A stretch of DNA of 64,000 nt from Frateuria soli (GTDB lineage: Bacteria; Pseudomonadota; Gammaproteobacteria; Xanthomonadales; Rhodanobacteraceae): positions 248,001-312,000 of the forward strand of contig NZ_CP088252.1 of the NCBI RefSeq assembly GCF_021117385.1. Reading direction: 5' to 3'. Below, in pieces: positions 1-64,000 of this stretch. A program made the translations under genes and the position numbers. The notes under the pieces are model-generated. The model saw only the letters and a list, made by a program, of their open reading frames with translations, was not told the origin of the DNA and did not search any database. Numbering within the stretch: position 1 is the stretch's first letter; each line of letters opens with the position of its first letter.

Positions 1-785
1 AGGCGCTCTCGCTCGCCCGCGATCCGGCGTTGCGTGGTGCCGCCGCCTACCGCGCCGGCGACTACGAGAAGGCGATCGACGCCCTGCAACCGATCGACAC
101 CTCCGACGCGCAGTACAACCTCGGCAACGCGCTGGCCAAGGCCGGCCAATACCAGGACGCGCTGGCCGCCTACGATCGTGCAATCGCACTCGATCCAGCC
201 AATGCCGATGCCCTGGCCAACCGCAAGGCGGTCCAGGATTGGTTGCGCCGCCAGCCCCCGCCGCACGACCCTGGCGCCGACGCGCAGAACCAGAACGGCG
301 GCAAGTCCTCGCAATCGAAGCAGGGCCAGGGCGACGAGCAGTCCAGCAAGGACAGCCAGGGTAACCGCCGCGGCGAGCAGCAGGACGGCAAGCAGGACAA
401 CCAGGGCCAGCAGGGGCAGGGCCAGCAGCAGCCGAACGCGCAGGGCAGCCAGGACGGTGCACGCGATGGCGAAAAGCGCGAGCAGCAGAGTGCCGCCCAC
501 CCGCAGACCGCGCAGGAGCGCGCCGAACAACAGGCACGCCTGGCGCGCGCGGGCCAGGCGCTCAAACAGCAGATGGATCGCGCGCTGCGCGACAAGGCCG
601 GCGCCAAAGGCGGCGAGCACCAGCTCGGCGCGTTGGACAAGGACGACCCGCAGGCACGCCTGCCGGCCGAGCTGCGCCAGGCGCTGCAGCGCGTGCCGGA
701 CGATCCGGGCGCCTTGCTGCGGCGCAAGTTCGAACTGGAATACCGCCAGCGCCACGGGGTGGCGAATCCGGAGGACCTGCCGTGA
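1..785 (+). CDS. BatB/BatC-type VWA-TPR protein, C-terminal part (gene begins before the window)
   Basis: The reading frame is open from the first bases of the window, so the true start lies upstream. The visible part carries a TPR region (about the first 70 residues, with alternating small and aromatic residues typical of TPR helices). A long hydrophilic stretch rich in Gln, Gly, Asp and Lys follows, then a charged C-terminus. In Bat operons (BatA, BatB, BatC, BatD; 'oxygen tolerance' genes found beside MoxR ATPases) the VWA protein is often fused to such a TPR and low-complexity tail. The stop overlaps the start of the batD-like gene by four bases (GTGA), which indicates translational coupling. 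The VWA domain itself is not visible here, so the full domain order is inferred from the neighbour and the tail. Confidence 0.8.
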   Translation, partial: ALSLARDPALRGAAAYRAGDYEKAIDALQPIDTSDAQYNLGNALAKAGQYQDALAAYDRAIALDPANADALANRKAVQDWLRRQPPPHDPGADAQNQNGGKSSQSKQGQGDEQSSKDSQGNRRGEQQDGKQDNQGQQGQGQQQPNAQGSQDGARDGEKREQQSAAHPQTAQERAEQQARLARAGQALKQQMDRALRDKAGAKGGEHQLGALDKDDPQARLPAELRQALQRVPDDPGALLRRKFELEYRQRHGVANPEDLP

Positions 786-2470
786 GGCGATGGATCGCGC
801 TACTCCTGCTCACCCTGCTGCCGATGCTGGCGCAGGCCGCGCAGGTACAGGCCTCGCTCGACCGCAACCAGGTGCAGTTGGGCGAAACGGTCACGCTCAA
901 CCTGCGCGTCGAGGGCGGTGGCCTGGCACAGGCGCCGGACCTGTCCGCGCTGGCGCCCGATTTCGAAGTGCTCGGCCGTTCCAGCAATACCAGCGTGAGC
1001 ATCGTCAATGGCCAGCGCAGCGCGCGGTTCACCATCGGCATCGCGCTGCGCCCGACGCGCGCCGGCCAGCTGACGATTCCGTCGCTGGATGTTGCCGGCG
1101 GGCACACCCAGCCGCTCACGCTGACCGTCACGCCGCCCGATCCCCGCGCCGCGGCCAGCAGCGGCAAGGCCGTATTCCTCGAAGCCAGCGCGCAGCCGAC
1201 CACGGTCCGCGTGGGCCAGCAGCTGCTCTTCACCGTGCGGCTGTATTTCGCCGGCAGCCTGAGCAGCGGCTCGCTGGAGGATCCGCGACTGCCCGGCGTC
1301 GACGCGCGCCGGCTGGGCGACGACCTGGACTACGACGTGGTGCGCGGCGGCCGCGCCTACCACGTGATCGAGCGCCGCTACGCGCTGATCCCGCAGCACG
1401 CGGGTACGATCGACATTCCGCCGTTGCAGTTCCAGGGCGAACTGATCGATCCGGCCGATCCGGACAGTTTCTTCGCGATGGGCACGCCCGCGACAGCGGC
1501 CTCGCCCGCGGTATCGATCGACGTGCAACCGGTGCCGTCCTCGTGGGGCAGCAGCGCCTGGTTGCCGGCGCGCGCGTTGAGCCTGACCCTGGAAGGCATC
1601 CCCGCCGACGGCAAGGCGCGCGTCGGGCAGCCGCTGGACCTGGTGATGACGCTGCAGGCGACCGGGCTGCCCTACGAGGCGCTGCCGGCGCTGAGCCTGC
1701 CGGACCTCAAGGGCGCCACGATCTATCCGGACAAGCCGGTGACCGGCACCCGCAACGACGGCCAGTGGCTGATCGGGCGTCGCCAGCAGAGCTTCGCCGT
1801 CGTCCCCAACCAAGCCGGAGCGCTCACGATCCCCGCGATCACGCTCAAGTGGTGGAACGTGCAGAGCGGCCGGGTCGAGGAGGCACGGGTCGCGGCGCAT
1901 ACGCTGACGGTGCTGCCTGCGGTGGGCGGATCGTCGGCGCCGGCGGCGGACGCCCCCCCGCCGGCGAGCTCCGCGCCCGCGTCGGCCACGGTACCGGCGC
2001 CCGCCAAGGGCGGGCCCGGCCGCACGCCAGCGTGGCGCGTGCTCGCGCTGATCGCCGTGGCGGTGCTGCTGCTCGCCGGTGCGCTGGCCGCATGGTGGGT
2101 CTGGCGCCGGCGCACGCGCCCGGGCGCCGTAGCGCCGGCGGCGGACGCCGTCCGGTCCAACCGAGCGCTGCGCCTGGCCTTCCTTGCCGCCGCGCGCGGC
2201 AACGACGTGGCCGCGCAATCGCATGCGCTGCTCGCCTGGGCGCGCGCGGAGCGGCCCGGGCTGGCCGGCCTGGGCGCGCTCGGCGAGGCGCTGGCGTCGC
2301 CCACCCAGCGCGAGGCGATCGAGTCGCTGCAACGGCGCCGCTTCGCCGCGGATGCGAGCGGTCCGGGCCCCGACCTGGCAGGCGCGTTCCGGCAGGGCTT
2401 CCGGTGGCGCGAGCCGCCCTCGGGCGAGGAGCCGCCGCTGCCGCCGCTCTACCCGTTCAAGCTGCGTTGA
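782..2470 (+). CDS. batD: BatD family protein (oxygen tolerance, periplasmic with C-terminal membrane anchor)
   Basis: The 562-residue protein starts with a clear Sec signal peptide (Arg-Arg, then a Leu-rich core ending AQAAQ, about residues 1-20). Tandem beta-rich domains follow, and a single transmembrane helix near residues 410-445 is followed by an Arg-rich stop-transfer and a cytoplasmic helical tail. This is the BatD layout. BatD is thought to sit with BatA/B/C and MoxR in an envelope complex linked to stress tolerance, but the biochemical role is not settled. The GTG start overlaps the stop of the upstream gene, so the two are co-translated. The 3' end overlaps the convergent macrodomain gene by 14 bases. 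Confidence 0.88.
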
Positions 2471-2984
2471 ACACGCGCTGCCACAGTTGCGTCATGGCCT
2501 CGCTGAGGAAGCACAGGCGCACGTCCATGGCGGGTGCGGGCAGCCGGGCAAGCGTCCGGCGCAGGCTGGCGCAGGCGACCTCGGCCGCCAGCTCCGGCGG
2601 GTAGCCGTAGGCGCCGCAGCTGATCGCGGGAAAGGCGACCGAGCGCAGGCCGTGCTCGCGCGCCAGCTCCAGCGCGTTGCGGTAGCAGGCGGCGAGCAGC
2701 TCCGGTTCGCCGTGGTCACCGCCGCGCCAGACCGGGCCCACGGTGTGGATCACGCAGGTGGCCGGCAGGTCGAAGCCCGGGGTGATGCGCGCCTCGCCGG
2801 TCGGGCAGCGCACCTCGGCCGAGTCCTCCGGCAGCGCCCGGCAGGCTTCCAGCAGGCGGGGGCCGGCTGCGCGGTGGATCGCGCCGTCGACGCCGCCGCC
2901 ACCCAGCAGCGGCCGGTTGGCGGCGTTGACGATGGCATCGACGGCAAGTCGGGTCAGGTCGGCAGTAAGCAGGGTAATGGACAT
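2457..2984 (-). CDS. Macrodomain protein, O-acetyl-ADP-ribose deacetylase type
   Basis: This 175-residue protein consists of a single macrodomain. Near residues 20-37 it has the ADP-ribose-binding stretch NAAN followed by the glycine-rich loop [12 protein letters not shown], and the later ISCGAYGYP segment is typical of the YmdB/MacroD class. These enzymes remove acetyl groups from O-acetyl-ADP-ribose or reverse mono-ADP-ribosylation. I chose the ATG at 2984, six bases inside a possible TTG start at 2990, because the protein then begins at the usual first strand ([11 protein letters not shown]). It is divergent from the MarR gene with about 65 bases between them, and its 3' end overlaps batD. 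Confidence 0.9.
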
Positions 2985-3049
2985 GGACAATGGTCTTTCG
3001 TGCGGGCCGCGCTTTATGCTCTGACTTGGGACAGGAGATGCATCACAAC

Positions 3050-3505
3050 ATGAAACCGGAAGACATCCCGTTCGGTTACCTGCTCAGCGACGTCACCTTG
3101 CTGTTCCGCAAGCACTTCGACCGGCGAGCCGTGCGCTTCGGGCTGACCCGCGCACAGTGGAGGGCGATCAAGATGCTGCACCACCGCGGGGAGAACCTTC
3201 GCCAGACCGAGCTTGCCGAGCTGCTCGAAATGGAGCCGATCGCGGTAGGCCGCGTGATCGACCGCCTGCAGACGGCCGGCTTCGTCGAACGACACCCCGA
3301 CCCGAAGGACCGTCGCGCCTGGCGATTGCACCTGACCGCGCGTGCGCGCGCAGTGATCGACGACATGCAGGACATCGGCCGCGGCCTGCGCAAGGATGCC
3401 ACCGCCGGCATCAGCGTCGAGGAGCTGAGCCAGGCATTGGCGGTGATCGGCCGGATCAAGGACAACCTGCAGTCGCTGGAGCAGGGCGAAACCGGCAGCG
3501 ACTAG
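3050..3505 (+). CDS. MarR family transcriptional regulator
   Basis: The 151-residue protein is a single MarR winged-helix domain. An N-terminal dimerisation helix (about 1-35) is followed by a recognition helix region near [24 protein letters not shown]. The wing carries the family signature D-P-x-D-R-R ([10 protein letters not shown]), and C-terminal dimerisation helices complete the fold. Two in-frame ATGs are available (3038 and 3050). The AGGAG at 3033-3037 touches the first and is spaced 12 bases from the second, so 3050 is preferred. MarR proteins usually repress nearby genes and respond to phenolic or oxidative ligands. The adjacent divergent macrodomain gene is the obvious candidate target, but no operator was identified. 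Confidence 0.88.
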
Positions 3506-3747
3506 GTGCTCCGGCGGGGCACGGCCGCCGGGTTCGCCGGATTGGCCGCGACAGGCACTTGCCGCCGGCTACTGCGCTGCGGCCCGGGCGGGCGCGGGAT
3601 CGCCAGCACGATGGCATATTCGATCGCATCATCAGGAACGCGCAGCCGGGCTTCGAAGCCGGCCGATGAGTGCAGCCAGCAGCCCGATTTGCTGCGCGTA
3701 GACGGTGCTTGCGCTAGGGTGGCGGGCGCTCGTTCCGGAGACCTGCC

Positions 3748-4137
3748 ATGTCCCGCATTGCCCTCGCCGCCGCGGCGATCCTCCTGACCCTGGCCGGCGC
3801 CGGCTGCGCAACACGCGCGAGCGAACCGGGCATGCTCGACGATGCGACGCTGGCGGCCTATGCCGCCAAGTCATTCGACAAGCGGGCCATGATGGGCCAG
3901 ACGGTGGAGCTCGGCCGGCACCAGGGTATCCCGGTGGTTGCCGAGTTCCGGTGTGGGGACGTCTGCCCGCAATACACCGTCCGGATCATCCACTACCGGT
4001 TGCCCGAGGGCGTCGACTGCGCGCATGCGGGCGGCGTGGAGAAGACCGTCGCCGTACCGGTGGCGATCGCCGTGCTGCCGAAGACGTTCTGTGTGCCGAA
4101 GACGCTGGCGGCAAGCGGCAGCTACTACACCCGCTAG
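3748..4137 (+). CDS. Small putative lipoprotein of unknown function
   Basis: The protein has 129 residues, with an N-terminal hydrophobic segment ending in a cysteine (LTLAGAGC, Cys20). The lipobox is imperfect because Gly occupies the -3 position. The mature part contains three further cysteines (CGDVC and FCVPK), is otherwise polar, and matches no family I can name. A GGAG ribosome site lies 7-8 bases before the ATG. It stands alone between the MarR gene and the convergent M28 peptidase. The call as a real gene rests on the signal sequence, the ribosome site and the codon bias. Confidence 0.65.
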   Translation: MSRIALAAAAILLTLAGAGCATRASEPGMLDDATLAAYAAKSFDKRAMMGQTVELGRHQGIPVVAEFRCGDVCPQYTVRIIHYRLPEGVDCAHAGGVEKTVAVPVAIAVLPKTFCVPKTLAASGSYYTR

Positions 4138-4236
4138 AACCAACAGCATGGTGGCGCAGGGCGGGCCTTCGACCCACCGCCTTTCTCCGTGTCGGAAAGC
4201 CGGTGGGCTGAAGTCCGCCCCGCGACCCGGCCCGTG

Positions 4237-5673
4237 CTATTCGCCGGCGCCGTCGTCGGCGAAGGCGCCCGGCGCGGAGCCGAAGTCGCCTTCGGCCTGC
4301 GCGGCCATGTACGAGAACGCCGCGTACACCGCCACGTTCTGCGCCAGGTCCTTCGGGTCGATCTTGTCGAAGGTGTCGTTGGCGGTGTGGTGCCAGTCGA
4401 AGTAGTGGGTACCGTCCTGGGTCAGCGACAGCGCCGCCATGCCCTTGGCGTGCATCTGCGAGAGGTCCGAGCCGCCGCCGCCCGGGCGCCTGGCGTCATA
4501 GGCCACGCCGATCGGCGCCAGCACCCTGGCGATCTGCTCGATCGCGCCACGCGCCTGCGGCTTGACGCTGGCGCTCATGCGCCAGATGCGGCCGGAGCCG
4601 AAGTCCGACTCCGTGCCCAGCTGGAACTTGCCCACCTCGCCCGCGTGCTTCTCGGCATAGGCGCGGCCGCCCCACAGGCCCATCTCCTCATTCGCGAAGG
4701 CGATCACGCGGATGGTGCGGTCCGGGCGGCGGGGCAGGTCGTGGATCAGCTTGGCGGCGCCCATGGCGATCGCCACGCCGGCAGCGTCGTCGATCGCGCC
4801 GGTACCTAGGTCCCAGGAATCCAGGTGGCCGCCGATCGCGACCACCTGGTCGGGATACTTCGCGCCGGTGATCTCGCCGATCACGTTGGCGCCGGTGTAC
4901 TCGCCCTCGATGCCGCAATCGAGGTCCAGCTTCACCGTTACCGGCTTGCCGTAGGCGAGCGCGCGCTCGAGCTGGTCGGCGTCGGGGTTGGACAACGCGG
5001 CCGCGGGAATGGTCTTGGCCGGGTCGCGGAAGCCGGTGACGCCGGCGTGCGGCGTGCGGCTCTCGGGATCGGTGCCGGCCGAGCGAAGGAGGAAGCCGGC
5101 AGCGCCCTTGGCCTGGGCGATGACCGGGCCCTGCGTGCGGATCGCCGAGCCGGTGCCGTAGTCGTGGCCGTCCTTGTGCCGCTGCATGCGGAAGCCGATG
5201 TAGACGATCTTCCCCTTCACGCTCGCCGGGTCGGCGTTCTTGAGGGCATCCAGGCTGGCGAAGCGCACCACCTGCGCGGTTAGCCCGCCCTCGGGCGTGC
5301 CCGGCGAGTAACCCAGCGCGGCGAGTACCAGCGACTGCGGGAACGGCGAGACGATCGCGCCGCTCTCGCTGCGACGCACCCATTTGGGGTAGGTGACCGG
5401 TTCGGTGTAGACCTTGTCGAAGCCCAGTTCCTTGAACTTGGCGATCGCCCAGTCCACGCCGCGCTTGTCCGCCGGGCTGCCGGCCAGGCGCTGGCCCACC
5501 TCGGTGGTGAGCGACTCGGCGATGCGGTAACCGGTGTCATCATGCATCGCCCTGTCACGCAACTGTTCGGCCGTCTTCACGGCTGCGGCGGGGATCGTGG
5601 TGTTGGCGGCGAAGGCGGCGCCGCTGGCCAGCAGCAGGCTGGCAGCGAGCACGGTGAGGGAAGGACGGCGCAT
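4237..5673 (-). CDS. Exported M28 family zinc peptidase with inserted PA domain
   Basis: The protein has 478 residues and a Sec signal peptide (about 1-22, ending AAFA-A). A PA-type insert lies around residues 130-240, followed by the M28 catalytic domain. Its zinc ligands can be read in order: GGHLDSWD (His, and the catalytic Asp two residues later), GAIDDAAG (bridging Asp), NEEMG (Glu catalytic base and Glu ligand), ESD (Asp) and WHHTAND (His). M28 enzymes of this layout are secreted or periplasmic aminopeptidases or carboxypeptidases. A ribosome site (GGAG) precedes the ATG. It is monocistronic and convergent with the small lipoprotein gene. Confidence 0.93.
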   Translation of the reverse strand: MRRPSLTVLAASLLLASGAAFAANTTIPAAAVKTAEQLRDRAMHDDTGYRIAESLTTEVGQRLAGSPADKRGVDWAIAKFKELGFDKVYTEPVTYPKWVRRSESGAIVSPFPQSLVLAALGYSPGTPEGGLTAQVVRFASLDALKNADPASVKGKIVYIGFRMQRHKDGHDYGTGSAIRTQGPVIAQAKGAAGFLLRSAGTDPESRTPHAGVTGFRDPAKTIPAAALSNPDADQLERALAYGKPVTVKLDLDCGIEGEYTGANVIGEITGAKYPDQVVAIGGHLDSWDLGTGAIDDAAGVAIAMGAAKLIHDLPRRPDRTIRVIAFANEEMGLWGGRAYAEKHAGEVGKFQLGTESDFGSGRIWRMSASVKPQARGAIEQIARVLAPIGVAYDARRPGGGGSDLSQMHAKGMAALSLTQDGTHYFDWHHTANDTFDKIDPKDLAQNVAVYAAFSYMAAQAEGDFGSAPGAFADDGAGE

Positions 5674-5814
5674 CGGGGGACTCCGCTTGGGATGAACACC
5701 CGATTATTGGGGCCGCGGCAGCCGGCGGCGTAGGCCAGAAGTCACGAGCCCGGGCACGGGGAACGGGGAACGGGCACGATGTCGCCTGCCTTGCGTTCCC
5801 CGTCCCCGGCGCCG

Positions 5815-6216
5815 CTACGGTTTCGCCCTCAAAAGGTCGCGGATCTCGGTCAGCAGCACGACGTCCGGCGGCGTGACGGCCGGTGCGGGCTCCGGCTTGC
5901 GGCTGAGCCGGTTGATCACCCTGACCATCATGAAGATCGCCAGCGCGATGATCAGGAAAGTGATCACCGTATTGATGAAGGCGCCGTACTGGATCGCCAC
6001 TTCGGCAACCTTGTTGGCCGGATCGGCCGGCTTGAGCACCCACTTGAGGTTGCTGAAATCCACGCCACCCGTGGCAAGCCCGATCGGCGGCATGATGATC
6101 TGGTCGACCAGTGAGGTCACCACCTTGCCGAACGCGGCACCGATGACCACGCCCACGGCGAGGTCGATCACGTTGCCGCGCATGGCGAATTCCCTGAATT
6201 CCTTCAGCATGCCCAT
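5815..6216 (-). CDS. mscL: Large-conductance mechanosensitive channel MscL
   Basis: The 133-residue protein has the full MscL plan. An amphipathic N-terminal helix ([12 protein letters not shown]) leads into TM1 ([18 protein letters not shown]), then a periplasmic loop beginning with the conserved IMPPIG. TM2 (about residues 75-100) and a C-terminal helical bundle segment with LLTEIRDLL follow. MscL opens under membrane tension and releases solutes during osmotic downshock. The length is usual for the family. A GGGAG ribosome site lies seven bases before the ATG. Confidence 0.97.
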
Positions 6217-6286
6217 GCTAACTCTCCCATTGCCGGGAACTCCCCCGCGCAGACTCTAGCGCGCCCGCGCTGCGTGCAACAGCGGT

Positions 6287-6973
6287 TCAGGCGATGCGCC
6301 CGTCCAGCGTGGCGATGCCTTCGAGTTCGGCGTGGAAGCGGTCGCCCCGGTGCAGCGCCGCGACGCCGGCCGGCGTGCCGGTGAACAGCAGGTCGCCGGG
6401 CTTGAGCTCGAACAGCTTCGACAGCGCCGCGATGATGGCCGGCACGTCGTGCACCATGTCCCTCAGCGTGGCCTGCTGGCGCAGCACGTCGTTCACCTCC
6501 AGGCTGAGCCGCGTCTGCGGACCGGGCCGGCCCATCTCGACCGGACGCAGCGCGGACACGGGCGCGGAGTGGTCGAACGCCTTGGCCACGTCCCAGGGAT
6601 GGCCCTTGGCCTTGGCCTGCGCCTGCAGGTCGCGGCGGGTCAGATCCAGCCCGACGCCGTAACCGAACACCAGCGAGTGGGCGAGGTCGGCGGGCAGATC
6701 GCGCCCGCCGCCGGCCAGTGCCACGACCATCTCCACCTCGTGGTGCAGCTCGGCGGTGGCGGTCGGGTAGGGCACGTCGGCGCCGTCGGTGACCACCGCG
6801 TCGGCCGGCTTGCAGAAGAACATGGGTTGTTCGCGGTCGACCGTCGCGCCCATCTCGCGCGCGTGGTCGGCGAAGTTGCGGCCGATGCAGAAGATGCGGC
6901 GGACCGGGAAGCGGTCGTCGCTGCCGAGCACCGGCAGGCTGGGGATCGCGGGCAGGGGGATGGCGTAGCGCAT
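6287..6973 (-). CDS. Fumarylacetoacetate hydrolase family protein (fumarylpyruvate-hydrolase-like)
   Basis: The 228-residue protein is a single FAH domain. The N-terminal FPVRRIFCIGRNFADHAREMG, the KPADAVV segment, the metal-binding ELHHEVEMV (two Glu) with a downstream GLDLTRRDLQ (Asp), and the C-terminal GDLLFTGTPAGV loop define the FAH/fumarylpyruvate hydrolase group. Members hydrolyse C-C bonds in acylpyruvates from aromatic catabolism or act as oxaloacetate decarboxylases, and the substrate cannot be fixed from sequence. The frame stays open about 300 bases upstream, but only the ATG at 6973 gives the family N-terminus, so the longer reading was rejected. Confidence 0.9.
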   Translation of the reverse strand: MRYAIPLPAIPSLPVLGSDDRFPVRRIFCIGRNFADHAREMGATVDREQPMFFCKPADAVVTDGADVPYPTATAELHHEVEMVVALAGGGRDLPADLAHSLVFGYGVGLDLTRRDLQAQAKAKGHPWDVAKAFDHSAPVSALRPVEMGRPGPQTRLSLEVNDVLRQQATLRDMVHDVPAIIAALSKLFELKPGDLLFTGTPAGVAALHRGDRFHAELEGIATLDGRIA

Positions 6974-7625
6974 GGTCACGAGCCTACCCATCCCGTGCCC
7001 CCGATGCCATCCCTCCCGGTCGCCGGGCCATGCGATCCGCCGGCCAGCGCCGCCCTGCGGCTCTTCGCGGCGGTGGCGCCGGGCGAGTCGCGTTACGGTC
7101 GTGCTGATGGCTTGCGAGCCACTGGAGCGAGGCTGCCTGCCGGATGCCCCACGGTCGTGCTTCGGGCAACGGCTGGTCTTCCGTTGCAGTCGCCCGCTGA
7201 CGATGTGCGCCCCGGTCGGACGTGATCGATTTCGCCGCCTCTCGTGCGGTCGGACGCGCGCAGCCTCAAGCACTGGCGCCCGCGCGCGGCGAGGCTGGCA
7301 GGCCGTCGCAGCACATCGGGCGATACTCGAGGGCCGCCTCGTCGCTGCCGCGGTGGCCCGCTACCTTCGCAGGAGCGCGGCATGCGGGTCGACCCGCGCG
7401 AGGTCGTGATCGTCGGCGTCATCCGGCCGGCGCGCGCGACCTCATCGCGCGCCAGCTGCCCGAGGAAGACGCCGTCGAGGGGGGGCACGCGGAATGCGCG
7501 TCGCTGCCAGAGCCAGCGTCGGTGGAGTGACACCTGTCACTGCCGATGGCTGATGGCTCGACCTGCCGCCGGGCGGAGGTTTGCCGCATCTTCTGCACTC
7601 GCAAAATGGACGACGGGACCGGGAC
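6974..7625. other. 650-base spacer without a recognisable gene
   Basis: The spacer lies between the divergent FAH-family gene and the ABC-export operon. Open frames exist on both strands, but they are Arg/Pro-rich, lack ribosome sites and match nothing I know. It presumably carries the promoters of both flanking transcription units, though I could not fix a convincing -35/-10 pair. Confidence 0.4.
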
Positions 7626-8858
7626 GTGGACAACGGCGAACTGCTCAGGCAGCTGAAGATCGATCGCGACCACCGCGAGGCGGTGAACGCCGCGCCCGTG
7701 CGCTGGCCGTGGATTGCCGGAGCCGCGGTGCTGGTGCTGCTGGCACTGGGTGCCGGCGGCTGGTGGATGTTCGCCCATCGGCCGGTGGTCGTGCAGACCG
7801 CCACGGCCGCGGCGCCCGCCGGCGGTGATGCCGGCGCCGTGCTGCAGGCGACCGGCTACGTCACCGCGCGGCGCCAGGCGACGGTGTCGGCGCAGATCAC
7901 CGGCACGCTCACCGACGTGCTGATCGAGGAAGGCGACCACGTCACCAGGGGCCAGGTGCTGGCGCGGCTGGAGGACAGCGCCTACCGCGCCAACCTCGAC
8001 GCTGCCCAGGCCAGCGCCCGCGCGGTGCTGGCACAGGTCACCCAGCTCCAGGCACAGCTTGGGCAGGCCCGGCACGATGCGGCCCGGCAGGACGCACTGG
8101 TCGGTCGCGGGCTGGTCGCCAGGCAGGCGGCTGAGCAGGCGCACACCCAGGTCGACGCGCTTGCCGCCCAGCTCAACGCGCAGCGCCGCCAGGCCGAGGC
8201 CGCCCAGGCGCAGGCCAAGGTGGCCAAGGTCAACTTCGACTACACCGTGGTGCGCGCGCCGTTCGACGGCGTGGTCACCGACAAGGCCGCGCAGGTCGGC
8301 GAGATCATCTCGCCGCTGTCCGCCGGCGGCGGCTTCACCCGTACCGGCGTGGGCACGATCGTCGACATGGATTCGCTCGAAGTGGACGTGGACGTGAACG
8401 AGGCCTACATCGGCCGCGTCAAGCCGCACATGCCTGCCGAAGCGGTGCTGGACGCCTATCCAGACTGGCGCATCCCGGCCCACGTCATCGCCATCGTGCC
8501 GGCTGCCGACCGTGGCAAGGCGACGGTGAAGGTGCGTGTGGCGCTGGAGAACAAGGACCAGCGCATCGTGCCGGACATGGGCGTGCGCGTGTCATTCCTG
8601 GAGACCCGTCCCAAGGCCACCGCGCAGGCGCCGCGCGGCGTGCTGGTACCGGCCACGGCGATCGCGCGGCGTGACGGGCACGAAGTGGTGTTCGTGGTGC
8701 AGGGCGAGCGCGTGCAGCAGCGGTCCGTGGAGGCGCAAGTGCGCGGCGACCAGCGCCTGCTGACCGGCGGCGTGCAGCCTGGCGACACGGTAGTGGTATC
8801 GCCGCCGGCCGACTTGCGCGATGGCGCGGCCGTGCGTGTCGAGAACACGTCGTCCTGA
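7626..8858 (+). CDS. Periplasmic adaptor (HlyD/MacA-like) of an ABC export system
   Basis: The 410-residue protein has a short cytoplasmic N-terminus, one transmembrane anchor (about residues 30-48) and a biotinyl-lipoyl-like half motif (GYVTARRQATVSAQITG). A long Ala/Gln-rich coiled-coil hairpin (about 110-195), the second lipoyl half (VRAPFDGVVTDKAAQVGE) and beta-barrel/membrane-proximal domains follow. This is the membrane-fusion protein fold of MacA and HlyD relatives. The GTG start was chosen because it begins just before the anchor; the frame extends 15 codons further upstream. The next three genes encode an ATPase and two permeases, so the set is a MacB-like ABC exporter with split permeases. 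Confidence 0.9.
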   Translation: MDNGELLRQLKIDRDHREAVNAAPVRWPWIAGAAVLVLLALGAGGWWMFAHRPVVVQTATAAAPAGGDAGAVLQATGYVTARRQATVSAQITGTLTDVLIEEGDHVTRGQVLARLEDSAYRANLDAAQASARAVLAQVTQLQAQLGQARHDAARQDALVGRGLVARQAAEQAHTQVDALAAQLNAQRRQAEAAQAQAKVAKVNFDYTVVRAPFDGVVTDKAAQVGEIISPLSAGGGFTRTGVGTIVDMDSLEVDVDVNEAYIGRVKPHMPAEAVLDAYPDWRIPAHVIAIVPAADRGKATVKVRVALENKDQRIVPDMGVRVSFLETRPKATAQAPRGVLVPATAIARRDGHEVVFVVQGERVQQRSVEAQVRGDQRLLTGGVQPGDTVVVSPPADLRDGAAVRVENTSS

Positions 8859-8938
8859 TCGTCGAATGCAGTGGCGAACGCCCGTTCCGGGCGCGCGCGA
8901 AGACTCAAGCAACCATTACGGCTGACCGGAGAAAGCCC

Positions 8939-9625
<687 letters not shown>

Positions 9626-9635
9626 GGAGGCTCGC

Positions 9636-10802
9636 ATGAAATACCTGCACCTGATCTGGGCCGCGCTATGGCGGCGCAAGACGCGCACGCTCCTCACGCT
9701 GGTGTCGATCCTGGCGGCGTTCCTGCTGTTCGGCATGCTCGACGGCGTGCGCACCAGCTTCGCCAACGCGGGCAAGAGCGCCGCCGGCGCCGAGCGCCTG
9801 CAGACCGGCTCGAAGCTTTCCTTCATCGAAACCCTGCCGCAATCGCTGCAAGCCCGCATGGAGCAACTGCCGGGCGTGAAGATGGTGGCCTATGCCAACT
9901 GGTTCGGTGGCGCCTACCAGGACCCGCACAACCAGATCTTCACCTTCGCGGTGAGCGACAACTACGTGGACATGTACCCGGAGGTCACGGTTTCGCCGGC
10001 CGAGCGCAAGGCCTTCGAGCAGACCCGCACCGGCGTGCTGGTCGGCGACCTGCTGGCGAAGAAGTACCACTGGAAAGTCGGCGACAAGCTGCCGCTGCAG
10101 TCGAACATCTTCCCCAATCGCGACGGCAGCAAGAACTGGAGCTTCGACATCGTCGGCGTCATTCACTCGAGCAAGCCCGACGACAGGCAGATGCTCCAGG
10201 GCGGCATCCTGATGCACTGGAAGTATTTCGACGAGTCCAATCCGTACAACCGCGGGCGGGTTGGCTGGTACGTCACCCGCGTGGCGGACGCCAGCCAGTC
10301 CGACCGCGTGGCCAACGCGATCGACGCGCTGTCGGCCAATTCGGATCACGAGACCCGGACGATGACCGAACAGGCCGCCATGGCGCAGTGGATCAAGCAG
10401 ATGGCCGACGTCGGTTTCATCGTCGTATCGATCATGGGCGCGGTGTTCTTCACCCTGCTGCTGTTGACCGGCAACACGATGGCCCAGGCGGTGCGCGAGC
10501 GTACCTCGGAGCTGGCCGTGCTCAAGACCATCGGCTTCTCCAGCGCCAGCGTGCTGGGGCTGGTGCTGGCCGAGTCGGTGGTGCTGGTGCTGCTGGGCGG
10601 CGTGCTGGGCCTGGGGCTGGCCGCGGTGCTGGGGCCGGTGCTCAGCGCGGGAAGTGGCGGGATGGTCAGCATGCCGTCGGTACCGGCGAGCAGCTGGGCG
10701 ATCGGCCTGGCGTTGATGCTGGCGATCGGCCTGCTGGTCGGCCTGCTGCCCGCGATGCGCGCGATGCGCCTGAACATCGTCGATGCACTGGCCGGGCGCT
10801 GA
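9636..10802 (+). CDS. ABC transporter permease, MacB/FtsX family (first of two)
   Basis: The 388-residue protein has an N-terminal TM helix (about 18-38), a large periplasmic MacB-type core domain (about 40-260), and three C-terminal TM helices containing the FtsX-domain pattern (RERTSELAVLKTIGFSS after the second helix). It lacks an ATPase domain, which is supplied by the preceding gene. A GAGG ribosome site precedes the ATG. It differs enough from the next permease that the two probably form a heterodimer. Confidence 0.92.
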   Translation: MKYLHLIWAALWRRKTRTLLTLVSILAAFLLFGMLDGVRTSFANAGKSAAGAERLQTGSKLSFIETLPQSLQARMEQLPGVKMVAYANWFGGAYQDPHNQIFTFAVSDNYVDMYPEVTVSPAERKAFEQTRTGVLVGDLLAKKYHWKVGDKLPLQSNIFPNRDGSKNWSFDIVGVIHSSKPDDRQMLQGGILMHWKYFDESNPYNRGRVGWYVTRVADASQSDRVANAIDALSANSDHETRTMTEQAAMAQWIKQMADVGFIVVSIMGAVFFTLLLLTGNTMAQAVRERTSELAVLKTIGFSSASVLGLVLAESVVLVLLGGVLGLGLAAVLGPVLSAGSGGMVSMPSVPASSWAIGLALMLAIGLLVGLLPAMRAMRLNIVDALAGR

Positions 10803-10812
10803 GGAGAAAGCC

Positions 10813-12129
10813 ATGAAATCATTTCTGCGTGGACTCGTGCTCGCCCTCGTGGTGGTGGCAAGCATCATCGCCTGGGCTGCATTGCCCTGGCCCGTACTGC
10901 TGGCGCTGGCGGTGCTGTTCGTTCTGTGGATGCAGCTGACCCGCGCCGGCCGGCAGGCCGGCTCGGCCACCAGCGTGGGCGTGAGCACGCTGCCCCAGCG
11001 TGTCGGCTCGTCCTCGGTGGTGGTGGTCGGCATTGCCGGCGTGGTGGCGGTGCTGGTGTCGCTGCTGGCGATGGGCGTGGGCTACAGCGAAGCGCTCAGC
11101 AGCAGCGGCAGCGCCGATACCGCCATCGTGATGCGCGACGGTTCGGCTTCGGAAGTCTCCTCGGTACTCGAGCACGACGCCATCGTCGCCATCGCCGAGG
11201 CACCCGGTATCGCACGCGACAAGAGCGGCAAGCCGATCGCCTCGCCGGAACTGGTGGTCGCGGCCAACCTGCCACTCAGCGATGGCAGCGGCGACGAGGG
11301 CAGCGTGCAGCTGCGCGGCGTCGGCGAGCAGGCCTGGGCGGTGCGCCCCGACGTGAAGATCGTCGCCGGGCGCAAGTTCCAGCCGGGCCTGCGCGAGCTG
11401 GTGGCCGGCAAGGGTGCGCAACGCCAGTTCGCCGGGCTGGAGCCGGGGAGCCAGATCAAGCTGGGCAGCCAGATGTGGACGGTGACCGGCATCTTCGCCG
11501 CCGGCAATGCGACGGATTCGGAGCTCTGGGGCGATGCGGACGTGGTGGCCTCGGCCTACCGGCGTGGCAGCAGCCGCACCTCGGTGTTCGCCCGCCTGAC
11601 CGGCGCCAGCGCCTTCGCCGGATTCAAGGCTGCGCTCAAGGGCGATCCGCGCCTGCAGGTGGACGTGCAGACCACGCTCGACTACTTCAGCAAGCAGTCC
11701 GAGCAGACCACCCAGGCGATCAGGATCATCGGCATCGTGGTGGGCGTGATCATGGCGATCGGCGCGGTATTCGGCGCGCTCAACACCATGTTCGCCGCGG
11801 TTGCAGGCCGCGCCCGCGAGATCGCCACGCTGCGCGCTATCGGTTTCCGCGGCACGCCGGTGGTGGTGGCGGTGATGCTGGAAACCATGCTGCTCGCGCT
11901 GCTCGGCGGCGTGTTGGGAGGCGTGCTGGCATGGCTGGCATTCAATGGCTTCTCTGCCTCGACGCTTGCCGCGGGCACCACCGCCCAGATGAGCTTCCAG
12001 CTGCACGTGACTCCAGCCCTGCTGTGGACCGGGATCAAGTGGGCGCTGGCGATCGGCTTCATCGGCGGCCTGTTCCCGGCCGTGCGCGCCGCGCGGCTGC
12101 CGGTGACCACGGCGCTGCGCGAGTCCTGA
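10813..12129 (+). CDS. ABC transporter permease, MacB/FtsX family (second of two)
   Basis: The 438-residue protein has hydrophobic N-terminal helices (two predicted within the first 95 residues), a periplasmic core, and three C-terminal TM helices with the FtsX signature AGRAREIATLRAIGFRG. A strong GAGGAGAAAG ribosome site sits just before the ATG at 10813, so that start was preferred over an in-frame ATG 30 bases earlier inside the previous gene. It completes the four-gene adaptor, ATPase, permease, permease operon. Likely cargo is a peptide, lipid or small antimicrobial, which cannot be decided from sequence. Confidence 0.92.
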   Translation: MKSFLRGLVLALVVVASIIAWAALPWPVLLALAVLFVLWMQLTRAGRQAGSATSVGVSTLPQRVGSSSVVVVGIAGVVAVLVSLLAMGVGYSEALSSSGSADTAIVMRDGSASEVSSVLEHDAIVAIAEAPGIARDKSGKPIASPELVVAANLPLSDGSGDEGSVQLRGVGEQAWAVRPDVKIVAGRKFQPGLRELVAGKGAQRQFAGLEPGSQIKLGSQMWTVTGIFAAGNATDSELWGDADVVASAYRRGSSRTSVFARLTGASAFAGFKAALKGDPRLQVDVQTTLDYFSKQSEQTTQAIRIIGIVVGVIMAIGAVFGALNTMFAAVAGRAREIATLRAIGFRGTPVVVAVMLETMLLALLGGVLGGVLAWLAFNGFSASTLAAGTTAQMSFQLHVTPALLWTGIKWALAIGFIGGLFPAVRAARLPVTTALRES

Positions 12130-12137
12130 GCAACGCA

Positions 12138-12168
12138 ACGCGGGGTGGGCTGAAGGCCCACCCCGCGT
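12138..12168. terminator. Bidirectional hairpin terminator
   Basis: A perfect 13-base-pair GC-rich stem (12138-12150 with 12156-12168) has a five-base loop and lies in the 49-base gap between the convergent ends of the ABC operon and the AtoE-like gene. No long T tract follows, but the position and perfection of the stem favour a shared terminator. Confidence 0.75.
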
Positions 12169-12178
12169 GTTCCCGCAT

Positions 12179-13597
12179 TCAACCGGGCACCACCGGCGGC
12201 ACGTAGTCCAGCGTCAACCCAAGCAACCACAGCAAACCCAATACCAGCGGCACGTGCACCAGCAGCTGGATGAAAGTGAAGCCGACCACGTCGCGCGCCT
12301 TCAGTCCCAGCACGCCCAGGAGCGGGAGCATCCAGAACGGGTTGATCAGGTTGGGCAGCGCCTCGGCGGCGTTGTAGACCTGCACCGCCCAGCCCAGGTG
12401 GACGTGCAGGTCGTTGGCCGCCTGCATCACGTAGGGCGCTTCGACCAGCCATTTGCCGCCGCCCGAGGGCACGAAGAAACCGAGCACCGCCGAGTAGCCG
12501 CCCATCACCAGCGGAAAGCTGTCGGTGGTCGCCACCCGCACGAACATGCCAGCCAGCCGGTGCGCCAGCGTGGCACCGTCGGCACCGGGTGCGTGGGTGA
12601 GCAGGGCGGCGATGCCGCCGTACAGCGGAAACTGGATCAGTACGCCGGCGGTGCCGGGCACCGCACGCGCCACCGCGTCCAGGAAGCTGCGCGGGCGCCA
12701 GTGCAGCAACAGGCCGGCGGTCAGGAACAGGAGGTTGTAGGTATCGAGGTCGGCGATCGCCACCGCCGCCGGCAGGCTGGCGAAGCGCCGCAGCAGCCAG
12801 CCCAGGCCCAGCACGCCGACCAGCAGCGAAAGCAGCGGACTGTACTCGAGCCATTCGCCCGGCCGCGTGCGCGGTGGCAGCGCGGGCACCGCATCGGCGT
12901 CGGCCACGCCGCAATCGCGCGCGGTGCGCGCTCCCGCGCCGGTCGGCGTGGTGAGCCAGCACACCAGCAGCGACACGGCGATCAGGACCGCGGTCAGCAG
13001 CAGCGACTGCCACAGGAAGATCGTCTGCGCGAACGGCAGCACGCCGGTGATCGCCAGCAGTCCCGGCGGCATGCTGGCGGGGTTGGCCTGCAGCTGCGCG
13101 GCCGAGGAGGACAGGCCCATCGCCCATACCGCGCCCAGCCCGAGGTAGGCCGCGGCGCCGGCGGCACGGTAGTCCATCGCCAGCTCCCCGCGCCGCGCCA
13201 GCGCGCGCACCAGCAGGCCACCGAACACCAGCGAGAAGCCCCACGACAGCAGCGAGGCGAGCATGCTCACCAGTGCCACGTAGCACACCGCGCCGCGACC
13301 GCTCTTGGGTACGCGCGCCAGGGCGTCGATCAGGCGCGCCACGACCGGCGCGCTGGCTACCACGTAGCCGCCGATCACCACGAACGCCATCTGCATGGTG
13401 AAGGGAATCAGGCTCCAGAAGCCGTCGCCGAAGGCCTGCACGGTGGTCGACGGCGTGGCACCGAAGCCCAGCGCGAGCAGCGCCACCAGCGCCACGCCGA
13501 GCGCGGCGAACACCCAGGCGTCGGGAAACCAGCGTTCCGACCAGGCCGCACAGCGCAATGCCGCGCGTGCGAGGAGGCCTTGCTGCGACGAATCCAT
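12179..13597 (-). CDS. AtoE-like short-chain fatty acid transporter family permease
   Basis: The 472-residue polytopic membrane protein has about a dozen hydrophobic segments. The sequence matches the AtoE/TIGR00366 group in several places: an N-terminal WSERWFPDAW segment, the GFWSLIPFTMQMAFVVIGGYVVA helix, LLSWGFSLVFG, and FFVPSGGGKWLVEAPYVM near residue 390. AtoE proteins take up short-chain fatty acids such as acetoacetate and butyrate. The ATG at 13597 gives the family N-terminus; the frame stays open further upstream through a REP element, which is not coding. Convergent with the ABC operon. Confidence 0.88.
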   Translation of the reverse strand: MDSSQQGLLARAALRCAAWSERWFPDAWVFAALGVALVALLALGFGATPSTTVQAFGDGFWSLIPFTMQMAFVVIGGYVVASAPVVARLIDALARVPKSGRGAVCYVALVSMLASLLSWGFSLVFGGLLVRALARRGELAMDYRAAGAAAYLGLGAVWAMGLSSSAAQLQANPASMPPGLLAITGVLPFAQTIFLWQSLLLTAVLIAVSLLVCWLTTPTGAGARTARDCGVADADAVPALPPRTRPGEWLEYSPLLSLLVGVLGLGWLLRRFASLPAAVAIADLDTYNLLFLTAGLLLHWRPRSFLDAVARAVPGTAGVLIQFPLYGGIAALLTHAPGADGATLAHRLAGMFVRVATTDSFPLVMGGYSAVLGFFVPSGGGKWLVEAPYVMQAANDLHVHLGWAVQVYNAAEALPNLINPFWMLPLLGVLGLKARDVVGFTFIQLLVHVPLVLGLLWLLGLTLDYVPPVVPG

Positions 13598-13649
13598 GCC
13601 GCTCACCGTTGCCATCGCCAGCTGGCATGGTGGCACGGGGACAACCCCT

Positions 13650-13677
13650 GTAGGAGCGCACTTGTGCGCGACCGCGA
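13650..13677 (+). repeat. GTAG-type REP element, copy 1
   Basis: The 28-base sequence begins GTAGGAGCGCACTTGTGCGC and continues ACCGCGA. It has the GTAG head and the internal GCGCAC/GTGCGC dyad of REPs described in Xanthomonadaceae and Stenotrophomonas, whose spread is linked to RAYT (REP-associated tyrosine) transposases. No RAYT gene lies in this window. It forms an inverted pair with the copy at 13769-13796. Confidence 0.8.
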
Positions 13678-13768
13678 TATAGCGCCGTTGCGTGCCGGCA
13701 CGCTCAAGCAGGCATGTTTCAACCGGCATGCTGCCGATGGCCGGGAGCTTCCCGGCGACCCAGTGCCC

Positions 13769-13796
13769 CGCGGTCGCGCACAGGGTGCGCTCCTAC
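13769..13796 (-). repeat. GTAG-type REP element, copy 2 (inverted)
   Basis: Read on the minus strand this copy begins GTAGGAGCGCACCCTGTGCG and continues CGACCGCG, differing from copy 1 only in the loop. The inverted arrangement with about 90 bases between copies is a REP doublet (BIME-like). It sits between the 5' end of the AtoE-like gene and the 3' end of the EamA gene, where it could form a large hairpin and stabilise or end transcripts. Confidence 0.8.
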
Positions 13797-13808
13797 ATGG
13801 GCTTTCGC

Positions 13809-14720
13809 CTAGTGCGCGGGCTTCCTGGCCAGCGTGATCACGCCGACACCTATCAGGATGATCGCCATGCCGCCCAGGTCGAACGGCCCCACGTGCTCGC
13901 CGGCCAGCACGACGCCGAACAGTACCGCCACCGGCGGGTTGACGTAGGCGTAGCTGGTCGCCAGCGCCGGGCGCGCGTGCTTGAGCACGTAGAGGTACGC
14001 GCTGAAGGCGACGATCGAACCGAACAGCGCCAGGTACACCACCGCCGCGGTGGCGCGAACGGTGGGATGAGCCGGCAGGTGTTCGCCCGTGCCGAAACCG
14101 ACCAGCAGCAGCGCGGCGCTGGCGCAAAGCATCTGCGCGGCGGTGTTCATCGGACCGGCCGGCATGTCCTGGCGCTTGCTCCAGGCCGAGCCGAAGGCCC
14201 AGCTCATGGCCGCCACAATCAGCGCCAGCGCGCCCAGTCGCGAGCCGGACAGTCCGCTGCCCAGGTTCAGCACCACCACGCCGGCGAAGCCGATCAACAG
14301 GCCCACTGTCTCGCGCCGGCTCGGCCACTGGCCGTACATGCCCGAGAAGACCGCCGCGAACAGCGGCATGCTCGCCACCGCCACCGCGGCGATGCCCGAG
14401 CTCACGCTCTGTTCGGCGTAGCACACCAGGCCGTTGCCGCCGAGCAGCAGCAATACGCCGGTCACCGCGGCGTTGCGCCACTGCCGCCGGGTCGGTGGCC
14501 GCACGCCGCGCAGGCGCAGGTAGGCGTACATCGCCAGGCCCGCGCCCAGGAAGCGCACGCCGGCGAGCAGGAACGGCGGGTAGCTCTCCAGCGCGTAGCG
14601 GATGCCGAGGTAGGTCGAGCCCCAGATCACGTACAGCGCGAGCAGGCTGAGCGGGATCAGCAGGCGTGGCTCGTCCGGCGTACGGACGGCAACGGCGGGG
14701 GTCTCATCGATGGCGGACAT
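13809..14720 (-). CDS. EamA/DMT family permease (YedA-like)
   Basis: The 303-residue protein has ten predicted transmembrane helices in two EamA repeats. The first repeat begins LLALYVIWGSTYLGIRYALESYPPF and the second begins near LIVAAMSWAFGSAWSKR. The conserved IWGSTYL and FGSAWSKR segments fit the YedA-type drug/metabolite exporters, whose substrates are mostly unknown. The start at 14720 gives a short cytoplasmic N-terminus before the first helix. The next gene on the same strand starts upstream at 15133 and ends 26 bases before this one starts, so the two may be co-transcribed. Confidence 0.92.
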   Translation of the reverse strand: MSAIDETPAVAVRTPDEPRLLIPLSLLALYVIWGSTYLGIRYALESYPPFLLAGVRFLGAGLAMYAYLRLRGVRPPTRRQWRNAAVTGVLLLLGGNGLVCYAEQSVSSGIAAVAVASMPLFAAVFSGMYGQWPSRRETVGLLIGFAGVVVLNLGSGLSGSRLGALALIVAAMSWAFGSAWSKRQDMPAGPMNTAAQMLCASAALLLVGFGTGEHLPAHPTVRATAAVVYLALFGSIVAFSAYLYVLKHARPALATSYAYVNPPVAVLFGVVLAGEHVGPFDLGGMAIILIGVGVITLARKPAH

Positions 14721-14746
14721 GGGCGGGGCCGTGCGTGGGGAAGGAA

Positions 14747-15133
14747 TCAGCCGGACAGGTGGGTGCCGATCCACCACAGGTGACCTTGGGGATCGCGCAG
14801 TCCGGCCGAGCGGTCGCCATAAGGCTGGGCGGTGGGCGGGGACACGCTGGATGCGCCGGCGGCCAGGCCTGCGGCGTAGCAGGCGTCGACGTCCGGCACG
14901 TAGACGTGGGTGGAGCAGCACACCGGATCGCGCCCGTCCGGCCGCTCGCCGAGCATCACCACCGAGTCGTCGATGCGTACTTCGGCGTGCATGATCGAGC
15001 CGTCCCCGCGTGCATTGCGGCAGAGCTCCAGCGCGCCGAAGGTCGCCTGCAGGAAAGCCAGCATGGCGCGCGCGTCAGCGACAATCAGATAGGGTGAAAC
15101 GGCGTTGCGGCCGGCGGGCTTGTGCGTGGGCAT
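14747..15133 (-). CDS. VOC superfamily protein (glyoxalase/bleomycin-resistance-like, PhnB type)
   Basis: The 128-residue protein shows two beta-alpha-beta-beta-beta modules of the vicinal oxygen chelate fold. The N-terminal SPYLIVADARAMLAFLQATFGA, the middle MHAEVRIDDSVVMLGE and the C-terminal GDRSAGLRDPQGHLWWIGTH are typical of the PhnB/YdhR-like branch. The metal or ligand is unknown for this group. It lies directly upstream of the EamA gene on the same strand. Confidence 0.85.
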   Translation of the reverse strand: MPTHKPAGRNAVSPYLIVADARAMLAFLQATFGALELCRNARGDGSIMHAEVRIDDSVVMLGERPDGRDPVCCSTHVYVPDVDACYAAGLAAGASSVSPPTAQPYGDRSAGLRDPQGHLWWIGTHLSG

Positions 15134-15278
15134 CGGCAGGTTCCACTGGGCGGCGGGCAGGCGCGGACGGGTCGGCGGAGCCCGGCTCGATGGGGGGAGT
15201 GCTGCCCGAAGCGCGCACGATAGCCGGAGCGGAGCGGCCGCGGAAGCGCGCAGTTCTCAATCCAACCTTGAGCGGTGG

Positions 15279-16145
15279 TCAAGACGCGCGGCGACGTTCC
15301 GGTGCGGCGACGTGACTGCGCTCGCGCGCCAGCAGCTCGCGCTTGCGCTCCACGCCCCAGCGCCAGCCGCCCAGCGAACCATCCTCGCGTACCACGCGGT
15401 GGCAGGGCACGATCAGCGCCAGGCGATTGCTGCCGCAGGCGTTGCCGATCGCGCGGGCGGCCTTGGGGTCGCCCAGCTCGGCGGCCAGCGCGCGGTAGCT
15501 GCGCGTCTGCCCGGCGGGGATGCGGGTGAGCGCCTCCCACACGCGCCACTGGAACGCGGTGGCCGCGATGTCCAGCGGTGGCATGGCCGGCGCCGCAACG
15601 CGGCTCCAGCCCAGTTCGCTGGCGATGCGCGCGATCACCGCGTCGAGCCATTCCTCGCGCCCGGCGTCGACACGCTCCCGCGCGGCATGCGGGAATTCAC
15701 CGGCCAGGCCTCGTTCGAGTGATGCATCGTCGTCGCCCAGGGTGACCGCGCAGATGCCACGCGTGGTGGTGGCCACCAGCAACCGGCCCAGCGGCGTGCC
15801 GGTGGTGGTGTAGCGGATGCTCGCCCCGGCGCCACCGGCGCGGTAGCTGGCCGGGGTCATGCCGAGCAGGCGGTTGCTGTGCTCGTACACGCGGCTGCCG
15901 GAGCCGAAACCGGCTTCGTACACCGCGTCGGTAACCGCCGCGCCGTCGCGCAGCGCGGCCTTGAACTGGCCGAAGCGGCGCGAGCGGTGGTATTCGGCCG
16001 GGCTCATGCCAAAGCGCCGGCGGAAGGCGCGCTGCAGGTGGGTCGGGCTCAGGGCGACCGCTCTGGCCAGGGCGTCCAGGCTGGGTGCGGTATCGGCCTC
16101 GTCGAGCAGCCGACGGGCCTGTTCAAGCGGTTCGATGGCGGACAT
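15279..16145 (-). CDS. AraC-type HTH / methylated-DNA-protein-cysteine methyltransferase fusion (Ada-like without the zinc domain)
   Basis: In this 288-residue protein an AraC double helix-turn-helix (about residues 10-105; SPTHLQRAFRRRFGMSPAEY) is joined to an Ogt domain. The Ogt part has the active-site PCHRV (acceptor Cys at about residue 248) and the DNA-binding winged helix IPAGQTRSYRALAAELG...ARAIGNACGSN. It would repair O6-methylguanine by irreversible methyl transfer. Unlike E. coli Ada it lacks the N-terminal four-cysteine zinc domain that senses methylphosphotriesters, so activation by that route is not possible unless another protein supplies it. It stands alone on the minus strand. 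Confidence 0.92.
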   Translation of the reverse strand: MSAIEPLEQARRLLDEADTAPSLDALARAVALSPTHLQRAFRRRFGMSPAEYHRSRRFGQFKAALRDGAAVTDAVYEAGFGSGSRVYEHSNRLLGMTPASYRAGGAGASIRYTTTGTPLGRLLVATTTRGICAVTLGDDDASLERGLAGEFPHAARERVDAGREEWLDAVIARIASELGWSRVAAPAMPPLDIAATAFQWRVWEALTRIPAGQTRSYRALAAELGDPKAARAIGNACGSNRLALIVPCHRVVREDGSLGGWRWGVERKRELLARERSHVAAPERRRAS

Positions 16146-16217
16146 GGCGGCGTTCCGGTTTCCAGATGACGCCAGTCTGCTGCGGTGGCCGCGGCCGGGC
16201 CATCCGCTTCTTGCGCG

Positions 16218-16490
16218 TCAACGCGCGGCGGGGCGACCCTCGTGCAGCACCACGAAGTCGCCCTCGAGCACCTGCTGTCGCGTAGCGGCGGCAGGTGCCG
16301 AACGGCCGACGGCACGCGCGCGGTTCCACTGGCGCAGCGCCAGCCACAGTCCGCCGCCGACCAGCAGGACACCGGCGACGACCAGACCAAACACCAGCAT
16401 CACGCCCACCACGGCAACCCCCACGACCAGCGACAGGGCGCGAGCGAGCGGATGGCGGGAACGGGGCGAAGGCAGCTGGAACAGGCGCAT
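16218..16490 (-). CDS. Small membrane protein of unknown function
   Basis: The 90-residue protein has a basic N-terminus, one long or two short hydrophobic segments (about residues 18-52, Val/Leu/Gly-rich) and a polar C-terminal tail. It belongs to no family I can name. It is supported by the strong membrane segment, by codon use like its neighbours and by filling the gap between the Ogt fusion and the Rieske gene. It is divergent from the Rieske gene. Confidence 0.6.
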   Translation of the reverse strand: MRLFQLPSPRSRHPLARALSLVVGVAVVGVMLVFGLVVAGVLLVGGGLWLALRQWNRARAVGRSAPAAATRQQVLEGDFVVLHEGRPAAR

Positions 16491-16567
16491 GTTAAAAATC
16501 CGTGTGGTAAAATCAACGACTTACGTGCGCGAAAGATGGGGCTTTCACGCCCCCGAGGCAAGTGCCG

Positions 16568-16909
16568 ATGGACCTACCCCCCGGGGCGCTGTGTCGCCTT
16601 GATCACATTCCCGACGGTACGGCAGTGGCCGTCGATGCCGTGCTCCCGGAGGGGTCGGAGAACCTGATCGTGCTGCGCGACGGCGAGGATGCACGCGCCT
16701 GGATCAACGTCTGCCCGCATGCCGGGCGACGGCTGGACTGGGCGCCGGGGCAGTTCCTGATCAGCCGCGGCACGCTGGTCTGCGCGGTGCACGGAGCGAG
16801 CTTCCGGACCGGGGACGGTTGCTGCGTGGGCGGGCCCTGCCGCGGGCAGTCGCTGCGCGCGGTGCCGGTGCGCGTGGAGCGCGGGGTCGTCTGGCTGGCG
16901 AACGATTAG
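16568..16909 (+). CDS. Rieske-type [2Fe-2S] protein
   Basis: The 113-residue protein is a stand-alone Rieske domain. The cluster ligands are Cys49-x-His51 (CPHAGRRLDW) and Cys72-x-x-His75 (CAVHGASF), with the usual spacing. Such small soluble proteins are electron carriers for dioxygenases or nitrite-reductase-like small subunits; the partner is not in this window. A GAGG ribosome site precedes the ATG, and an in-frame GTG two codons earlier is also possible. It is followed by a strong terminator. Confidence 0.9.
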   Translation: MDLPPGALCRLDHIPDGTAVAVDAVLPEGSENLIVLRDGEDARAWINVCPHAGRRLDWAPGQFLISRGTLVCAVHGASFRTGDGCCVGGPCRGQSLRAVPVRVERGVVWLAND

Positions 16910-17005
16910 CCTGCCTCGGCAACGCCCCGTTCTTCACGTCGCGGAACGCCCGCCGGCCGTTTGGGGTTTCCGGCGTGTCGGGTTCTGCGGGAGGCTTGAA
17001 AGCAC

Positions 17006-17035
17006 AAAAAAAGCCCGGCATGCGCCGGGCTTTTT
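17006..17035. terminator. Bidirectional intrinsic terminator
   Basis: A-tract, then AAGCCCGGC, loop ATGC, GCCGGGC and a T-tract. The stem (17011-17019 with 17024-17032) is flanked by A and T runs, so it works on both strands. It ends the Rieske gene on the plus strand and wza on the minus strand. Confidence 0.9.
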
Positions 17036-17083
17036 CTCGTCCATGCCGGCGGGCCTTCCCTGGCCCGCCAGCCAAACTTCGCA

Positions 17084-18169
17084 TCAGGGGTTGCTGACCC
17101 GATCGGCGGTGCCGGCCGCCTGGTAGATCAGGCCGGACAGCGGCAACAGCTGGCTCAGGAAGCGGTTCCACTTGGTGATGCCGGCCGCACCGACCCACAC
17201 CACGTCGCCCGGCTTGACGCGGAAGTTGTCCGCAAGGGCATAGGACGCCGGCGAGCGCGCATTGAGATGGAACACCTGCGCGGGCGTCTGGGTGAGGTTC
17301 TCCGAACCGCGGATCACATACACGGCGTTGCCCGAGGACGTGACCGGGCTCAGGCCACCGGCACGACCCAGCGCCTGGGTGAGCGTCAGCGCGGTGGTCT
17401 TGAAGGTGATGGCCTGCGGGCGGATCACCTCGCCCACGACATAGACTTCCTTGTTGTCGTTGAACGGCAGGAACAGCTTGTCGCCGGGCTTCAGGTAGAT
17501 CGTCTGCCCGCCGGTGTCCTGGCTGAGCCGGGTCAGGTCAAGCGGATAGGTCTTGCCATCGCGGGTCAGCGTGAAGCCGGACAGGTCCGCTTCCTGCGTG
17601 TCGATGCCGGCCACGCCGATGGCCTGCGCCAGCGTCACCGGCACCGAGTTGAGCACCTGCGCATCGGTGTGCTGGAACGCGCCCTCCAGCGTGATGCGGT
17701 GGCTGCCGTAGCCCACCACGTTGACGTCTACCTGCGGGTCGCGCACGAAGCTGCTCAGCTTCTTGGTCAGCGCCTGGCGCAGTTCCTCGACGGTGAGCCC
17801 CGCGGCCTTGACCGTGCCCGCATACGGATAGAACAGCGTGCCGTCCGGACGCACCAGGCGGCCGTTGGCCACGGTCTGCTGCTGCGAGCCTGCGGGGGAG
17901 GTCAGTTCCGGGTGATCCCACACAGTGATGTACAGCGTGTCGCCGGGACCGATGCGGTAATCCTCCGGCTGATACGACAGCAGTTCCTGCGGAATCGTGA
18001 CGGCCTGCTCCTCGCTGCTCTGCACAAGCTCGGGCGTGATCTGCAACAGCTGCATGTGGCTGTCCTCGCGCTGCAGCGCACCCTCGTCCATGCGCTGGCC
18101 GGGAACGATCGCGCAGCCGTTCAGCACGAGCGCGAAGAGAAGGAGGGCTACTGCGGGTAGCGTTTTCAT
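17084..18169 (-). CDS. wza: Polysaccharide export outer-membrane lipoprotein (Wza/GumB family)
   Basis: The 361-residue protein has a lipoprotein signal peptide ending LVLNGC (Cys19). A polysaccharide biosynthesis/export domain follows (YRIGPGDTLYITVWDHPELTSP around residue 80), then SLBB domains (about 165-330) and an amphipathic C-terminal helix expected to form the outer-membrane barrel. Wza-type proteins form the octameric outer-membrane channel for capsule or exopolysaccharide and work with Wzc. The ATG at 18169 has an AAAGGA ribosome site; an ATG 24 bases upstream is less likely. It is divergent from wzb, wzc and ugd across a 670-base spacer, an unusual arrangement because wza is commonly the first gene of the same operon. 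Confidence 0.95.
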   Translation of the reverse strand: MKTLPAVALLLFALVLNGCAIVPGQRMDEGALQREDSHMQLLQITPELVQSSEEQAVTIPQELLSYQPEDYRIGPGDTLYITVWDHPELTSPAGSQQQTVANGRLVRPDGTLFYPYAGTVKAAGLTVEELRQALTKKLSSFVRDPQVDVNVVGYGSHRITLEGAFQHTDAQVLNSVPVTLAQAIGVAGIDTQEADLSGFTLTRDGKTYPLDLTRLSQDTGGQTIYLKPGDKLFLPFNDNKEVYVVGEVIRPQAITFKTTALTLTQALGRAGGLSPVTSSGNAVYVIRGSENLTQTPAQVFHLNARSPASYALADNFRVKPGDVVWVGAAGITKWNRFLSQLLPLSGLIYQAAGTADRVSNP

Positions 18170-18837
18170 AATGCGTCCTTTCTGCTGGGCCATTTCGGGA
18201 TTGATCGCGAAGTATTAATGAAGCGTGACGTCACGCGAGTTCCTGAATTGGCGGTTTTGGCTAATGGCGACGGTTAATGCGAGTGGGTGTATCTATAGCT
18301 ATTGCCGAAGGCTTGCGCGACCGCCGATGCATGTATCGCAGGCGTCGCCCGGGCGTTCCACCAGCCTGCGTCGTCGGGTAGCGCGGCGCAGGCAGTGAAG
18401 GTCGATGCCGGCGTCGCCACGTCCGGTGACGGACACGCCACCATGGCGCGCAGACCCTTGCGTACCAACGTCTTGGTGGCCATCAGTCGACCGCCAGGCG
18501 GAAGCACGGAAGTCCGACGTGTGCATGGATTGGTCCCCCCGGGAGTGGAACGGTTGCCAAGCGGGCTCGACGAATCTAACGCGATCATTCGTGAATGCCG
18601 TGAGAAAGCAGGGTCTTCAAGTTGGCGATATGCCAGGGCCACCCCGCGTGAAGGAAAGATGTATCGATGAAGGCATTTTCTTCACGTAAATGAAGGGAGT
18701 GTCCAACATGATTTTTTCACGGAACAGGAGTTTAGACTGCCGACTCTCTCCCGGCCGGTTCGGCGTCCATCGCACGTCCGGCCGGCGGGTCATCGACAGG
18801 GGCCACATGGCCGTGGGTTTTCGGGAGTGTGTGGATC
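18170..18837. promoter_or_regulatory. Divergent control region between wza and wzb
   Basis: No convincing gene is present in this 668-base spacer; open frames on either strand lack ribosome sites. It must hold the promoters for wza and the wzb-wzc-ugd operon. The only clear site is a 14-base perfect palindrome at 18223-18236. Base composition is lower in G+C near both ends than in the neighbouring genes, as expected of promoters. Confidence 0.55.
18223..18236. promoter_or_regulatory. Perfect palindrome GCGTGACGTCACGC upstream of wza
   Basis: A 14-base perfect dyad lies 54-67 bases upstream of the wza start. Its GTGAC/GTCAC half-sites recur, in the opposite order, in the dyads just upstream of two beta-helix genes of this locus (31895-31912 and 35506-35523). 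Position and symmetry suggest a repressor or activator site for the exopolysaccharide operon. The binding protein is unknown. Confidence 0.5.
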
Positions 18838-19272
18838 GTGTTCAACAGCATCCTCGTGGTCTGCGTCGGCAATGTTTGCCGCAGCCCGGTGGCGGAATTC
18901 CTCTTCCGCCGCGAACTTGGCGAGCGCGACATCCAGGTCCGCAGCGCCGGCCTGGGCGCGCTGGTGGGGCGGCCGATCGACCGGAACGCAGCAGCGTTGC
19001 TCGAGGACGAGGGCATCGATGCCAGCGAGCACCGCGCACGCCAGCTCGAGCCCTCGATGCTGCGCGAGGCGGACCTGGTCCTTGCGATGGAGCGCCGGCA
19101 CCTGAACTCCGTGGTGAAGCTCGCCCCGGAGGCCAGCGGCAAGGTTTTTCTTTTCGACAAATGGCACGCGGGCAGCGACGTGCCGGATCCGTATCGACGT
19201 TCGCGCAGTGTGTTCGAGCAAGTACACGCCTCAATCGAACGTGGCGTCGGCAGTTGGCTGCGCTACCTGTGA
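18838..19272 (+). CDS. wzb: Low-molecular-weight protein-tyrosine phosphatase Wzb
   Basis: The 144-residue protein has the catalytic P-loop Cys9-VGNVC-Arg15-Ser16 and the general acid Asp117 in DPYRRS, as in E. coli Wzb/Etp. It dephosphorylates the tyrosine cluster of Wzc, whose cycling is needed for polymer assembly. I chose the GTG at 18838 because the protein then begins MFNSILVVCVGN, like E. coli Wzb, and a GGGAG lies 10 bases upstream; a GTG at 18829 is too close to that site. It is followed 24 bases later by wzc. Confidence 0.93.
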   Translation: MFNSILVVCVGNVCRSPVAEFLFRRELGERDIQVRSAGLGALVGRPIDRNAAALLEDEGIDASEHRARQLEPSMLREADLVLAMERRHLNSVVKLAPEASGKVFLFDKWHAGSDVPDPYRRSRSVFEQVHASIERGVGSWLRYL

Positions 19273-19296
19273 ATCCCTCAGCCTAGGAATCGGGCT

Positions 19297-21513
19297 ATGA
19301 CCACCAAGCAAACCTTTCCGTCCTCACCGCGTCGCGATGACGACATTGACCTGCATGCGCTGCTAGGCACGCTGCTCGACCACAAGTGGTTGATCATCGG
19401 CGTGACCGCAGTGTTCTTCGTGCTCAGCGTGCTGTACGCCACGCTGAGCACCCCCATCTACGAAGCCACCGCCACGGTGCAGGTCGAACAGAAGGTCCCA
19501 AGCCTGCCGGGCCTGGACGATCTCACCCAGACGCTGGGCACCTCCTCCTCGCAGGCCACCACCGAAATCGCCCTGATCACCTCCCGTACCGTGATCGGGC
19601 AGGCGGTGACCAACCTGAAGCTGGACATCACGGCCGAGCCGGAGCGGTTCCCGCTGATAGGCAACTACATGGCGCGCAGCTACAAGCCGCAGATGCCGGG
19701 TGACGTGGCGCCGCCTTTCATGGGCATGGACAGCTACGACTGGGGCGGTTCCGAGCTGGATATCTTCCAGCTGGACGTGCCTTCGACATTGCTGGACAAG
19801 CCCTTGCACCTGATCGCCGGCGAAAGCGGTGCGTACCAGCTCACCGACGACGAGGACAACGTCCTGCTGCAGGGCCGCGTCGGCGAACCGGCCACCGGCA
19901 GCGGCATCACCATGCAAGTGCAGGCGTTGCACGCCAATCCGGGCACCGTGTTCGACGTGGCGCGCCACTCGCACCTGGGCACGATCACCGCGTTGCAGGG
20001 TGCGATCCAGGCGGTCGAGCAGGGCAAGGATTCGGGAATCATCGTCCTTACTTACGACAACCCCGATCCGGTGCTGGCCACCCAGCTCCTGGACCAGATC
20101 AGCGCGCTGTACGTGCAGCAGAACGTGGAGCGCAACTCCGCCGAAGCGGCCAACAGCCTGAAGTTCGTCAAGGAGCAACTGCCCAAGGTCAAGATGGACC
20201 TGGAGAAGGCGACCGCGGCATTGAACGCGTTCCAGATGCGCGCGCACTCGGTGGACATCAGCCTGCAGACCAAGGGCTTGCTCGACCAGACCGTCGCGCT
20301 GGATACGCAGATCGAAAACCTGCGCATGCAGATGGCCGACGTCGAGCGCAAGTTCACCTCCAACCACCCGACCTACCAGGCTCTGGCCGCGCAGATCGGC
20401 CAGCTGCAGGGCAAGAAGGCGGCACTGGAGAAGCAGGTCGGCCACCTGCCTGATACGCAGCAGGAACTGCTGCGCCTGACCCGCGACGTGCAGGTCAGCA
20501 ACGAGACCTACACCAACCTGCTCAACCAGGCCCAGCAGCTCGACATCGCGCGTGCCGGTACCGTCGGCAACGTGCGCGTGGTCGATCGCGCCGCCACCAA
20601 CACCAATCGCCCGGTGTGGCCGCCGAAGATGATCCTGGTGCTCGCCGGCACCGCCCTGGGTGGGCTGCTCGCGCTTGCCTTCATCTTCATCCGCCAGCTG
20701 CTCAACCGCGGCGTGGAAGACCTGGCCGCGATCGAACATGTCGGCCTTCCGGTCTATGCCTGCGTGCCGCTGTCGGCCGCCGAGCGCGAGATCAACGAGC
20801 GCAACGGCCGCGTGCGACGGGGCGCCTACGCGCAGCACCTGCTGGCACAAAGCGCACCGGATGACCTTGCGGTGGAGGCTCTGCGCAGCCTGCGCACCAG
20901 CCTGCACTTCGCGCGCCTGGAGGCCAAGAACAACCTGCTGATGATTTCCAGCCCGGGGCCGGGCGCCGGCAAGACCTTCGTCGGCGCCAACCTGGCGGCG
21001 GTGATCGCGCAGGCCGGCCAGCGCGTGCTGCTGATTGACGCGGACATGCGCAAGGGTGCATTGCACACCGTGGTCGGCGGTCGCCCGGAGCAAGGCCTGT
21101 CGGAACTGATCTCCGGCCAGATCGGACTGTCCGAGGCGGTGCGTACGGTAGAGGGGGCGAACAACCTCTACTTCATCTCGCGCGGCAAGGTGCCGCCGAA
21201 CCCGTCCGAACTCCTGATGCATTCGCACTTCACCGCGTTGCTGGAAAAGCTCAAGCCGCGCTTCGACCTGATCATCATCGACACGCCGCCGATCCTGGCG
21301 GTGACCGATGCGGCGGTGATCGGCCACCACGTGGGCACCAGCCTGATGGTCGTGCGCTTCGGCGTGAACCAGGCGCGCGAGATCGCGCTGGCCAAGCAGC
21401 GCTTCGAACAGAACGGCGTACCAGTCAAGGGCGCCATCTTCAACGCGGTCGAGAAGCGCAGCGCGGGCTACTACGCCTACGCGTACTACGAGTACGCCGG
21501 CGCCAAGGCCTGA
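19297..21513 (+). CDS. wzc: Tyrosine autokinase / polysaccharide co-polymerase Wzc
   Basis: The 738-residue protein has an N-terminal Wzz domain with TM1 at about residues 31-51, long periplasmic coiled coils (about 270-400) and TM2 at about 445-467. A cytoplasmic BY-kinase domain follows, with Walker A SSPGPGAGKT (about 550-559), Walker A' LLIDADMRKG (about 578-587) and Walker B LIIIDTPP (about 657-664). The C-terminus carries the tyrosine cluster YYAYAYYEY (725-733). It controls chain length and export with Wza and is reset by Wzb. Because the kinase half is fused, it resembles E. coli Wzc rather than Xanthomonas GumC, which lacks it. A ribosome site precedes the ATG. Confidence 0.96.
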   Translation: MTTKQTFPSSPRRDDDIDLHALLGTLLDHKWLIIGVTAVFFVLSVLYATLSTPIYEATATVQVEQKVPSLPGLDDLTQTLGTSSSQATTEIALITSRTVIGQAVTNLKLDITAEPERFPLIGNYMARSYKPQMPGDVAPPFMGMDSYDWGGSELDIFQLDVPSTLLDKPLHLIAGESGAYQLTDDEDNVLLQGRVGEPATGSGITMQVQALHANPGTVFDVARHSHLGTITALQGAIQAVEQGKDSGIIVLTYDNPDPVLATQLLDQISALYVQQNVERNSAEAANSLKFVKEQLPKVKMDLEKATAALNAFQMRAHSVDISLQTKGLLDQTVALDTQIENLRMQMADVERKFTSNHPTYQALAAQIGQLQGKKAALEKQVGHLPDTQQELLRLTRDVQVSNETYTNLLNQAQQLDIARAGTVGNVRVVDRAATNTNRPVWPPKMILVLAGTALGGLLALAFIFIRQLLNRGVEDLAAIEHVGLPVYACVPLSAAEREINERNGRVRRGAYAQHLLAQSAPDDLAVEALRSLRTSLHFARLEAKNNLLMISSPGPGAGKTFVGANLAAVIAQAGQRVLLIDADMRKGALHTVVGGRPEQGLSELISGQIGLSEAVRTVEGANNLYFISRGKVPPNPSELLMHSHFTALLEKLKPRFDLIIIDTPPILAVTDAAVIGHHVGTSLMVVRFGVNQAREIALAKQRFEQNGVPVKGAIFNAVEKRSAGYYAYAYYEYAGAKA

Positions 21514-21549
21514 TCCCGCTTCCCTCCTCGAAATCAGTAAGGACATCGC

Positions 21550-22935
21550 ATGACACTGAAAGTCACCCTGTTCGGCACCGGCTACGTGGGCCTGGTCACC
21601 GGCACCTGCCTGGCGGAGATGGGCAACCGCGTGCTTTGCGTCGACGTGGACGCGGCCAAGGTCTCGCGCCTGAAGCATGGCGAGGTGCCGATCTACGAGC
21701 CGGGCCTCTCGCCGATGGTCAAGCGCAACCACGAAAGTGGCCGGCTGGACTTCACCACCGAGGCCGAACCGGCGGTACAGCACGGCGAGGTGATCTTCAT
21801 CGCCGTCGGCACGCCGCCGGACGAGGACGGCAGCGCCGACCTGCGCTACGTGCTGGAAGTGGCGCGCACCATCGGCAAGTACCTCAACCGCTACGCGGTG
21901 GTGGTCAACAAGTCGACCGTGCCGGTGGGTACCGCGGACAAGGTGCGCGCGACCATCGCCCAGGCGCTGGCCGAGCGCGGCGCGGTGATCCCGTTCGACG
22001 TGGTCTCCAACCCCGAGTTCCTGAAGGAAGGCGACGCGGTGGAAGACTGCCTGCGGCCCGACCGCATCGTGATCGGCAGTTCCAGCGAGCGCGCCACCCA
22101 AGTGCTGCGCAAGCTCTACGCGCCGTTCAACCGCAACCACGACCGCACGGTGGTGATGGACGAGCGCTCGGCCGAGCTGACCAAGTACGCGGCCAACGCG
22201 ATGCTGGCGACCAAGATCAGCTTCATGAACGAGATCGCCAACATCGCCGAGCGGGTGGGCGCGGACATCGAGCAGGTGCGCCGCGGCATCGGCTCGGACC
22301 CGCGCATCGGCTACCACTTCATCTACCCGGGTGCCGGCTACGGCGGCTCGTGCTTCCCCAAGGACGTGCAGGCGCTGGAGCGCACCGCGCGCGGGGTGGG
22401 CTACGAGGCGAAATTGCTGGGCGCGGTGGAGGCGGTCAACCACGCGCAGAAGGGCAAGCTGTTCGAGCTGATCGAGCGCCACTGCGGCGGCGCGCTCAAG
22501 GGCAAGACGGTGGCGCTGTGGGGCCTGGCGTTCAAGCCCAACACCGACGACATGCGCGAGGCCTCGAGCCGGCGGCTGATGGAGCAGCTGTGGGCGGCCG
22601 GCGCGAAGGTGCGCGCGTTCGACCCGGAGGCGCGCGAGGAAACCACGCGCATCTACGGCGAGCGGGCCGACCTCGCGCTATGCGAGGACGCGTACGAGGC
22701 GCTGGAGGGCGCGGACGTGCTGGCGATCGTGACCGAGTGGAAGGCGTTCCGCGCGCCGGACTTCGCACGCATCCGCGACGCACTGAAGGACCCGGCAATC
22801 TTCGACGGGCGCAACCTGTACGACCCGGCGCAAGTGGAGGAGGCGGGGCTGGCCTATTACGGCATCGGGCGCGGGCGGGCGCTGGGGGAGAGGTTCGCGC
22901 CTTTCCTGGCAGCGCCACGTGCGGCCACCGCCTGA
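21550..22935 (+). CDS. ugd: UDP-glucose 6-dehydrogenase
   Basis: The 461-residue enzyme has an N-terminal NAD-binding Rossmann motif [11 protein letters not shown] (about 8-18), the STVPVGT segment and the catalytic Cys268 in GGSCFPKD. The C-terminal UDP-binding domain includes [16 protein letters not shown]. It oxidises UDP-glucose to UDP-glucuronate in two NAD-dependent steps. Its place directly after wzc says that the polymer contains glucuronic acid or a sugar derived from it. That matters for the amidating, ATP-grasp and lyase-like genes further along. An AAGGA ribosome site precedes the ATG. Confidence 0.97.
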
Positions 22936-23050
22936 GTGGATCCGCACCGAAGGAAACCAGGGATGGCCTGGCGCGCAGAAGACATAGTCCATGCCATCTG
23001 CCGCCTGGATAGCTACCTCCCTTCACCCGAGCCGATGCCAGGACGCACTT

Positions 23051-24265
23051 GTGAAACGCTTCTACCTCTCCGGACAACGCACCTTCCGCAACCGTGGTTG
23101 CGAGGCCATCGTGCGCAGCACGGTGGCGCTGCTGCGGGACCAGTTCGGCGAGGTGGAGGTGCTGGTCCCCTCGACCAACATCGCACGCGACAGTGCGCAA
23201 TGGCCCGATGCATCCGGGCAGGGCGTACGCTTCGTTCGAGCCTACCTGCCGCCTCCCGCTCGCTACTGGGTGCAACTGCAGAGTCTGCCACTGCCGCTGA
23301 TCAAGCGTGCCGGCTGGCCGTTCCCGATGCCGCGCTGGCTGCGTCAGCAGCTCGACTCGGTCGATGCCGTGCTGGCGGTGGGCGGCGACAACTATTCGCT
23401 GGACTACCGGATCCCTTCGCCGATCATGAGCGTGGACGGCTGGGCCATGGACATGGGCAAGCCCGTGATGCTCTGGGGGGCGTCGGTCGGTCCGTTCGAA
23501 CGCGAGCCGGAATTCGTCGATCCGGTGACGCGCCACCTCGCGCGCATGCACTTTGTGGCGGCCGGCGAATCGATGAGCCATGACTACCTGGTCCACAAGC
23601 TGGGTCTGCGCAACGTGATCCGGATGGCCGAGCCGTCCTTCATGCTCGGCAAGGAACCGGTCGACCTCAAGCCGTTCTGGCCCAGGGGTGACGGCCACGT
23701 GTTGGGTCTGAACGTGAGCCGGCTGGTCGAGCGCCACCAGCGCAGCAACAAGAACGTGCACGCCGAGCTGGAGGGATTCATCCGTCACGCGGTGAAGGAA
23801 CACCGGCTCGGCGTGCTTCTGATCCCGCACGCCGATCCGTTGCGCCAGGCGCACGGTGGGGATGCCGAGTACATGGGGCCGCTGCTGACGCGGTTGGCCG
23901 ACCTCGGCAGTGCCGTGACGATGATGCCCAACACGTTCAACGCGGCACAGACCAAGTACGTCATCAGCTACCTGCGCTTCTTCATCGGTGCACGCGCGCA
24001 CCCGGTAATCGCCGCGCTTTCCAGCGGTGTGCCGACCGTCTCCATCGCATACAGCGTCAAGGCCTGCGGCATCAATCGCGACCTGTTCGGCAACCAGGAG
24101 ACGGTGCTGCAGGCGCGCAACCTGTCCTCGCGCCGGTTGCAGGACATGCTGGAGCGATTGGTGCAGCAGGAAGACACGCTGCGCAGCCTGCTCGAATGCC
24201 GCCTCGCCGAATGGCAGTCGGCCACCAGGGCTGCGACGGCGCGGATCTCGGACTGCCTTTGTTGA
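23051..24265 (+). CDS. Polysaccharide pyruvyl transferase family protein
   Basis: This 404-residue protein is of the PS_pyruv_trans type. The features are an N-terminal GxxxxRNRGCEAIV turn, the AVGGDNYSLDY segment after a VDAVL strand, KPVMLWGASVGPF, a GESMSHDYL stretch and the C-terminal FFIGARAHPVIAALSSGVPTVSIAYSVK. Enzymes of this family move pyruvate from phosphoenolpyruvate onto sugar hydroxyls as a ketal, adding negative charge; some relatives have other roles, so the exact reaction is inferred. The GTG start has AGGA seven bases upstream and begins MKRFYLSGQ; the longer frame upstream was rejected. Part of the ugd operon. Confidence 0.85.
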   Translation: MKRFYLSGQRTFRNRGCEAIVRSTVALLRDQFGEVEVLVPSTNIARDSAQWPDASGQGVRFVRAYLPPPARYWVQLQSLPLPLIKRAGWPFPMPRWLRQQLDSVDAVLAVGGDNYSLDYRIPSPIMSVDGWAMDMGKPVMLWGASVGPFEREPEFVDPVTRHLARMHFVAAGESMSHDYLVHKLGLRNVIRMAEPSFMLGKEPVDLKPFWPRGDGHVLGLNVSRLVERHQRSNKNVHAELEGFIRHAVKEHRLGVLLIPHADPLRQAHGGDAEYMGPLLTRLADLGSAVTMMPNTFNAAQTKYVISYLRFFIGARAHPVIAALSSGVPTVSIAYSVKACGINRDLFGNQETVLQARNLSSRRLQDMLERLVQQEDTLRSLLECRLAEWQSATRAATARISDCLC

Positions 24266-24282
24266 GACATCCTGGGGACTAC

Positions 24283-25194
24283 ATGGACAACAGAATCGCA
24301 TCTGACAACAGGCGGACCGCGGATTCCCCGTGCGTCGGCACCGCACCGCCAAAAACCCGCGAGGCGCGCGTCGCGCCGGTCAGCGTGGTGGTGCCCTGCT
24401 ACCGCTGTGCAGACACGATCGGGCAGGCAGTCGCTTCGGTTGCCTCGCAACTGTTGCGACCGGCGGAAGTGATCCTGGTGGACGATTGCAGCAGCGACGG
24501 AACGCTGGACCGACTGCACGAAGTGGCGCGAGGGTACCCGCCTGGCTGGGTCAAGGTGTTCGCGCTACCTCGCAACGGTGGCCCGTCGGGAGCGCGCAAC
24601 CTGGGCTGGGCGAATGCGCGCCAGCCCTACGTCGCCTTCCTCGATGCGGACGATTCCTGGCATCCGCACAAGCTGAAGATCCAGATGGACGTGCTCGAGT
24701 CCGATCCCGGCATCGCCCTGCTGGCTCACCGCATGAACGTCCAATCACGCAGCGCACCCGCGCCCGCGCTGCAACGTCGCCAGACGGTGACGGTCGTGCC
24801 GCCGAACCTGCTGATGCTGCGCAGCCCCTTTCCCACCGCTTCGATCATCGTGCGCCGTGACCTGCCGTTCCGGTTCGACGAGCAGCGGCGTCGCTCGGAG
24901 GATTACCTGCTGTGGGCGCAGATCCTGTTGTCGGGCTACCGCTGCGCGCGGGTCGAACAGGTGCTTGCGTCCTGGCACAAGCCGCCTTTCGGCGCGGGCG
25001 GCCTGAGCGGCGACCTGGCGGCGATGTACGCGGCCGGCGTGGATGCGCGGCGCGCGTTGCATGCCCAGGGTTTGCTGAGCGGGCCACAGATGTATCTCGT
25101 CCACGCGATCGGCCTGCTGCGCTATGCACGCCGACGCGTGATCACTTATGCGCGCCGATTTTCCAGCGCCTCCCGAAGCGGTGGCACGAGCTGA
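24283..25194 (+). CDS. Family 2 glycosyltransferase (GT-A fold)
   Basis: The 303-residue enzyme begins with an unusually polar N-terminal extension of about 35 residues before the GT2 core VSVVVPCYRCADTIGQAVASV. The VDDCSSDGT motif and the metal-binding FLDADDSWHP (Asp-Ala-Asp near residue 120) are present, and the acceptor side includes FDEQRRRSEDYLLW (catalytic base region). No membrane helix is obvious. It should add one sugar to the lipid-linked repeat unit at the cytoplasmic face of the inner membrane. It lies 18 bases after the pyruvyltransferase gene and its stop sits two bases before the EpsG gene. Confidence 0.9.
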   Translation: MDNRIASDNRRTADSPCVGTAPPKTREARVAPVSVVVPCYRCADTIGQAVASVASQLLRPAEVILVDDCSSDGTLDRLHEVARGYPPGWVKVFALPRNGGPSGARNLGWANARQPYVAFLDADDSWHPHKLKIQMDVLESDPGIALLAHRMNVQSRSAPAPALQRRQTVTVVPPNLLMLRSPFPTASIIVRRDLPFRFDEQRRRSEDYLLWAQILLSGYRCARVEQVLASWHKPPFGAGGLSGDLAAMYAAGVDARRALHAQGLLSGPQMYLVHAIGLLRYARRRVITYARRFSSASRSGGTS

Positions 25195-25196
25195 TC

Positions 25197-26240
25197 ATGG
25201 AACAGACCCTCACCCTGGTGGATACGCCATCCAATTCGAACGCTCGGGCCATGCTCGGGCTCATGGTGCTGGCCGTCGTCTGCCTGGCCATGGACCTGGT
25301 GGTCGGCTCGCGCAGCATCGACACCGGAACCGACACCTACGTCTATGCCGGCTTCTTCGACGCGCTGCGGCACGGTACGGTCAACAGCCGCTTCGAGCCG
25401 GTGTTCTATTACCTGAGCGTATTGCTCGCCGGCACCGGCATGAGCCGGGTCGCGTACCAGAGCTGCCTGTTCCTGATCATGATCGGAACCGTGGTGGTGG
25501 CCACGCGCAAGTACTACGACTACCTGGAAAGCGAGGGCAGTTACCTGGTCTTCCTTACCGCATCACTGATGTTCCTGCTGTTTTCGCCAGTGATGAGCAA
25601 CGCTTCCATCAACGTCGTGCGCCAGGGACTGGCCTCCCTGCTGGTATTCGCGGCCCTGATCGCGTTCTACCGCCATCAGTGGCGCAGCTTCTTCTTCTGG
25701 GGCCTGCTTGCGACCGGCTTCCATTATTCTTCGGTGCTCTACCTGCTGTTCGCGCCGGTGCTGCTGCTTCGCCAGCGCACCCAGCGACTGATCGCGATCG
25801 GTGCGTTCCTGGCCTACTGCAGCGGGTTGACCATGTTGCTGGTCCAGGCGCTCGTGCCATCGGTGTACGCGATCGTCATGAAATACGACGCAGGCGCGAC
25901 CTACCGTACCGGCGTGCGCCTGGACTTCGCGGTGTTCTCGCTGTTCTGGTATCTGCTGCCCTACGTCCTGGCGCCGTTGGTGCACGAACCTGCGCGGCAG
26001 CGGATCAAGGACGGTACGTCGATCTACGCGGTCATGCTGCTGCCCTTCTTTGCGGTTGGCTGGGGCAACTTCTCCAACCGCTACCTGCTTTCGTCGTGGC
26101 TGTCGGTATCGCTGGTGCTGGCCGCGATCTGCTGCAACAGCCGCCTGGCCCCCCTGCGCAACCCCCTGCTGATACGGATCGGGCTGATCTTGGCGGCCGC
26201 GGTTTTCTACATGTATGTCAGCCATGGTTTCGTGATTTGA
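25197..26240 (+). CDS. EpsG-family O-antigen/EPS polymerase (Wzy-type)
   Basis: The 347-residue polytopic protein has about ten predicted helices. The region after the first helix carries the EpsG hallmark: S-R-S-I-D-T-G-T-D-T-Y-x-Y (compare DYxxY near a first loop) and RFEPVFYYLS. The later GFHYSSVLYLLFAP and GNFSNRYLLSSWL are further EpsG-like motifs. EpsG proteins polymerise lipid-linked repeat units in the periplasm. The start at 25197, two bases after the GT2 stop, is preferred over the longer open frame inside the GT2 gene, giving tight coupling. Confidence 0.85.
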   Translation: MEQTLTLVDTPSNSNARAMLGLMVLAVVCLAMDLVVGSRSIDTGTDTYVYAGFFDALRHGTVNSRFEPVFYYLSVLLAGTGMSRVAYQSCLFLIMIGTVVVATRKYYDYLESEGSYLVFLTASLMFLLFSPVMSNASINVVRQGLASLLVFAALIAFYRHQWRSFFFWGLLATGFHYSSVLYLLFAPVLLLRQRTQRLIAIGAFLAYCSGLTMLLVQALVPSVYAIVMKYDAGATYRTGVRLDFAVFSLFWYLLPYVLAPLVHEPARQRIKDGTSIYAVMLLPFFAVGWGNFSNRYLLSSWLSVSLVLAAICCNSRLAPLRNPLLIRIGLILAAAVFYMYVSHGFVI

Positions 26241-26343
26241 ACCCGATGCGCCATCCACCCGAGCGGCCCGGGCTGCCCGCTGGCGCCCACCGGCCCTATC
26301 CGGCGCCGCGGCGGTGGAAGCGCGATCGCAAAGGAGAGTTTCT

Positions 26344-26457
26344 ATGAACGGCGGCGACCTGATCCGGGATACGCAGAGAGTCGACAGGTTGGCACGGCGT
26401 TCCCGCTGCCCTGCCTGCAGGGTTGCCCGGCCCGCAAGCCAACATCCATGGAGGTGA
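26344..26457 (+). CDS. Possible 37-residue peptide upstream of the asparagine-synthase-like gene
   Basis: An ATG follows an excellent ribosome site (AAAGGAGAG, spacing seven from the AGGAG core) and opens a 37-codon frame that stops three bases before the start of the next gene. The peptide is basic, contains a Cys-Pro-Ala-Cys pair (residues 22-25) and no hydrophobic segment. The ribosome site is stronger than most in the locus. It could be a true small protein, a modified peptide substrate, or a leader that couples translation of the next gene. No homologue is known to me. Confidence 0.4.
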   Translation: MNGGDLIRDTQRVDRLARRSRCPACRVARPASQHPWR

Positions 26458-26460
26458 GCC

Positions 26461-27975
26461 ATGACATCCATGCCTGCACAGCAGCACAAGGCTGCCCAGC
26501 CCACCGAGCGCCGCATCCAGCTCAACCTCTCGCCGTACGCCGGCGAGGCTGATCTGTCGAGCCTGGATCGCGAGGGCGACTGCTTCGACGCCATCGACGA
26601 AATCTCGTTGGCGGACCTGCTGCGCAACTCGTTCGTCTATCCGCCGCATTCGATCTTCCGTGGCGTGAAAGTGGCCACGACCGGCTTCGATCCCCAACAG
26701 GATCTGCACGATCGTCCGCGCTTCCATTTCCTGGGACAGGCGGCGGCGGTGACCAACCGGCCCCGGGCCGACGAAGTGGACGAGGCCGACCTGGTGGAAA
26801 CCTACCACCGGCTGCTGTGCGAAGCGATCGGACGCAGCACCAGCGGCATCCGCACACCCTGGCTGTTGCAGAGCGGCGGCAAGGATTCCACCTCCATGGC
26901 CATCGCGCTGGCCGAAGCGCGACCGGACGCCACCTGCGTGACCTACCTGGGCGGCACCGAGGAGAACGAGGTCGAGTCGGCACGCGATGTGGCGGCTCGG
27001 CTTGGTCTGCGGCATGAATCGCTGGCGTGCGATCCGTCCCGCGCCTACGACCGCTACCTGGCGATGGTGCCGGCGATGCCGCTGCTGACGGCCGACTTCG
27101 CCGTGCTTTCCTACGCCGACCTGACTACCGAGATCGGGGCGAGTGGCGGCGACGGCATCATCGACGCGCTCGGCTCGGATCCCTACTTCGGCGTGCCGCC
27201 ACACTGGCAGCAGCGCATGCTCGGATTGCTGGCGCGCGGCCTGCGCCTGTCCCCGCGGGTGTTCGAAACCGACGTGCTGGGGCGCAACTTCAAGCTGTGC
27301 TATGCGCTTGGCACGCTGCAGATGAACGAGTTCGAGCGCTACTACGCCGGCTCGCGGTTCACCGACTCGGAGGTGGATGCGCTGTTCGGGCATCCGATTT
27401 CGCGGCAATCCCGCGCGCGGCTGGAAGTGTTCAGGGATGCGATCGCGGCGGCGCGGACTCCCGAGGCGCGCCGCCGCGTTTCGGCGGCCATCGTCGAAGC
27501 GGCGATTTTCGGCAAGGGCATGTTCGCCGCCCCGGCGCGCAAGCTGCGCCTGGTCTACCCCTATTGCGACGAACGGCTGCACGAGTGGGTCTTCCGCCAG
27601 GTGCCGGACAGCTACCTGATGGGGCGCGACGGCACCAACAAGGTCCTCGTGCGTCGCCACATCGCCCGCCATTTCCGCCAATTACCATATGTCCATGCCA
27701 AGGGTTCGTTCCGCTTCGACCTCTGCGGGCTGGCTCGGCAGCGCTTCGACCAGGTGCACGCTTTCGCGGTGCAGGCCAAGGCACTGCTTCCCGGAGCACC
27801 GCGCTGGCTGGAAATCCACCGCGGCCGTCTGGACAACAAGTACTACGCATCGAAGTTCTACCTGCTTGCGATCACGCTGCCCTGGGTGCTCAGCCGGTTG
27901 CGACCGGACCAGGCCCTTGGCGTGGCCGCATTGCGAGGACCCAACAACCAGGAGTCGACATGCGCCGCATCCTAG
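26461..27975 (+). CDS. Asparagine-synthase-like PP-loop ATPase without a glutaminase domain
   Basis: The 504-residue protein has an unfamiliar N-terminal region (about 1-105), then a PP-loop ATP-pyrophosphatase domain with the SGGKDSTS motif (about residues 138-145) and downstream features of the asparagine synthase B C-terminal domain. The Ntn glutaminase domain with its N-terminal Cys is absent, so ammonia must come from free NH4+ or another protein. In O-antigen loci such enzymes amidate uronic acids; in other contexts they form amides or lactams in peptides. With ugd nearby, uronamide formation is the simplest idea, though unproven. GGAGGTGAG lies just before the ATG. Its 3' end overlaps the following beta-helix gene by 16 bases. 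Confidence 0.8.
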   Translation: MTSMPAQQHKAAQPTERRIQLNLSPYAGEADLSSLDREGDCFDAIDEISLADLLRNSFVYPPHSIFRGVKVATTGFDPQQDLHDRPRFHFLGQAAAVTNRPRADEVDEADLVETYHRLLCEAIGRSTSGIRTPWLLQSGGKDSTSMAIALAEARPDATCVTYLGGTEENEVESARDVAARLGLRHESLACDPSRAYDRYLAMVPAMPLLTADFAVLSYADLTTEIGASGGDGIIDALGSDPYFGVPPHWQQRMLGLLARGLRLSPRVFETDVLGRNFKLCYALGTLQMNEFERYYAGSRFTDSEVDALFGHPISRQSRARLEVFRDAIAAARTPEARRRVSAAIVEAAIFGKGMFAAPARKLRLVYPYCDERLHEWVFRQVPDSYLMGRDGTNKVLVRRHIARHFRQLPYVHAKGSFRFDLCGLARQRFDQVHAFAVQAKALLPGAPRWLEIHRGRLDNKYYASKFYLLAITLPWVLSRLRPDQALGVAALRGPNNQESTCAAS

Positions 27976-29144
27976 GACGCCCGCCCTCCGATGGCGCCCG
28001 GGCATCTCGCGAGACCGACCTGGCGCTCGTCGCGCCGTCCACGCGACGGACATTCCTGCGGCGGGCACTGCTGCTGGCCCTGACGCCGCTGCTCGCGTCA
28101 CGCACCCTGCCGGCGGATGCCGCCGCGGGCAAGAGCACGATCGACGTACGCGAGAAGGGCGCCAAAGGCGACGGCAAGACCGACGACACGTGGGCCATCC
28201 AGGACGCGATCGACGCCTTGCCGGAGCAGGGCGGCACCGTCCTGGTGCCGGCCGGCCATTACATGGTGGACGCCACCCGGGCTTTGCGGTTGCGTTCCAA
28301 CATGACGCTCGAGCTCGACCCGGAAGCGACCATCGAGGCGATTCCCAACGCGCGCAGGCGCTCGCACGTGATCAAGGTCTGGCGCGCCGACAACGTCGTG
28401 ATCCACGGCGGGCGGGTGGTGGGCGAGCGCCTGGGCCACACCGGCAGCGGCGGCGAGTGGGGGTATGGGATCAACATCCAGGCGTCGCACAACGTCAAGG
28501 TCTCCGGCACCCACATTTCCAACTGCTGGGGCGACGGCATCTGGATCGGCGCGCTCGGAAAGGGCGTCTTCCAGGTGGTCTCCACGGACGTGACCATCGA
28601 AAACGTCGTATCCACCAACAACCGCCGCCAGGGCATGTCGATCGGGCCCTGCACGCGGGTACGGGTCATCGGCTGCACCTTCAGCGACACCCATGGCACC
28701 AAGCCGGAGTCGGGCATCGACCTCGAACCGATGGCCCAGGGGCCGACACGCGACATACTCATCCAGCGCTGTACGTTCACGCGCAACAAGGGTTGCGGCG
28801 TGGAGATCCACCACAACGTCTCGGGCGTCGTCGTGCGTGACTGCACGATCCAGGAAAATGCCGGCTACGGCGTGTACGGCAAGAACGTCGGCGACCTGTG
28901 GATCGACGGCAACCAGATCATCGACAACGGGCTGGTCGGGATCGCGCTGGTCAAGGGCACGCACGACGTCAGGATCACCGGCAACACCATACGGCGCAAC
29001 AGCGCCCGCTACGTCCACCACGTGCTGAAGTCGATCAAGTCGATCGCCACCGGGGAGCGCGCCAAGGGCGACGGCCGGCCGGCCACGGAGATGCGCATCG
29101 ACGAGACCACCTCCGGCATCACGCTCTCGGACAATACGTTCTAG
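27960..29144 (+). CDS. Tat-exported right-handed beta-helix protein (pectate-lyase superfamily), paralogue 1
   Basis: The 394-residue protein has a twin-arginine signal: Thr28-Arg29-Arg30-Thr-Phe-Leu-Arg, a hydrophobic core to about residue 50 and a likely cleavage after ADA-A. The mature part begins with the pectate-lyase-3 pattern STIDVREKGAKGDGKTDDTWAIQDAID, followed by repeated N-V-x-I strands of a parallel beta-helix, including GGEWGYGINIQ and ISNCWGDGIWIG. It should act on polysaccharide as a lyase, hydrolase or C5-epimerase in the periplasm or outside. AGGAG precedes the ATG. It is the only Tat substrate of the five paralogues; the other four have Sec signals. Confidence 0.85.
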   Translation: MRRILGRPPSDGARASRETDLALVAPSTRRTFLRRALLLALTPLLASRTLPADAAAGKSTIDVREKGAKGDGKTDDTWAIQDAIDALPEQGGTVLVPAGHYMVDATRALRLRSNMTLELDPEATIEAIPNARRRSHVIKVWRADNVVIHGGRVVGERLGHTGSGGEWGYGINIQASHNVKVSGTHISNCWGDGIWIGALGKGVFQVVSTDVTIENVVSTNNRRQGMSIGPCTRVRVIGCTFSDTHGTKPESGIDLEPMAQGPTRDILIQRCTFTRNKGCGVEIHHNVSGVVVRDCTIQENAGYGVYGKNVGDLWIDGNQIIDNGLVGIALVKGTHDVRITGNTIRRNSARYVHHVLKSIKSIATGERAKGDGRPATEMRIDETTSGITLSDNTF

Positions 29145-29191
29145 CACCGCCACCCGCCTGTCGCGCGGTCTATCGACAAGGGAACTGTTTG

Positions 29192-30388
29192 ATGAAGTTC
29201 GTTTTCTACGCCAATACCGATTGGTATCTCTACAACTTCCGCCTGTCCACCGCGCGCCGGCTGCAAGCCGACGGCCACGAAGTGGTGATGCTTTCGCCTC
29301 CGGGCGAGTTCGGTGGACGTTTCGCCTGTCTCGGGTTCCGCTGGGTCACGCTGCCGATGGACCGGGCCAGCCTCAACCCCTTGCGCGAGACCGTGACGCT
29401 CCAGCACCTGGTGCGTGTACTGCGCCGCGAAAAGCCCGATCTGCTGCACAACTTCACCGTGAAGTGCGCAGTGTACGGAGGCCTTGCGGCGCGGCTGGCC
29501 GGCGTGCCGGCGACCGTCAACGCGGTGGCCGGCATGGGCTATGTGTTCACCAGCAACGACCTCAAGGCCCGCTGCCTGCGTCCGCTGGTCCGCGCACTGA
29601 TGCGCGGCACGCTCGATCACCGGCGTTCGCTGCTGATCCTGCAGAACCCGGACGATGAGGAGATCTTCAGGCGCTCGCGCCTGGTCGCGCCTGGCCGGAT
29701 CGAGGTCATCCGCAGTTCCGGCGTGGACACGGGCCGTTTCAGGCCGACTTCGATGTCCGGAAGCGACGGACGGTTGCGCGTGCTGCTCGCCGCTCGATTG
29801 CTCTGGGAAAAGGGTATCGGGGAGTACGTTGAAGCTGCGCGGCTGCTGAAGGAGCAGGGCAGGGACATCGAGTTCGTGCTGGCGGGCGCGCCCGACCCCG
29901 GCAATCCGCGATCGGTCGCGCACGAGCAGGTACAGCGCTGGGCCGAGGAGGGCCTGGTGACGTGGCTGGGCCACGTGGAGGACATGCCCGCGCTGTTCGC
30001 CACCATCGACGTGATGGCGCTACCGAGCTACTACCGTGAAGGCGTACCCAAGAGCCTGATCGAAGGCGCCGCGGCGGGACTGGCGTTGATCACCACCGAT
30101 CAGCCCGGTTGCCGCGAGGTGGTGACCCGGCACGGCAAGGATGGCTTGGTGGTGCCACCGCGCGACGCCCCTGCGCTTGCTGCGCTGATCGCCCGGCTGG
30201 ACGACGATCGCGCCCTGCTGCACCGGCTTGGCACCGCTGCACGCGAGAAGGCGGTGGCCGAGTTCGACGAGCGCATGGTGATCCAGCGAACCATGGACGT
30301 CTATGGACGCCTGCTTGGTGGCGATGCACCCAGCGGACCGCTGGCGGGCTCGGCCCTGCCCGAGCTTCGAACAAACCGGAGCGGCTGA
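29192..30388 (+). CDS. Family 4 glycosyltransferase
   Basis: The 398-residue GT-B enzyme has an N-terminal acceptor domain (MKFVFYANTDWYLYNFRLSTARRLQADGHEV), a linker with the VIRSSGVDTGRF segment and a donor domain with the GT4 E-x7-E site in REGVPKSLIEGAAAGLALITT. The N-terminus resembles the WcaI/PglA-like transferases that add amino or N-acetyl sugars to lipid-linked intermediates, but donor specificity cannot be read. It starts 47 bases after the Tat beta-helix gene and appears to be the last gene of the plus-strand operon that begins with wzb. Confidence 0.92.
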   Translation: MKFVFYANTDWYLYNFRLSTARRLQADGHEVVMLSPPGEFGGRFACLGFRWVTLPMDRASLNPLRETVTLQHLVRVLRREKPDLLHNFTVKCAVYGGLAARLAGVPATVNAVAGMGYVFTSNDLKARCLRPLVRALMRGTLDHRRSLLILQNPDDEEIFRRSRLVAPGRIEVIRSSGVDTGRFRPTSMSGSDGRLRVLLAARLLWEKGIGEYVEAARLLKEQGRDIEFVLAGAPDPGNPRSVAHEQVQRWAEEGLVTWLGHVEDMPALFATIDVMALPSYYREGVPKSLIEGAAAGLALITTDQPGCREVVTRHGKDGLVVPPRDAPALAALIARLDDDRALLHRLGTAAREKAVAEFDERMVIQRTMDVYGRLLGGDAPSGPLAGSALPELRTNRSG

Positions 30389-30735
30389 GGCGCGCGCCAT
30401 CGGACGTCGGCGGCGTCCCGCACCCGCGGAACCGGAACATTGCGGTGGCCTTGCCGATGCCCTCGTGGGGACGGCTGCCCGTTGCCCGGCCGAAGCTGGG
30501 GCCAGCGGCTCGGCGGCCGTGTTGCGGGCGCCGGGGCCCCGTGCCCGATCCGGCCCGATCCGCGTAGCGCGGGTTGCGGTGGCTGCCGCCACCCGGCACG
30601 GGTCCGCAGAGCCGCCGACGCCCCGTTCCCTGTCTGGAAAGCTCTGGCCCGCGGACACAGGTGCGCCGGGGCAGTTGCCTGCCCCGGCGCAATGGTTTCC
30701 AGGGGCCCTGGCCGCCGGGCGACCAGGCCCATGGC
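30389..30735. other. Convergent spacer with hairpin
   Basis: No gene is visible in these 347 bases. They separate the end of the wzb-to-GT4 operon from the end of the minus-strand beta-helix gene and contain the GC-rich hairpin at 30663-30690. Confidence 0.5.
30663..30690. terminator. GC-rich hairpin between convergent genes
   Basis: An 11-base-pair perfect stem (30663-30673 with 30680-30690, containing GCCGGGGCA) has a six-base loop and no T tract. Its CCGGGGCA core resembles the stem of the terminator at 34276-34306, which also lies downstream of a minus-strand beta-helix gene, consistent with the duplication of that gene pair. Confidence 0.6.
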
Positions 30736-31878
30736 TTACCGCTTCGGCGAAAGCGTGTTGTTCGCCTCGGTGATCGCGTAAGTGCTGCGCGTGATCTTGA
30801 TGTCGCGGGCCCTGCCGCCGCCTGTCTTGCTCGGCGACATGTAATTGGTGCTGTTGTACTGCAGCGTGTTGTTGCGCACCGACGCATTGTGCGATTTGCC
30901 GGTCAGGCCGACGCCGGCCAGGCCATTGCGGGTGGCGTGGTTGCGCTTGATGTCGAGGTACGAGCCACTCACCGACAGCACGCCGAAACCGCGGTTGTCC
31001 GTCAGGCGGTTCCTGGTGATCGTGATCCCGGAAATGTGGTTGTGCAGCTCGATGCCGTTGCCCTTGTTGCCGGTCATCGTGTTGTTCTCGAGCCGGATGT
31101 TGGTCGCCTTGCCTTCATTCTGCGGTTCGATGTCCACGCCTGCCTGCGGCAGCGTGCCACGGGTATCCTTGAAGGTGCTGTTGACCACATAGACGTGCGA
31201 GGCCGGCGTGATCGACAGCCCCTGCCGGCGGTTGTGCGAAGAGACGACGTTGTTGATGGTCACGTAGTCCGAGCGCTTGCCATGCTTGGCGCCGACATAG
31301 AGACCGTCCCCCCAGAAATCGGACACGTGAACGTTTGTCACGACCACGTTCTTGCTGCCCAGGATGCTGATGCCCATGCCCCATTCGCCGCTGCTGCCGC
31401 GGTGGCGGGAGCGCTCGCCGGTGATCTTGCCGCCGACGATCGTGACGTTGTTCACGTTCCAGACGCGGATCGCGTAGTGCCAGGCCGCGCCATTGGGAAT
31501 CACGCGCAGCTCGGCGCCATCCTTCAGCTTCAGGCGGGTATGGGAGCGCATGCGGATCGACTTCCTGGCATCGATCATGTATCGGCCGGCCGGCACGACC
31601 ACGGTGCCGCCACTGTCGGGAAGGGCGTTGATCGCGGCCTGGAAGGCGGCCGTGTCGTTATGCGAGCCGTTACCCCTGGCCCCCTTGTCGCGTACGTTGA
31701 TGGTGGCCGAACCGATCGACACGTGGGGTGTAGCCGACCACCATTGACCGGCAGTCGCCGGTAGCGCCACGGCAGACAGCGACAGCGACGCAAAGCCCAC
31801 CATCAAGGGTTTCAACAGGGAATTCCACTTGCGGGGGGCCGGCTTCGCCGGTAGCTGGGCGTCGTGCAATTTCATCAT
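30736..31878 (-). CDS. Secreted right-handed beta-helix protein (pectate-lyase superfamily), paralogue 2
   Basis: The 380-residue protein has a Sec signal (about 1-43, ending ALPATAG) directly followed by the WWSATP motif shared by paralogues 2-5. The catalytic or structural start INVRDKGARGNGSHNDTAAFQAAINALP matches the pectate-lyase-3 family. Beta-helix coils follow with SGEWGMGISILGSKNVVV, FWGDGLYVGAK, NNRRQGLSITP-like and NGIELH rungs, and a short end NNTLSPKR. It most resembles paralogue 4 (34350-35489) and is divergent from paralogue 3. A probable polysaccharide lyase or epimerase on the exported polymer; no catalytic residue can be assigned safely. Confidence 0.85.
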   Translation of the reverse strand: MMKLHDAQLPAKPAPRKWNSLLKPLMVGFASLSLSAVALPATAGQWWSATPHVSIGSATINVRDKGARGNGSHNDTAAFQAAINALPDSGGTVVVPAGRYMIDARKSIRMRSHTRLKLKDGAELRVIPNGAAWHYAIRVWNVNNVTIVGGKITGERSRHRGSSGEWGMGISILGSKNVVVTNVHVSDFWGDGLYVGAKHGKRSDYVTINNVVSSHNRRQGLSITPASHVYVVNSTFKDTRGTLPQAGVDIEPQNEGKATNIRLENNTMTGNKGNGIELHNHISGITITRNRLTDNRGFGVLSVSGSYLDIKRNHATRNGLAGVGLTGKSHNASVRNNTLQYNSTNYMSPSKTGGGRARDIKITRSTYAITEANNTLSPKR

Positions 31879-31891
31879 CAGGTATTGATCC

Positions 31892-31952
31892 TCTCGTCAC
31901 GTGATAGTGACGGCGACCTTGCGGCACCTTCACGGAGCCAAACAAGCTCGTC
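31892..31952 (-). promoter_or_regulatory. Conserved leader element, copy C (paralogue 2)
   Basis: Read on the minus strand: GACGAGCTTGTTTGGCTCCG followed by TGAAGG, about 20 variable bases, then the dyad CGTCAC-N6-GTGACG (31895-31912), which ends 16 bases before the start codon. The same order and the same spacing to the ATG are found at copy D. The dyad can form a six-base-pair hairpin beside the ribosome site or act as an operator. Confidence 0.65.
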
Positions 31953-32420
31953 CATTGGGTGATGTTCATGAAGCCGGCGGGTCCACGTCAGGCAAGGCGT
32001 CGCCGCCGGCGGTCGGCCGATCCACCGCATCACGCATCGTTGAGGGAATCGCGGACGGTCGCCGTTGCAAGCCCGCCCACCTTGCATGCCCGACTTCGGC
32101 GGCGAAAAAAAAATCGCGGCGCGCCCGAGAGCCGTTACGAATTCATGTGAATGGTGTAAATTTACCGTCAAGGACCCTTGCCGGCCCGCACGGACCAATC
32201 GCAATGAACGGCCGGCGCGGGTGCTCAAGTTCCGGTGCGCCTGGCCGATAACCGGGACATCCCTTCCGCCCCTGCAGGCGGTTGCCGTGCGCCTTGACGA
32301 ACAGGCGCCTACCCCGGGGGGGCGCCGCCCTCCCGGGAGGCCTCCAGTTGCTGGAGGCAAAGGTCCCGATTTGTGGAAGTTGTGTGAACGCGATCAAGGA
32401 ATCGTGAACGGGCGGTCATT

Positions 32421-32480
32421 GTCGAGCTTGCTTGGCTATGTGAAGGCTGCGCATGGTTTACGTGAGCTTCGTGTGACGAA
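32421..32480 (+). promoter_or_regulatory. Conserved leader element, copy A (paralogue 3)
   Basis: It begins GTCGAGCTTGCTTGGCTATG TGAAGG and ends CGTGAGCTTCGTGTGACGAA about 30 bases before the start codon. I count 49 of 60 identical bases with copy B (35823-35882), and the first 26 bases also align with the minus-strand copies C and D. Confidence 0.7.
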
Positions 32481-32509
32481 GACGCCTCCGTAAATTCCGG
32501 GACACTGCC

Positions 32510-33703
32510 GTGCCAATCCAAAATATGTTCGCCAATCAATCCCTTACTTCTTCCGTGCGTTGCGCTTCCGCCAAAGGCCGCCTGGCCAAAGGCGTGAAGA
32601 AGCCGTTGATGCTCGCGCTTGCCGCGCTTGCGGTCGCAGTCCCCGCCGTGCCTGCTTTCGCGGCCACCCAGTGGTGGAGTGCCACTCCGCAGGTCCAGAT
32701 CGGCAAGGACGCCAAGGTCAATGTCCGCAACAAGGGCGCAAAGGGTGATGGCGTGCATAACGACACGGCCGCTTTCCAGGCCGCGATCGATTCGCTGCCT
32801 GCCTCCGGGGGCACCGTGGTGGTTCCGGCCGGCCGTTACATGATCGATGCGGAGAAGTCGATCCGCATGCGCTCGCATACCCGCCTGCTGCTCGATCCGA
32901 GCGCCGAACTGGTCGTGATTCCCAACAGCGTCGGCCGCTCGCGCCTGATCCGCGTGTGGAACGTGACCGACGTGCGCATCGTCGGTGGCTCGATGACGGG
33001 CGACCGCGCCAAGCACATGGGTACCAGTGGCGAATGGGGCATGGGCATCGACATCATCGCCTCGAAGAACGTGGTGGTGAAGGGTGTGCACCTGTCCGAG
33101 TTCTGGGGCGACGGCCTCTACATCGGCGCCAAGGGCAGCGGCCGCTACCTGAAGGTCTCCGAGAACGTCACCATCCTCAACGTGGTGTCCGACCATAACC
33201 GTCGCCAGGGTCTGTCCATCACCCCGGCCAAGAACGTCTACGTGGTCAACAGCACCTTCAGCAACACCCGCGGCACGCTGCCCGAGGCGGGCATCGACAT
33301 CGAGCCACAGGTGCAGGGTCCGACCAGCTCGATCCGGCTCGAGAACAACACCTTCATCGGCAACCATGGCAACGGCATCGAACTGCACACCAACATTTCC
33401 GACATCGCCATCGTCAACAACAAGATGACCTCCAACCGCGGCTTCGGCGTGTTGTCGGTCGGTGCCTCGAACCTGAAGATCGAGCGCAACCAAGCCACCC
33501 AGAACATGCTCGCGGCCGTCGGCATAACGCACAGCGCGCACGACGTGGAGATCCGCGACAACGTCCTGCAGTACAACAGCACCCGCTACATGTCGGCGGC
33601 CAAGTCGGGCGGCGGGCTGGACCGCGATCTGCAGATCGGCAGCCAGGCCTACCGGGTCTCGAGGGCGGGCAACACCTACTCCAACCCGAAGTACAACGAC
33701 TGA
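32510..33703 (+). CDS. Secreted right-handed beta-helix protein (pectate-lyase superfamily), paralogue 3
   Basis: The 397-residue protein has a Sec signal (hydrophobic core near residues 30-48, cleavage after AFAA), then TQWWSATPQVQIG and KVNVRNKGAKGDGVHNDTAAFQAAIDSLP. Beta-helix rungs continue to a C-terminus ending NPKYND. It is closest to paralogue 5 (35919-37103), with which it shares long identical stretches such as AGRYMIDAEKSIRMRSHTRL. The GTG at 32510 aligns with the ATG of paralogue 5 when their leaders are aligned; an ATG 15 bases later is the alternative. A strong terminator follows, so it is a single-gene unit. Confidence 0.85.
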   Translation: MPIQNMFANQSLTSSVRCASAKGRLAKGVKKPLMLALAALAVAVPAVPAFAATQWWSATPQVQIGKDAKVNVRNKGAKGDGVHNDTAAFQAAIDSLPASGGTVVVPAGRYMIDAEKSIRMRSHTRLLLDPSAELVVIPNSVGRSRLIRVWNVTDVRIVGGSMTGDRAKHMGTSGEWGMGIDIIASKNVVVKGVHLSEFWGDGLYIGAKGSGRYLKVSENVTILNVVSDHNRRQGLSITPAKNVYVVNSTFSNTRGTLPEAGIDIEPQVQGPTSSIRLENNTFIGNHGNGIELHTNISDIAIVNNKMTSNRGFGVLSVGASNLKIERNQATQNMLAAVGITHSAHDVEIRDNVLQYNSTRYMSAAKSGGGLDRDLQIGSQAYRVSRAGNTYSNPKYND

Positions 33704-33725
33704 GCGCCTGCTTGGGTGCTATCCA

Positions 33726-33756
33726 AAGGGGCGGCCATGGGCCGCCCCTTTTTTTT
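33726..33756 (+). terminator. Intrinsic terminator after beta-helix paralogue 3
   Basis: A nine-base-pair stem (33728-33736 GGGGCGGCC with 33740-33748), a three-base loop and an eight-base T tract begin 22 bases after the stop codon. Confidence 0.92.
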
Positions 33757-34267
33757 GGCCTGGCGAAAGCGGGCCTCGGCGCCTGCCGTGGTCCCGTCCT
33801 GGTGACGGGTCTTGGCGAGCGGCCCGGGCGATTACGGGCCCGGACACGGCTCCCCGCAGAACAGGAGCTTGCGCCGGATGGGCGGACGCAAGGGTTTCTT
33901 GCCAGCAGGCCCCGAGATCGCGCAACTTGCGCAACCGCGGGAACCCTTCGGGTGCTTCGCTTGCGGGGCCACCGATCGGGCCCCGGTGACCGCATCCCCT
34001 GAAGCAGGTCCGGACGTGCCGATCCGCGGGCGCCCCGAAGAGCCGGGAGCCGGCCCGCGCCGCATCCACTCCGTCCGCGGGCCGGCGGGCGCCTGCCGGA
34101 TCAGCGCTTCCGGTGACCTGCAGCACCACACGCGCCTGGCAGGGAGCGAGCAGCGCTTCGCCACACCGCACGCAGCGATGCTCGTTGGCAGGCGACGCGG
34201 CCCGGGGGCTCAGCCGACAAGGTTTCGATCGCTATGGAGGCCAGGCGGCCTCGGGGGCGTGCGCGCA
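33757..34267. other. 511-base spacer without a recognisable gene
   Basis: The spacer lies between two terminators facing each other (beta-helix paralogues 3 and 4). Frames on both strands are Arg/Pro-rich and show no ribosome sites or family motifs. It marks the junction between the two copies of the duplicated gene pair. Confidence 0.4.
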
Positions 34268-34306
34268 CAAAAAAAGAACCGGGGCAGACTTGCTCTGCCC
34301 CGGTTC
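34268..34306 (-). terminator. Intrinsic terminator of beta-helix paralogue 4
   Basis: A 13-base-pair perfect stem (34276-34288 with 34294-34306) is bordered on the left by eight A residues, which read as a T tract on the minus strand, about 45 bases after the stop codon of the minus-strand gene. Confidence 0.92.
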
Positions 34307-34349
34307 GTAACGCCGGTGATGGAGACCCGGCGATCCGCTGCCTCGACCG

Positions 34350-35489
34350 TTACCGGGTCGGCGAAAGCGTGTTGTTGCTGTTGGTGATCGAATAGGTGCT
34401 CTTGCCGATCTGGATGTCGCGGGCCTTGCCGCCGCCGGCCTTGGTCGGCGACATGTAGTTGGTGCTGTTGTACTGGAGCGTGTTGTTGAGCACGCCCGAA
34501 TGGTGGGTCGTTCCGGTCAGGCCCACGCCGGCCAGCCCGTTGCGGGTGGCATGGTTGGCATTGATGGTCAGGTACGGCGCGCTGACCGCCAGTACGCCGA
34601 AGCCGCGGTTATCGGTGAGCTGGTTCCTGGTGATGGTGATGCCGGAAATGTTGGCGTGCAGTTCGATGCCGTTGCCCTTGTTGCCGGTCATCGTGTTGTT
34701 CTCGAGCCGGATCGATTCGGTCTTGCCCTCGTTCTGCGGCTCGATGTCCACGCCGGCCTGGGGCAGCGTGCCGTGGGTGTCGCTGAAGGTGCTGTTGACC
34801 ACGTAGACGTGCGCGGCGGGGGTGATCGACAGGCCCTGGCGGCGATTGCCGGTGGACACCACGTGGTTGATCGTCACGTAATCGGAGCGGGTACCGCGCT
34901 GGGCGCCGACGTAGAGGCCGTCACCCCAGAACTGGGAGACGTTCACGTCCTTCACGAGCACGTTCTTGCTGCCCAGGATGCTCACACCCATGCCCCACTC
35001 GCCGGTGGTGCCCTTGTGCTGGGCGCGCTCGCCGACGATCTTGCCGCCGTTGATGACCACGTTGTTCACGCCCCAGGCGCGAATCGCGTAGTGCCAGGCC
35101 TCCTTGTTGGGGATGACGCGCAGTTCGGCCCCATCCTGCAGCAGCAGGCGGGTGTGCGAGCGCATGCGGATCGACTTGACCGCATTGATCATGTAGCGCC
35201 CCGCAGGAACCGTCACGGTGCCGCCGCTCTGGGGCAGGGCGTCGATGGCGGCCTGGAACGCGGCCGTATCGTCGTGCGTGCCGTTGCCCAGCGCGCCCTT
35301 GTTGCGCACGTTGATGGTGGTGGAGCCGATCGAGATGCTGGGGTTGGCCGACCACCAGCTTGCGGCAGCGGCCGGAAGCGCCACGGCAGACAGGGACAGC
35401 GACGCGGCGGCGATCATGAGGGACTTCGCGAGAAGGCTCCGCTTAGAGGCCGGCTTCGCCGGGGACTGGGTGGCGTTCAGGTTCGTCAT
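34350..35489 (-). CDS. Secreted right-handed beta-helix protein (pectate-lyase superfamily), paralogue 4
   Basis: The 379-residue protein has a Sec signal ending ALPAAAAS, the WWSANP motif and INVRNKGALGNGTHDDTAAFQAAIDALP. Beta-helix rungs include TGEWGMGVSILGSKNVLV, FWGDGLYVGAQ and NNTMTGNKGNGIELH. The C-terminus NNTLSPTR mirrors NNTLSPKR of paralogue 2, its nearest relative. It is divergent from paralogue 5 across a spacer with two leader elements. Probably secreted and acting on the exported polymer. Confidence 0.85.
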   Translation of the reverse strand: MTNLNATQSPAKPASKRSLLAKSLMIAAASLSLSAVALPAAAASWWSANPSISIGSTTINVRNKGALGNGTHDDTAAFQAAIDALPQSGGTVTVPAGRYMINAVKSIRMRSHTRLLLQDGAELRVIPNKEAWHYAIRAWGVNNVVINGGKIVGERAQHKGTTGEWGMGVSILGSKNVLVKDVNVSQFWGDGLYVGAQRGTRSDYVTINHVVSTGNRRQGLSITPAAHVYVVNSTFSDTHGTLPQAGVDIEPQNEGKTESIRLENNTMTGNKGNGIELHANISGITITRNQLTDNRGFGVLAVSAPYLTINANHATRNGLAGVGLTGTTHHSGVLNNTLQYNSTNYMSPTKAGGGKARDIQIGKSTYSITNSNNTLSPTR

Positions 35490-35502
35490 CAGAGTTGGAC
35501 TC

Positions 35503-35562
35503 TCTCGTCACAGGAAAGTGACGCGGACGATGCAGGACCTTCACGGAGCCAACAAGCTCATC
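35503..35562 (-). promoter_or_regulatory. Conserved leader element, copy D (paralogue 4)
   Basis: Minus-strand reading: GATGAGCTTGTTGGCTCCGT GAAGG, then CGTCAC-N6-GTGACG (35506-35523) ending 16 bases before the ATG, exactly as at copy C. One base of the T run is missing relative to copy C. Confidence 0.65.
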
Positions 35563-35822
35563 CATTGGCCATGGTTCATGTAGATCGCGAGGGCACGGCG
35601 CGGGCACCACGCGCACGCGCTGCCCGGGCGGTTGAGAGGGGCGGCAGGTGGGATGAGGGCGCTCGGCGTTGGCGCCCCGGGCTTCATCCACCAGAAACAG
35701 GCGCCTGGCCAGTGCGCCCCGCCGACTTTCCGTGACGGGCATCGCGCTTGGGTTTCAGCTCGTTCCTGCCACCCGGGGCTGTTTTGCCAACGTGGTCATA
35801 AATCCACCACTTTGCAGGCTCT

Positions 35823-35882
35823 GTCGAGCTTGCTTGGGTATGTGACGATGGCGCATTTTTCTCGTGAGCTTCGCGTGACGAC
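35823..35882 (+). promoter_or_regulatory. Conserved leader element, copy B (paralogue 5)
   Basis: It begins GTCGAGCTTGCTTGGGTATG and ends CGTGAGCTTCGCGTGACGAC, about 36 bases before the start codon. It aligns over its whole length with copy A. Confidence 0.7.
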
Positions 35883-35918
35883 GCTCTACCCGACAAATCC
35901 CGAGAGTCCTGCTCCGCC

Positions 35919-37103
35919 ATGAATACTTCCTTTAAGAATCAAAAGCTTGACGCCGCTCCGCGTGCTTCGCGCACCCTTGCCGCCGTCAAGAAGCCGTTGA
36001 TGCTGGCGCTGGCCACGCTTGCGCTTTCCGCCGTCGCCGTGCCCGCCTTCGCGGCTACCCAGTGGTGGAGCTCCACGCCGATCGTCACGATCGGCAAGGA
36101 CGCGACCGTCGACGTGCGCACCAAGGGTGCCCTGGGCGACGGCGTGCACAACGATACGGCCGCCTTCCAGGCCGCTATCGATTCGCTGCCGGCCACCGGC
36201 GGTACCGTCAAGGTGCCGGCCGGGCGCTACATGATCGACGCCGAGAAATCGATCCGCATGCGCTCGCACACGCGCCTGCTGCTCGACCCGAATGCTGCGC
36301 TCGTGGTGATCCCCAACAGCGTCGGCCGTTCGCGCCTGATCCGCGTGTGGAAAGTGACCGACGTGCGTATCGTCGGCGGGTCGATGGAAGGTGACCGCGC
36401 ACAGCACATGGGCACCAGCGGCGAGTGGGGCATGGGCATCGACATCATCGCCGCCAAGAACGTCGTGGTGAAGGGCGTGCGCCTGGCGAACTTCTGGGGC
36501 GACGGCATCTACATCGGCGCCACCGGCAGCGGCAGCACGCTCAATCGTTCCGAGTACGTGACCATCGCGGGCGTGGTGTCCGACAACAACCGCCGCCAGG
36601 GCCTGTCGATCACCCCCGCGTCGCACGTGTACGTGGTCGACAGCACGTTCAGCAACACCAACGGCACGCTGCCGGAAGCGGGCATCGACATCGAGCCGAT
36701 GACCCAGGGGCCGACCGACAACATCCGTCTGGAGAACAACACGCTCACCGGCAACCACGGCAACGGCATCGAGATGCACGTAAACATCTCGGACATCGCC
36801 ATCGTGGGCAACAGCATGAGCGGCAACCGCGGCTTCGGTGCGCTGGGCGTGGGCTCCTCGTACATCACCTACACCGGCAACAACATGACCCAGAACGGCC
36901 TGGCCGCCATCGGCATGACCGGTACCGCGCACGACAACCTGATCACGGGCAATACGTTGCAGTACAACAGCACCCGCTACATGTTGCCGACCAGGGCCGG
37001 TGGCGGGCTGGACCGCGACCTGCAGATCGGTAGCCAGGCCTACAACGTGTCCGTGTCCGGCAACCTGTTCTCCAATCCCAAGTACAACGACTACACCCGT
37101 TAA
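35919..37103 (+). CDS. Secreted right-handed beta-helix protein (pectate-lyase superfamily), paralogue 5
   Basis: The 394-residue protein has a Sec signal (core near 28-45, cleavage after AFAA), then TQWWSSTPIVTIG and TVDVRTKGALGDGVHNDTAAFQAAIDSLP. Beta-helix rungs and a C-terminus NPKYNDYTR resemble paralogue 3. Differences from paralogue 3 are scattered over the whole length, so the duplication is not recent, yet the Asp-rich N-terminal turn (GDGVHNDTAAFQ) and the EWGMGIDII rung are unchanged, which suggests kept function. It is a single-gene unit with its own terminator. Confidence 0.85.
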   Translation: MNTSFKNQKLDAAPRASRTLAAVKKPLMLALATLALSAVAVPAFAATQWWSSTPIVTIGKDATVDVRTKGALGDGVHNDTAAFQAAIDSLPATGGTVKVPAGRYMIDAEKSIRMRSHTRLLLDPNAALVVIPNSVGRSRLIRVWKVTDVRIVGGSMEGDRAQHMGTSGEWGMGIDIIAAKNVVVKGVRLANFWGDGIYIGATGSGSTLNRSEYVTIAGVVSDNNRRQGLSITPASHVYVVDSTFSNTNGTLPEAGIDIEPMTQGPTDNIRLENNTLTGNHGNGIEMHVNISDIAIVGNSMSGNRGFGALGVGSSYITYTGNNMTQNGLAAIGMTGTAHDNLITGNTLQYNSTRYMLPTRAGGGLDRDLQIGSQAYNVSVSGNLFSNPKYNDYTR

Positions 37104-37126
37104 GCTTCGACGGGTGATTTCTCCCC

Positions 37127-37155
37127 GGGGCAGCCTCTGGCTGCCCCATTTTTTT
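37127..37155 (+). terminator. Intrinsic terminator after beta-helix paralogue 5
   Basis: A nine-base-pair stem (37127-37135 with 37139-37147), a three-base loop and a seven-base T tract (37149-37155) begin 24 bases after the stop codon. The next gene is convergent and ends at 37182. Confidence 0.9.
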
Positions 37156-37181
37156 AAGGCTCCGCGGTATGCGGTGCCCGG

Positions 37182-38156
37182 CTACCGCGCGACACCCCAT
37201 CGCTGAGAGATGGTCTTGTAGAAGGACGCCGGCCGCAGGAAGCGGTCTTTCAGCTTGGACGACAACCGTATTCCCAGGAAGGCGGCAAGCAGCGACGTGG
37301 CGTAGCTGTAGCCCCGTGCGTTGAATCCGTAAGCCCTGGCCCTCGCCCTCCACTTCATGCCGACCTCGTTGCGGTCGTGCGCGAAGGCGTTCCACGCGGT
37401 CACGCAACAGTACCTTCCAAGTGCGCTCCGGTTGCTTTGCCGGATGTCCTTGCGGACGCCCGGGCCGGCCCATGGTTCAAGCTGCCTGAACACCACTTCG
37501 GTGGCGTGCAGCAGGTCGTCGATCTTGGCGATGCTCACCCGGTAGGGCGAGGGATGCTGCCAATAGACGCCGTTGCCGGTACTCGATACCGAGACAGCCA
37601 GGCCTTTCAAAAACGCCCGGATCATGATTTCGCCGTCGTCGTTGGTTCGCAGCTGCTCGTCCCAGGCGCCAATGCGGCGGACGCTGCTTGTTCTCCATGC
37701 CACGCTGCATGGCGGGAAGAACACCGGCCTGACCCAATGGCAGATCCACTCATCGTTGCTCAACTTGCCGGGGATGCGTGCCACGCCCCTCGGGCGTCCC
37801 TCGCCGTCGTAGCGCCACGGTCCGATCGCTACATCTCCGTTCTCCTGTTCGAGCACGCGCACGAGTCCGCTCAGGAGGCCGTTCTCCACATAGTCGTCCG
37901 CGTCGAGGAACATGACGTACTCGGTCGCCACCTTGTCCAGGCCGACGTTCCGGGCGGCAGGCGCGCCCCTGTTTTTCTCCAGCGTCACGAGCTGAACGCC
38001 TTCGCAGGCGCGCACCACCCTGGCAGTGTCGTCGAACACGCCATCCTCGACCACGATGATGTTCCCGGGCGGGACACCCTCGGCAATGGCCGAGTCAATC
38101 GTCCGCTTGATGGTTCGTTCGGATCGATACGAAGGAATGACGATACTCAGTTCCAT
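37182..38156 (-). CDS. Family 2 glycosyltransferase, tandem copy 1
   Basis: The 324-residue GT-A enzyme begins MELSIVIPSYRSERTIKRTID, followed by VVEDGVFDDT, the donor-site NRGAPAARNVGL and the metal-binding FLDADDYVENG (Asp-Ala-Asp near residue 90). A conserved C-terminal region (KIDDLLHATEVVFRQLE, GRYCCVTAWNAFAHDR) is shared with the neighbouring copy at 38383-39342. No transmembrane segment is obvious. It probably adds a sugar to the repeat unit. The two copies are clear tandem duplicates, separated by 226 bases and both on the minus strand. Confidence 0.9.
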   Translation of the reverse strand: MELSIVIPSYRSERTIKRTIDSAIAEGVPPGNIIVVEDGVFDDTARVVRACEGVQLVTLEKNRGAPAARNVGLDKVATEYVMFLDADDYVENGLLSGLVRVLEQENGDVAIGPWRYDGEGRPRGVARIPGKLSNDEWICHWVRPVFFPPCSVAWRTSSVRRIGAWDEQLRTNDDGEIMIRAFLKGLAVSVSSTGNGVYWQHPSPYRVSIAKIDDLLHATEVVFRQLEPWAGPGVRKDIRQSNRSALGRYCCVTAWNAFAHDRNEVGMKWRARARAYGFNARGYSYATSLLAAFLGIRLSSKLKDRFLRPASFYKTISQRWGVAR

Positions 38157-38382
38157 GAATCACCTCGGCCCGTGCAGAGCAAGTGTGGTTGGTGTGGTGG
38201 TGGTTCGACCCGGACGGGCACCGAGCACGGCATCGAGGCGTTCGGTGCCTCGGCGTCGGCGTGGCCGAGGCAAGGGAGCCGGTCGGACAGGGCACGCTGG
38301 CCAGGTCGTGAGGGCGTGTTGCGTCGGCGCATGTGACTTGGATCGTCCCGCGACAATCGGTGTCGCTTCGCTGGCAAGGTCG

Positions 38383-39342
38383 TCATCGCTTGTATCGCAA
38401 CTTGTAGAAAAGGCCGGACTGCTCGAAGCGGGCGCGCGCCTTGGACGAAAGGCTGATGCCAAGGAAGGCGGCAAGAAACGAGGTCTTGTTGTTGTAGCCC
38501 TTGTTGCGGAAGCCATACGCCCTGGCCTTGGCCAACCACTGCATGCCGCTCTCCTTGCGGTCATGCGCAAAGGCGTGCCAGGCGGTCACACAGCAATACC
38601 TTCCCAGCGCGTTGCGGTTGCTCTCAGGGAAATCCTTTTCCGCGTGGGAGCCGACCCAGGCCTCCAGCTGCCGGAAAATGACCTCGGTGGCGTGCAGCAG
38701 GTCGTCGATCTTCGCGTTGGTGACCCGATGGGGAGAGGCATGCTGCCAGTAGACGCCCTGGCCCGAACCCGATACCGAGACCCTCAGTCCCTTGACGAAC
38801 GCCCGGATCATGAGCTCGCCGTCCTGGTTTTTTTTCAGCCGCGCGTCCCAGGCACCGATGCGGCGAATGCTGCGGGCGTTCCACGCCACGCAGCATGGGG
38901 GAAAGAAATGCAGCCGCGTCCAGGAAAAGATCCATTCGGCGTTGCTCAGTTTGTGCGGCGCGCGCAGCATGCCTGGCTGCCGGCCTTCGCCGGCGTAGCG
39001 CCATGGCCCGATCGCCACGTCCGAAGCTTCCTGATCCAGCGCCTGAACCAGGCCCCGGAGCAGGCCGCCTTCCACGTAGTCGTCGGCGTCCAGGAACATG
39101 ACGTACTTGGTCGCGACGTTCTCCAGGCCTACGTTCCTTGCGTTGGGTGCCCCGCGGTTCTCGCGCAGGGTGATCAGCCGGACGCCAGGGAGACTGGCCA
39201 CGACGCTGGCGGTTTCGTCGAATACACCGTCTTCGACGACCACGACGTTTTCCGGCGCAACTCCCTCCGCGAGGGCCGATTCGACCGCCCGCTTGACCAG
39301 GTGGCCGGATCTGTAGGAAGGAATGACGACACTTAAATCCAT
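38383..39342 (-). CDS. Family 2 glycosyltransferase, tandem copy 2
   Basis: The 319-residue paralogue of the preceding gene has the same layout: MDLSVVIPSYRSG, VVEDGVFDET, NRGAPNARNVGL, FLDADDYVEGG and the same C-terminal domain. The two differ in the middle (acceptor-side loop and DGELMIRA region), so they may use different acceptors or donors. It would be transcribed first on the minus strand. A 22-base perfect palindrome lies 72-93 bases upstream of its start. Confidence 0.9.
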   Translation of the reverse strand: MDLSVVIPSYRSGHLVKRAVESALAEGVAPENVVVVEDGVFDETASVVASLPGVRLITLRENRGAPNARNVGLENVATKYVMFLDADDYVEGGLLRGLVQALDQEASDVAIGPWRYAGEGRQPGMLRAPHKLSNAEWIFSWTRLHFFPPCCVAWNARSIRRIGAWDARLKKNQDGELMIRAFVKGLRVSVSGSGQGVYWQHASPHRVTNAKIDDLLHATEVIFRQLEAWVGSHAEKDFPESNRNALGRYCCVTAWHAFAHDRKESGMQWLAKARAYGFRNKGYNNKTSFLAAFLGISLSSKARARFEQSGLFYKLRYKR

Positions 39343-39803
39343 ACGGTCCCTATTGTCTCTGGCCGGTTGCCGGTTGCGCCGACCGCGGGGCCGGACCGCG
39401 ACGCCGCTGGAGCGCGCAGCCAGGCCTGGCTGCGCCCACTCTTCGTGATCGCGCCGTGTGATCGTGCTTCAGAGAGCGACAAATCCAGGTAAAGAAAGCG
39501 GCCTCGTCGGCAGGCATGCATGCGCGGTGGTAGATGCCCTTTCATGCCCTACCGCAAGCAGGATGGTTTGCTGCCGATGCCCAGATGGAGCGCGAGCGGG
39601 CTCATCCGCCGCAGCGATCTGTGGCGGCGCAGGCCTTCGCGTGGGTTGCCACGCTTTCGTGCACTGGCACGAGTGCCACGACTCGCCTGGCTGGGGTGCG
39701 TCGAATGGCCCGGCGCTCGCGGGGAGGGGCGCGGGCGGGGCGCGCCGCGTGGGCGCTCCCGGCGCGGCGGCTCCCCGGTGGGCGGTTGCCTGCACCCGGC
39801 CGG
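39343..39803. other. 461-base spacer upstream of the GT2 pair
   Basis: I see no supported gene. It contains the 22-base palindrome at 39414-39435 and presumably the promoter of the GT2 pair. Short GC-rich frames on both strands lack family motifs. Confidence 0.45.
39414..39435. promoter_or_regulatory. 22-base perfect palindrome
   Basis: GCGCAGCCAGG followed at once by its reverse complement CCTGGCTGCGC, with no loop. It sits upstream of the minus-strand GT2 pair and downstream of the methyltransferase stop. It could be an operator or the base of a terminator-like hairpin. Confidence 0.45.
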
Positions 39804-40580
39804 CTATGCCTCGATCATCGTGATCGTCTCCACGGGCTTGCTCAGCACCACGTACGACGCGCTGGTAAGTGCCGCCACCGGATGTTCGACCAGCCACGAG
39901 GACAGCCATTGGTGCATCCTGCGCACGCCGGGGATGCGCCGGTAGTAGGCGTGGTGGCCAAAGAATCCGATGTACTCGTCGACGACGTAGCCCAGGCTTT
40001 GCAAGCGGGCCAACTGCCTCTGCGTCGGGCCACGGCACCAGCTGTAGTAGGCGGGAAACTTGCCCTTCTTGCCCTCCTTCTCGCGACCGGGCTCCAGCCA
40101 CTGCAGCAGACGGTCGGCAAGCGGCTCGGGCATGAGCAGGTTGGCCACGAAGGGAGGCGCATACAGGGTCGGAAAATAGTGGATCGCCTTGCCGCCCGGG
40201 GCCAGCAGGCGAAAGACGTTGCGGTGCATCTGCTCGCCGTTTTTCACGTGCTCTGCCAGCATCTTGCTGAACACCAGGTCGTGGCGGCCCTCGATGCCTT
40301 CGAACGACAACTGCGTCGAACCGATGTCGCCACAGACCTTGTGATAGCCCGCCGGCGCCTTGGCCAGTTCGGTTTCGGAAATGTCCAGCACGGTGTATTC
40401 CACGGCGTGCTGCTGCAGGAAATCCAGTGGTATCGCGGGATTGGCGCCGCCTCCCAGCTCCAGCACGTGACGCGCGCCGCAGCGGATGATGAGGTCCTGC
40501 ACGTATGCGGTGTAGCCGACCCAGGCGTTCCTGGACGAGCTGTAGTGGACGTGTCCCAGTGTTGCTGCCGATCGGTTCAT
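39804..40580 (-). CDS. Class I SAM-dependent methyltransferase
   Basis: The 258-residue protein has the SAM-binding motif I VLELGGGANPAIPLDFL (about residues 39-55), motif II YTVLDIS and the GRHDLVFSKMLAEHVKN segment. The C-terminal half has aromatic patches (FPAYYSWCRGP, FFGHHAYYRRIPGV). It probably methylates a sugar hydroxyl or carboxylate of the repeat unit, or a non-reducing end. The frame is open for 600 bases upstream, but the ATG at 40580, preceded by GGAGAG, gives a normal N-terminus. It is divergent from the first wzx. Confidence 0.85.
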   Translation of the reverse strand: MNRSAATLGHVHYSSSRNAWVGYTAYVQDLIIRCGARHVLELGGGANPAIPLDFLQQHAVEYTVLDISETELAKAPAGYHKVCGDIGSTQLSFEGIEGRHDLVFSKMLAEHVKNGEQMHRNVFRLLAPGGKAIHYFPTLYAPPFVANLLMPEPLADRLLQWLEPGREKEGKKGKFPAYYSWCRGPTQRQLARLQSLGYVVDEYIGFFGHHAYYRRIPGVRRMHQWLSSWLVEHPVAALTSASYVVLSKPVETITMIEA

Positions 40581-40875
40581 GGCCAACTCTCCGTTGTGGT
40601 TGACGGGTTGAACGGCAAGGCAATCTTTATGGGTTACATAACCACCGGTGAAGCGAAGGTAAACCTTCGCTGACGAGGACGTGCGCGCGCAGTCGGATGC
40701 GTGTGCGCCGCTTGGGACGGGGCCGAGCGCCTCGGGATGACTGGTTTTGGGGGCGCTATACGAGCGTTTCACGGACCTCCAGCCAACGTTTACGGTCTCG
40801 ACAATATCGCTCGAGCCTGCTTCGGTGCGTTCCCTTTCCCACATGACAACCACGCGCGTACGCGGTGCCCACCGC
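40581..40875. promoter_or_regulatory. Divergent control region with two adjacent dyads (methyltransferase/wzx)
   Basis: GGTTA-CA-TAACC at 40632-40643 and AGCGAAGGT-AA-ACCTTCGCT at 40652-40671 are separated by eight bases. Two compact inverted repeats in a divergent promoter region suggest a regulator binding site controlling both transcripts. A motif shared with the third sulfotransferase leader (TATAC then CGTTTCACG, 40757-40773) lies closer to wzx. Confidence 0.5.
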
Positions 40876-42369
40876 ATGTTCGACATGCAGCACGTCCACC
40901 GCGACCTCCGGCGCCACAGCGTGCGCGGTGCGGCCGCGACGATGGTCAGCCAGGCAGGCATGTTCTGTGTCCAGCTCGCCGGCTTGGCGCTTCTGGCGCG
41001 CCTGCTGATGCCGGCCGACTTCGGCGTGTTCGGCAAGACGGTGGCACTCACCGGCTTCATCACCGTGCTGCGCTCGGGGGGGCTTTCGCTTGCCACCGTG
41101 CAGCGGGCGGAGGTCACCCACGCGCAGGTCAGTACCCTGTTCTGGCTCAACCTCGCGGTGGGGCTGGCGGCGGCCACGCTGCTGGCCGCGCTCGGCCCGC
41201 TGATGGCCTGGTTCTATCGCGATCCGCGCGTGCTCTGGCTTGTCGTGGCGCTGGCTGGATCGATCTTCGTCGACAGCCTGAGCATCCAGCACACCGCGTT
41301 GATGCAGCGGCAAATGCGGTTCGGCACGATCGGATCGATCAACGTCGCCGCACGCATCGTGGGATTCGTCATGGCCATTGGCAGCGCGTGGCAGGGCGCC
41401 GGCTACTGGGCGCTGGTGGTGCAGCAGTACGGCACCAGCCTGGCGATGCTCGTGCTGGTGGTATCGAGTTGCCATTGGCTGCCGGATCTGCCGCGCCGGG
41501 GCAGCGGCGTGCGGCCGATGGTGAAGATGGGTGCGCATCAGAGCCTGTCCAACGTGCTCAACTTCGCCAACCGCAACATGGACAACATCCTGATCGGCCG
41601 CTTCGTGTCGGATGTTGCGCTGGGCTTCTACAGCCAGGCCTACCGACTGCTGCTGCTGCCGGTGCAGCAGATCAATTCGCCGATTTCGTCCGTGGTGGTG
41701 CCCGCCCTCAGCCGGCTGCAGGACCAGCCCGAACGCTTCGCGCGCTTCTATTACCGCGCGATGGGGACGATGACTTTCCTGGGCATGCCGGTCATCTGCT
41801 TCCTGCTGGTGGACGCACACTCGGTGATCCGGGTGGTCCTGGGCGAGAAATGGCTGCCGGTGGTGCCGCTGTTCCAGACCCTGGGCGTGGCCGCCTTCAT
41901 GGGCACCTTCAACGTCGCCGGTGGCTGGGTCTACAGCGCGTTGGGCCAGACGGCGCGTCGGCTGCGCCAGCAGGCGTTTTCGTGCCCGGTAACCATCGGG
42001 GCGTTCTTCTCCGGCCTGCCCTGGGGCGCGCTGGGTGTAGCCGCCGCCTTCAGCATCACGCGCGTCGTGCTGGTTTGGCCGGCGCTGGCCTATTGCTATC
42101 GCGGCTCGCCGATCACTACCCGCGGCACTTTCACCACCCTGATCCGCCCCGCCACGGCGGCGATCGGGGCCGGACTCGCGCTGTGGGGCATCCGCGCCGT
42201 GGCGCCCTGGCGCGACCAGCCGTTGTGGGTCGTGCTCGACGGGTTGATCTATGCCGCCATCTACATGGCGATCTGGCTGGTCGTGCCTGGCGGGCGCGCT
42301 CGCCTGCGCGAGATGAAGAGCCTCCTCCACGACCTGAAACCAAAGACGAACCAGGGGTGCGCGCAATGA
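40876..42369 (+). CDS. wzx: Wzx-type polysaccharide flippase (first of two)
   Basis: The protein has 497 residues if started at the ATG at 40876. In-frame ATGs at 40843 and 40885 are alternatives, and none has a good ribosome site. The twelve to fourteen predicted TM helices belong to the MATE/MOP flippase superfamily, Polysacc_synt_3-like branch, as seen in SVRGAAATMVSQAGMFCVQLAGLALLARLLMPADFGVFG at the start and FYSQAYRLLLLPVQQINSPISSVVVPALSRLQ in the middle. It would move lipid-linked repeat units across the inner membrane. Its stop overlaps the start of the first sulfotransferase (ATGA). Confidence 0.9.
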   Translation: MFDMQHVHRDLRRHSVRGAAATMVSQAGMFCVQLAGLALLARLLMPADFGVFGKTVALTGFITVLRSGGLSLATVQRAEVTHAQVSTLFWLNLAVGLAAATLLAALGPLMAWFYRDPRVLWLVVALAGSIFVDSLSIQHTALMQRQMRFGTIGSINVAARIVGFVMAIGSAWQGAGYWALVVQQYGTSLAMLVLVVSSCHWLPDLPRRGSGVRPMVKMGAHQSLSNVLNFANRNMDNILIGRFVSDVALGFYSQAYRLLLLPVQQINSPISSVVVPALSRLQDQPERFARFYYRAMGTMTFLGMPVICFLLVDAHSVIRVVLGEKWLPVVPLFQTLGVAAFMGTFNVAGGWVYSALGQTARRLRQQAFSCPVTIGAFFSGLPWGALGVAAAFSITRVVLVWPALAYCYRGSPITTRGTFTTLIRPATAAIGAGLALWGIRAVAPWRDQPLWVVLDGLIYAAIYMAIWLVVPGGRARLREMKSLLHDLKPKTNQGCAQ

Positions 42370-43211
42370 ACCAGCGCCTGAATGACTGGATACCGGAGCC
42401 GCTGCGCCGCGGTGGACGTAGCGTCCGCCAGTTCTACCGCCACCGGAGTGCCAAACCCTGCCCCCGGCCGGTGCTCATCGGCGGTAACCAGAAATCCGGC
42501 ACGACGGCGATCGCCGCGTTGCTGGCCAAGGCAACCGGCCTGCGCTTCAGCAACGATCCGTTCTGGTCCATCGCCTGCCTCGACGCGAACGCGTCGGTGG
42601 TGGCCGACCTGTTGGCCAGGCGCCAGCACATCGGCCACATCGTGCGTCGCTACCCGGCCTATTTCAGTGCCGAGATCATCAAGGATCCGAACTTCTCCTA
42701 CGTCTACCCGCAGTTGAGCGAATGCTTCCCGCGCTCGCCGCAGGTATTCATCGTGCGGGATCCACGGCAGAACATCCGCAGCATCCTCGACCGGCTGGGT
42801 ATCGATGGCCAGCTCGATACGCTGGGGACCGACCAGCGCCGCGCGCTGGCCGCAGGCTGGCGCGCGTTCCTGGACGGCGAGGGTCTCGACATCGACCAAG
42901 GAAACCACGTCGAGCGGCTCGCCCAGCGGTGGAACATCGTGGTCGATCGCTTCCTCGAGCGCAGCGACGCCATCCGGCTGGTCCGCTACGAGGACTTCCT
43001 TGCGGACAAGGCCGGCTGCATCGGCGAACTGGCCGGGCACCTGGGGCTGGCCGTCCGCCACGACATCCGCGCCGAGCAGGACCGCCAGTTCCAGCCACGC
43101 GGCAACCGCGCCATCACGCCGGAAGCATTCTTCAGCGGGCGCAACCTGGCGGCGATCGAATCCATCTGTGCCGGAGGGATGGCGCGATTCGGCTATGCGC
43201 CCCGGATGTAG
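42366..43211 (+). CDS. PAPS-dependent sulfotransferase 1
   Basis: The 281-residue cytoplasmic enzyme has the 5'-phosphosulfate-binding loop LIGGNQKSGTTAIAALL (about residues 37-53) and the 3'-phosphate-binding segment FIVRDPRQNIRSIL (about 128-141), typical of the Sulfotransfer_1/3 families. It transfers sulfate from PAPS to a hydroxyl or amino group, here presumably of a sugar. The ATG overlaps the wzx stop by four bases, so the two are coupled. Confidence 0.88.
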   Translation: MNQRLNDWIPEPLRRGGRSVRQFYRHRSAKPCPRPVLIGGNQKSGTTAIAALLAKATGLRFSNDPFWSIACLDANASVVADLLARRQHIGHIVRRYPAYFSAEIIKDPNFSYVYPQLSECFPRSPQVFIVRDPRQNIRSILDRLGIDGQLDTLGTDQRRALAAGWRAFLDGEGLDIDQGNHVERLAQRWNIVVDRFLERSDAIRLVRYEDFLADKAGCIGELAGHLGLAVRHDIRAEQDRQFQPRGNRAITPEAFFSGRNLAAIESICAGGMARFGYAPRM

Positions 43212-43325
43212 CAGACGTCCCGTCGACGCCCTCTCTGGAAAAATGTTCAAAGTCCGCCGTCGTGCGCCGGCTGAGCCTGCCGCCGACGCTCCGGCCCTAC
43301 CGTCGGGTCAGTTAGGAAGACTGCC

Positions 43326-44018
43326 ATGATCGTTTCGCACAAGCACAAGTTCATTTTCCTGAAGACCAACAAGACTGCCGGCACGTCGATCGAGATCGCG
43401 TTGTCCAAGTTCTGTGGTCCGGACGACATCATTACGCCGATCTCGCCCGTGGACGAAGAGACCCGGCAAAGGCTCGGATACCGGGGCCCACAGAATTTCC
43501 ATGCGCCATGGAGCGATTACGGCCTGCGGGATATAGCCGCATTGCTGCTCAAGGGGCGGCGCAAATCGCGTTTTTTCAATCACATTACCGGCCGGATGGT
43601 GCGTCAATATATCGGCGAGGACGTGTGGAACAGTTATTACAAGTTCTGTTTCGAGCGCAATCCGTACGACCGGGTCATTTCGCATTATTACTGGTGCAAT
43701 CGCACCGAGCCGCGGCCGCCGCTTTCGAGCTTCATCCACTCGCCACAGGCGCTTGGCCTCAAGCATCGCGGATACGAGGTCTACACCCTCGACGGCCAGG
43801 TCGCGGTCGATCGCGTCTGCCGCTATGAATCGATCGCGGAAGAACTGGAAGAGGTCAGGAAGGCCATCGGGCTGCCCGAGCCGTTGGTACTCCCTCGCGC
43901 CAAGTCCAGCCACCGCGCCGACACCCGCAGCTACCGCGAGGTGCTGGGCGAGGAGGAGCGCGACTGGGTGACCAGCATGTTCGGCGACGAGCTTCGCCTG
44001 CTCGGCTACCACTTCTGA
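43326..44018 (+). CDS. Sulfotransferase 2 (Sulfotransfer_2-like)
   Basis: The 230-residue protein has the PAPS loop FLKTNKTAGTSIEIALSKF (about 11-29) and the 3'-phosphate region FERNPYDRVISHYYW (about 109-123), which belong to the Sulfotransfer_2 family seen in chondroitin/heparan and bacterial polysaccharide sulfotransferases. It is unlike sulfotransferases 1 and 3 in the PAPS loop (KTAGTS versus KSGTT/RSGTT), so the three are not simple duplicates. It lies about 115 bases after sulfotransferase 1 on the same strand. TAGGAAG lies just before the ATG. Confidence 0.85.
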   Translation: MIVSHKHKFIFLKTNKTAGTSIEIALSKFCGPDDIITPISPVDEETRQRLGYRGPQNFHAPWSDYGLRDIAALLLKGRRKSRFFNHITGRMVRQYIGEDVWNSYYKFCFERNPYDRVISHYYWCNRTEPRPPLSSFIHSPQALGLKHRGYEVYTLDGQVAVDRVCRYESIAEELEEVRKAIGLPEPLVLPRAKSSHRADTRSYREVLGEEERDWVTSMFGDELRLLGYHF

Positions 44019-44085
44019 TGCGGTGTCCGGCGACCTCCCGGGTCGCCGGCCGGCCGAAGAAGTCATCCCGGGCGCGTGTCGCCGG

Positions 44086-44132
44086 CCGTCGTCGCGCCGG
44101 TCCGTCGACGCGCCGGGCCGTCGACGCGCCGG
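44086..44132. repeat. Three tandem copies of a 16-base unit
   Basis: CCGTCGACGCGCCGG occurs at 44102-44116 and 44118-44132, with a one-base variant (CCGTCGTCGCGCCGG) at 44086-44100; the period is 16 bases. It lies between the convergent sulfotransferase 2 and acetyltransferase genes. Function unknown. Confidence 0.7.
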
Positions 44133-44220
44133 CATGATGCCGGTGGCGCCGCGGGCGGCCCCCCGCGGTAGTGGGAGGCGCACAATTCCCCTCCGCGGGG
44201 TTACTGCCCGGGAGCGCCGC

Positions 44221-44772
44221 TCAGGATGCCACTGGCTGCGCGGGACCGTCGCTGGGAGCCGCCCCCGCAGCGACCTCAGCGACCTGCCTGAGTATCCGCG
44301 CGGGGACTCCTCCGGCGATCACGCCGGCGGGCACGTCGCGGGTCACCACCGCGCCGGCGGCGATGACCGAGCCACGGCCGACAGTGACCCCCTGGGTGAT
44401 GATCACCCCGGCGCCGATCCATACCTCGTCTTCGACCACGATGGGCATGGCCCAGTCTCCACGTCCCTTGCCCGGCTCGTAGACCAGACCGTGGCTGACG
44501 GTCTCGAACATTACCCGCGGCCCGACCTGCACGTTTCTGCCGAGGCTGATCGCCCCGGCGGCGGCGAAACGCACTTCGGTGTTGATGAATGTGCCGCTCC
44601 CGATGCGGATGTTGCCTGCACTGCCCAGCGGACGCAGCGTGATCGGTCCCCAAAGCCTGCACCTGCCTTCGATCCGCATGCCGGCCAGGCGATAAAGCAC
44701 ATAGCGGAAACGGTCGCAGACGCGCATGCGCGGCAGGTGATTGGCCAGTGCAAGGAATACCGCTTCCCTCAT
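44221..44772 (-). CDS. Hexapeptide-repeat O-acetyltransferase (LbH family)
   Basis: The 183-residue protein carries left-handed beta-helix hexapeptide repeats: ITLRPLGSAGNIRIGSGTFINTEV, ISLGRNVQVGPRVMF and VWIGAGVIITQGVTVGRGSVIAAGAVVTRDVPAGVIAGGVPARILR. The catalytic His is probably in VSHGL. It resembles WbbJ/NodL-type sugar acetyltransferases. The ATG at 44772 has GGAG eight bases upstream; longer in-frame starts at 44820 and 44832 are less likely. It is the only minus-strand gene among the sulfotransferases. Confidence 0.88.
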   Translation of the reverse strand: MREAVFLALANHLPRMRVCDRFRYVLYRLAGMRIEGRCRLWGPITLRPLGSAGNIRIGSGTFINTEVRFAAAGAISLGRNVQVGPRVMFETVSHGLVYEPGKGRGDWAMPIVVEDEVWIGAGVIITQGVTVGRGSVIAAGAVVTRDVPAGVIAGGVPARILRQVAEVAAGAAPSDGPAQPVAS

Positions 44773-45004
44773 GCGGGTTCTCCACTTCAATGTTCGGGTG
44801 GGAGGCCGGTTGACGCGCATGCGCGAATACACGCGGGCAAACCGTTCGATGGGCCGTCATCCTAACGCGTCGGCGCCAGCACGGGCGTGAATTCATTAAC
44901 GCCCGGAGTGTGCATCGACATCAGCCAGAACGGCATGAATGTTATACAGACGTTTCACGCGCGATTGCCGACCATCGGCTGCTCTCCGGTATTCCGAGGC
45001 GGTA

Positions 45005-45151
45005 ATGCATCGATTCCCATCCCTGACCGGTTGCGAACTCCCCTGCGCCGGCATCGCATTGATCCTGGCGGCCACGTGCTGCACCTGGCCGGTGTGCGAC
45101 CCGCGCGGCACGGCTCCGGCCGCCGGGCATGGCGCGGAGACGTTGCGATGA
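45005..45151 (+). CDS. Possible 48-residue membrane peptide coupled to sulfotransferase 3
   Basis: The ATG follows a GAGGCGG ribosome-like sequence. The peptide has a hydrophobic, Cys-rich segment (CAGIALILAATCCTWPVC) and its stop overlaps the sulfotransferase 3 start by four bases (ATGA), the same coupling used elsewhere in the locus. It may be a real small membrane protein or only a translated leader. No homologue is recognised. Confidence 0.35.
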   Translation: MHRFPSLTGCELPCAGIALILAATCCTWPVCDPRGTAPAAGHGAETLR

Positions 45152-46131
45152 GCGCGGTCGATGCCGCGGCGACCAGGTCGCCGGCTCCCGGCCCGGTGCC
45201 GGGCGTTGCGAAGGTGGAACGCGGTGCGGTCAGAAGCGTGCTGGTCGTCGGCTGCCCGCGATCGGGCACCACCCTGATGCAGTCGATCATCGCCGCGCAT
45301 CCGGAGGTCTTCTCCTCGCCGGAAACACATTTCTTCGCCGACTCGGTGGGGCAACGGTCCGAACGCATGTTCCGCATGCCCGCGCTGTCCTGGCGCGAGC
45401 GCCGCTCGCGCGTGGCACATCGTTGCCGGGTCGCGATGGACCTGACCCAGTGGCGTGCCTGCCGGCGACGGCTGATCGAGTTTCTGGCGGATTCCGATCG
45501 GCCGGACCTCATGGCCCAAGTACCGGCCCGCCCATTCATGCTCGACCCCGCCGCGCGTCTGTACGTTTCGCTGGGGGAGCGTGTCGCCCGGGACAGCGGC
45601 AGGACCGTCTGGCTGGAGAAGACCCCCGACCACCTGCATTACCTGGACACGGTCGATCGCTTCATGCCCGAGGCAAAGGTGGTCTGCGTGATCCGTTCCG
45701 GTCCGGACAACATCGCTTCGCTCTACGACGTGGCCCGGAAGTACCCGGATCGCTGGCATCCCCGCTACGGCACGCTCGACGGCTGCATCAACCGTTGGCT
45801 GTGCTCCGCGCGCGATGCCATGCGTCAGGCGGGCCGCCCGGGCCGGCTGTTCGTGTCCTACGAGAGCCTTGCCTCCGACCCGGCGAAGGTCGCCGAAGCG
45901 GTCTGCCGGTTCATCGGCCTGGACTACCGGCCCGGCATGGTGGAAGCGCGCGGCGATGTGTTCGACCAGATCGTGCGCCACCGGGAACCACACAAGAAGA
46001 ACATCCAGGAAAAGATCGCTCCGCGCAACGGCACGAAGTTCCAGCAGCTGTTCACGCCCGAGCAGCGCGCGCACATACACGCGCGGCTGGGCGACTGGCC
46101 GCAGCGGCTGCAGGAACTGTGCGACCACTGA
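45148..46131 (+). CDS. PAPS-dependent sulfotransferase 3
   Basis: The 327-residue protein has the PAPS loop LVVGCPRSGTTLMQSII (about residues 32-48) and the 3'-phosphate segment VVCVIRSGPDNIASLYD (about 176-192), with KTPDHLHYLDTVD between. This is the Sulfotransfer_3/StaL-like type. The C-terminal region REPHKKNIQEKIAPRNGTKF is basic. The ATG at 45148 is preceded by GGAGA; the open frame further upstream is not coding. It ends 126 bases before the PAPS-synthesis genes. Confidence 0.88.
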   Translation: MSAVDAAATRSPAPGPVPGVAKVERGAVRSVLVVGCPRSGTTLMQSIIAAHPEVFSSPETHFFADSVGQRSERMFRMPALSWRERRSRVAHRCRVAMDLTQWRACRRRLIEFLADSDRPDLMAQVPARPFMLDPAARLYVSLGERVARDSGRTVWLEKTPDHLHYLDTVDRFMPEAKVVCVIRSGPDNIASLYDVARKYPDRWHPRYGTLDGCINRWLCSARDAMRQAGRPGRLFVSYESLASDPAKVAEAVCRFIGLDYRPGMVEARGDVFDQIVRHREPHKKNIQEKIAPRNGTKFQQLFTPEQRAHIHARLGDWPQRLQELCDH

Positions 46132-46199
46132 GCGCAGCGCGACCCCTATGCGCCGAGCGGTAACGGAAACCTAGCGATTCCTTTCACAAGCCAATACCT

Positions 46200-46223
46200 A
46201 CAGTGTGGCGATCGCCGCACTGT
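46200..46223. promoter_or_regulatory. 24-base near-perfect palindrome upstream of cysD
   Basis: ACAGTG and CACTGT flank the core GGCGATCGCC, with one mismatch pair. It is centred about 46 bases before the cysD start, a usual place for an operator. The cognate regulator is unknown; it does not look like the AT-rich sites of CysB. Confidence 0.55.
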
Positions 46224-46257
46224 TGGCGTAACCATCACGCAAGCAAAGGACAGAACC

Positions 46258-47238
46258 ATGGCCCTGGTTGCACTCCCGGACAATGAAAACCAGCCGCGCC
46301 AAGGCGGCCCGGCGGGCGACATCGACCTCCACACCCTTGCCACCTCCTCGCACCTCAAGCGCCTGGAGGCCGAGGCCATCCACGTCATGCGCGAGGTGGC
46401 GGCCGAGTTCGCCAACCCGGTCATGCTCTACTCGGTCGGCAAGGACTCCTCGGTGCTGCTGCACCTGCTGCAGAAGGCGTTCTACCCGGCGCCGCCGCCG
46501 ATCCCGATGATGCACGTGGACACCACCTGGAAGTTCCGCGAGATGATCGCCTTCCGCGACCGCCGCGCGAAGGAAACCGGCTGCCGGCTGATCGTGCACA
46601 CCAACCAGGAAGGCGTGGCGCAGGGGGTGAACCCCTTCAGCCACGGCGCCAGCGTGCACACCGACATCATGAAGACCCAGGCGCTGAAGCAGGCGCTGGA
46701 CAAGTACAAGTTCGACGCGGCCATCGGTGGCGCGCGCCGCGACGAGGAGAAATCCCGCGCCAAGGAGCGCGTGTTCTCCTTCCGCAACGCGCAGCACCGG
46801 TGGGACCCGAAGAACCAGCGGCCGGAGCTGTGGAGCCTCTACAACACGCGCATCCACAAGGGCGAGAGCGTGCGCGTGTTCCCGCTGTCCAACTGGACCG
46901 AGCTGGACATCTGGCTCTACATCTACCGCGAGAACATCGAGGTCCCCTCGCTGTACCTGGCGAAGGAGCGTCCGGTGGTGGAGCGTGACGGCCAGCTGAT
47001 CATGGTCGACGACGACCGCATGCCGCTGGAGCCGGGCGAGGTGCCGCAGATGCGCAAGGTGCGCTTCCGCACGCTGGGGTGCTATCCGCTCACCGCCGCG
47101 ATCGAGTCCGAGGCCGACACGCTGCCGGCGGTGATCCAGGAAATGCTCATCGCGCGCACCTCCGAACGCCAGGGCCGCATCATCGATCACGACGCCTCGG
47201 CCTCGATGGAAAAGAAGAAGCAGGAGGGCTATTTCTGA
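46258..47238 (+). CDS. cysD: Sulfate adenylyltransferase subunit 2
   Basis: The 326-residue PP-loop enzyme has [13 protein letters not shown] (about residues 58-70), the MHVDTTWKF segment and [17 protein letters not shown], as in E. coli CysD. The N-terminal extension (about 20 residues) is a little longer than in E. coli. With the GTPase CysN it makes adenosine 5'-phosphosulfate from sulfate and ATP. Its stop overlaps the next start by one base (TGATG). Together with the fused CysNC it gives PAPS, the donor for the three sulfotransferases just upstream. Confidence 0.97.
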
Positions 47239-49142
47239 TGGATCTGCAAATCACCGACAGCCAGCAGTCCAGCGCCGTCACCGCGATCGACGACTATCTG
47301 CAGCGACACGAGACCAAGAGCCTGCTGCGCTTCATAACCTGCGGCAGCGTCGACGACGGCAAGAGCACCCTGCTGGGCCGTCTGCTGTACGACACCAAGC
47401 TGCTGTTCGACGACCAGCTGGCCGCGCTCGAGGGCGACAGCCTGCGCCACGGCACGCAGAACGGCGAACTGGATTTCGCGCTGCTGGTCGATGGCCTGTC
47501 CGCCGAGCGCGAGCAGGGCATCACCATCGACGTGGCCTACCGCTTTTTCAGCACGGACAAGCGCAAGTTCATCGTCGCCGACTGCCCGGGGCACGAGCAG
47601 TACACACGCAACATGGCCACCGGCGCCTCCACCGCCGACCTCGCAGTCGTGCTGGTCGATGCGCGCAAGGGTCTGCTGACGCAGACCCGCCGCCACACCT
47701 ACATCTGCAGCCTGCTCGGCATCCGCCACGTGCTGCTGGCGGTCAACAAGATGGACCTGGTGGACTACGCGCAGAGCACCTTCAAGCGCATCGAGAGCGA
47801 CTACCGCCTGGTCGCCGCCCAGATGGGTATCGAGAACGTCACCGCGATCCCGCTCTCGGCGCTGCAGGGCGAGAACGTCTCCAGTCGTTCGCAGGCAATG
47901 GGGTGGTACAACGGCCCCAGTCTGCTCGAGCATCTGGAGACCGTGCAGGTCGAGCACGCCACCAGCAAGCTCGGCTTCCGCATGCCGGTGCAATGGGTTT
48001 GCCGCCCCAACCAGAACTTCCGGGGCTACGCCGGGCAGGTCGTCGCCGGCTCTATCGCTCCGGGTGACGAGATCGTCGCACTGCCAAGCGGTGTGCGCTC
48101 GCGCGTGGCGCGCCTGGTCACCGCCGACGGCGACCTGCCGCGGGCGGTGGCAGGCGACGCAGTGGCGATCCAGCTCGAGGACGAACGCGACATCAGCCGC
48201 GGCGACGTGATCGCCGCGACTTCCTCGCCGCCGCAGGTGGCCGACCAGTTCGCGGCGCACCTGCTGTGGATGGACACGGCCGCGCTGCTGCCGGGACGCC
48301 CGTACTGGATGAAGATCGGTGCGCGCCTGGTCACGGCGCAGGTCACCGAGATCAAGCACCGCGTCGACGTCAACACGCAGGAGAAGCGTCCTGCCAAGCG
48401 CCTGGAGCTCAACGAGGTGGGCTATTGCAACCTCGGTCTCGATCACGCGATCGCGTTCGAGTCCTACGCGGACTGCCGCGAGCTCGGCGCGTTCATCCTG
48501 ATCGACCGCCAGACCAATGCCACGGTGGCCGCCGGTACGCTCAACTTCGCATTGCGCCGCGCGGAGAACATCCACTGGCAGCACACCGATGTCGATCGTG
48601 TCGCGCGTGCCCGCATCAAGGGGCAGATGCCGGCGTGCCTGTGGTTCACCGGACTGTCCGGTTCGGGCAAGTCGACCATTGCCAACGTGGTGGAGAAGCG
48701 CCTGCACGCGATGGGCTATCACACGTACATGCTCGATGGCGACAACGTGCGCCATGGCCTCAACCGCGATCTCGGTTTCACCGACGAGGACCGCGTGGAG
48801 AACATCCGCCGCGTCGCGGAAGTGTCGAAGCTGATGGTCGACGCTGGCCTGATCGTGATGGTGTCCTTCATCAGTCCGTTCCGCAGCGAGCGTGGTATGG
48901 CGCGAAGCCTGTTCGGGAACGGCGAGTTCCGCGAGGTGTTCGTCGACACGCCGCTTGAAGTTTGCGCCCAGCGCGATCCCAAGGGCCTTTATGCGAAGGC
49001 GCGTGCCGGGCAGATCAAGAACTTCACCGGCATCGACTCACCTTACGAGCGTCCGGAGCACCCCGAGATGCATCTGGACACCATGGGTGCGTCCGTGGAC
49101 GAGCTTGCACAGCGGGTGATCGACCATCTGCTTGGCCATTGA
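47238..49142 (+). CDS. cysNC: Bifunctional sulfate adenylyltransferase subunit 1 / adenylylsulfate kinase (CysN-CysC fusion)
   Basis: In this 634-residue protein the N-terminal GTPase has the P-loop [13 protein letters not shown] (about 35-47), DCPGHEQYT (G3) and NKMDLVDY (G4). EF-Tu-like beta-barrels follow, and then an APS kinase domain from about residue 460 with the P-loop [11 protein letters not shown], the [10 protein letters not shown] motif and [10 protein letters not shown]. CysN drives APS synthesis; the CysC part phosphorylates it to PAPS. The fusion (NodQ type) is known in Rhizobium, Xanthomonas and others. No cysH, cysI or cysJ is nearby, which favours a sulfation role over cysteine synthesis, although the genome may use the same enzyme for both. 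Confidence 0.96.
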
Positions 49143-49517
49143 TGCACGTGTGGTCCCTTTTCCTGCGGGAAGGGGACCACGGCCGGTGCCGCTGTTCCGA
49201 AAGGGGCACCGGTGCCTCCAGAGCGGGTCGTCCACCGCAATCCGCGCCTGCGACATGACACTGCGAGGCCTGCGCCCGGGCATTCGGCGCTGAGATCGCC
49301 AACTTGCAGCCCGCCCGCGCGGAAGGCGTAGGCGCGGGGCCGCGGGTCCGTCCGGGAGCCGCCCGGGCGAAAGCACGGTCCATGCCTGCGTCCACACTCA
49401 ATCTGAACGTCATGTTGACGACGAGTGTGCTCTAAGTGTTAAGGCGATGTGCTCCCGTGTCTCTTCCGGCATGCCTTCGCGGGACGCTGGTTTCCATTTT
49501 TTTTTGAGGGATAAACC
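49143..49517. promoter_or_regulatory. Spacer between cysNC and the tyrosinase gene
   Basis: Two hairpins follow the cysNC stop. The first is a 14-base-pair stem with two G-U pairs (49150-49163 with 49167-49180). The second is the eight-base-pair stem CCGGTGCC/GGCACCGG (49183-49190 with 49205-49212). Neither has a T tract, but together they probably end the cys transcript. TTGACG at 49415 could be a -35 box for the tyrosinase gene; no good -10 is seen. Confidence 0.45.
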
Positions 49518-50948
49518 ATGATTTCCCGCCGACGCTTCGTGCAGTCGTCCATGACGGCGGCACTGATCCCCTTGCTTCCCAAGACTGCGTTCACGGCCAC
49601 GATCGATAGCGGGGATACCCCGGCGATCCGCCAGAGCTGGGCGGAGTTCGCCCAGGGCCCGTACCTGCAGACCTTCATCGACACGATCGGCAAGATGCGT
49701 GACAACAAGGACCAGACCGATCCCGGCAGCTGGTACTACTGGATCAAGGTCCACGAGGATTTCTGTCCGCACCACAGCCCTTACTTCCTGGCCTGGCACC
49801 GCGGCCTGCTCAAGCGGTTCGAAGGGCAGCTGCGCGCGGTATCCGGCGTCAGCGACTTGCGCCTGCCGTACTGGAATTACTACGCCGACCCGTACCTCCC
49901 GGCGGAGTTCCAGGTCCAGTACTCGCCCTTGTGGCGCGGCGACCGCGTTTCCAACGACGTCAGCGGCGCGCTAAGCCTGGCGGCCTTTGCCGATGACGTC
50001 GTCAACTTCCAGCGCGGCAGCGGTCACGCCTTCGAAGCGAAGCTCGAAACCGCGCCCCACAATCCGGTGCACGACCTCATCGGCGGCGCCATGTCCAACA
50101 TCACCTTCTCTCCAGCCGATCCCATTTTCTACGTGCACCACGCCAATATTGACCGGCTCTGGGCAGCCTGGGTGGCGGCCGGCAGCGGGCGCGCGATGCC
50201 ACCCGAGGACGATCCGTACTGGCAGGGGGATGACCTGCAGTACGGCGCCGCCATTCGCCCGGTACCCAAGGTGTGGACCTACTCGACCACGAGCACCTAT
50301 CTGGGCTACCAGTACGACGACCTGACCATGCCGACGACCCCGTCCGGCTCCACTTCGGTGGCGCGCCCGGCCAGCCAGCCCGTGCAGCTTCTGGCGCCGG
50401 CCCAGATGGGCGCCACGACCAGGCAGCTTGGCGGTACGGGCCAATTCGCGCTGGACGAGCGCTCGGTCACTTTCGATATTCCCATGCCGGCCCGGGATGC
50501 CAGCCACATTCGCAGCGTGATGATCGGCCCGGCCACCACCAGGCAAACCGGCGATTCGATCGAACTGGTACTGGAGAACGTGCGACTGACCGGCCTGGGC
50601 GAGCAGGGCGGATTCTTCTACAAGGTCTTCCTAAACCTCCCCGAGGCGGGTTCATCCGCCCGGCAGGAGCGCGATTACCTGTTGGGCACGATCGGTCCGT
50701 TCGGGCTCAGCGTCGCGGCGATGAACGCACGCATGGCCGCAGGCAAACCGATGCACGGCGCCAAGGGCGACCACGCCAAGGGGCCGACCCAGGCGACCCT
50801 TCGCTTCCCCGTTACCGAAGCGTTGCGCAGGATCTGGCCGGCAAGCCTGGACAAGTTGAGCGTGTCGCTCGTGCGCGTCGGGCGCCAAGGCCCTGCCGGC
50901 CGGGTGGTCGTGGTCGACCGGATGCGCCTGGAGACGAATGGCAGATAA
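49518..50948 (+). CDS. Tat-exported tyrosinase-type copper protein
   Basis: The 476-residue protein has a twin-arginine signal at the very start (Ser3-Arg4-Arg5-Arg-Phe-Val-Gln, core to about residue 20). The type-3 copper sites can be read. CuA is His79, His85/86 and His94 in VHEDFCPHHSPYFLAWHRGLLKRFE; CuB is His181 and His185 (HNPVH) and His207/208 in DPIFYVHHANIDRLW. A C-terminal beta-sandwich (about 325-476), reminiscent of plant polyphenol-oxidase tails, follows. It should oxidise phenols after folding with copper in the cytoplasm. Its place between PAPS genes and glycan genes is unusual. It is followed on the minus strand by the GT4/TupA/Wzx operon. Confidence 0.9.
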   Translation: MISRRRFVQSSMTAALIPLLPKTAFTATIDSGDTPAIRQSWAEFAQGPYLQTFIDTIGKMRDNKDQTDPGSWYYWIKVHEDFCPHHSPYFLAWHRGLLKRFEGQLRAVSGVSDLRLPYWNYYADPYLPAEFQVQYSPLWRGDRVSNDVSGALSLAAFADDVVNFQRGSGHAFEAKLETAPHNPVHDLIGGAMSNITFSPADPIFYVHHANIDRLWAAWVAAGSGRAMPPEDDPYWQGDDLQYGAAIRPVPKVWTYSTTSTYLGYQYDDLTMPTTPSGSTSVARPASQPVQLLAPAQMGATTRQLGGTGQFALDERSVTFDIPMPARDASHIRSVMIGPATTRQTGDSIELVLENVRLTGLGEQGGFFYKVFLNLPEAGSSARQERDYLLGTIGPFGLSVAAMNARMAAGKPMHGAKGDHAKGPTQATLRFPVTEALRRIWPASLDKLSVSLVRVGRQGPAGRVVVVDRMRLETNGR

Positions 50949-51045
50949 CCGCGCGGACGGGTCGCGGGCGACCGAATTGCATGCCTCGGGAGCGCCGGCC
51001 TGCGGCCTGCCCCCTTCCGGGAACAGGCCATCTGCGCATCGCCGG

Positions 51046-52398
51046 CTAATGTCCCTCGCGCGCCGACCGCAGTGCCTGCGCGGCCATGGGCAGGTGGCTG
51101 AAGGCGTGGTGGTCATAGAAGGCCTCCAGTCGCGCCATGCAGTCCCGGATGTCCATGTTCTCGACCATGTGGCGCCGCCCGGCGGCACCAAAGCTGGCCG
51201 CCAGTTCGTCACTGACCAGCAGGGCCCGCAACCCTTCGCGCAGGGCAGCTACATCTTTCTCGGCGTGGGCAAAACCGGTGCGGCCGTGGACTATGCCTTC
51301 CTGGGCACCGCCGCGCGCAGAGGTGATCACCGGCACGCCGGCGGCCTGGGCCTCCAGCAACACGATGCCCATGCCCTCGGCGTCACCGTTCTCGGCGGTG
51401 ATGCTGGGAAGGCAGAACATCCGTGATCGATCCAGGCATTCGCGAACCTGCTCGACCGGCAGCGCGCCGCGGAAGATCGCACGCACGCCACGTTCCTTCG
51501 CATACGCCTTCAGCTCGGGCCCCAAAGGCCCATCGCCCACGATCACCAGGCTGGATTCGGGGAAGTCATCCTGGATCTGCTCGAAGGCCTGCAGCAGGTA
51601 GCGGCACCCCTTCTTCTCCACCAGTCGGCCCACGTAGAGGACGTCGCGCCGCGCGGCAATCGGGATGGGGCCCGGCGTGAAGCGCCTGGTGTCCACGCCG
51701 ATGGGGCGTACGGTGATCTTGTCCTCCGGCAGGCCGAACTCGATGGCCGATTCCCGGATCGCCTTGGACACCGCGATGAAATGGACACGGCGGTCCTGCG
51801 CCAGCCTCAGCAGTCCGGCGGGGAACTTGCGCATGTGCCTCCCGCCGTTGCCCGCTTCCCACCAGCTGCGGTAGGTGGTGATGTCGTAGCCGTGCAAGGT
51901 GATCAACGTCGGCAGGTCGAGCTGGCGAGCGAGTGGCCAGATCCGGTAGGCGTCGGTGGCGAAATGGATATGCAGCAGGTCCGCGCGCTCGGCCTTCAGT
52001 GCCCTGAGGCGCGCCCATGACCAGATCAGGTAGGGCGAGCCGAGGCTGGCCAGGTGCCGGGCGAAACGGTGCCGGTAGCCGAGCATGCGCACGTCCAGGC
52101 CATCCAGCGCCAGGCCCTTCCTGACCATGCCATCGCCGGCAAGGATCCCGCGCCAGCCGGACAACATGCGCACCTGCTCGCGGATGAACGTCTCCGAATA
52201 GGGCAACAGCCGGGATTTGTAAACGATCACGGTCGGGCGATGAGCGGTCTTCCTGACGGGCGGATCGGTCATGGACGCGTGTTCGCTCCGGTTGATCGCA
52301 GCTTCGCGGGCGTATGCGGGGAATCCGTCTTCCACGTCGTGCACAGCCGCCGTTGCCGGGCGACGGTTCTGCAGGACCATCTGACTTTCCTCTGTCAT
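51046..52398 (-). CDS. Family 4 glycosyltransferase (colanic-acid WcaL/AmsK-like)
   Basis: The 450-residue GT-B enzyme has an N-terminal polar stretch (about 1-50), then VIVYKSRLLPYSETFIREQV and HIHFATDAYRIWPLARQLDLPTLITLHGYDIT. The donor domain has RPIGVDTRRF, LYVGRLVEKKGCRYLLQAF and the E-x7-E site ENGDAEGMGIVLLEAQAAGVPVI. This pattern, with the HGYD motif and the ENGDAEG loop, is typical of WcaL/AmsK/ExpE-like transferases. The ATG at 52398 has AAGGA upstream. It lies 29 bases after the TupA-like gene on the minus strand. Confidence 0.9.
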   Translation of the reverse strand: MTEESQMVLQNRRPATAAVHDVEDGFPAYAREAAINRSEHASMTDPPVRKTAHRPTVIVYKSRLLPYSETFIREQVRMLSGWRGILAGDGMVRKGLALDGLDVRMLGYRHRFARHLASLGSPYLIWSWARLRALKAERADLLHIHFATDAYRIWPLARQLDLPTLITLHGYDITTYRSWWEAGNGGRHMRKFPAGLLRLAQDRRVHFIAVSKAIRESAIEFGLPEDKITVRPIGVDTRRFTPGPIPIAARRDVLYVGRLVEKKGCRYLLQAFEQIQDDFPESSLVIVGDGPLGPELKAYAKERGVRAIFRGALPVEQVRECLDRSRMFCLPSITAENGDAEGMGIVLLEAQAAGVPVITSARGGAQEGIVHGRTGFAHAEKDVAALREGLRALLVSDELAASFGAAGRRHMVENMDIRDCMARLEAFYDHHAFSHLPMAAQALRSAREGH

Positions 52399-52427
52399 GG
52401 CGTTTGCGTCCTTCTGGTTATCGCGGT

Positions 52428-53378
52428 TCATGGCGCCGCGACACGCGGCGTTGCCGCCGCGGCGCCGCCGCCGAATGGGAGGACCCGGGAGGGCAGCGGC
52501 TCGGGCCATCCGAACTTTGCTCCGAGCTTGTCGTCCCAGTCCGGCGGGTCGAACAAGTACCGGCCCGCGCCGGGGGTGAGCGTGAGCTCGCCCACGTAGA
52601 TGTGTCCCTGATGCAGGTACAGGTCCACCCGCATGTAGCCCAGCGGTTCGGCCAGCTTCCGCGCGATCCGCAGCATCTCGTCAAGCTGCGCCGGCCGCGG
52701 TGCCAGCCGGCCGCTGGTCTTCTGGTTGAGCAGGTGGAACGGTGCAGGACGCCATTCCTCGTCGTAAAGGTCCTGGGTCAGGTGTTCGAAGCGCCCCTGC
52801 ATGTGCTGGATGAAGATGTACGGCTTCTGGCCCGGGCCCGGGTTGAATACGTTGAACTTGAAGTCGGCCGGCGGCCGGCCGCCCGTCAGCAGTGCCTGTT
52901 CGAAGATGACACGGGGGCGAATGAAGCCGTAATGCTTCTCGCGCATCCGTGCCGAGAACTGCGAGGTCAGCCAGCCATTGGCCAGGCGTGAGAGCTCCAA
53001 CGGATCCTCCTCGCGCTTGTCCGGCACGATGCGCAACTGGCCGAAGCTGTGGTTGGCCTTCATCACGAAGCTGTCGGGCAGGGCGTCGAAGGTTTCCGGC
53101 GTCACCATCTCGGCGACCAGATGGGCTGGCACCAGGTACTGCGTGCCAACGGTGTCGGCGATATAGCGGCGCACCTCGACCTTGTCGGCCAGCATCGAGA
53201 ACAGCGGCGAGGGGTAGCGCATGCGATGGAAGATTTTCTCGGAGAACCGCCGGGGGTGCTCGAAGCGGCACAGCCGTCCGTGGATGCGCTTGTACTTGTA
53301 GTGGTAATAGGCGCAGTCGGGGAGCGCTCTTATCAGCGGCGAATCCTCTTCCCTCGGGGTCTTGGGCTTGTGTTTCAT
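52428..53378 (-). CDS. TupA-like ATP-grasp protein
   Basis: The 316-residue protein matches the TupA-like ATP-grasp group. The features are RRFSEKIFHRMRY, ADKVEVRRYIADTVG, FVMKANHSFGQLRIV (ATP-binding lysine and HSFGQ loop), the D-F-K-F-N-V-F segment and the metal-binding MRVDLYLHQGHIYVGELTLTPGAG (Asp and Glu). TupA is linked to teichuronopeptide synthesis in alkaliphilic Bacillus, where polyglutamate or amino acids are joined to a uronic acid polymer. In this locus it could ligate an amino acid to glucuronate; this is an inference. Its start overlaps the stop of the upstream Wzx by four bases. Confidence 0.85.
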   Translation of the reverse strand: MKHKPKTPREEDSPLIRALPDCAYYHYKYKRIHGRLCRFEHPRRFSEKIFHRMRYPSPLFSMLADKVEVRRYIADTVGTQYLVPAHLVAEMVTPETFDALPDSFVMKANHSFGQLRIVPDKREEDPLELSRLANGWLTSQFSARMREKHYGFIRPRVIFEQALLTGGRPPADFKFNVFNPGPGQKPYIFIQHMQGRFEHLTQDLYDEEWRPAPFHLLNQKTSGRLAPRPAQLDEMLRIARKLAEPLGYMRVDLYLHQGHIYVGELTLTPGAGRYLFDPPDWDDKLGAKFGWPEPLPSRVLPFGGGAAAATPRVAAP

Positions 53379-54730
53379 TTTGCTGCCTGTTGCATGGTGG
53401 AGCCTCCCCCCGTGCCTGTCGTCGTACTGATTTTTCGGCAGGCGACGATCGTGGCGCCGACGAGGAAAGCGTTGAGGATGGCCCCCACGACGCAGAATGC
53501 GGCGACCGCAAGCATGTCGCTGTGGAACCAGTGGAAGGCGCCCCAGATCACCGCGACACGCAGGGCTACGCCGACCACTTCGAAGCCGAGGAAGAAACGC
53601 TGCATGCCGAGGGTGGCGATCGCCGCCACACTGGGCCGGTTGAGAAAGCCGAAGTAAAGCCATATGGCCAGCCAGCGTGCGTACTCACCGGCGGCCAGCC
53701 AATCCCGGCCGAATACCAGGGCGAACAGCCAGGGGCCGAGCGCCACGACGAGCGCGAACGGGACCAACCCGGCCACGGCGAGGAATCCGGTGGCCTTGAG
53801 GATCAGCGAATCAAGCGGCTGCCTCTCGTGGGCCGCCTCGGTGAAACGCGGGTAGAACACGTCGCCGACGGATTTGCCGATCAACCGGATCGGAATCGAC
53901 AGCACCGTGCGCCCCAGCGCGTAGAAGCCGGCTGCCGCAGGCCCGAAGAAGCTGGCCAGCATCAGCACCGGCAGGCTCTGCGAGGCGGCATTGATGCATA
54001 CCTGCGGGGCACGGTAGAGCGGGAAGTCGCGGTGATCCCGCGCCAGCTGCGACAGGCTGCGGCGTGGCGCCTCGTCGCTGGCGGTGGCCAGCGTGGAGCG
54101 CATGCCGATCCCGAGCATCAGGGCATAAACCCCGTTGGCCACGGTCGCCAGCACGATCAGCACCGAGGCGACCGGATAGAAGCCGCCGATGCCCACCTTG
54201 CTTGCATTGAGGAGCAACGATTGCAGCACCGCCACGCGTGCGGTGGTCTTGAACTGCTTCTTTCGAATGCGCCACTGTTCGGCCACCTGCATCCAGGCCG
54301 ACAGGAACACCGCCAGCGGCAGCAGCATCAGGTAGTCGCGGATGGTATCGAGTCCGAACAGGTCCGAAAGCGCGTTTCCCGCGATGCCCAGAGCCAGCGC
54401 CAGAGCGCCCGCAACCACCAGCGAAATCAGGATCGAAAGTTTCGCGATGCCTCTGGCGTCGCTGTCCGACTTGGGCAACACCATGGCGATCGGGTAGGTC
54501 AGCGAGGCAACCGGCGCGAGCACGCCGAGCACCGCCATGAAGACGCCCAGGATGCCGAATGCCGCCGGCCCGTACTGGCGTGCCACCACCGGCGCGAACA
54601 CCATCGTGACCAGCTGCGCGGCGGCAGTGCCGCCGGTTACCGCCACCACGTTGCGCAGGAACGGTCGCCGTGCCAGCTGCGCCAGCCAGGAGGAGATGTT
54701 GGCCTGCTTGGGGTAGGCGATCGAGCTCAC
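53375..54730 (-). CDS. wzx: Wzx-type polysaccharide flippase (second of two)
   Basis: The 451-residue protein has twelve or more TM helices and the MOP flippase pattern: FLRNVVAVTGGTAAAQLVTMVFAPVVARQYGPAAFGILGVFMAVLGVLAPVA, then LDTIRDYLML, and later FFGPAAAGFYALGRTVLSIPIRLIGKSVGDVFYPRF. Polysacc_synt/MurJ-like. I chose the GTG at 54730, with GGAG about 11 bases upstream; no ATG is well placed. Two flippases in one locus suggest either two polymers or that part of the repeat unit is flipped separately. Confidence 0.88.
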   Translation of the reverse strand: MSSIAYPKQANISSWLAQLARRPFLRNVVAVTGGTAAAQLVTMVFAPVVARQYGPAAFGILGVFMAVLGVLAPVASLTYPIAMVLPKSDSDARGIAKLSILISLVVAGALALALGIAGNALSDLFGLDTIRDYLMLLPLAVFLSAWMQVAEQWRIRKKQFKTTARVAVLQSLLLNASKVGIGGFYPVASVLIVLATVANGVYALMLGIGMRSTLATASDEAPRRSLSQLARDHRDFPLYRAPQVCINAASQSLPVLMLASFFGPAAAGFYALGRTVLSIPIRLIGKSVGDVFYPRFTEAAHERQPLDSLILKATGFLAVAGLVPFALVVALGPWLFALVFGRDWLAAGEYARWLAIWLYFGFLNRPSVAAIATLGMQRFFLGFEVVGVALRVAVIWGAFHWFHSDMLAVAAFCVVGAILNAFLVGATIVACRKISTTTGTGGGSTMQQAAK

Positions 54731-54958
54731 GCTTTGGCAGTCTCCACGGAAGCGGCGGGGAAGGATTGTTGGCCGTGCGTGGTGGATGGCCCGTGCAGCC
54801 GCCGCGGCCTCCCGCATGGTCGCCAGGGCCGCTCGCGCGGGAGGGCCACCCGGACCTGGCAGGGCAAGTCGGAGGGGAGGTGCCCCGCCACCTGCGTCCG
54901 GGCCGGGAGGGAGGCGGTGGAAGCGGAACGGCGAATCGCGTCGCCGTTCCGCGGATCG

Positions 54959-56122
54959 CTAATTGGCCGCCGAGCCGCGCTCGGAGCTCTTCGGACGCTT
55001 GCTGTAGGAGGACAGCATGGTCACCGGAGACTGCAGCCGCACCACGTTGCTCGGCAGGGCCGCTGCCTCGAACGTGGGCCGGGGCTGCAGCGAGGGTGCC
55101 GACTGCTGTTTCTGCCAGAGCCGCCCCATGGCCGTCACGTAGATCACCGTCAGCGCGCCGAAGGCGATCAGGTTGCTGCCGGGCGCCAGCGAATGGGTAA
55201 GCATGCCGGTCAGCGCCAGAAGGATGGCCAGCATCACCAGCGCCGCCAGCGTGGTGCGCGGGCCCAGGCCGGCGCGCAGCATCATGTGGTGGATGTGGCC
55301 GCGGTCCGGCTTGAACGGGCTCTTGCCCTCGCGGACCCGGCGCACCACCACCTGCAGCGTGTCGAGCACCGGCAAGGCCACGCACCAGAGCACGTCGATG
55401 GTGGAAAGCTCGGTATTGGGGCCGCTCTGGCTCAGGTGGATCAGCGTCCAGGCCAGCACGTAGCCCACTACCATGCTGCCTGCATCGCCGAGGAAGATCT
55501 TCTTGCCGACCAGGCCCAGGTTCGCTGCCAGGTAGGGCACCAGCGCTCCGGCCAGCAGGACCAGCACGACCACGCCCGGCCACTGTGGCTGGCCCTGGTA
55601 CAGGATGATGGCTGCGATGCTGATCAGCGCAAGCATGCCGGCCAGGCCGTCGATGCCGTCCATCATGTTGAAGGCATTGAGCAGGCCGATCACCGCCACG
55701 ACGGTCAGCGGGATGCCGAACACCCCCAGCTCGAACTCGTGGCCGAACAGGTGGCCCAGCGTATGGATATGAACGCCGGTCACCGCGACCATCGTCAGTA
55801 CGGCGCCGGTCTGTACCAGCAGCCGCGCACGCACACTCAGGTCGAAGCGGTCATCCAGCGCACCCACCACCGCGAGTACCGCCGCGGTGGCCAGCAACAC
55901 GTTGGTGAAGAGGTGGGTCTGCCCATCGACCGCGGCCCCCGCAAGCACGCCCACGAAGGCGGCCAGACCGCCGATCAGCGGAATGTGGCCCACGTGATGT
56001 TTGCGTTCATTCGGGCGGTCGACCAAGCCCCAGGTTCCGGCAAGCCGATAGAGAATGGCGATCGCCAGCGCGGAGACGCAGGCGGCCGTCATACAAGCAA
56101 TAAGTATCCGGGAGTACTGCAT
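54959..56122 (-). CDS. wecA: WecA-type undecaprenyl-phosphate sugar-1-phosphate transferase
   Basis: The 387-residue polytopic enzyme (about eleven TM helices) belongs to the MraY/WecA family. Diagnostic segments are GLVDRPNERKHHVGHIPLIGG, the DD motif in GALDDRFDL, NAFNMMDGIDGLAG, KKIFLGDAGSM and the cytoplasmic HIHH in DRGHIHHMML. It links GlcNAc-1-phosphate (or a related N-acetylhexosamine) to undecaprenyl phosphate and so starts the repeat unit. No WbaP/GumD-type initiator is present, so this is the likely primer. The start at 56122 matches the WecA N-terminus; another ATG 15 bases upstream is possible. Confidence 0.92.
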   Translation of the reverse strand: MQYSRILIACMTAACVSALAIAILYRLAGTWGLVDRPNERKHHVGHIPLIGGLAAFVGVLAGAAVDGQTHLFTNVLLATAAVLAVVGALDDRFDLSVRARLLVQTGAVLTMVAVTGVHIHTLGHLFGHEFELGVFGIPLTVVAVIGLLNAFNMMDGIDGLAGMLALISIAAIILYQGQPQWPGVVVLVLLAGALVPYLAANLGLVGKKIFLGDAGSMVVGYVLAWTLIHLSQSGPNTELSTIDVLWCVALPVLDTLQVVVRRVREGKSPFKPDRGHIHHMMLRAGLGPRTTLAALVMLAILLALTGMLTHSLAPGSNLIAFGALTVIYVTAMGRLWQKQQSAPSLQPRPTFEAAALPSNVVRLQSPVTMLSSYSKRPKSSERGSAAN

Positions 56123-56365
56123 AGTGGCTAGTCCCATCTTCCTGATCGGGCCATGGCGGCAGACGTGACTTTCCCGTCGCTGACACGGCACACCCGCATG
56201 CGCAGGCAAAACCGGATATCCCCGTTCCCTGGCCCCCACGAGGAGGGCTTCCGGACAGAGTAGGCAGGCACCAGTGCAATTCTCGTCAACAGTAGGCAGG
56301 CGCGAATTGCCTGCAAGGAAGGCGCCGCCCGCCTGTCCCGTCCGCTGTCCGGGTTCAGTGAAGGA

Positions 56366-58207
56366 TCAGTCGAAGAGCAGATTGATGACCACCAGCGTGG
56401 CCACCAGCAACGTCAGCGTCAGCGGCACGCCGACGCGCAGGAAATCCTTGCCGCGGTAGCCGCCGGGGCCGGCCACCATCATCAGCGCCGGATGGCCGGA
56501 GCTGAGCAGGAAGGTGTTGGACGAGGATACCGCCACGATCAGAGCGTAGGCTGAAGGGTTGCCGCCGGTGGCGACCGCCACGCTGATCGCGATCGGCACC
56601 ATCATCACCGTCGCGCCAACGTTGGACATCACCTGCGAGAACAGCAGCGTGAGTACCGCCAGGCAGCTCTGAAGTACCCAGGGCGAGGCGCCGCCCAGCT
56701 TGTCCAGCACCACCTGCGCCAGCCAGGCGGCCGTGCCTGTGGCGTCCATCGACCAACCCAGCGGGATCAGGCAGGCGGTGACGAAGATCGTCTTCCAGTT
56801 GATCGCCTTGTACGCCTCGTCCATGTTCAGCACGCCGGTCAGCAGCATGCCGATCGCGCCGGTCATCATCGCCACCGACAGGTCCAGATGGGTGAACAGC
56901 GCCAGGCCCTTGGCCAGCAGGAAGAAGCCCACTGCCTGCCAGATCTTGCCGGGGCGCTGCTCCTCCTTGGGGATGTCGGTGACGACGACCAGGTCCTTGT
57001 CTTCGGCGGCCAGCGCCAGGTCGCGCCAGCTCGAGTGCAGCACCAGCGTGTCGCCGGCGCGCAGGCTCACGCCACGCACGTCGTCGCGGAACACCTGGTC
57101 GCCGCGGTTGACCGCCAGCACCGAGATGCCATGGCGCTTGCGCAGGTGCAGGTCGCCGATCGTCTGCTTGAGGAAGCGCGAGGACGGCGGCAGCACCGCC
57201 TCGGAAATGCCCGCGCGGGTCGGGTTGAACAGTTCGCCCAGCTGGCGCATGCGCGGAGAGACCTTGCACAGCTGGTTGTTGGCGAAATGGTTGATCTCCT
57301 CGCGCGGCGCCAGCACGCCGAGCACCGACCCGACCCAGATCACATAGTCGACCGGTGGCGCCATGCGCGCGTCGTTGCCGCTCTTGATCGCCAGGATCAG
57401 CGGCGCGCCGTGCAACTGCTCGACCTCGCCGATGCTCATGCCCACCAGCGGGCTTTCCGCGGTCACCGTCAGCTCGGCCGTCTCGCCGCCGATGCCGTAG
57501 GTCTCGGCGAAGTAGCTCTCGGTACGGCCGGGGGTCACCTTCAGGCGTTCGTCCTCGCGCTCGGGCAGCAGCTTGCGGGTGAACAGCCAGAAGTAGCCGA
57601 TGCCCAGCAGCGCCAGCACCAGACCGACCGGGGTCACGCTGAACAGCCCGAACTTGGGGATGGTGTGCGCGCCGGGCGGCAGGTTGGCGTTGGCGCTGGC
57701 GATCAGGTCGTTCAGCACGATCAGCGGCGAGTTGGCGATCAGCGTGGTGTTGGTCGCCGCCAGGATGCAGAAGCCCATCGGCAGCAGCAGTCGCGAGATC
57801 GGCACGCCGGTGCGCGCGGACAAACGGCTGGTGACCGGGATCATCAGCGCAGCGAGCGCCTGGCTCGGGATCACCGCGCTGAACAGGCTCGTGACCGAGT
57901 TGATCACCACGCCCAGGCGCGACTCCTTGCCGCGCGCCATGCGCATCACGAAGTTGGCCGTCAGCGAGAGCACGCCGGCGCGGTCCAGCCCCGCGCCCAT
58001 GATCATGATCGCGATGATCGCGATCACCGCGTTGCCGGCAAAGCCGTTGAACACGCGCTCGGAGGGAATCAGCCCGGTCAGGCCGATCACCACCACCACC
58101 AGCAGCGCCACCATGTCGGCGCGGATCCACTCCAGCACCAGCATCAGCATGGTGAAGCCCACCAGCCCGAGCACCAGGATCATTTCGGGGGTGAGCGCGA
58201 GGGCCAC
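56366..58207 (-). CDS. SLC13/DASS-type transporter with two RCK_C domains
   Basis: The 613-residue protein has five or six N-terminal TM helices, two cytoplasmic RCK_C (TrkA-C) domains around residues 215-385 and a second block of TM helices. The SLC13 signatures SQALAALMIPVTSRL, ATNTTLIANSPLIVLND and, in the second half, FSQVMSNVGATVMMVPIAISVA are clear. Such proteins move dicarboxylates, sulfate or other anions. Sulfate would fit the PAPS genes nearby, but the sequence does not decide it. The GTG at 58207 and the ATG at 58183 are both possible starts. Confidence 0.9.
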   Translation of the reverse strand: MALALTPEMILVLGLVGFTMLMLVLEWIRADMVALLVVVVIGLTGLIPSERVFNGFAGNAVIAIIAIMIMGAGLDRAGVLSLTANFVMRMARGKESRLGVVINSVTSLFSAVIPSQALAALMIPVTSRLSARTGVPISRLLLPMGFCILAATNTTLIANSPLIVLNDLIASANANLPPGAHTIPKFGLFSVTPVGLVLALLGIGYFWLFTRKLLPEREDERLKVTPGRTESYFAETYGIGGETAELTVTAESPLVGMSIGEVEQLHGAPLILAIKSGNDARMAPPVDYVIWVGSVLGVLAPREEINHFANNQLCKVSPRMRQLGELFNPTRAGISEAVLPPSSRFLKQTIGDLHLRKRHGISVLAVNRGDQVFRDDVRGVSLRAGDTLVLHSSWRDLALAAEDKDLVVVTDIPKEEQRPGKIWQAVGFFLLAKGLALFTHLDLSVAMMTGAIGMLLTGVLNMDEAYKAINWKTIFVTACLIPLGWSMDATGTAAWLAQVVLDKLGGASPWVLQSCLAVLTLLFSQVMSNVGATVMMVPIAISVAVATGGNPSAYALIVAVSSSNTFLLSSGHPALMMVAGPGGYRGKDFLRVGVPLTLTLLVATLVVINLLFD

Positions 58208-58560
58208 TAGCGAGCGTCCAGGTGAGGCTGGTGATGGAAGCGGATGGGATTGTGCAGAGGTTGCCTCACGCGGCCGGGTCCGTCCCTGTTTGTGGCCGAG
58301 TATAAGCGGGGCATGGCGTTGGCTGGTGAACCGCAGGACTGGCGTGCGGTCGCGACGTCGCCCTTCGCCTGCGGCGAGAGGGCAGGGTGAGGGGCCGGGC
58401 TCGCGGGGGCGGTTCTGGAGAAGCCCGTTCCCGCAAACGGTGGGAACAGTCGCGTGGGTGGGCGCCGGCTTCCGCGGGTGGCGGAGGGCTCTCGGGGGAG
58501 CGCACCCGGTGCGCGACCGGGATGCATGGCGGTCGCGCATGCGTGCCAGGGCGCGCGGGT
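58208..58560. other. 353-base spacer with a GC-rich palindromic repeat-like segment
   Basis: No gene is visible. CCCTTCGCC TGC GGCGAGAGGG near 58361-58382, followed by CAGGGTGAGGGG, resembles the widely dispersed intergenic repeat of xanthomonads and pseudomonads that reads CCCTCACCCT...GGCGAAGGG on the other strand. It lies upstream of the SLC13-type transporter and downstream of trmB. Confidence 0.5.
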
Positions 58561-59295
58561 TCAGGCCCTGCGGTAGAGCAGATCCCACACCCCGTGCCCG
58601 AGCTTGAGCCCGCGCCGCTCGAAGTGCGTCTCGATGCGCCAGGCCGGCTTCTCCGCGTACTGGCCCGGCGCGATGGCGTTGCGCCAGGCCGGCGCGGCTT
58701 CCATCACCTCCAGCATGTGCTCGGCGTAGGGCTGCCAGTCGGTGGCCAGGTGCAGCAGGCCGCCGGGCGCCATGCGCGAGGCAAGCAGGCCGACGAATTC
58801 CGGCTGCACGATGCGCCGCTTGTTGTGGCGCTTCTTGTGCCAGGGGTCGGGAAACCAGATGCGCGCCTCGGCCAGCGTGCCCGGCGCGATCTCGTGCTCG
58901 ACCACTTCCACCGCGTCGTGCCTGTAGAGATGGACGTTGCCGGCCGCGCGCGCGGCCAGCGCGTTCATCAGCCGGCCGACACCGGGGCCATGTACTTCCA
59001 CGCCGATGTAGTCGCGCATCGGGTCGTGCTCACTGGCCCAGGCCAGCGCCTCGCCATTGCCGAAGCCGATTTCCAGCACGCGCGGAGCGACCCGCCCGAA
59101 ACGCGCATCGAAGTCCTGCGCCGCGCCGGTGTAGTCGATGCCGAAGCGTGCCCAGTGGGCGTCGAAGGCGCGCTGTTGCGCCGGCGTCATGCGGCCTTCG
59201 CGCAATACGAAACTGCGGATGCGGCGCAGGTACGGGGAGCTGGCGGGATGTTCGGGCTGTTCGTTCACGGCTTGCGTCTGGGGCTGCGGCGGCAT
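58561..59295 (-). CDS. trmB: tRNA (guanine-N7)-methyltransferase
   Basis: The 244-residue enzyme has the SAM motif [12 protein letters not shown] (about residues 74-85), [15 protein letters not shown] and the TrmB signature [20 protein letters not shown]. It methylates G46 in the variable loop of many tRNAs. The N-terminal tail of about 40 residues is polar. The ATG at 59295 was chosen because an ATG 30 bases earlier adds only Arg-rich residues. Confidence 0.96.
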
Positions 59296-59359
59296 GGGGG
59301 GGCGCCATGCCTTCGGGCGGCGCATTGTAGCGGCGCCGCCGCGAGGGCGCCGCCTGGGA

Positions 59360-61645
59360 TCAATGCTCGGGATCGAACCGTCGCGGCGATCCGTGCCGCG
59401 GTGGCGGAGCCGGCGCCTGCGATCGCGCGGCCTCCGGTCGGGTGGCCTGCGAGCGTGCAGTCGGCGCCCGCCGTGGCGCAGGGGCGGATTCGCGCTGCAC
59501 CGCAGCCGCCTGCGGCATCGGCCTCGTCTGGCGGAAGTCCGGCGGCCGCTGGAACCGCTGCGGTGGCGGGGTCGCGCGGTTGCGCGGCCCGGCGTCGAAG
59601 TCGGGGCGGCGCATGTTCGCCGGCCGGACCACGCGGTCGTCGCCGCGGTAGGCCGGGGCCCGCTGCGTGGTCTGGCGAGGCGCGATCCGCGCATCGTCGG
59701 GCGCACGCTGGAGATGCGGTCCGACCATGGCATCGGGCCGGTGCATCGGTGCGCGTGGCCGGTCAGTGCGCTCGATGCGTGGCACCTGCGGCAGCGTGGG
59801 CGCGGCGCGGGCGGCCCGCTCGCGGTCGCTCCCGGCGGTGGAGATGAAGCTCACGCCGGGACGGGGTTCGGCCGACGGGCGGGCGGCGTGGCTGCGCACG
59901 AAGCGGGCCGAGCGCAGTTCACCCGGACGCAGCGCCTCCTCGCGCGGCACCACGCGTCCGCCGGCATTCGAACCGCGGACTTCGCGTGCATCGTCGCGGC
60001 TCGCCGCCCGCGCGTCGATGCGGGGGCCGGCTGCCTCCGTCCGGACGGGTGCGCGTCGCATCTCCGCCGTCGCGTCCGCGCGTCGTGCCGGCGAGATATG
60101 CGCGATCGCCGGCAGCGTGTCGGCATGCGGGCGAAGCACGCGCACGTGCGAGGGCGCGGACGGGCGGGGCCGGGCGCCGCCGATGCGGTCGGCCACGTGC
60201 TCCACGCGCGGCGCATGGCGCGCCACCACCTCGCGCCGGAATCCCTGCGCCGGCAGCGGCCGGGCCTTGGGCCCGCGTGGCGGCGCAAAACTGTGCGGCG
60301 TCGGCCGGGGCGTGGCATTGCGCGTCAGCAGGCGGGCGCCGGCGAGCTTGCGCGGATCGACGTCCAGGCGATGGCGCTGCACACGGTCGGCGCCGGCGAA
60401 CACGCGTCCCGGCACCGCCGTGAAGCCACGCCGGCCGCCCTCGTGCAGCGCGCGCACCGGCGATGCGATGCCGCGGTGCCAGTCGCGGTAGCGGCGGTCG
60501 ACGCGTTTGACGATGACCGTGTTGTGCACGTGGATGTTGGTCACGTTGACCTGGGTGTAGTAGCGGCGGCTGCCCCGGTACCACGGGTCGTAGACGTCGC
60601 CCGGGCCGAGCGGGTACCAGCCGACCGGCGCGCTGCCCACCGAGACGCCCCAGTGGCTGCCGCCGACGAAGGCGACCAGCGCGGGTGCGTAGACCGGGCG
60701 CCAGCCGATCGGGCCGGGCACCCAGCACCAGCCGCGGCTGCGCCAGGCCCAGCGACCGTAGTGGTAGGGCGCGAAGCCCCAGGGTGCGTCGTCCACCCAG
60801 GTCCAGCCCCACGGCCCGACCCAGGCCCAGTGGCCATCGCGGTAGGGCGCCCAGCCGGCGTCGACCCGCGCCGGATACCAGACCTGCCCGTATTCGGGGT
60901 CGCTGTGCCACTCGCCGTAGCGGTCCAGGTCCTGGTAGCCGATCACGTCCTCGGAAACGTAGCGGCGCGACTCGGAGTCGGCATAGCGGCGGCTGCGTTC
61001 GTCGCACCAGGCGTCGAAGTCGTCACCGCCGCCGATGTCCTCCACCTCCATGTCGGCCAGCGCCGAATCGGCAAACCGGTAGCTGCGCCCGGCGATCACC
61101 AGCCGCCGGGCGTCGTTCTCGCCGTAGACGGTAGCGCTGCCATCGAAGGTGGTGACGCGCGTGGACCGGCCATCGGAGTCGACGTCCACGCGATAGCTGC
61201 CCGGGTGGTCGACCACCAGCGCCACGTTGGGCGTGTCGATCTCGTAGCTCTGGCCGTCGTCGAGCTGGCGGACGGTGAGGTTGAGCGTGCCCTGGGTGAG
61301 CTCCAGTTGGACCAGCTGGTCGTCCAGCTGCAGGAAGCCCAGGTCCGTGCCACCGTCCAGGCGCACCGCGGCGCCGTCCAGCTCCAGCTCGGCGCGTGCA
61401 CTGTTGCTGCTGGACAGTCGGTCGCCGGTGGTCAGCGGGCGGTTGATCCCGGCATCGCCCCAGTCCTGTGCGCCCGAGGGCAACAGACCGACGTCGCCTT
61501 CCAGGTAGGACAGGCGGGCGACCCGGTCGGGCGGGTCACCGACGGCGTCGTCGGTCGCCTGCGCGTGCAGGGCACCGGCGCCGCACAGCAGCAGGGTGGC
61601 TGCGCAGGAGCGCCAGAACAGCTGCAGTTTCGAAAGTGCACGCAT
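59360..61645 (-). CDS. Large exported FecR/DUF6600-type protein with YXWGXW-like repeats and basic proline-rich tail
   Basis: The 761-residue protein has a Sec signal (about 1-28, ending GALHA). A FecR-like beta domain (about 40-190) includes [19 protein letters not shown] and [17 protein letters not shown]. The aromatic region [19 protein letters not shown]...[38 protein letters not shown] (about 260-340) is typical of DUF6600. The last 350 residues are Arg/Pro/Ala-rich and look disordered. Function unknown; probably periplasmic or cell-wall associated. The tail is very GC-rich, giving long open shadows in other frames. Confidence 0.85.
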
Positions 61646-61865
61646 GGGTCTTTCCCTCCGCCGTGTACGGGTCATGGAAACGGCCGACGTCACGAGGCGA
61701 TGACCGATTATGGGCTGGCGCGACACCGCGCGGCGCGTCGGGTCGCCCGTGGTTCAGCCTGCCGCCATGGGCGGTTCATGCTTCATGCGGGTAGTGGCGC
61801 CCGGCGCCGGGGTAGCCGGCCCCGTTCCCCAACTCCCGCCTCCCGGGTTACCATCAGCGGCGAAC

Positions 61866-61939
61866 GCGGGTGTAGCTCAATGGTAGAGCTGTAGCTTCCC
61901 AAGCTACTGACGAGGGTTCGATTCCCTTCACCCGCTCCA
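61866..61939 (+). tRNA. tRNA-Gly (anticodon CCC)
   Basis: A 74-base cloverleaf: acceptor arm GCGGGTG/CACCCGC, D-arm TAGCTCAATGGTAGAGCT, anticodon arm GTAGC-TTCCCAA-GCTAC with anticodon CCC, T-arm with GGTTCGATTCC and the encoded CCA end. The encoded CCA and the single-base discriminator T are as in other gammaproteobacteria. Confidence 0.96.
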
Positions 61940-62037
61940 GTCTGCACACCGCCCGGGCACGATCGGGTGGACTTCACCTCCCCTTGAGGGTCCGGCCCGC
62001 CACGCTTTCCGGCCTTGCCGACACCACCCGTGCAGCG

Positions 62038-62532
62038 ATGACAGACCTGATCACCCTCGGTTGGCGGGAACGACTGGCTCTTCCCCACTTGGGCATCGAC
62101 ATGCTCAAGGCCAAGCTCGATACCGGTGCCCGTTCCAGCTCGCTGCACGTGGACGCGCTCGAAGCCTTCGAGCGCAACGGGGCGACCTGGTTGCGCTTCT
62201 CGATGACCGTCGGCCGCCGCCTGCATCCGCGGAGCGTGCGGTGCGAGGCCCGGGCGCTGGATCGGCGCGTGGTCACCGACACCGGCGGCCGCGGCACGGA
62301 GCGCTGGTTCGTGCGCACGGACGTGCGGCTGGCCGGCCTGTGCTACCCGATCGAGATCAGCCTGACCGACCGCCGGCACATGCTGTTCCCCATGCTGCTC
62401 GGCCGCAGCGCGCTGCTCGGGCGCTTCGCGGTCGATCCATCGCTTTCCTACACCCAGCCGCGCCCGCACCCGGCCTACGCCGAGCCGGTGGCGCGGGTCG
62501 CCAACGAACATCATTACGGCCCGCTTCCATGA
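62038..62532 (+). CDS. RimK-associated ATP-dependent zinc protease family protein (retropepsin-like)
   Basis: The 164-residue protein belongs to the PF05618-like group found beside Rim[32 protein letters not shown] (about 8-38) includes the aspartyl D-T-G-A motif, and [24 protein letters not shown] near the C-terminus is family-typical. The substrate is unknown; in other bacteria the pair may modify or process proteins. The start at 62038 follows an ATG with no longer supported extension. Its stop overlaps the rimK start by four bases (ATGA). Confidence 0.88.
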
Positions 62533-63407
62533 AGATCGCGATCCTCTCGCGCAACACGCGGCTCTACTCGACGCGCCGGCTGGTCGAGGCCGCGCGCGAG
62601 CGCAACCACGTGGTGCGCGTGCTCGACCCGTTGCGCTGCTACGTGCGTATCGCGCCCGGCCAGGCATCGATACGCTACAAGGGCAAGGCGCTGCGCGACA
62701 TCGATGCGGTGATCCCGCGCATCGGTACCGCCACCACCTTCTACGGCACCGCGGTATTGCGCCAGCTCGAAATGATGGGCGTGTACACGCCCAACTCCTC
62801 CGACGCAGTGCTGCGCGCGCGCGACAAGCTGCGCTGCCTGCAGATCCTGGCCTCGCACGGGCTGGACATGCCGGTGACGGTGTTCGGTGACAATCCCGAC
62901 GACACCAACGACGTGCTCGCGATGCTCGGCGAGCCGCCGCACGTCATCAAGCTCAACGAAGGCAGCCAGGGCACCGGGGTAGTGCTGGCCGAGAAGCGCA
63001 GCGCCTCGCAGAGCGTGATCGAGGCCTTCCGCGGGCTGTACGCCAACTTCCTGGTGCAGGAGTTCATCGCCGAGGCCAAGGGCAGCGACTTGCGCTGCTT
63101 CGTGGTCGGCAAGAAGGTGATCGCCGCGATGCAGCGCGAGGCGAGCCCGGGCGATTTCCGCGCCAACCTGCACCGCGGCGGCAGCGCGGTGAAGGTCACC
63201 CTGAGCGCAGAGGAGAAGCGCATCGCCATCCGGGCCGCCGGCGCGCTGGGTCTGGGCATCGCCGGCGTGGACCTGCTGCGTTCGGACCGCGGCCCGCTGC
63301 TGCTGGAGGTCAACGCCTCGCCCGGGCTGGAGGGAATCGAGACGGCCACCGGGGTGGACGTCTCCGGCCACATCATCCGGCACCTGGAAGAACAGGCGCG
63401 CGCCTGA
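62529..63407 (+). CDS. rimK: RimK-type ATP-grasp glutamate ligase
   Basis: The 292-residue protein has an N-terminal segment [22 protein letters not shown], then an ATP-grasp fold with [29 protein letters not shown] and [15 protein letters not shown] (metal-binding Glu and Asn). RimK adds glutamate to ribosomal protein S6 in E. coli, and related proteins make other peptide bonds. It is coupled to the preceding protease-like gene. Confidence 0.95.
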
Positions 63408-63517
63408 GCTTTTCTTCACGCGCGCCGCACTAGAACGTGCGCGCCGGGCACGTCCGTTAACGGCCATGTGAGGCCGGGTTAACCGCACCGTAACCGCCCG
63501 GGCCCTATAAAGGCACC

Positions 63518-63628
63518 ACTGCATGTGCTGGCGGCGACCGCTTCGGGTCGACACCGGCAGATTCGGTATCGGGGCAGTAAGCTTGGGCCCAGGTGCGGCG
63601 ACGACGAGTCGGGCATCTGGGCCTTTTT
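63518..63628 (+). ncRNA. Possible small RNA or attenuated leader
   Basis: Starting shortly after TATAAA, the sequence can fold into a two-part hairpin. The outer stem is TGCTGG (63526-63531) with CCGGCA (63554-63559), and the inner stem is CGACC/GGTCG. An 11-base-pair stem with one G-U pair (63586-63596 with 63613-63623) and five T residues follows. This is the outline of a small RNA of about 110 bases or of an attenuator for the next gene. Not matched to any known family. Confidence 0.35.
63586..63628 (+). terminator. Intrinsic terminator or attenuator
   Basis: The 11-base stem GGCCCAGGTGC with GCATCTGGGCC has one G-U pair, a 16-base loop and five T residues. It sits about 90 bases before the response-regulator start, so it ends the rimK transcript, a small RNA or a leader. 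Confidence 0.65.
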
Positions 63629-63717
63629 ATTGGCCATGGTCCGGGACAGCCGGCCATCCGTATGGCGAGCTTGTTAAGCTTGCTGCCTTGATCGACCAGT
63701 GGCCTTTGGAGTGGCGC

Positions 63718-64000
63718 ATGCGTGTCCTTGTGATCGAAGACAACAGCGATATCGCGACCAACATTGGCGACTACCTGGAAGACCGTGGCCACGTGGTCGA
63801 CTTTGCCGGGGATGGCGTGACCGGCCTGCACCTGGCCGTGGTGCACGACTTCGACGTGATCGTGCTGGACCTCACCTTGCCGGGCATGGACGGTCTGGAC
63901 GTGGCGCGCAAGCTGCGCCACGAGGCCCACAAGCAGACCCCGGTGCTGATGCTGACCGCACGCGACGCGCTGGAGCAGAAGCTCACCGGCTTCGAGTCCG
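63718..64000 (+). CDS. OmpR-family response regulator, receiver domain (runs off the window)
   Basis: The first 94 residues are visible. The receiver domain is in order: MRVLVIEDN with the acidic pair (Glu7-Asp8), phospho-acceptor Asp in VIVLDLTLPGMDGLDV (about residue 51) and the conserved Thr in LMLTARD (about 80). The DNA-binding domain and the partner kinase lie outside the window. The closeness to PhoP-like sequences is a guess. The long structured leader upstream is unusual. Confidence 0.9.
   Translation, partial: MRVLVIEDNSDIATNIGDYLEDRGHVVDFAGDGVTGLHLAVVHDFDVIVLDLTLPGMDGLDVARKLRHEAHKQTPVLMLTARDALEQKLTGFES

Follow-up and report, generated by a model that had tools for sequence, protein, structure and literature searches.

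The closest described counterparts of the locus analysed here come from rhizobia, a cyanobacterium, an actinomycete and Xanthomonas oryzae, a member of the same bacterial order as Frateuria soli. The rhizobial proteins NodPQ are of the CysD/CysN-CysC type and, to our knowledge, are encoded outside any Wzx/Wzy locus. According to a review, the NodP/NodQ system with NodH resembles this locus in that NodPQ make PAPS, and the sulfated surface polysaccharide of Mesorhizobium loti depends on nodPQ; unlike F. soli, rhizobia possess assimilatory CysH/CysIJ (PMC6192434). The xss cluster for synechan of the cyanobacterium Synechocystis sp. PCC 6803 shares with F. soli the Wzx/Wzy system and more than one sulfotransferase from distinct subfamilies, and sulfate was measured in the polymer; it differs in having two sulfotransferases rather than three, its gene listing names no PAPS-synthesis gene, and PAPS and APS are absent from the main text (PMC8205485). 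The cluster wps-1 of the actinomycete Actinoplanes missouriensis likewise combines Wzx/Wzy genes with two unlike sulfotransferases and a predicted sulfated exopolysaccharide, and the words cysD and PAPS are absent from the main text of that report (PMC13390465). In Xanthomonas oryzae, the ATP sulfurylase and APS kinase of RaxP/RaxQ are required together with the sulfotransferase RaxST, a similar arrangement; however, the proposed target is a secreted peptide, and raxST shares its operon with secretion genes and is not part of a polysaccharide locus (PMC4216712).

Bacterial sulfated polysaccharides are stated in two papers to have been reported from cyanobacteria only (PMC8205485, PMC13390465), but nodPQ-dependent sulfated polysaccharides of rhizobia are also in print (PMC6192434). 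No earlier report of an exopolysaccharide locus of Frateuria or Rhodanobacteraceae with sulfotransferases and cysDNC was found in a search of mostly open literature, partly judged by title. The parts and the principle are known from synechan and NodPQ; the combination is a new variation on them.

Probable sulfation block and surrounding exopolysaccharide locus

In the window, the whole stretch of 64,000 nucleotides of F. soli DNA analysed, the region 42366-49142 probably provides the sulfation functions of an exopolysaccharide locus of Wzx/Wzy type, with PAPS supplied from within the locus (Table 1).

Table 1. Features of the locus in the window, with coordinates, strand and basis of assignment
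Feature	Coordinates	Strand	Basis
Wza-type outer-membrane polysaccharide export protein	17084..18193	-	PF02563 E 9e-29, SLBB, Wza_C
Low-molecular-weight tyrosine phosphatase, presumably Wzb-type	18829..19272	+	translation reading
Chain-length/tyrosine kinase, presumably Wzc-type	19297..21513	+	translation reading
UDP-glucose dehydrogenase, putative uronic acid supply	21550..22935	+	translation reading
Polysaccharide pyruvyl transferase	22991..24265	+	PF04230 E 6e-27
Probable Wzy-type polymerase	25199..26240	+	inferred from place and hydrophobic look
Wzx flippase	40876..42369	+	PF13440 E 1.2e-81
Sulfotransferase ST1	42366..43211	+	PF13469 E 7.4e-11; PAPS loop GNQKSGTTA, 3'-phosphate loop RDPRQNIRSI
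Sulfotransferase ST2 (Sulfotransfer_2 type)	43326..44018	+	PF03567 E 1.5e-9; loop TNKTAGTS
Hexapeptide-repeat acyltransferase-like protein	44221..44832	-	PF00132 E 4e-11
Sulfotransferase ST3	45148..46131	+	PF13469 E 1.3e-29, PF00685 E 1e-13; loop GCPRSGTT
CysD, ATP sulfurylase small subunit	46258..47238	+	NCBIfam NF009214, 542 bits vs cut-off 413
CysN-CysC fusion, ATP sulfurylase large subunit + APS kinase	47238..49142	+	NCBIfam NF004035, 1046 bits vs cut-off 715
WecA-like sugar-phosphate transferase	54959..56239	-	PF00953 E 5e-31
SLC13/TrkA_C type transporter, candidate sulfate permease	56366..58588	-	PF03600 E 5e-81, PF02080, PF00939

The three unlike sulfotransferases, CysD and CysN-CysC recognized in the earlier note were confirmed in coordinates, motifs and Pfam/NCBIfam families; the start codons of the Wzx flippase and ST3 were chosen in this analysis. 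CysD and CysN-CysC are both full length and above the curated NCBIfam cut-offs, the fusion contains an APS_kinase domain (Pfam, E 2.2e-72), and the stop of cysD overlaps the start of cysN-cysC. Comparison of ST1, ST2 and ST3 with each other by BLASTP revealed no meaningful mutual similarity (three-sequence comparison, best E 0.033), and the PAPS loops are intact, as established by alignment for ST1 and by direct reading for ST2 and ST3. The three genes span 3.77 kb, in agreement with the 3.8 kb given earlier, but the acyltransferase-like gene between ST2 and ST3 had been missed; since it lies on the opposite strand, ST1-ST3 do not form one uninterrupted operon.

Wzx, a probable Wzy, an export protein and glycosyltransferases are present in one locus; Wzx, Wza and the glycosyltransferases were assigned by Pfam, Wzb and Wzc by reading of the translations, and Wzy was inferred, with no Pfam family found at E<=1e-3. 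Near the locus in three relatives, the WecA-like protein has counterparts of 83-91% identity, and the SLC13-type transporter is found in the same locus of three relatives with 93-97% identity. A homologue of UDP-glucose dehydrogenase is encoded in a second exopolysaccharide locus (L023) of the Frateuria genome G060, which also contains a sulfotransferase, its own cysDNC and an SLC13 carrier. Five pectate-lyase-like beta-helix proteins were observed in the F. soli locus.

Conservation and distribution of the sulfotransferases

The search for the sulfotransferase-cysDNC block in related genomes, proposed earlier, revealed a comparable block in all six Frateuria genomes drawn, F. soli included, and at the same place in the five others; this recurrence is more than chance. 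Identity of the five relatives to the window is 85-94% for CysD and 91-96% for CysN-CysC, and only 50-56% for ST1. ST2 was found in G031 and G046 and ST3 in G060; a PF17784-type sulfotransferase was identified with Pfam in G031 and from its loop motif in G046, and a further PF13469-type sulfotransferase in G005, G060 and G074. A conserved CysDNC combined with differing sulfotransferases is the picture to be expected where the donor supply stays constant and the tailoring enzymes vary. Proteins with the motif LQKTGCTH occur in G031, G046 and G005; the three scanned as possible further sulfotransferases (two of G031, one of G005; the scans left out two of G046) gave no Pfam match, and the two of G031 no NCBIfam match.

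Translational coupling of wzx and ST1 had also been proposed. The stop of wzx and the start of ST1 do share four bases (ATGA) in the window; however, the overlap is not kept in the genus. In four relatives the two genes are adjacent but separated by some 45-150 bases (the exact start codons being uncertain), and wzx of G005 is on the other strand, which rules out coupling as a conserved feature within the genus. In the ST1 homologue of G005 the loop lysine is lost (GGSPNAGTT), and ST1 is therefore perhaps inactive in one of the six genomes.

The PAPS loop GNQKSGTT and the 3'-phosphate loop RDPRQNIRSI of ST1 are invariant or nearly so in an alignment of 31 proteins. The structural model of ST1 (pLDDT 92.7) has a predicted sulfotransferase fold, with the best Foldseek match (E 2.4e-6, TM about 0.5) to PAP-bound sulfotransferases. 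Its best structural matches are tyrosylprotein sulfotransferases (TM about 0.5, 14-17% identity), to which ST1 and ST3 also show distant sequence similarity; such model-based matches would not tell the substrate. The ST1 alignment was used to retrieve 55 loci; strong ST1-type matches were present in 35 of them, and 18 of the 35 contain a same-strand Wzx-type flippase within 1 kb. Outside Frateuria this holds for 15/32 loci, belonging to several distant phyla; in the remaining 17 no flippase was found within 1 kb by profile search, some contigs being short. Two of these 17 were checked with Pfam, which detected a flippase on the opposite strand of L107, at a distance of about 1.1 kb, and none in L111. 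Neither CysD nor CysNC was found in the fetched stretch of any of the 32 loci. It is the flippase neighbourhood of ST1 homologues in distant phyla that points to a polysaccharide as the putative substrate of ST1.

The ST2 family PF03567 is rare, being found in 11 of 78 genomes of the family at E<=1e-3 (nine over the cut-off), and the structure prediction for ST2 has a mean pLDDT of 37. Sulfotransferases were found in 11/12 CysD stretches of Frateuria versus 5/57 of other genera (with a weak match of TPR type among the five), using four profiles seeded from Frateuria proteins, which favours detection in this genus.

Sulfate activation and loss of sulfate-reduction genes

The search for another cysDN, also suggested in the earlier note, showed that the F. 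soli genome contains two cysDNC sets and one Sat. In a tree of 56 of 65 CysNC matches (nine were dropped, their start motif not fitting), CysNC of the locus forms its own clade (100/100), separate from the second genomic copy; the copies lie in well separated clades, and recent duplication of the two sets was rejected. The second set is paired with a TPR-sulfotransferase, and no exopolysaccharide genes were noticed in its 20 kb stretch. The case named earlier as fatal, cysDNC as the sole assimilation genes of the genome and unlinked to the cluster in relatives, is not what was observed.

Genes for assimilatory sulfate reduction, a PAPS/APS reductase together with sulfite reductase, were not found in the genome. 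The only two matches to PF01507 are at CysD genes, leaving no CysH, and PF01077 has no match, leaving no CysI. By synteny, cysG, cysH, cysI and cysJ are missing, with a clean gap relative to G031; a cysH query in the right frame gave no tblastn match in the stretch L093 at E<=1. An assembly gap was rejected, the genome being one contig, 99.91% complete, with both flanks aligning across the gap. In the absence of CysH and CysI, PAPS has no visible reductive use in the genome, and because these genes are lost, activated sulfate is probably used only for decorating polymers and other products.

APS reductases are distinguished by their cysteine pattern. Among the relatives, CysH was examined in G031 alone; it has the single-cysteine PAPS-reductase form, and Sat of G031 is without an APS-kinase part, so that CysNC there probably also serves cysteine synthesis. 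A full split in relatives, with Sat for reduction and CysDNC for sulfation, was accordingly dropped, since this CysH looks PAPS-dependent.

It is correct that no CysH-type gene is adjacent to the block, but this carries no weight as proof of a dedicated role, because a second CysD/CysH-type match was found in none of the 69 CysD stretches of the family and F. soli. These comprise 67 stretches (L016-L082), the window and L009, with about 10 kb on each side where the contig allowed; one CysD-length match (G058:C19) was left out, and the profile does detect the CysH of G031 in L088. Chemically, the term 'dedicated' itself goes too far: either cysDNC set can supply PAPS to every sulfotransferase of the cell, and six PF13469 matches are present in the genome.

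No PF01077 match was found in 19/78 genomes of the family, of which 13 keep CysD and six lack it. The median number of PF13469 matches is seven in the former and one in the latter (one-sided Mann-Whitney p 0.0018, ignoring relatedness, four of the six CysD-lacking genomes being of one genus). A further 13 of the 78 have PF01077 and no CysD-length match, with a median of six PF13469 matches; thus a genome can have sulfotransferases even where CysD is lacking.

Proposed mechanism, alternatives and significance

In the preferred explanation, sulfate would be taken up, possibly through the SLC13-type carrier at the edge of the locus; APS would be made by CysD/CysN and PAPS then by the CysC domain; ST1, ST2 and ST3 would use PAPS to place sulfuryl groups on the repeat unit of the polymer, perhaps at three different positions. 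Sulfation would most likely be cytoplasmic, on the lipid-linked unit, ahead of flipping by Wzx. The earlier interpretation is supported in part: for a sulfation module that includes genes for its donor, lies in an exopolysaccharide locus, is kept in relatives and has a flippase-linked sulfotransferase, but not for the cysHIJ argument or for 'dedicated'.

A further-reaching reading, slightly less likely than not, is that the genus shuffles exchangeable sulfotransferases round a fixed in-locus PAPS generator, giving a species-specific sulfation pattern, and that in F. soli, with reduction lost, all activation (two CysDNC sets and Sat) may serve sulfation alone. Given the putative uronic-acid supply and the five beta-helix proteins, a polymer analogous to sulfated glycosaminoglycans is conceivable. 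Against the preferred explanation, PAPS can diffuse, and in principle the second cysDNC set would suffice.

Rather unlikely, though the strongest rival, is that the polymer is sulfated but the adjacent cysDNC is a housekeeping activation set that landed there, without special supply. The CysD stretches devoid of CysH-type genes, the second cysDNC set with Sat, and G031, where CysC may serve both uses, are consistent with it; the linkage kept in six of six genomes while other tailoring genes turn over, the cysDNC of the second G060 cluster and the lack of a visible reductive pathway in F. soli argue against it. RaxST of Xanthomonas modifies the RaxX peptide, and it is improbable that at least one of ST1-ST3 similarly has a protein, peptide or small-molecule substrate and owes its place in the locus to chance: the likeness of ST1 and ST3 to tyrosylprotein sulfotransferases and the TPR-sulfotransferase pairing of the second cysDNC would fit, but in distant phyla roughly one in two ST1 homologues has a flippase as neighbour, and among the locus ORFs read neither a RaxX-like or other peptide precursor nor a peptide exporter such as RaxA/RaxB was noticed. 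Decay or silence of the module, with sulfation ceased, is very improbable: sulfur metabolism genes are lost elsewhere in the genome, the G005 ST1 lacks its loop lysine and a scan of 42200-49600 yielded no sigma-70-like promoter (0.7 expected), but all five genes are open and full length with intact sulfotransferase cofactor loops, and a high GC content leaves such a scan with little power.

If the preferred explanation is true, a gammaproteobacterial Wzx/Wzy locus with in-locus donor supply and sulfotransferases differing across the genus would widen the known range of such systems and would offer a natural enzyme set for making defined sulfated polymers. The F. soli genome lets sulfate activation be studied apart from sulfate reduction.

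Sulfotransferase and PAPS synthesis genes in the exopolysaccharide locus

Genes of three sulfotransferases (ST1, ST2 and ST3), together with cysD and a cysN-cysC fusion (cysDNC), form a block within the exopolysaccharide locus of Frateuria soli; its coordinates and motifs, taken from an earlier note, were borne out on re-reading of the window. The sulfotransferases are mutually unlike, as that note had held, coming from separate Pfam families or from far-apart branches of a single family, with no meaningful pairwise BLASTP similarity. Around the block, Wza, glycosyltransferases, pyruvyl transferase and flippases were identified with Pfam, Wzb, Wzc and UDP-glucose dehydrogenase were assigned by reading the sequence, and we infer a Wzy polymerase. 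The surroundings are a locus of the Wzx/Wzy type, with a WecA-like transferase and a carrier of the SLC13/TrkA_C type at its right-hand edge.

The locus also encodes five similar secreted-looking right-handed beta-helix proteins, possibly polymer lyases or epimerases; the two scanned are of the Pect-lyase_RHGA_epim type, and three were assigned by reading. A tyrosinase with a twin-arginine-like leader has homologues at the equivalent locus of relatives, in the fetched stretches L016, L019 and L022. An asparagine-synthase-like protein, whose scores lie far under the cut-offs of all the NCBIfam models it matched, possibly amidates a uronic acid.

Features of the block and the exopolysaccharide locus (window coordinates)
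Feature	Position	Remark	Basis
Asparagine-synthase-like protein	26461-27975	among exopolysaccharide genes	
Beta-helix proteins	27969-29144, 30736-31878, 32510-33703, 34350-35489, 35919-37103		
Wzx flippase	40876-42369		Pfam
ST1 sulfotransferase	42366-43211		Pfam
ST2 sulfotransferase	43326-44018		Pfam
Hexapeptide acyltransferase-like gene	44221-44832	strand opposite to ST genes, between ST2 and ST3	Pfam
ST3 sulfotransferase	45148-46131		Pfam
CysD	46258-47238		above NCBIfam curated cut-off
CysN-CysC fusion	47238-49142		above NCBIfam curated cut-off
Tyrosinase	49518-50948	inside the locus	

Conservation and origin of the block

A search of related genomes, proposed in the earlier note, found the same block, adjoining homologues of the window's exopolysaccharide genes, in all five other Frateuria genomes drawn (G005, G031, G046, G060 and G074). 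Identity to the window's proteins is 85-94% for CysD, 91-96% for CysN-CysC and 50-56% for ST1; the ST1 homologue of G005 lacks the loop lysine and may be inactive. ST2 homologues (74-78% identity) are present in G031 and G046, and an ST3 homologue (56%) in G060. A PF17784 sulfotransferase-family protein lies at the block in G031, with a counterpart in G046 recognised by its loop motif; a further PF13469 type, 72-76% identical among its members, was found in G005, G060 and G074. Thus the supply of donor is constant, and what varies is the set of acceptor-specific enzymes. G060 also has a second exopolysaccharide cluster, L023, in which the flippase and sulfotransferase genes are low in GC and which includes a separate cysDNC set and SLC13 carrier. 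Proteins with the motif LQKTGCTH, possibly an unrecognised sulfotransferase type, lie near cysDNC in relatives (L016, 10049-10945 and 11131-12084; L021, 11008-11862 and 12187-13050; L019, 14894-15877); the three scanned, both of L016 and one of L019, had no Pfam match.

Within the order Lysobacterales, to which Frateuria belongs as a member of the family Rhodanobacteraceae, hits to the ST1 profile (31 proteins) at E<=1e-20 were confined to 4 of 398 genomes, all Frateuria, and homologues 31-45% identical to the window's ST1 occur in cyanobacteria, planctomycetes, Latescibacterota, Bacteroidota and others; the gene was probably acquired by transfer. The ST2 profile (two sequences) matched 40 of the 398 at E<=1e-10, exceeding 100 bits only in G000, G031 and G046.

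Among the 55 loci fetched, 35 match the ST1 profile strongly on the + strand (E<=1e-20), three of these 35 being Frateuria records. A Wzx-type flippase lies on the strand of ST1 at <=1 kb in 18 of the 35, and in 15 of the 32 outside Frateuria. These are lower bounds: some contigs are short, and of two loci examined with Pfam after the profile had detected no flippase, L107 has one about 1.1 kb off on the other strand and L111 has none. Neither CysD nor CysNC was found in the 32 non-Frateuria loci within the fetched stretches. The cofactor-loop residues of ST1 are invariant or nearly so (31-protein alignment, G005 protein left out), and its predicted model (pLDDT 92.7) resembles sulfotransferases with bound PAP, best of all tyrosylprotein sulfotransferases, with TM about 0.5. 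Accordingly, the sulfotransferase fold and donor are well supported, and the assignment of a polysaccharide acceptor rests on gene neighbourhood.

Whether another cysDN exists elsewhere in the genome, as the earlier note asked, is answered by a second cysDNC set (L009, 6917-11403), divergent from a TPR-domain sulfotransferase gene, a pairing seen also in L018, L020, L024, L066 and L073. In a tree of 56 CysN-CysC proteins, the six locus copies form one clade (support 100/100) with the L023 copy as neighbour, and the L009 copy falls in a different clade with three other genus members; the two sets represent separate lineages. In genera g12 and g4, CysN-CysC proteins related to the locus clade occur where four sulfotransferase profiles detected no sulfotransferase. 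In three of four g12 loci (L030, L031 and L035, not L032), the direct neighbour of cysDNC encodes a protein sharing 27-29% identity with the SLC13-type carrier of the window, and a carrier-cysDNC unit may plausibly have been recruited into the exopolysaccharide locus. Outside the family, Marinospirillum insulare (L143, 1672-7505) has in succession a match to a sulfotransferase profile (E 4.8e-9, with none in NCBIfam), CysD, a homologue of CysN-CysC and a carrier sharing 26% identity with the window's SLC13 type, and may offer a parallel.

Sulfur metabolism of the genome and family

The earlier note recorded the absence of cysHIJ beside the block; for cysH this is ordinary in the family, since none of 69 CysD stretches from this genome and the family contains a CysH-type gene. 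The four sulfotransferase profiles, seeded from Frateuria proteins, detected a sulfotransferase in 11 of 12 Frateuria CysD stretches; for other genera the count is 5 of 57, including a weak TPR-type match in L034.

In the genome itself, both PF01507 (CysD/CysH-type) matches are CysD genes, and PF01077 (sulfite/nitrite reductase) has no match, against its presence in 59 of 78 family genomes and in all five other genus members drawn. There are three APS kinase matches, two of them complete copies and one weak, and a single Sat. Comparison of L093 (own genome, 1838000-1857999) with L088 of G031 showed cysK and sat kept and two stretches missing between well-aligned flanks, corresponding in G031 to most of cysG with a CysB-like regulator gene, and to cysH-cysI-cysJ; G031 cysG, cysH, cysI and cysJ gave no tblastn match in L093. 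No reductive use of PAPS is visible in the genome, though ATP sulfurylase is retained, and from its gene content the organism should be unable to grow when sulfate is the only source of sulfur.

Of the 78 family genomes, 19 lack PF01077; the median number of PF13469 matches per genome is 7 in the 13 of these that retain CysD and 1 in the 6 without it (p 0.0018, relatedness ignored); across all 78, the medians are 8 with CysD vs 3 without, relatedness again ignored. Counter to a simple rule, the median is 6 in the 13 genomes that possess PF01077 and lack a CysD-length match.

Proposed sulfation pathway and known systems

Sulfate would be converted to APS by CysD/CysN and to PAPS by CysC, from which ST1-ST3 would transfer it to the repeat unit on its lipid carrier, ahead of the flippase step, a site suggested by the cytoplasmic location of PAPS and the flippase neighbourhood of ST1. 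ST2 and ST3 perhaps act on other positions of the same repeat unit or on different sugars. The synechan xss cluster, whose polymer has been demonstrated to carry sulfate, operates likewise, but its listed genes include none for PAPS synthesis (PMC8205485). Rhizobial nodPQ supply sulfation of surface polysaccharide (PMC6192434) and Xanthomonas RaxP/RaxQ supply RaxST (PMC4216712). The Frateuria locus combines sulfotransferases for a proposed Wzx/Wzy polymer sulfation, as in synechan, with supply genes, as in nodPQ and RaxP/RaxQ, in one place; the parts and the principle are already known, and their combination in one locus is new.
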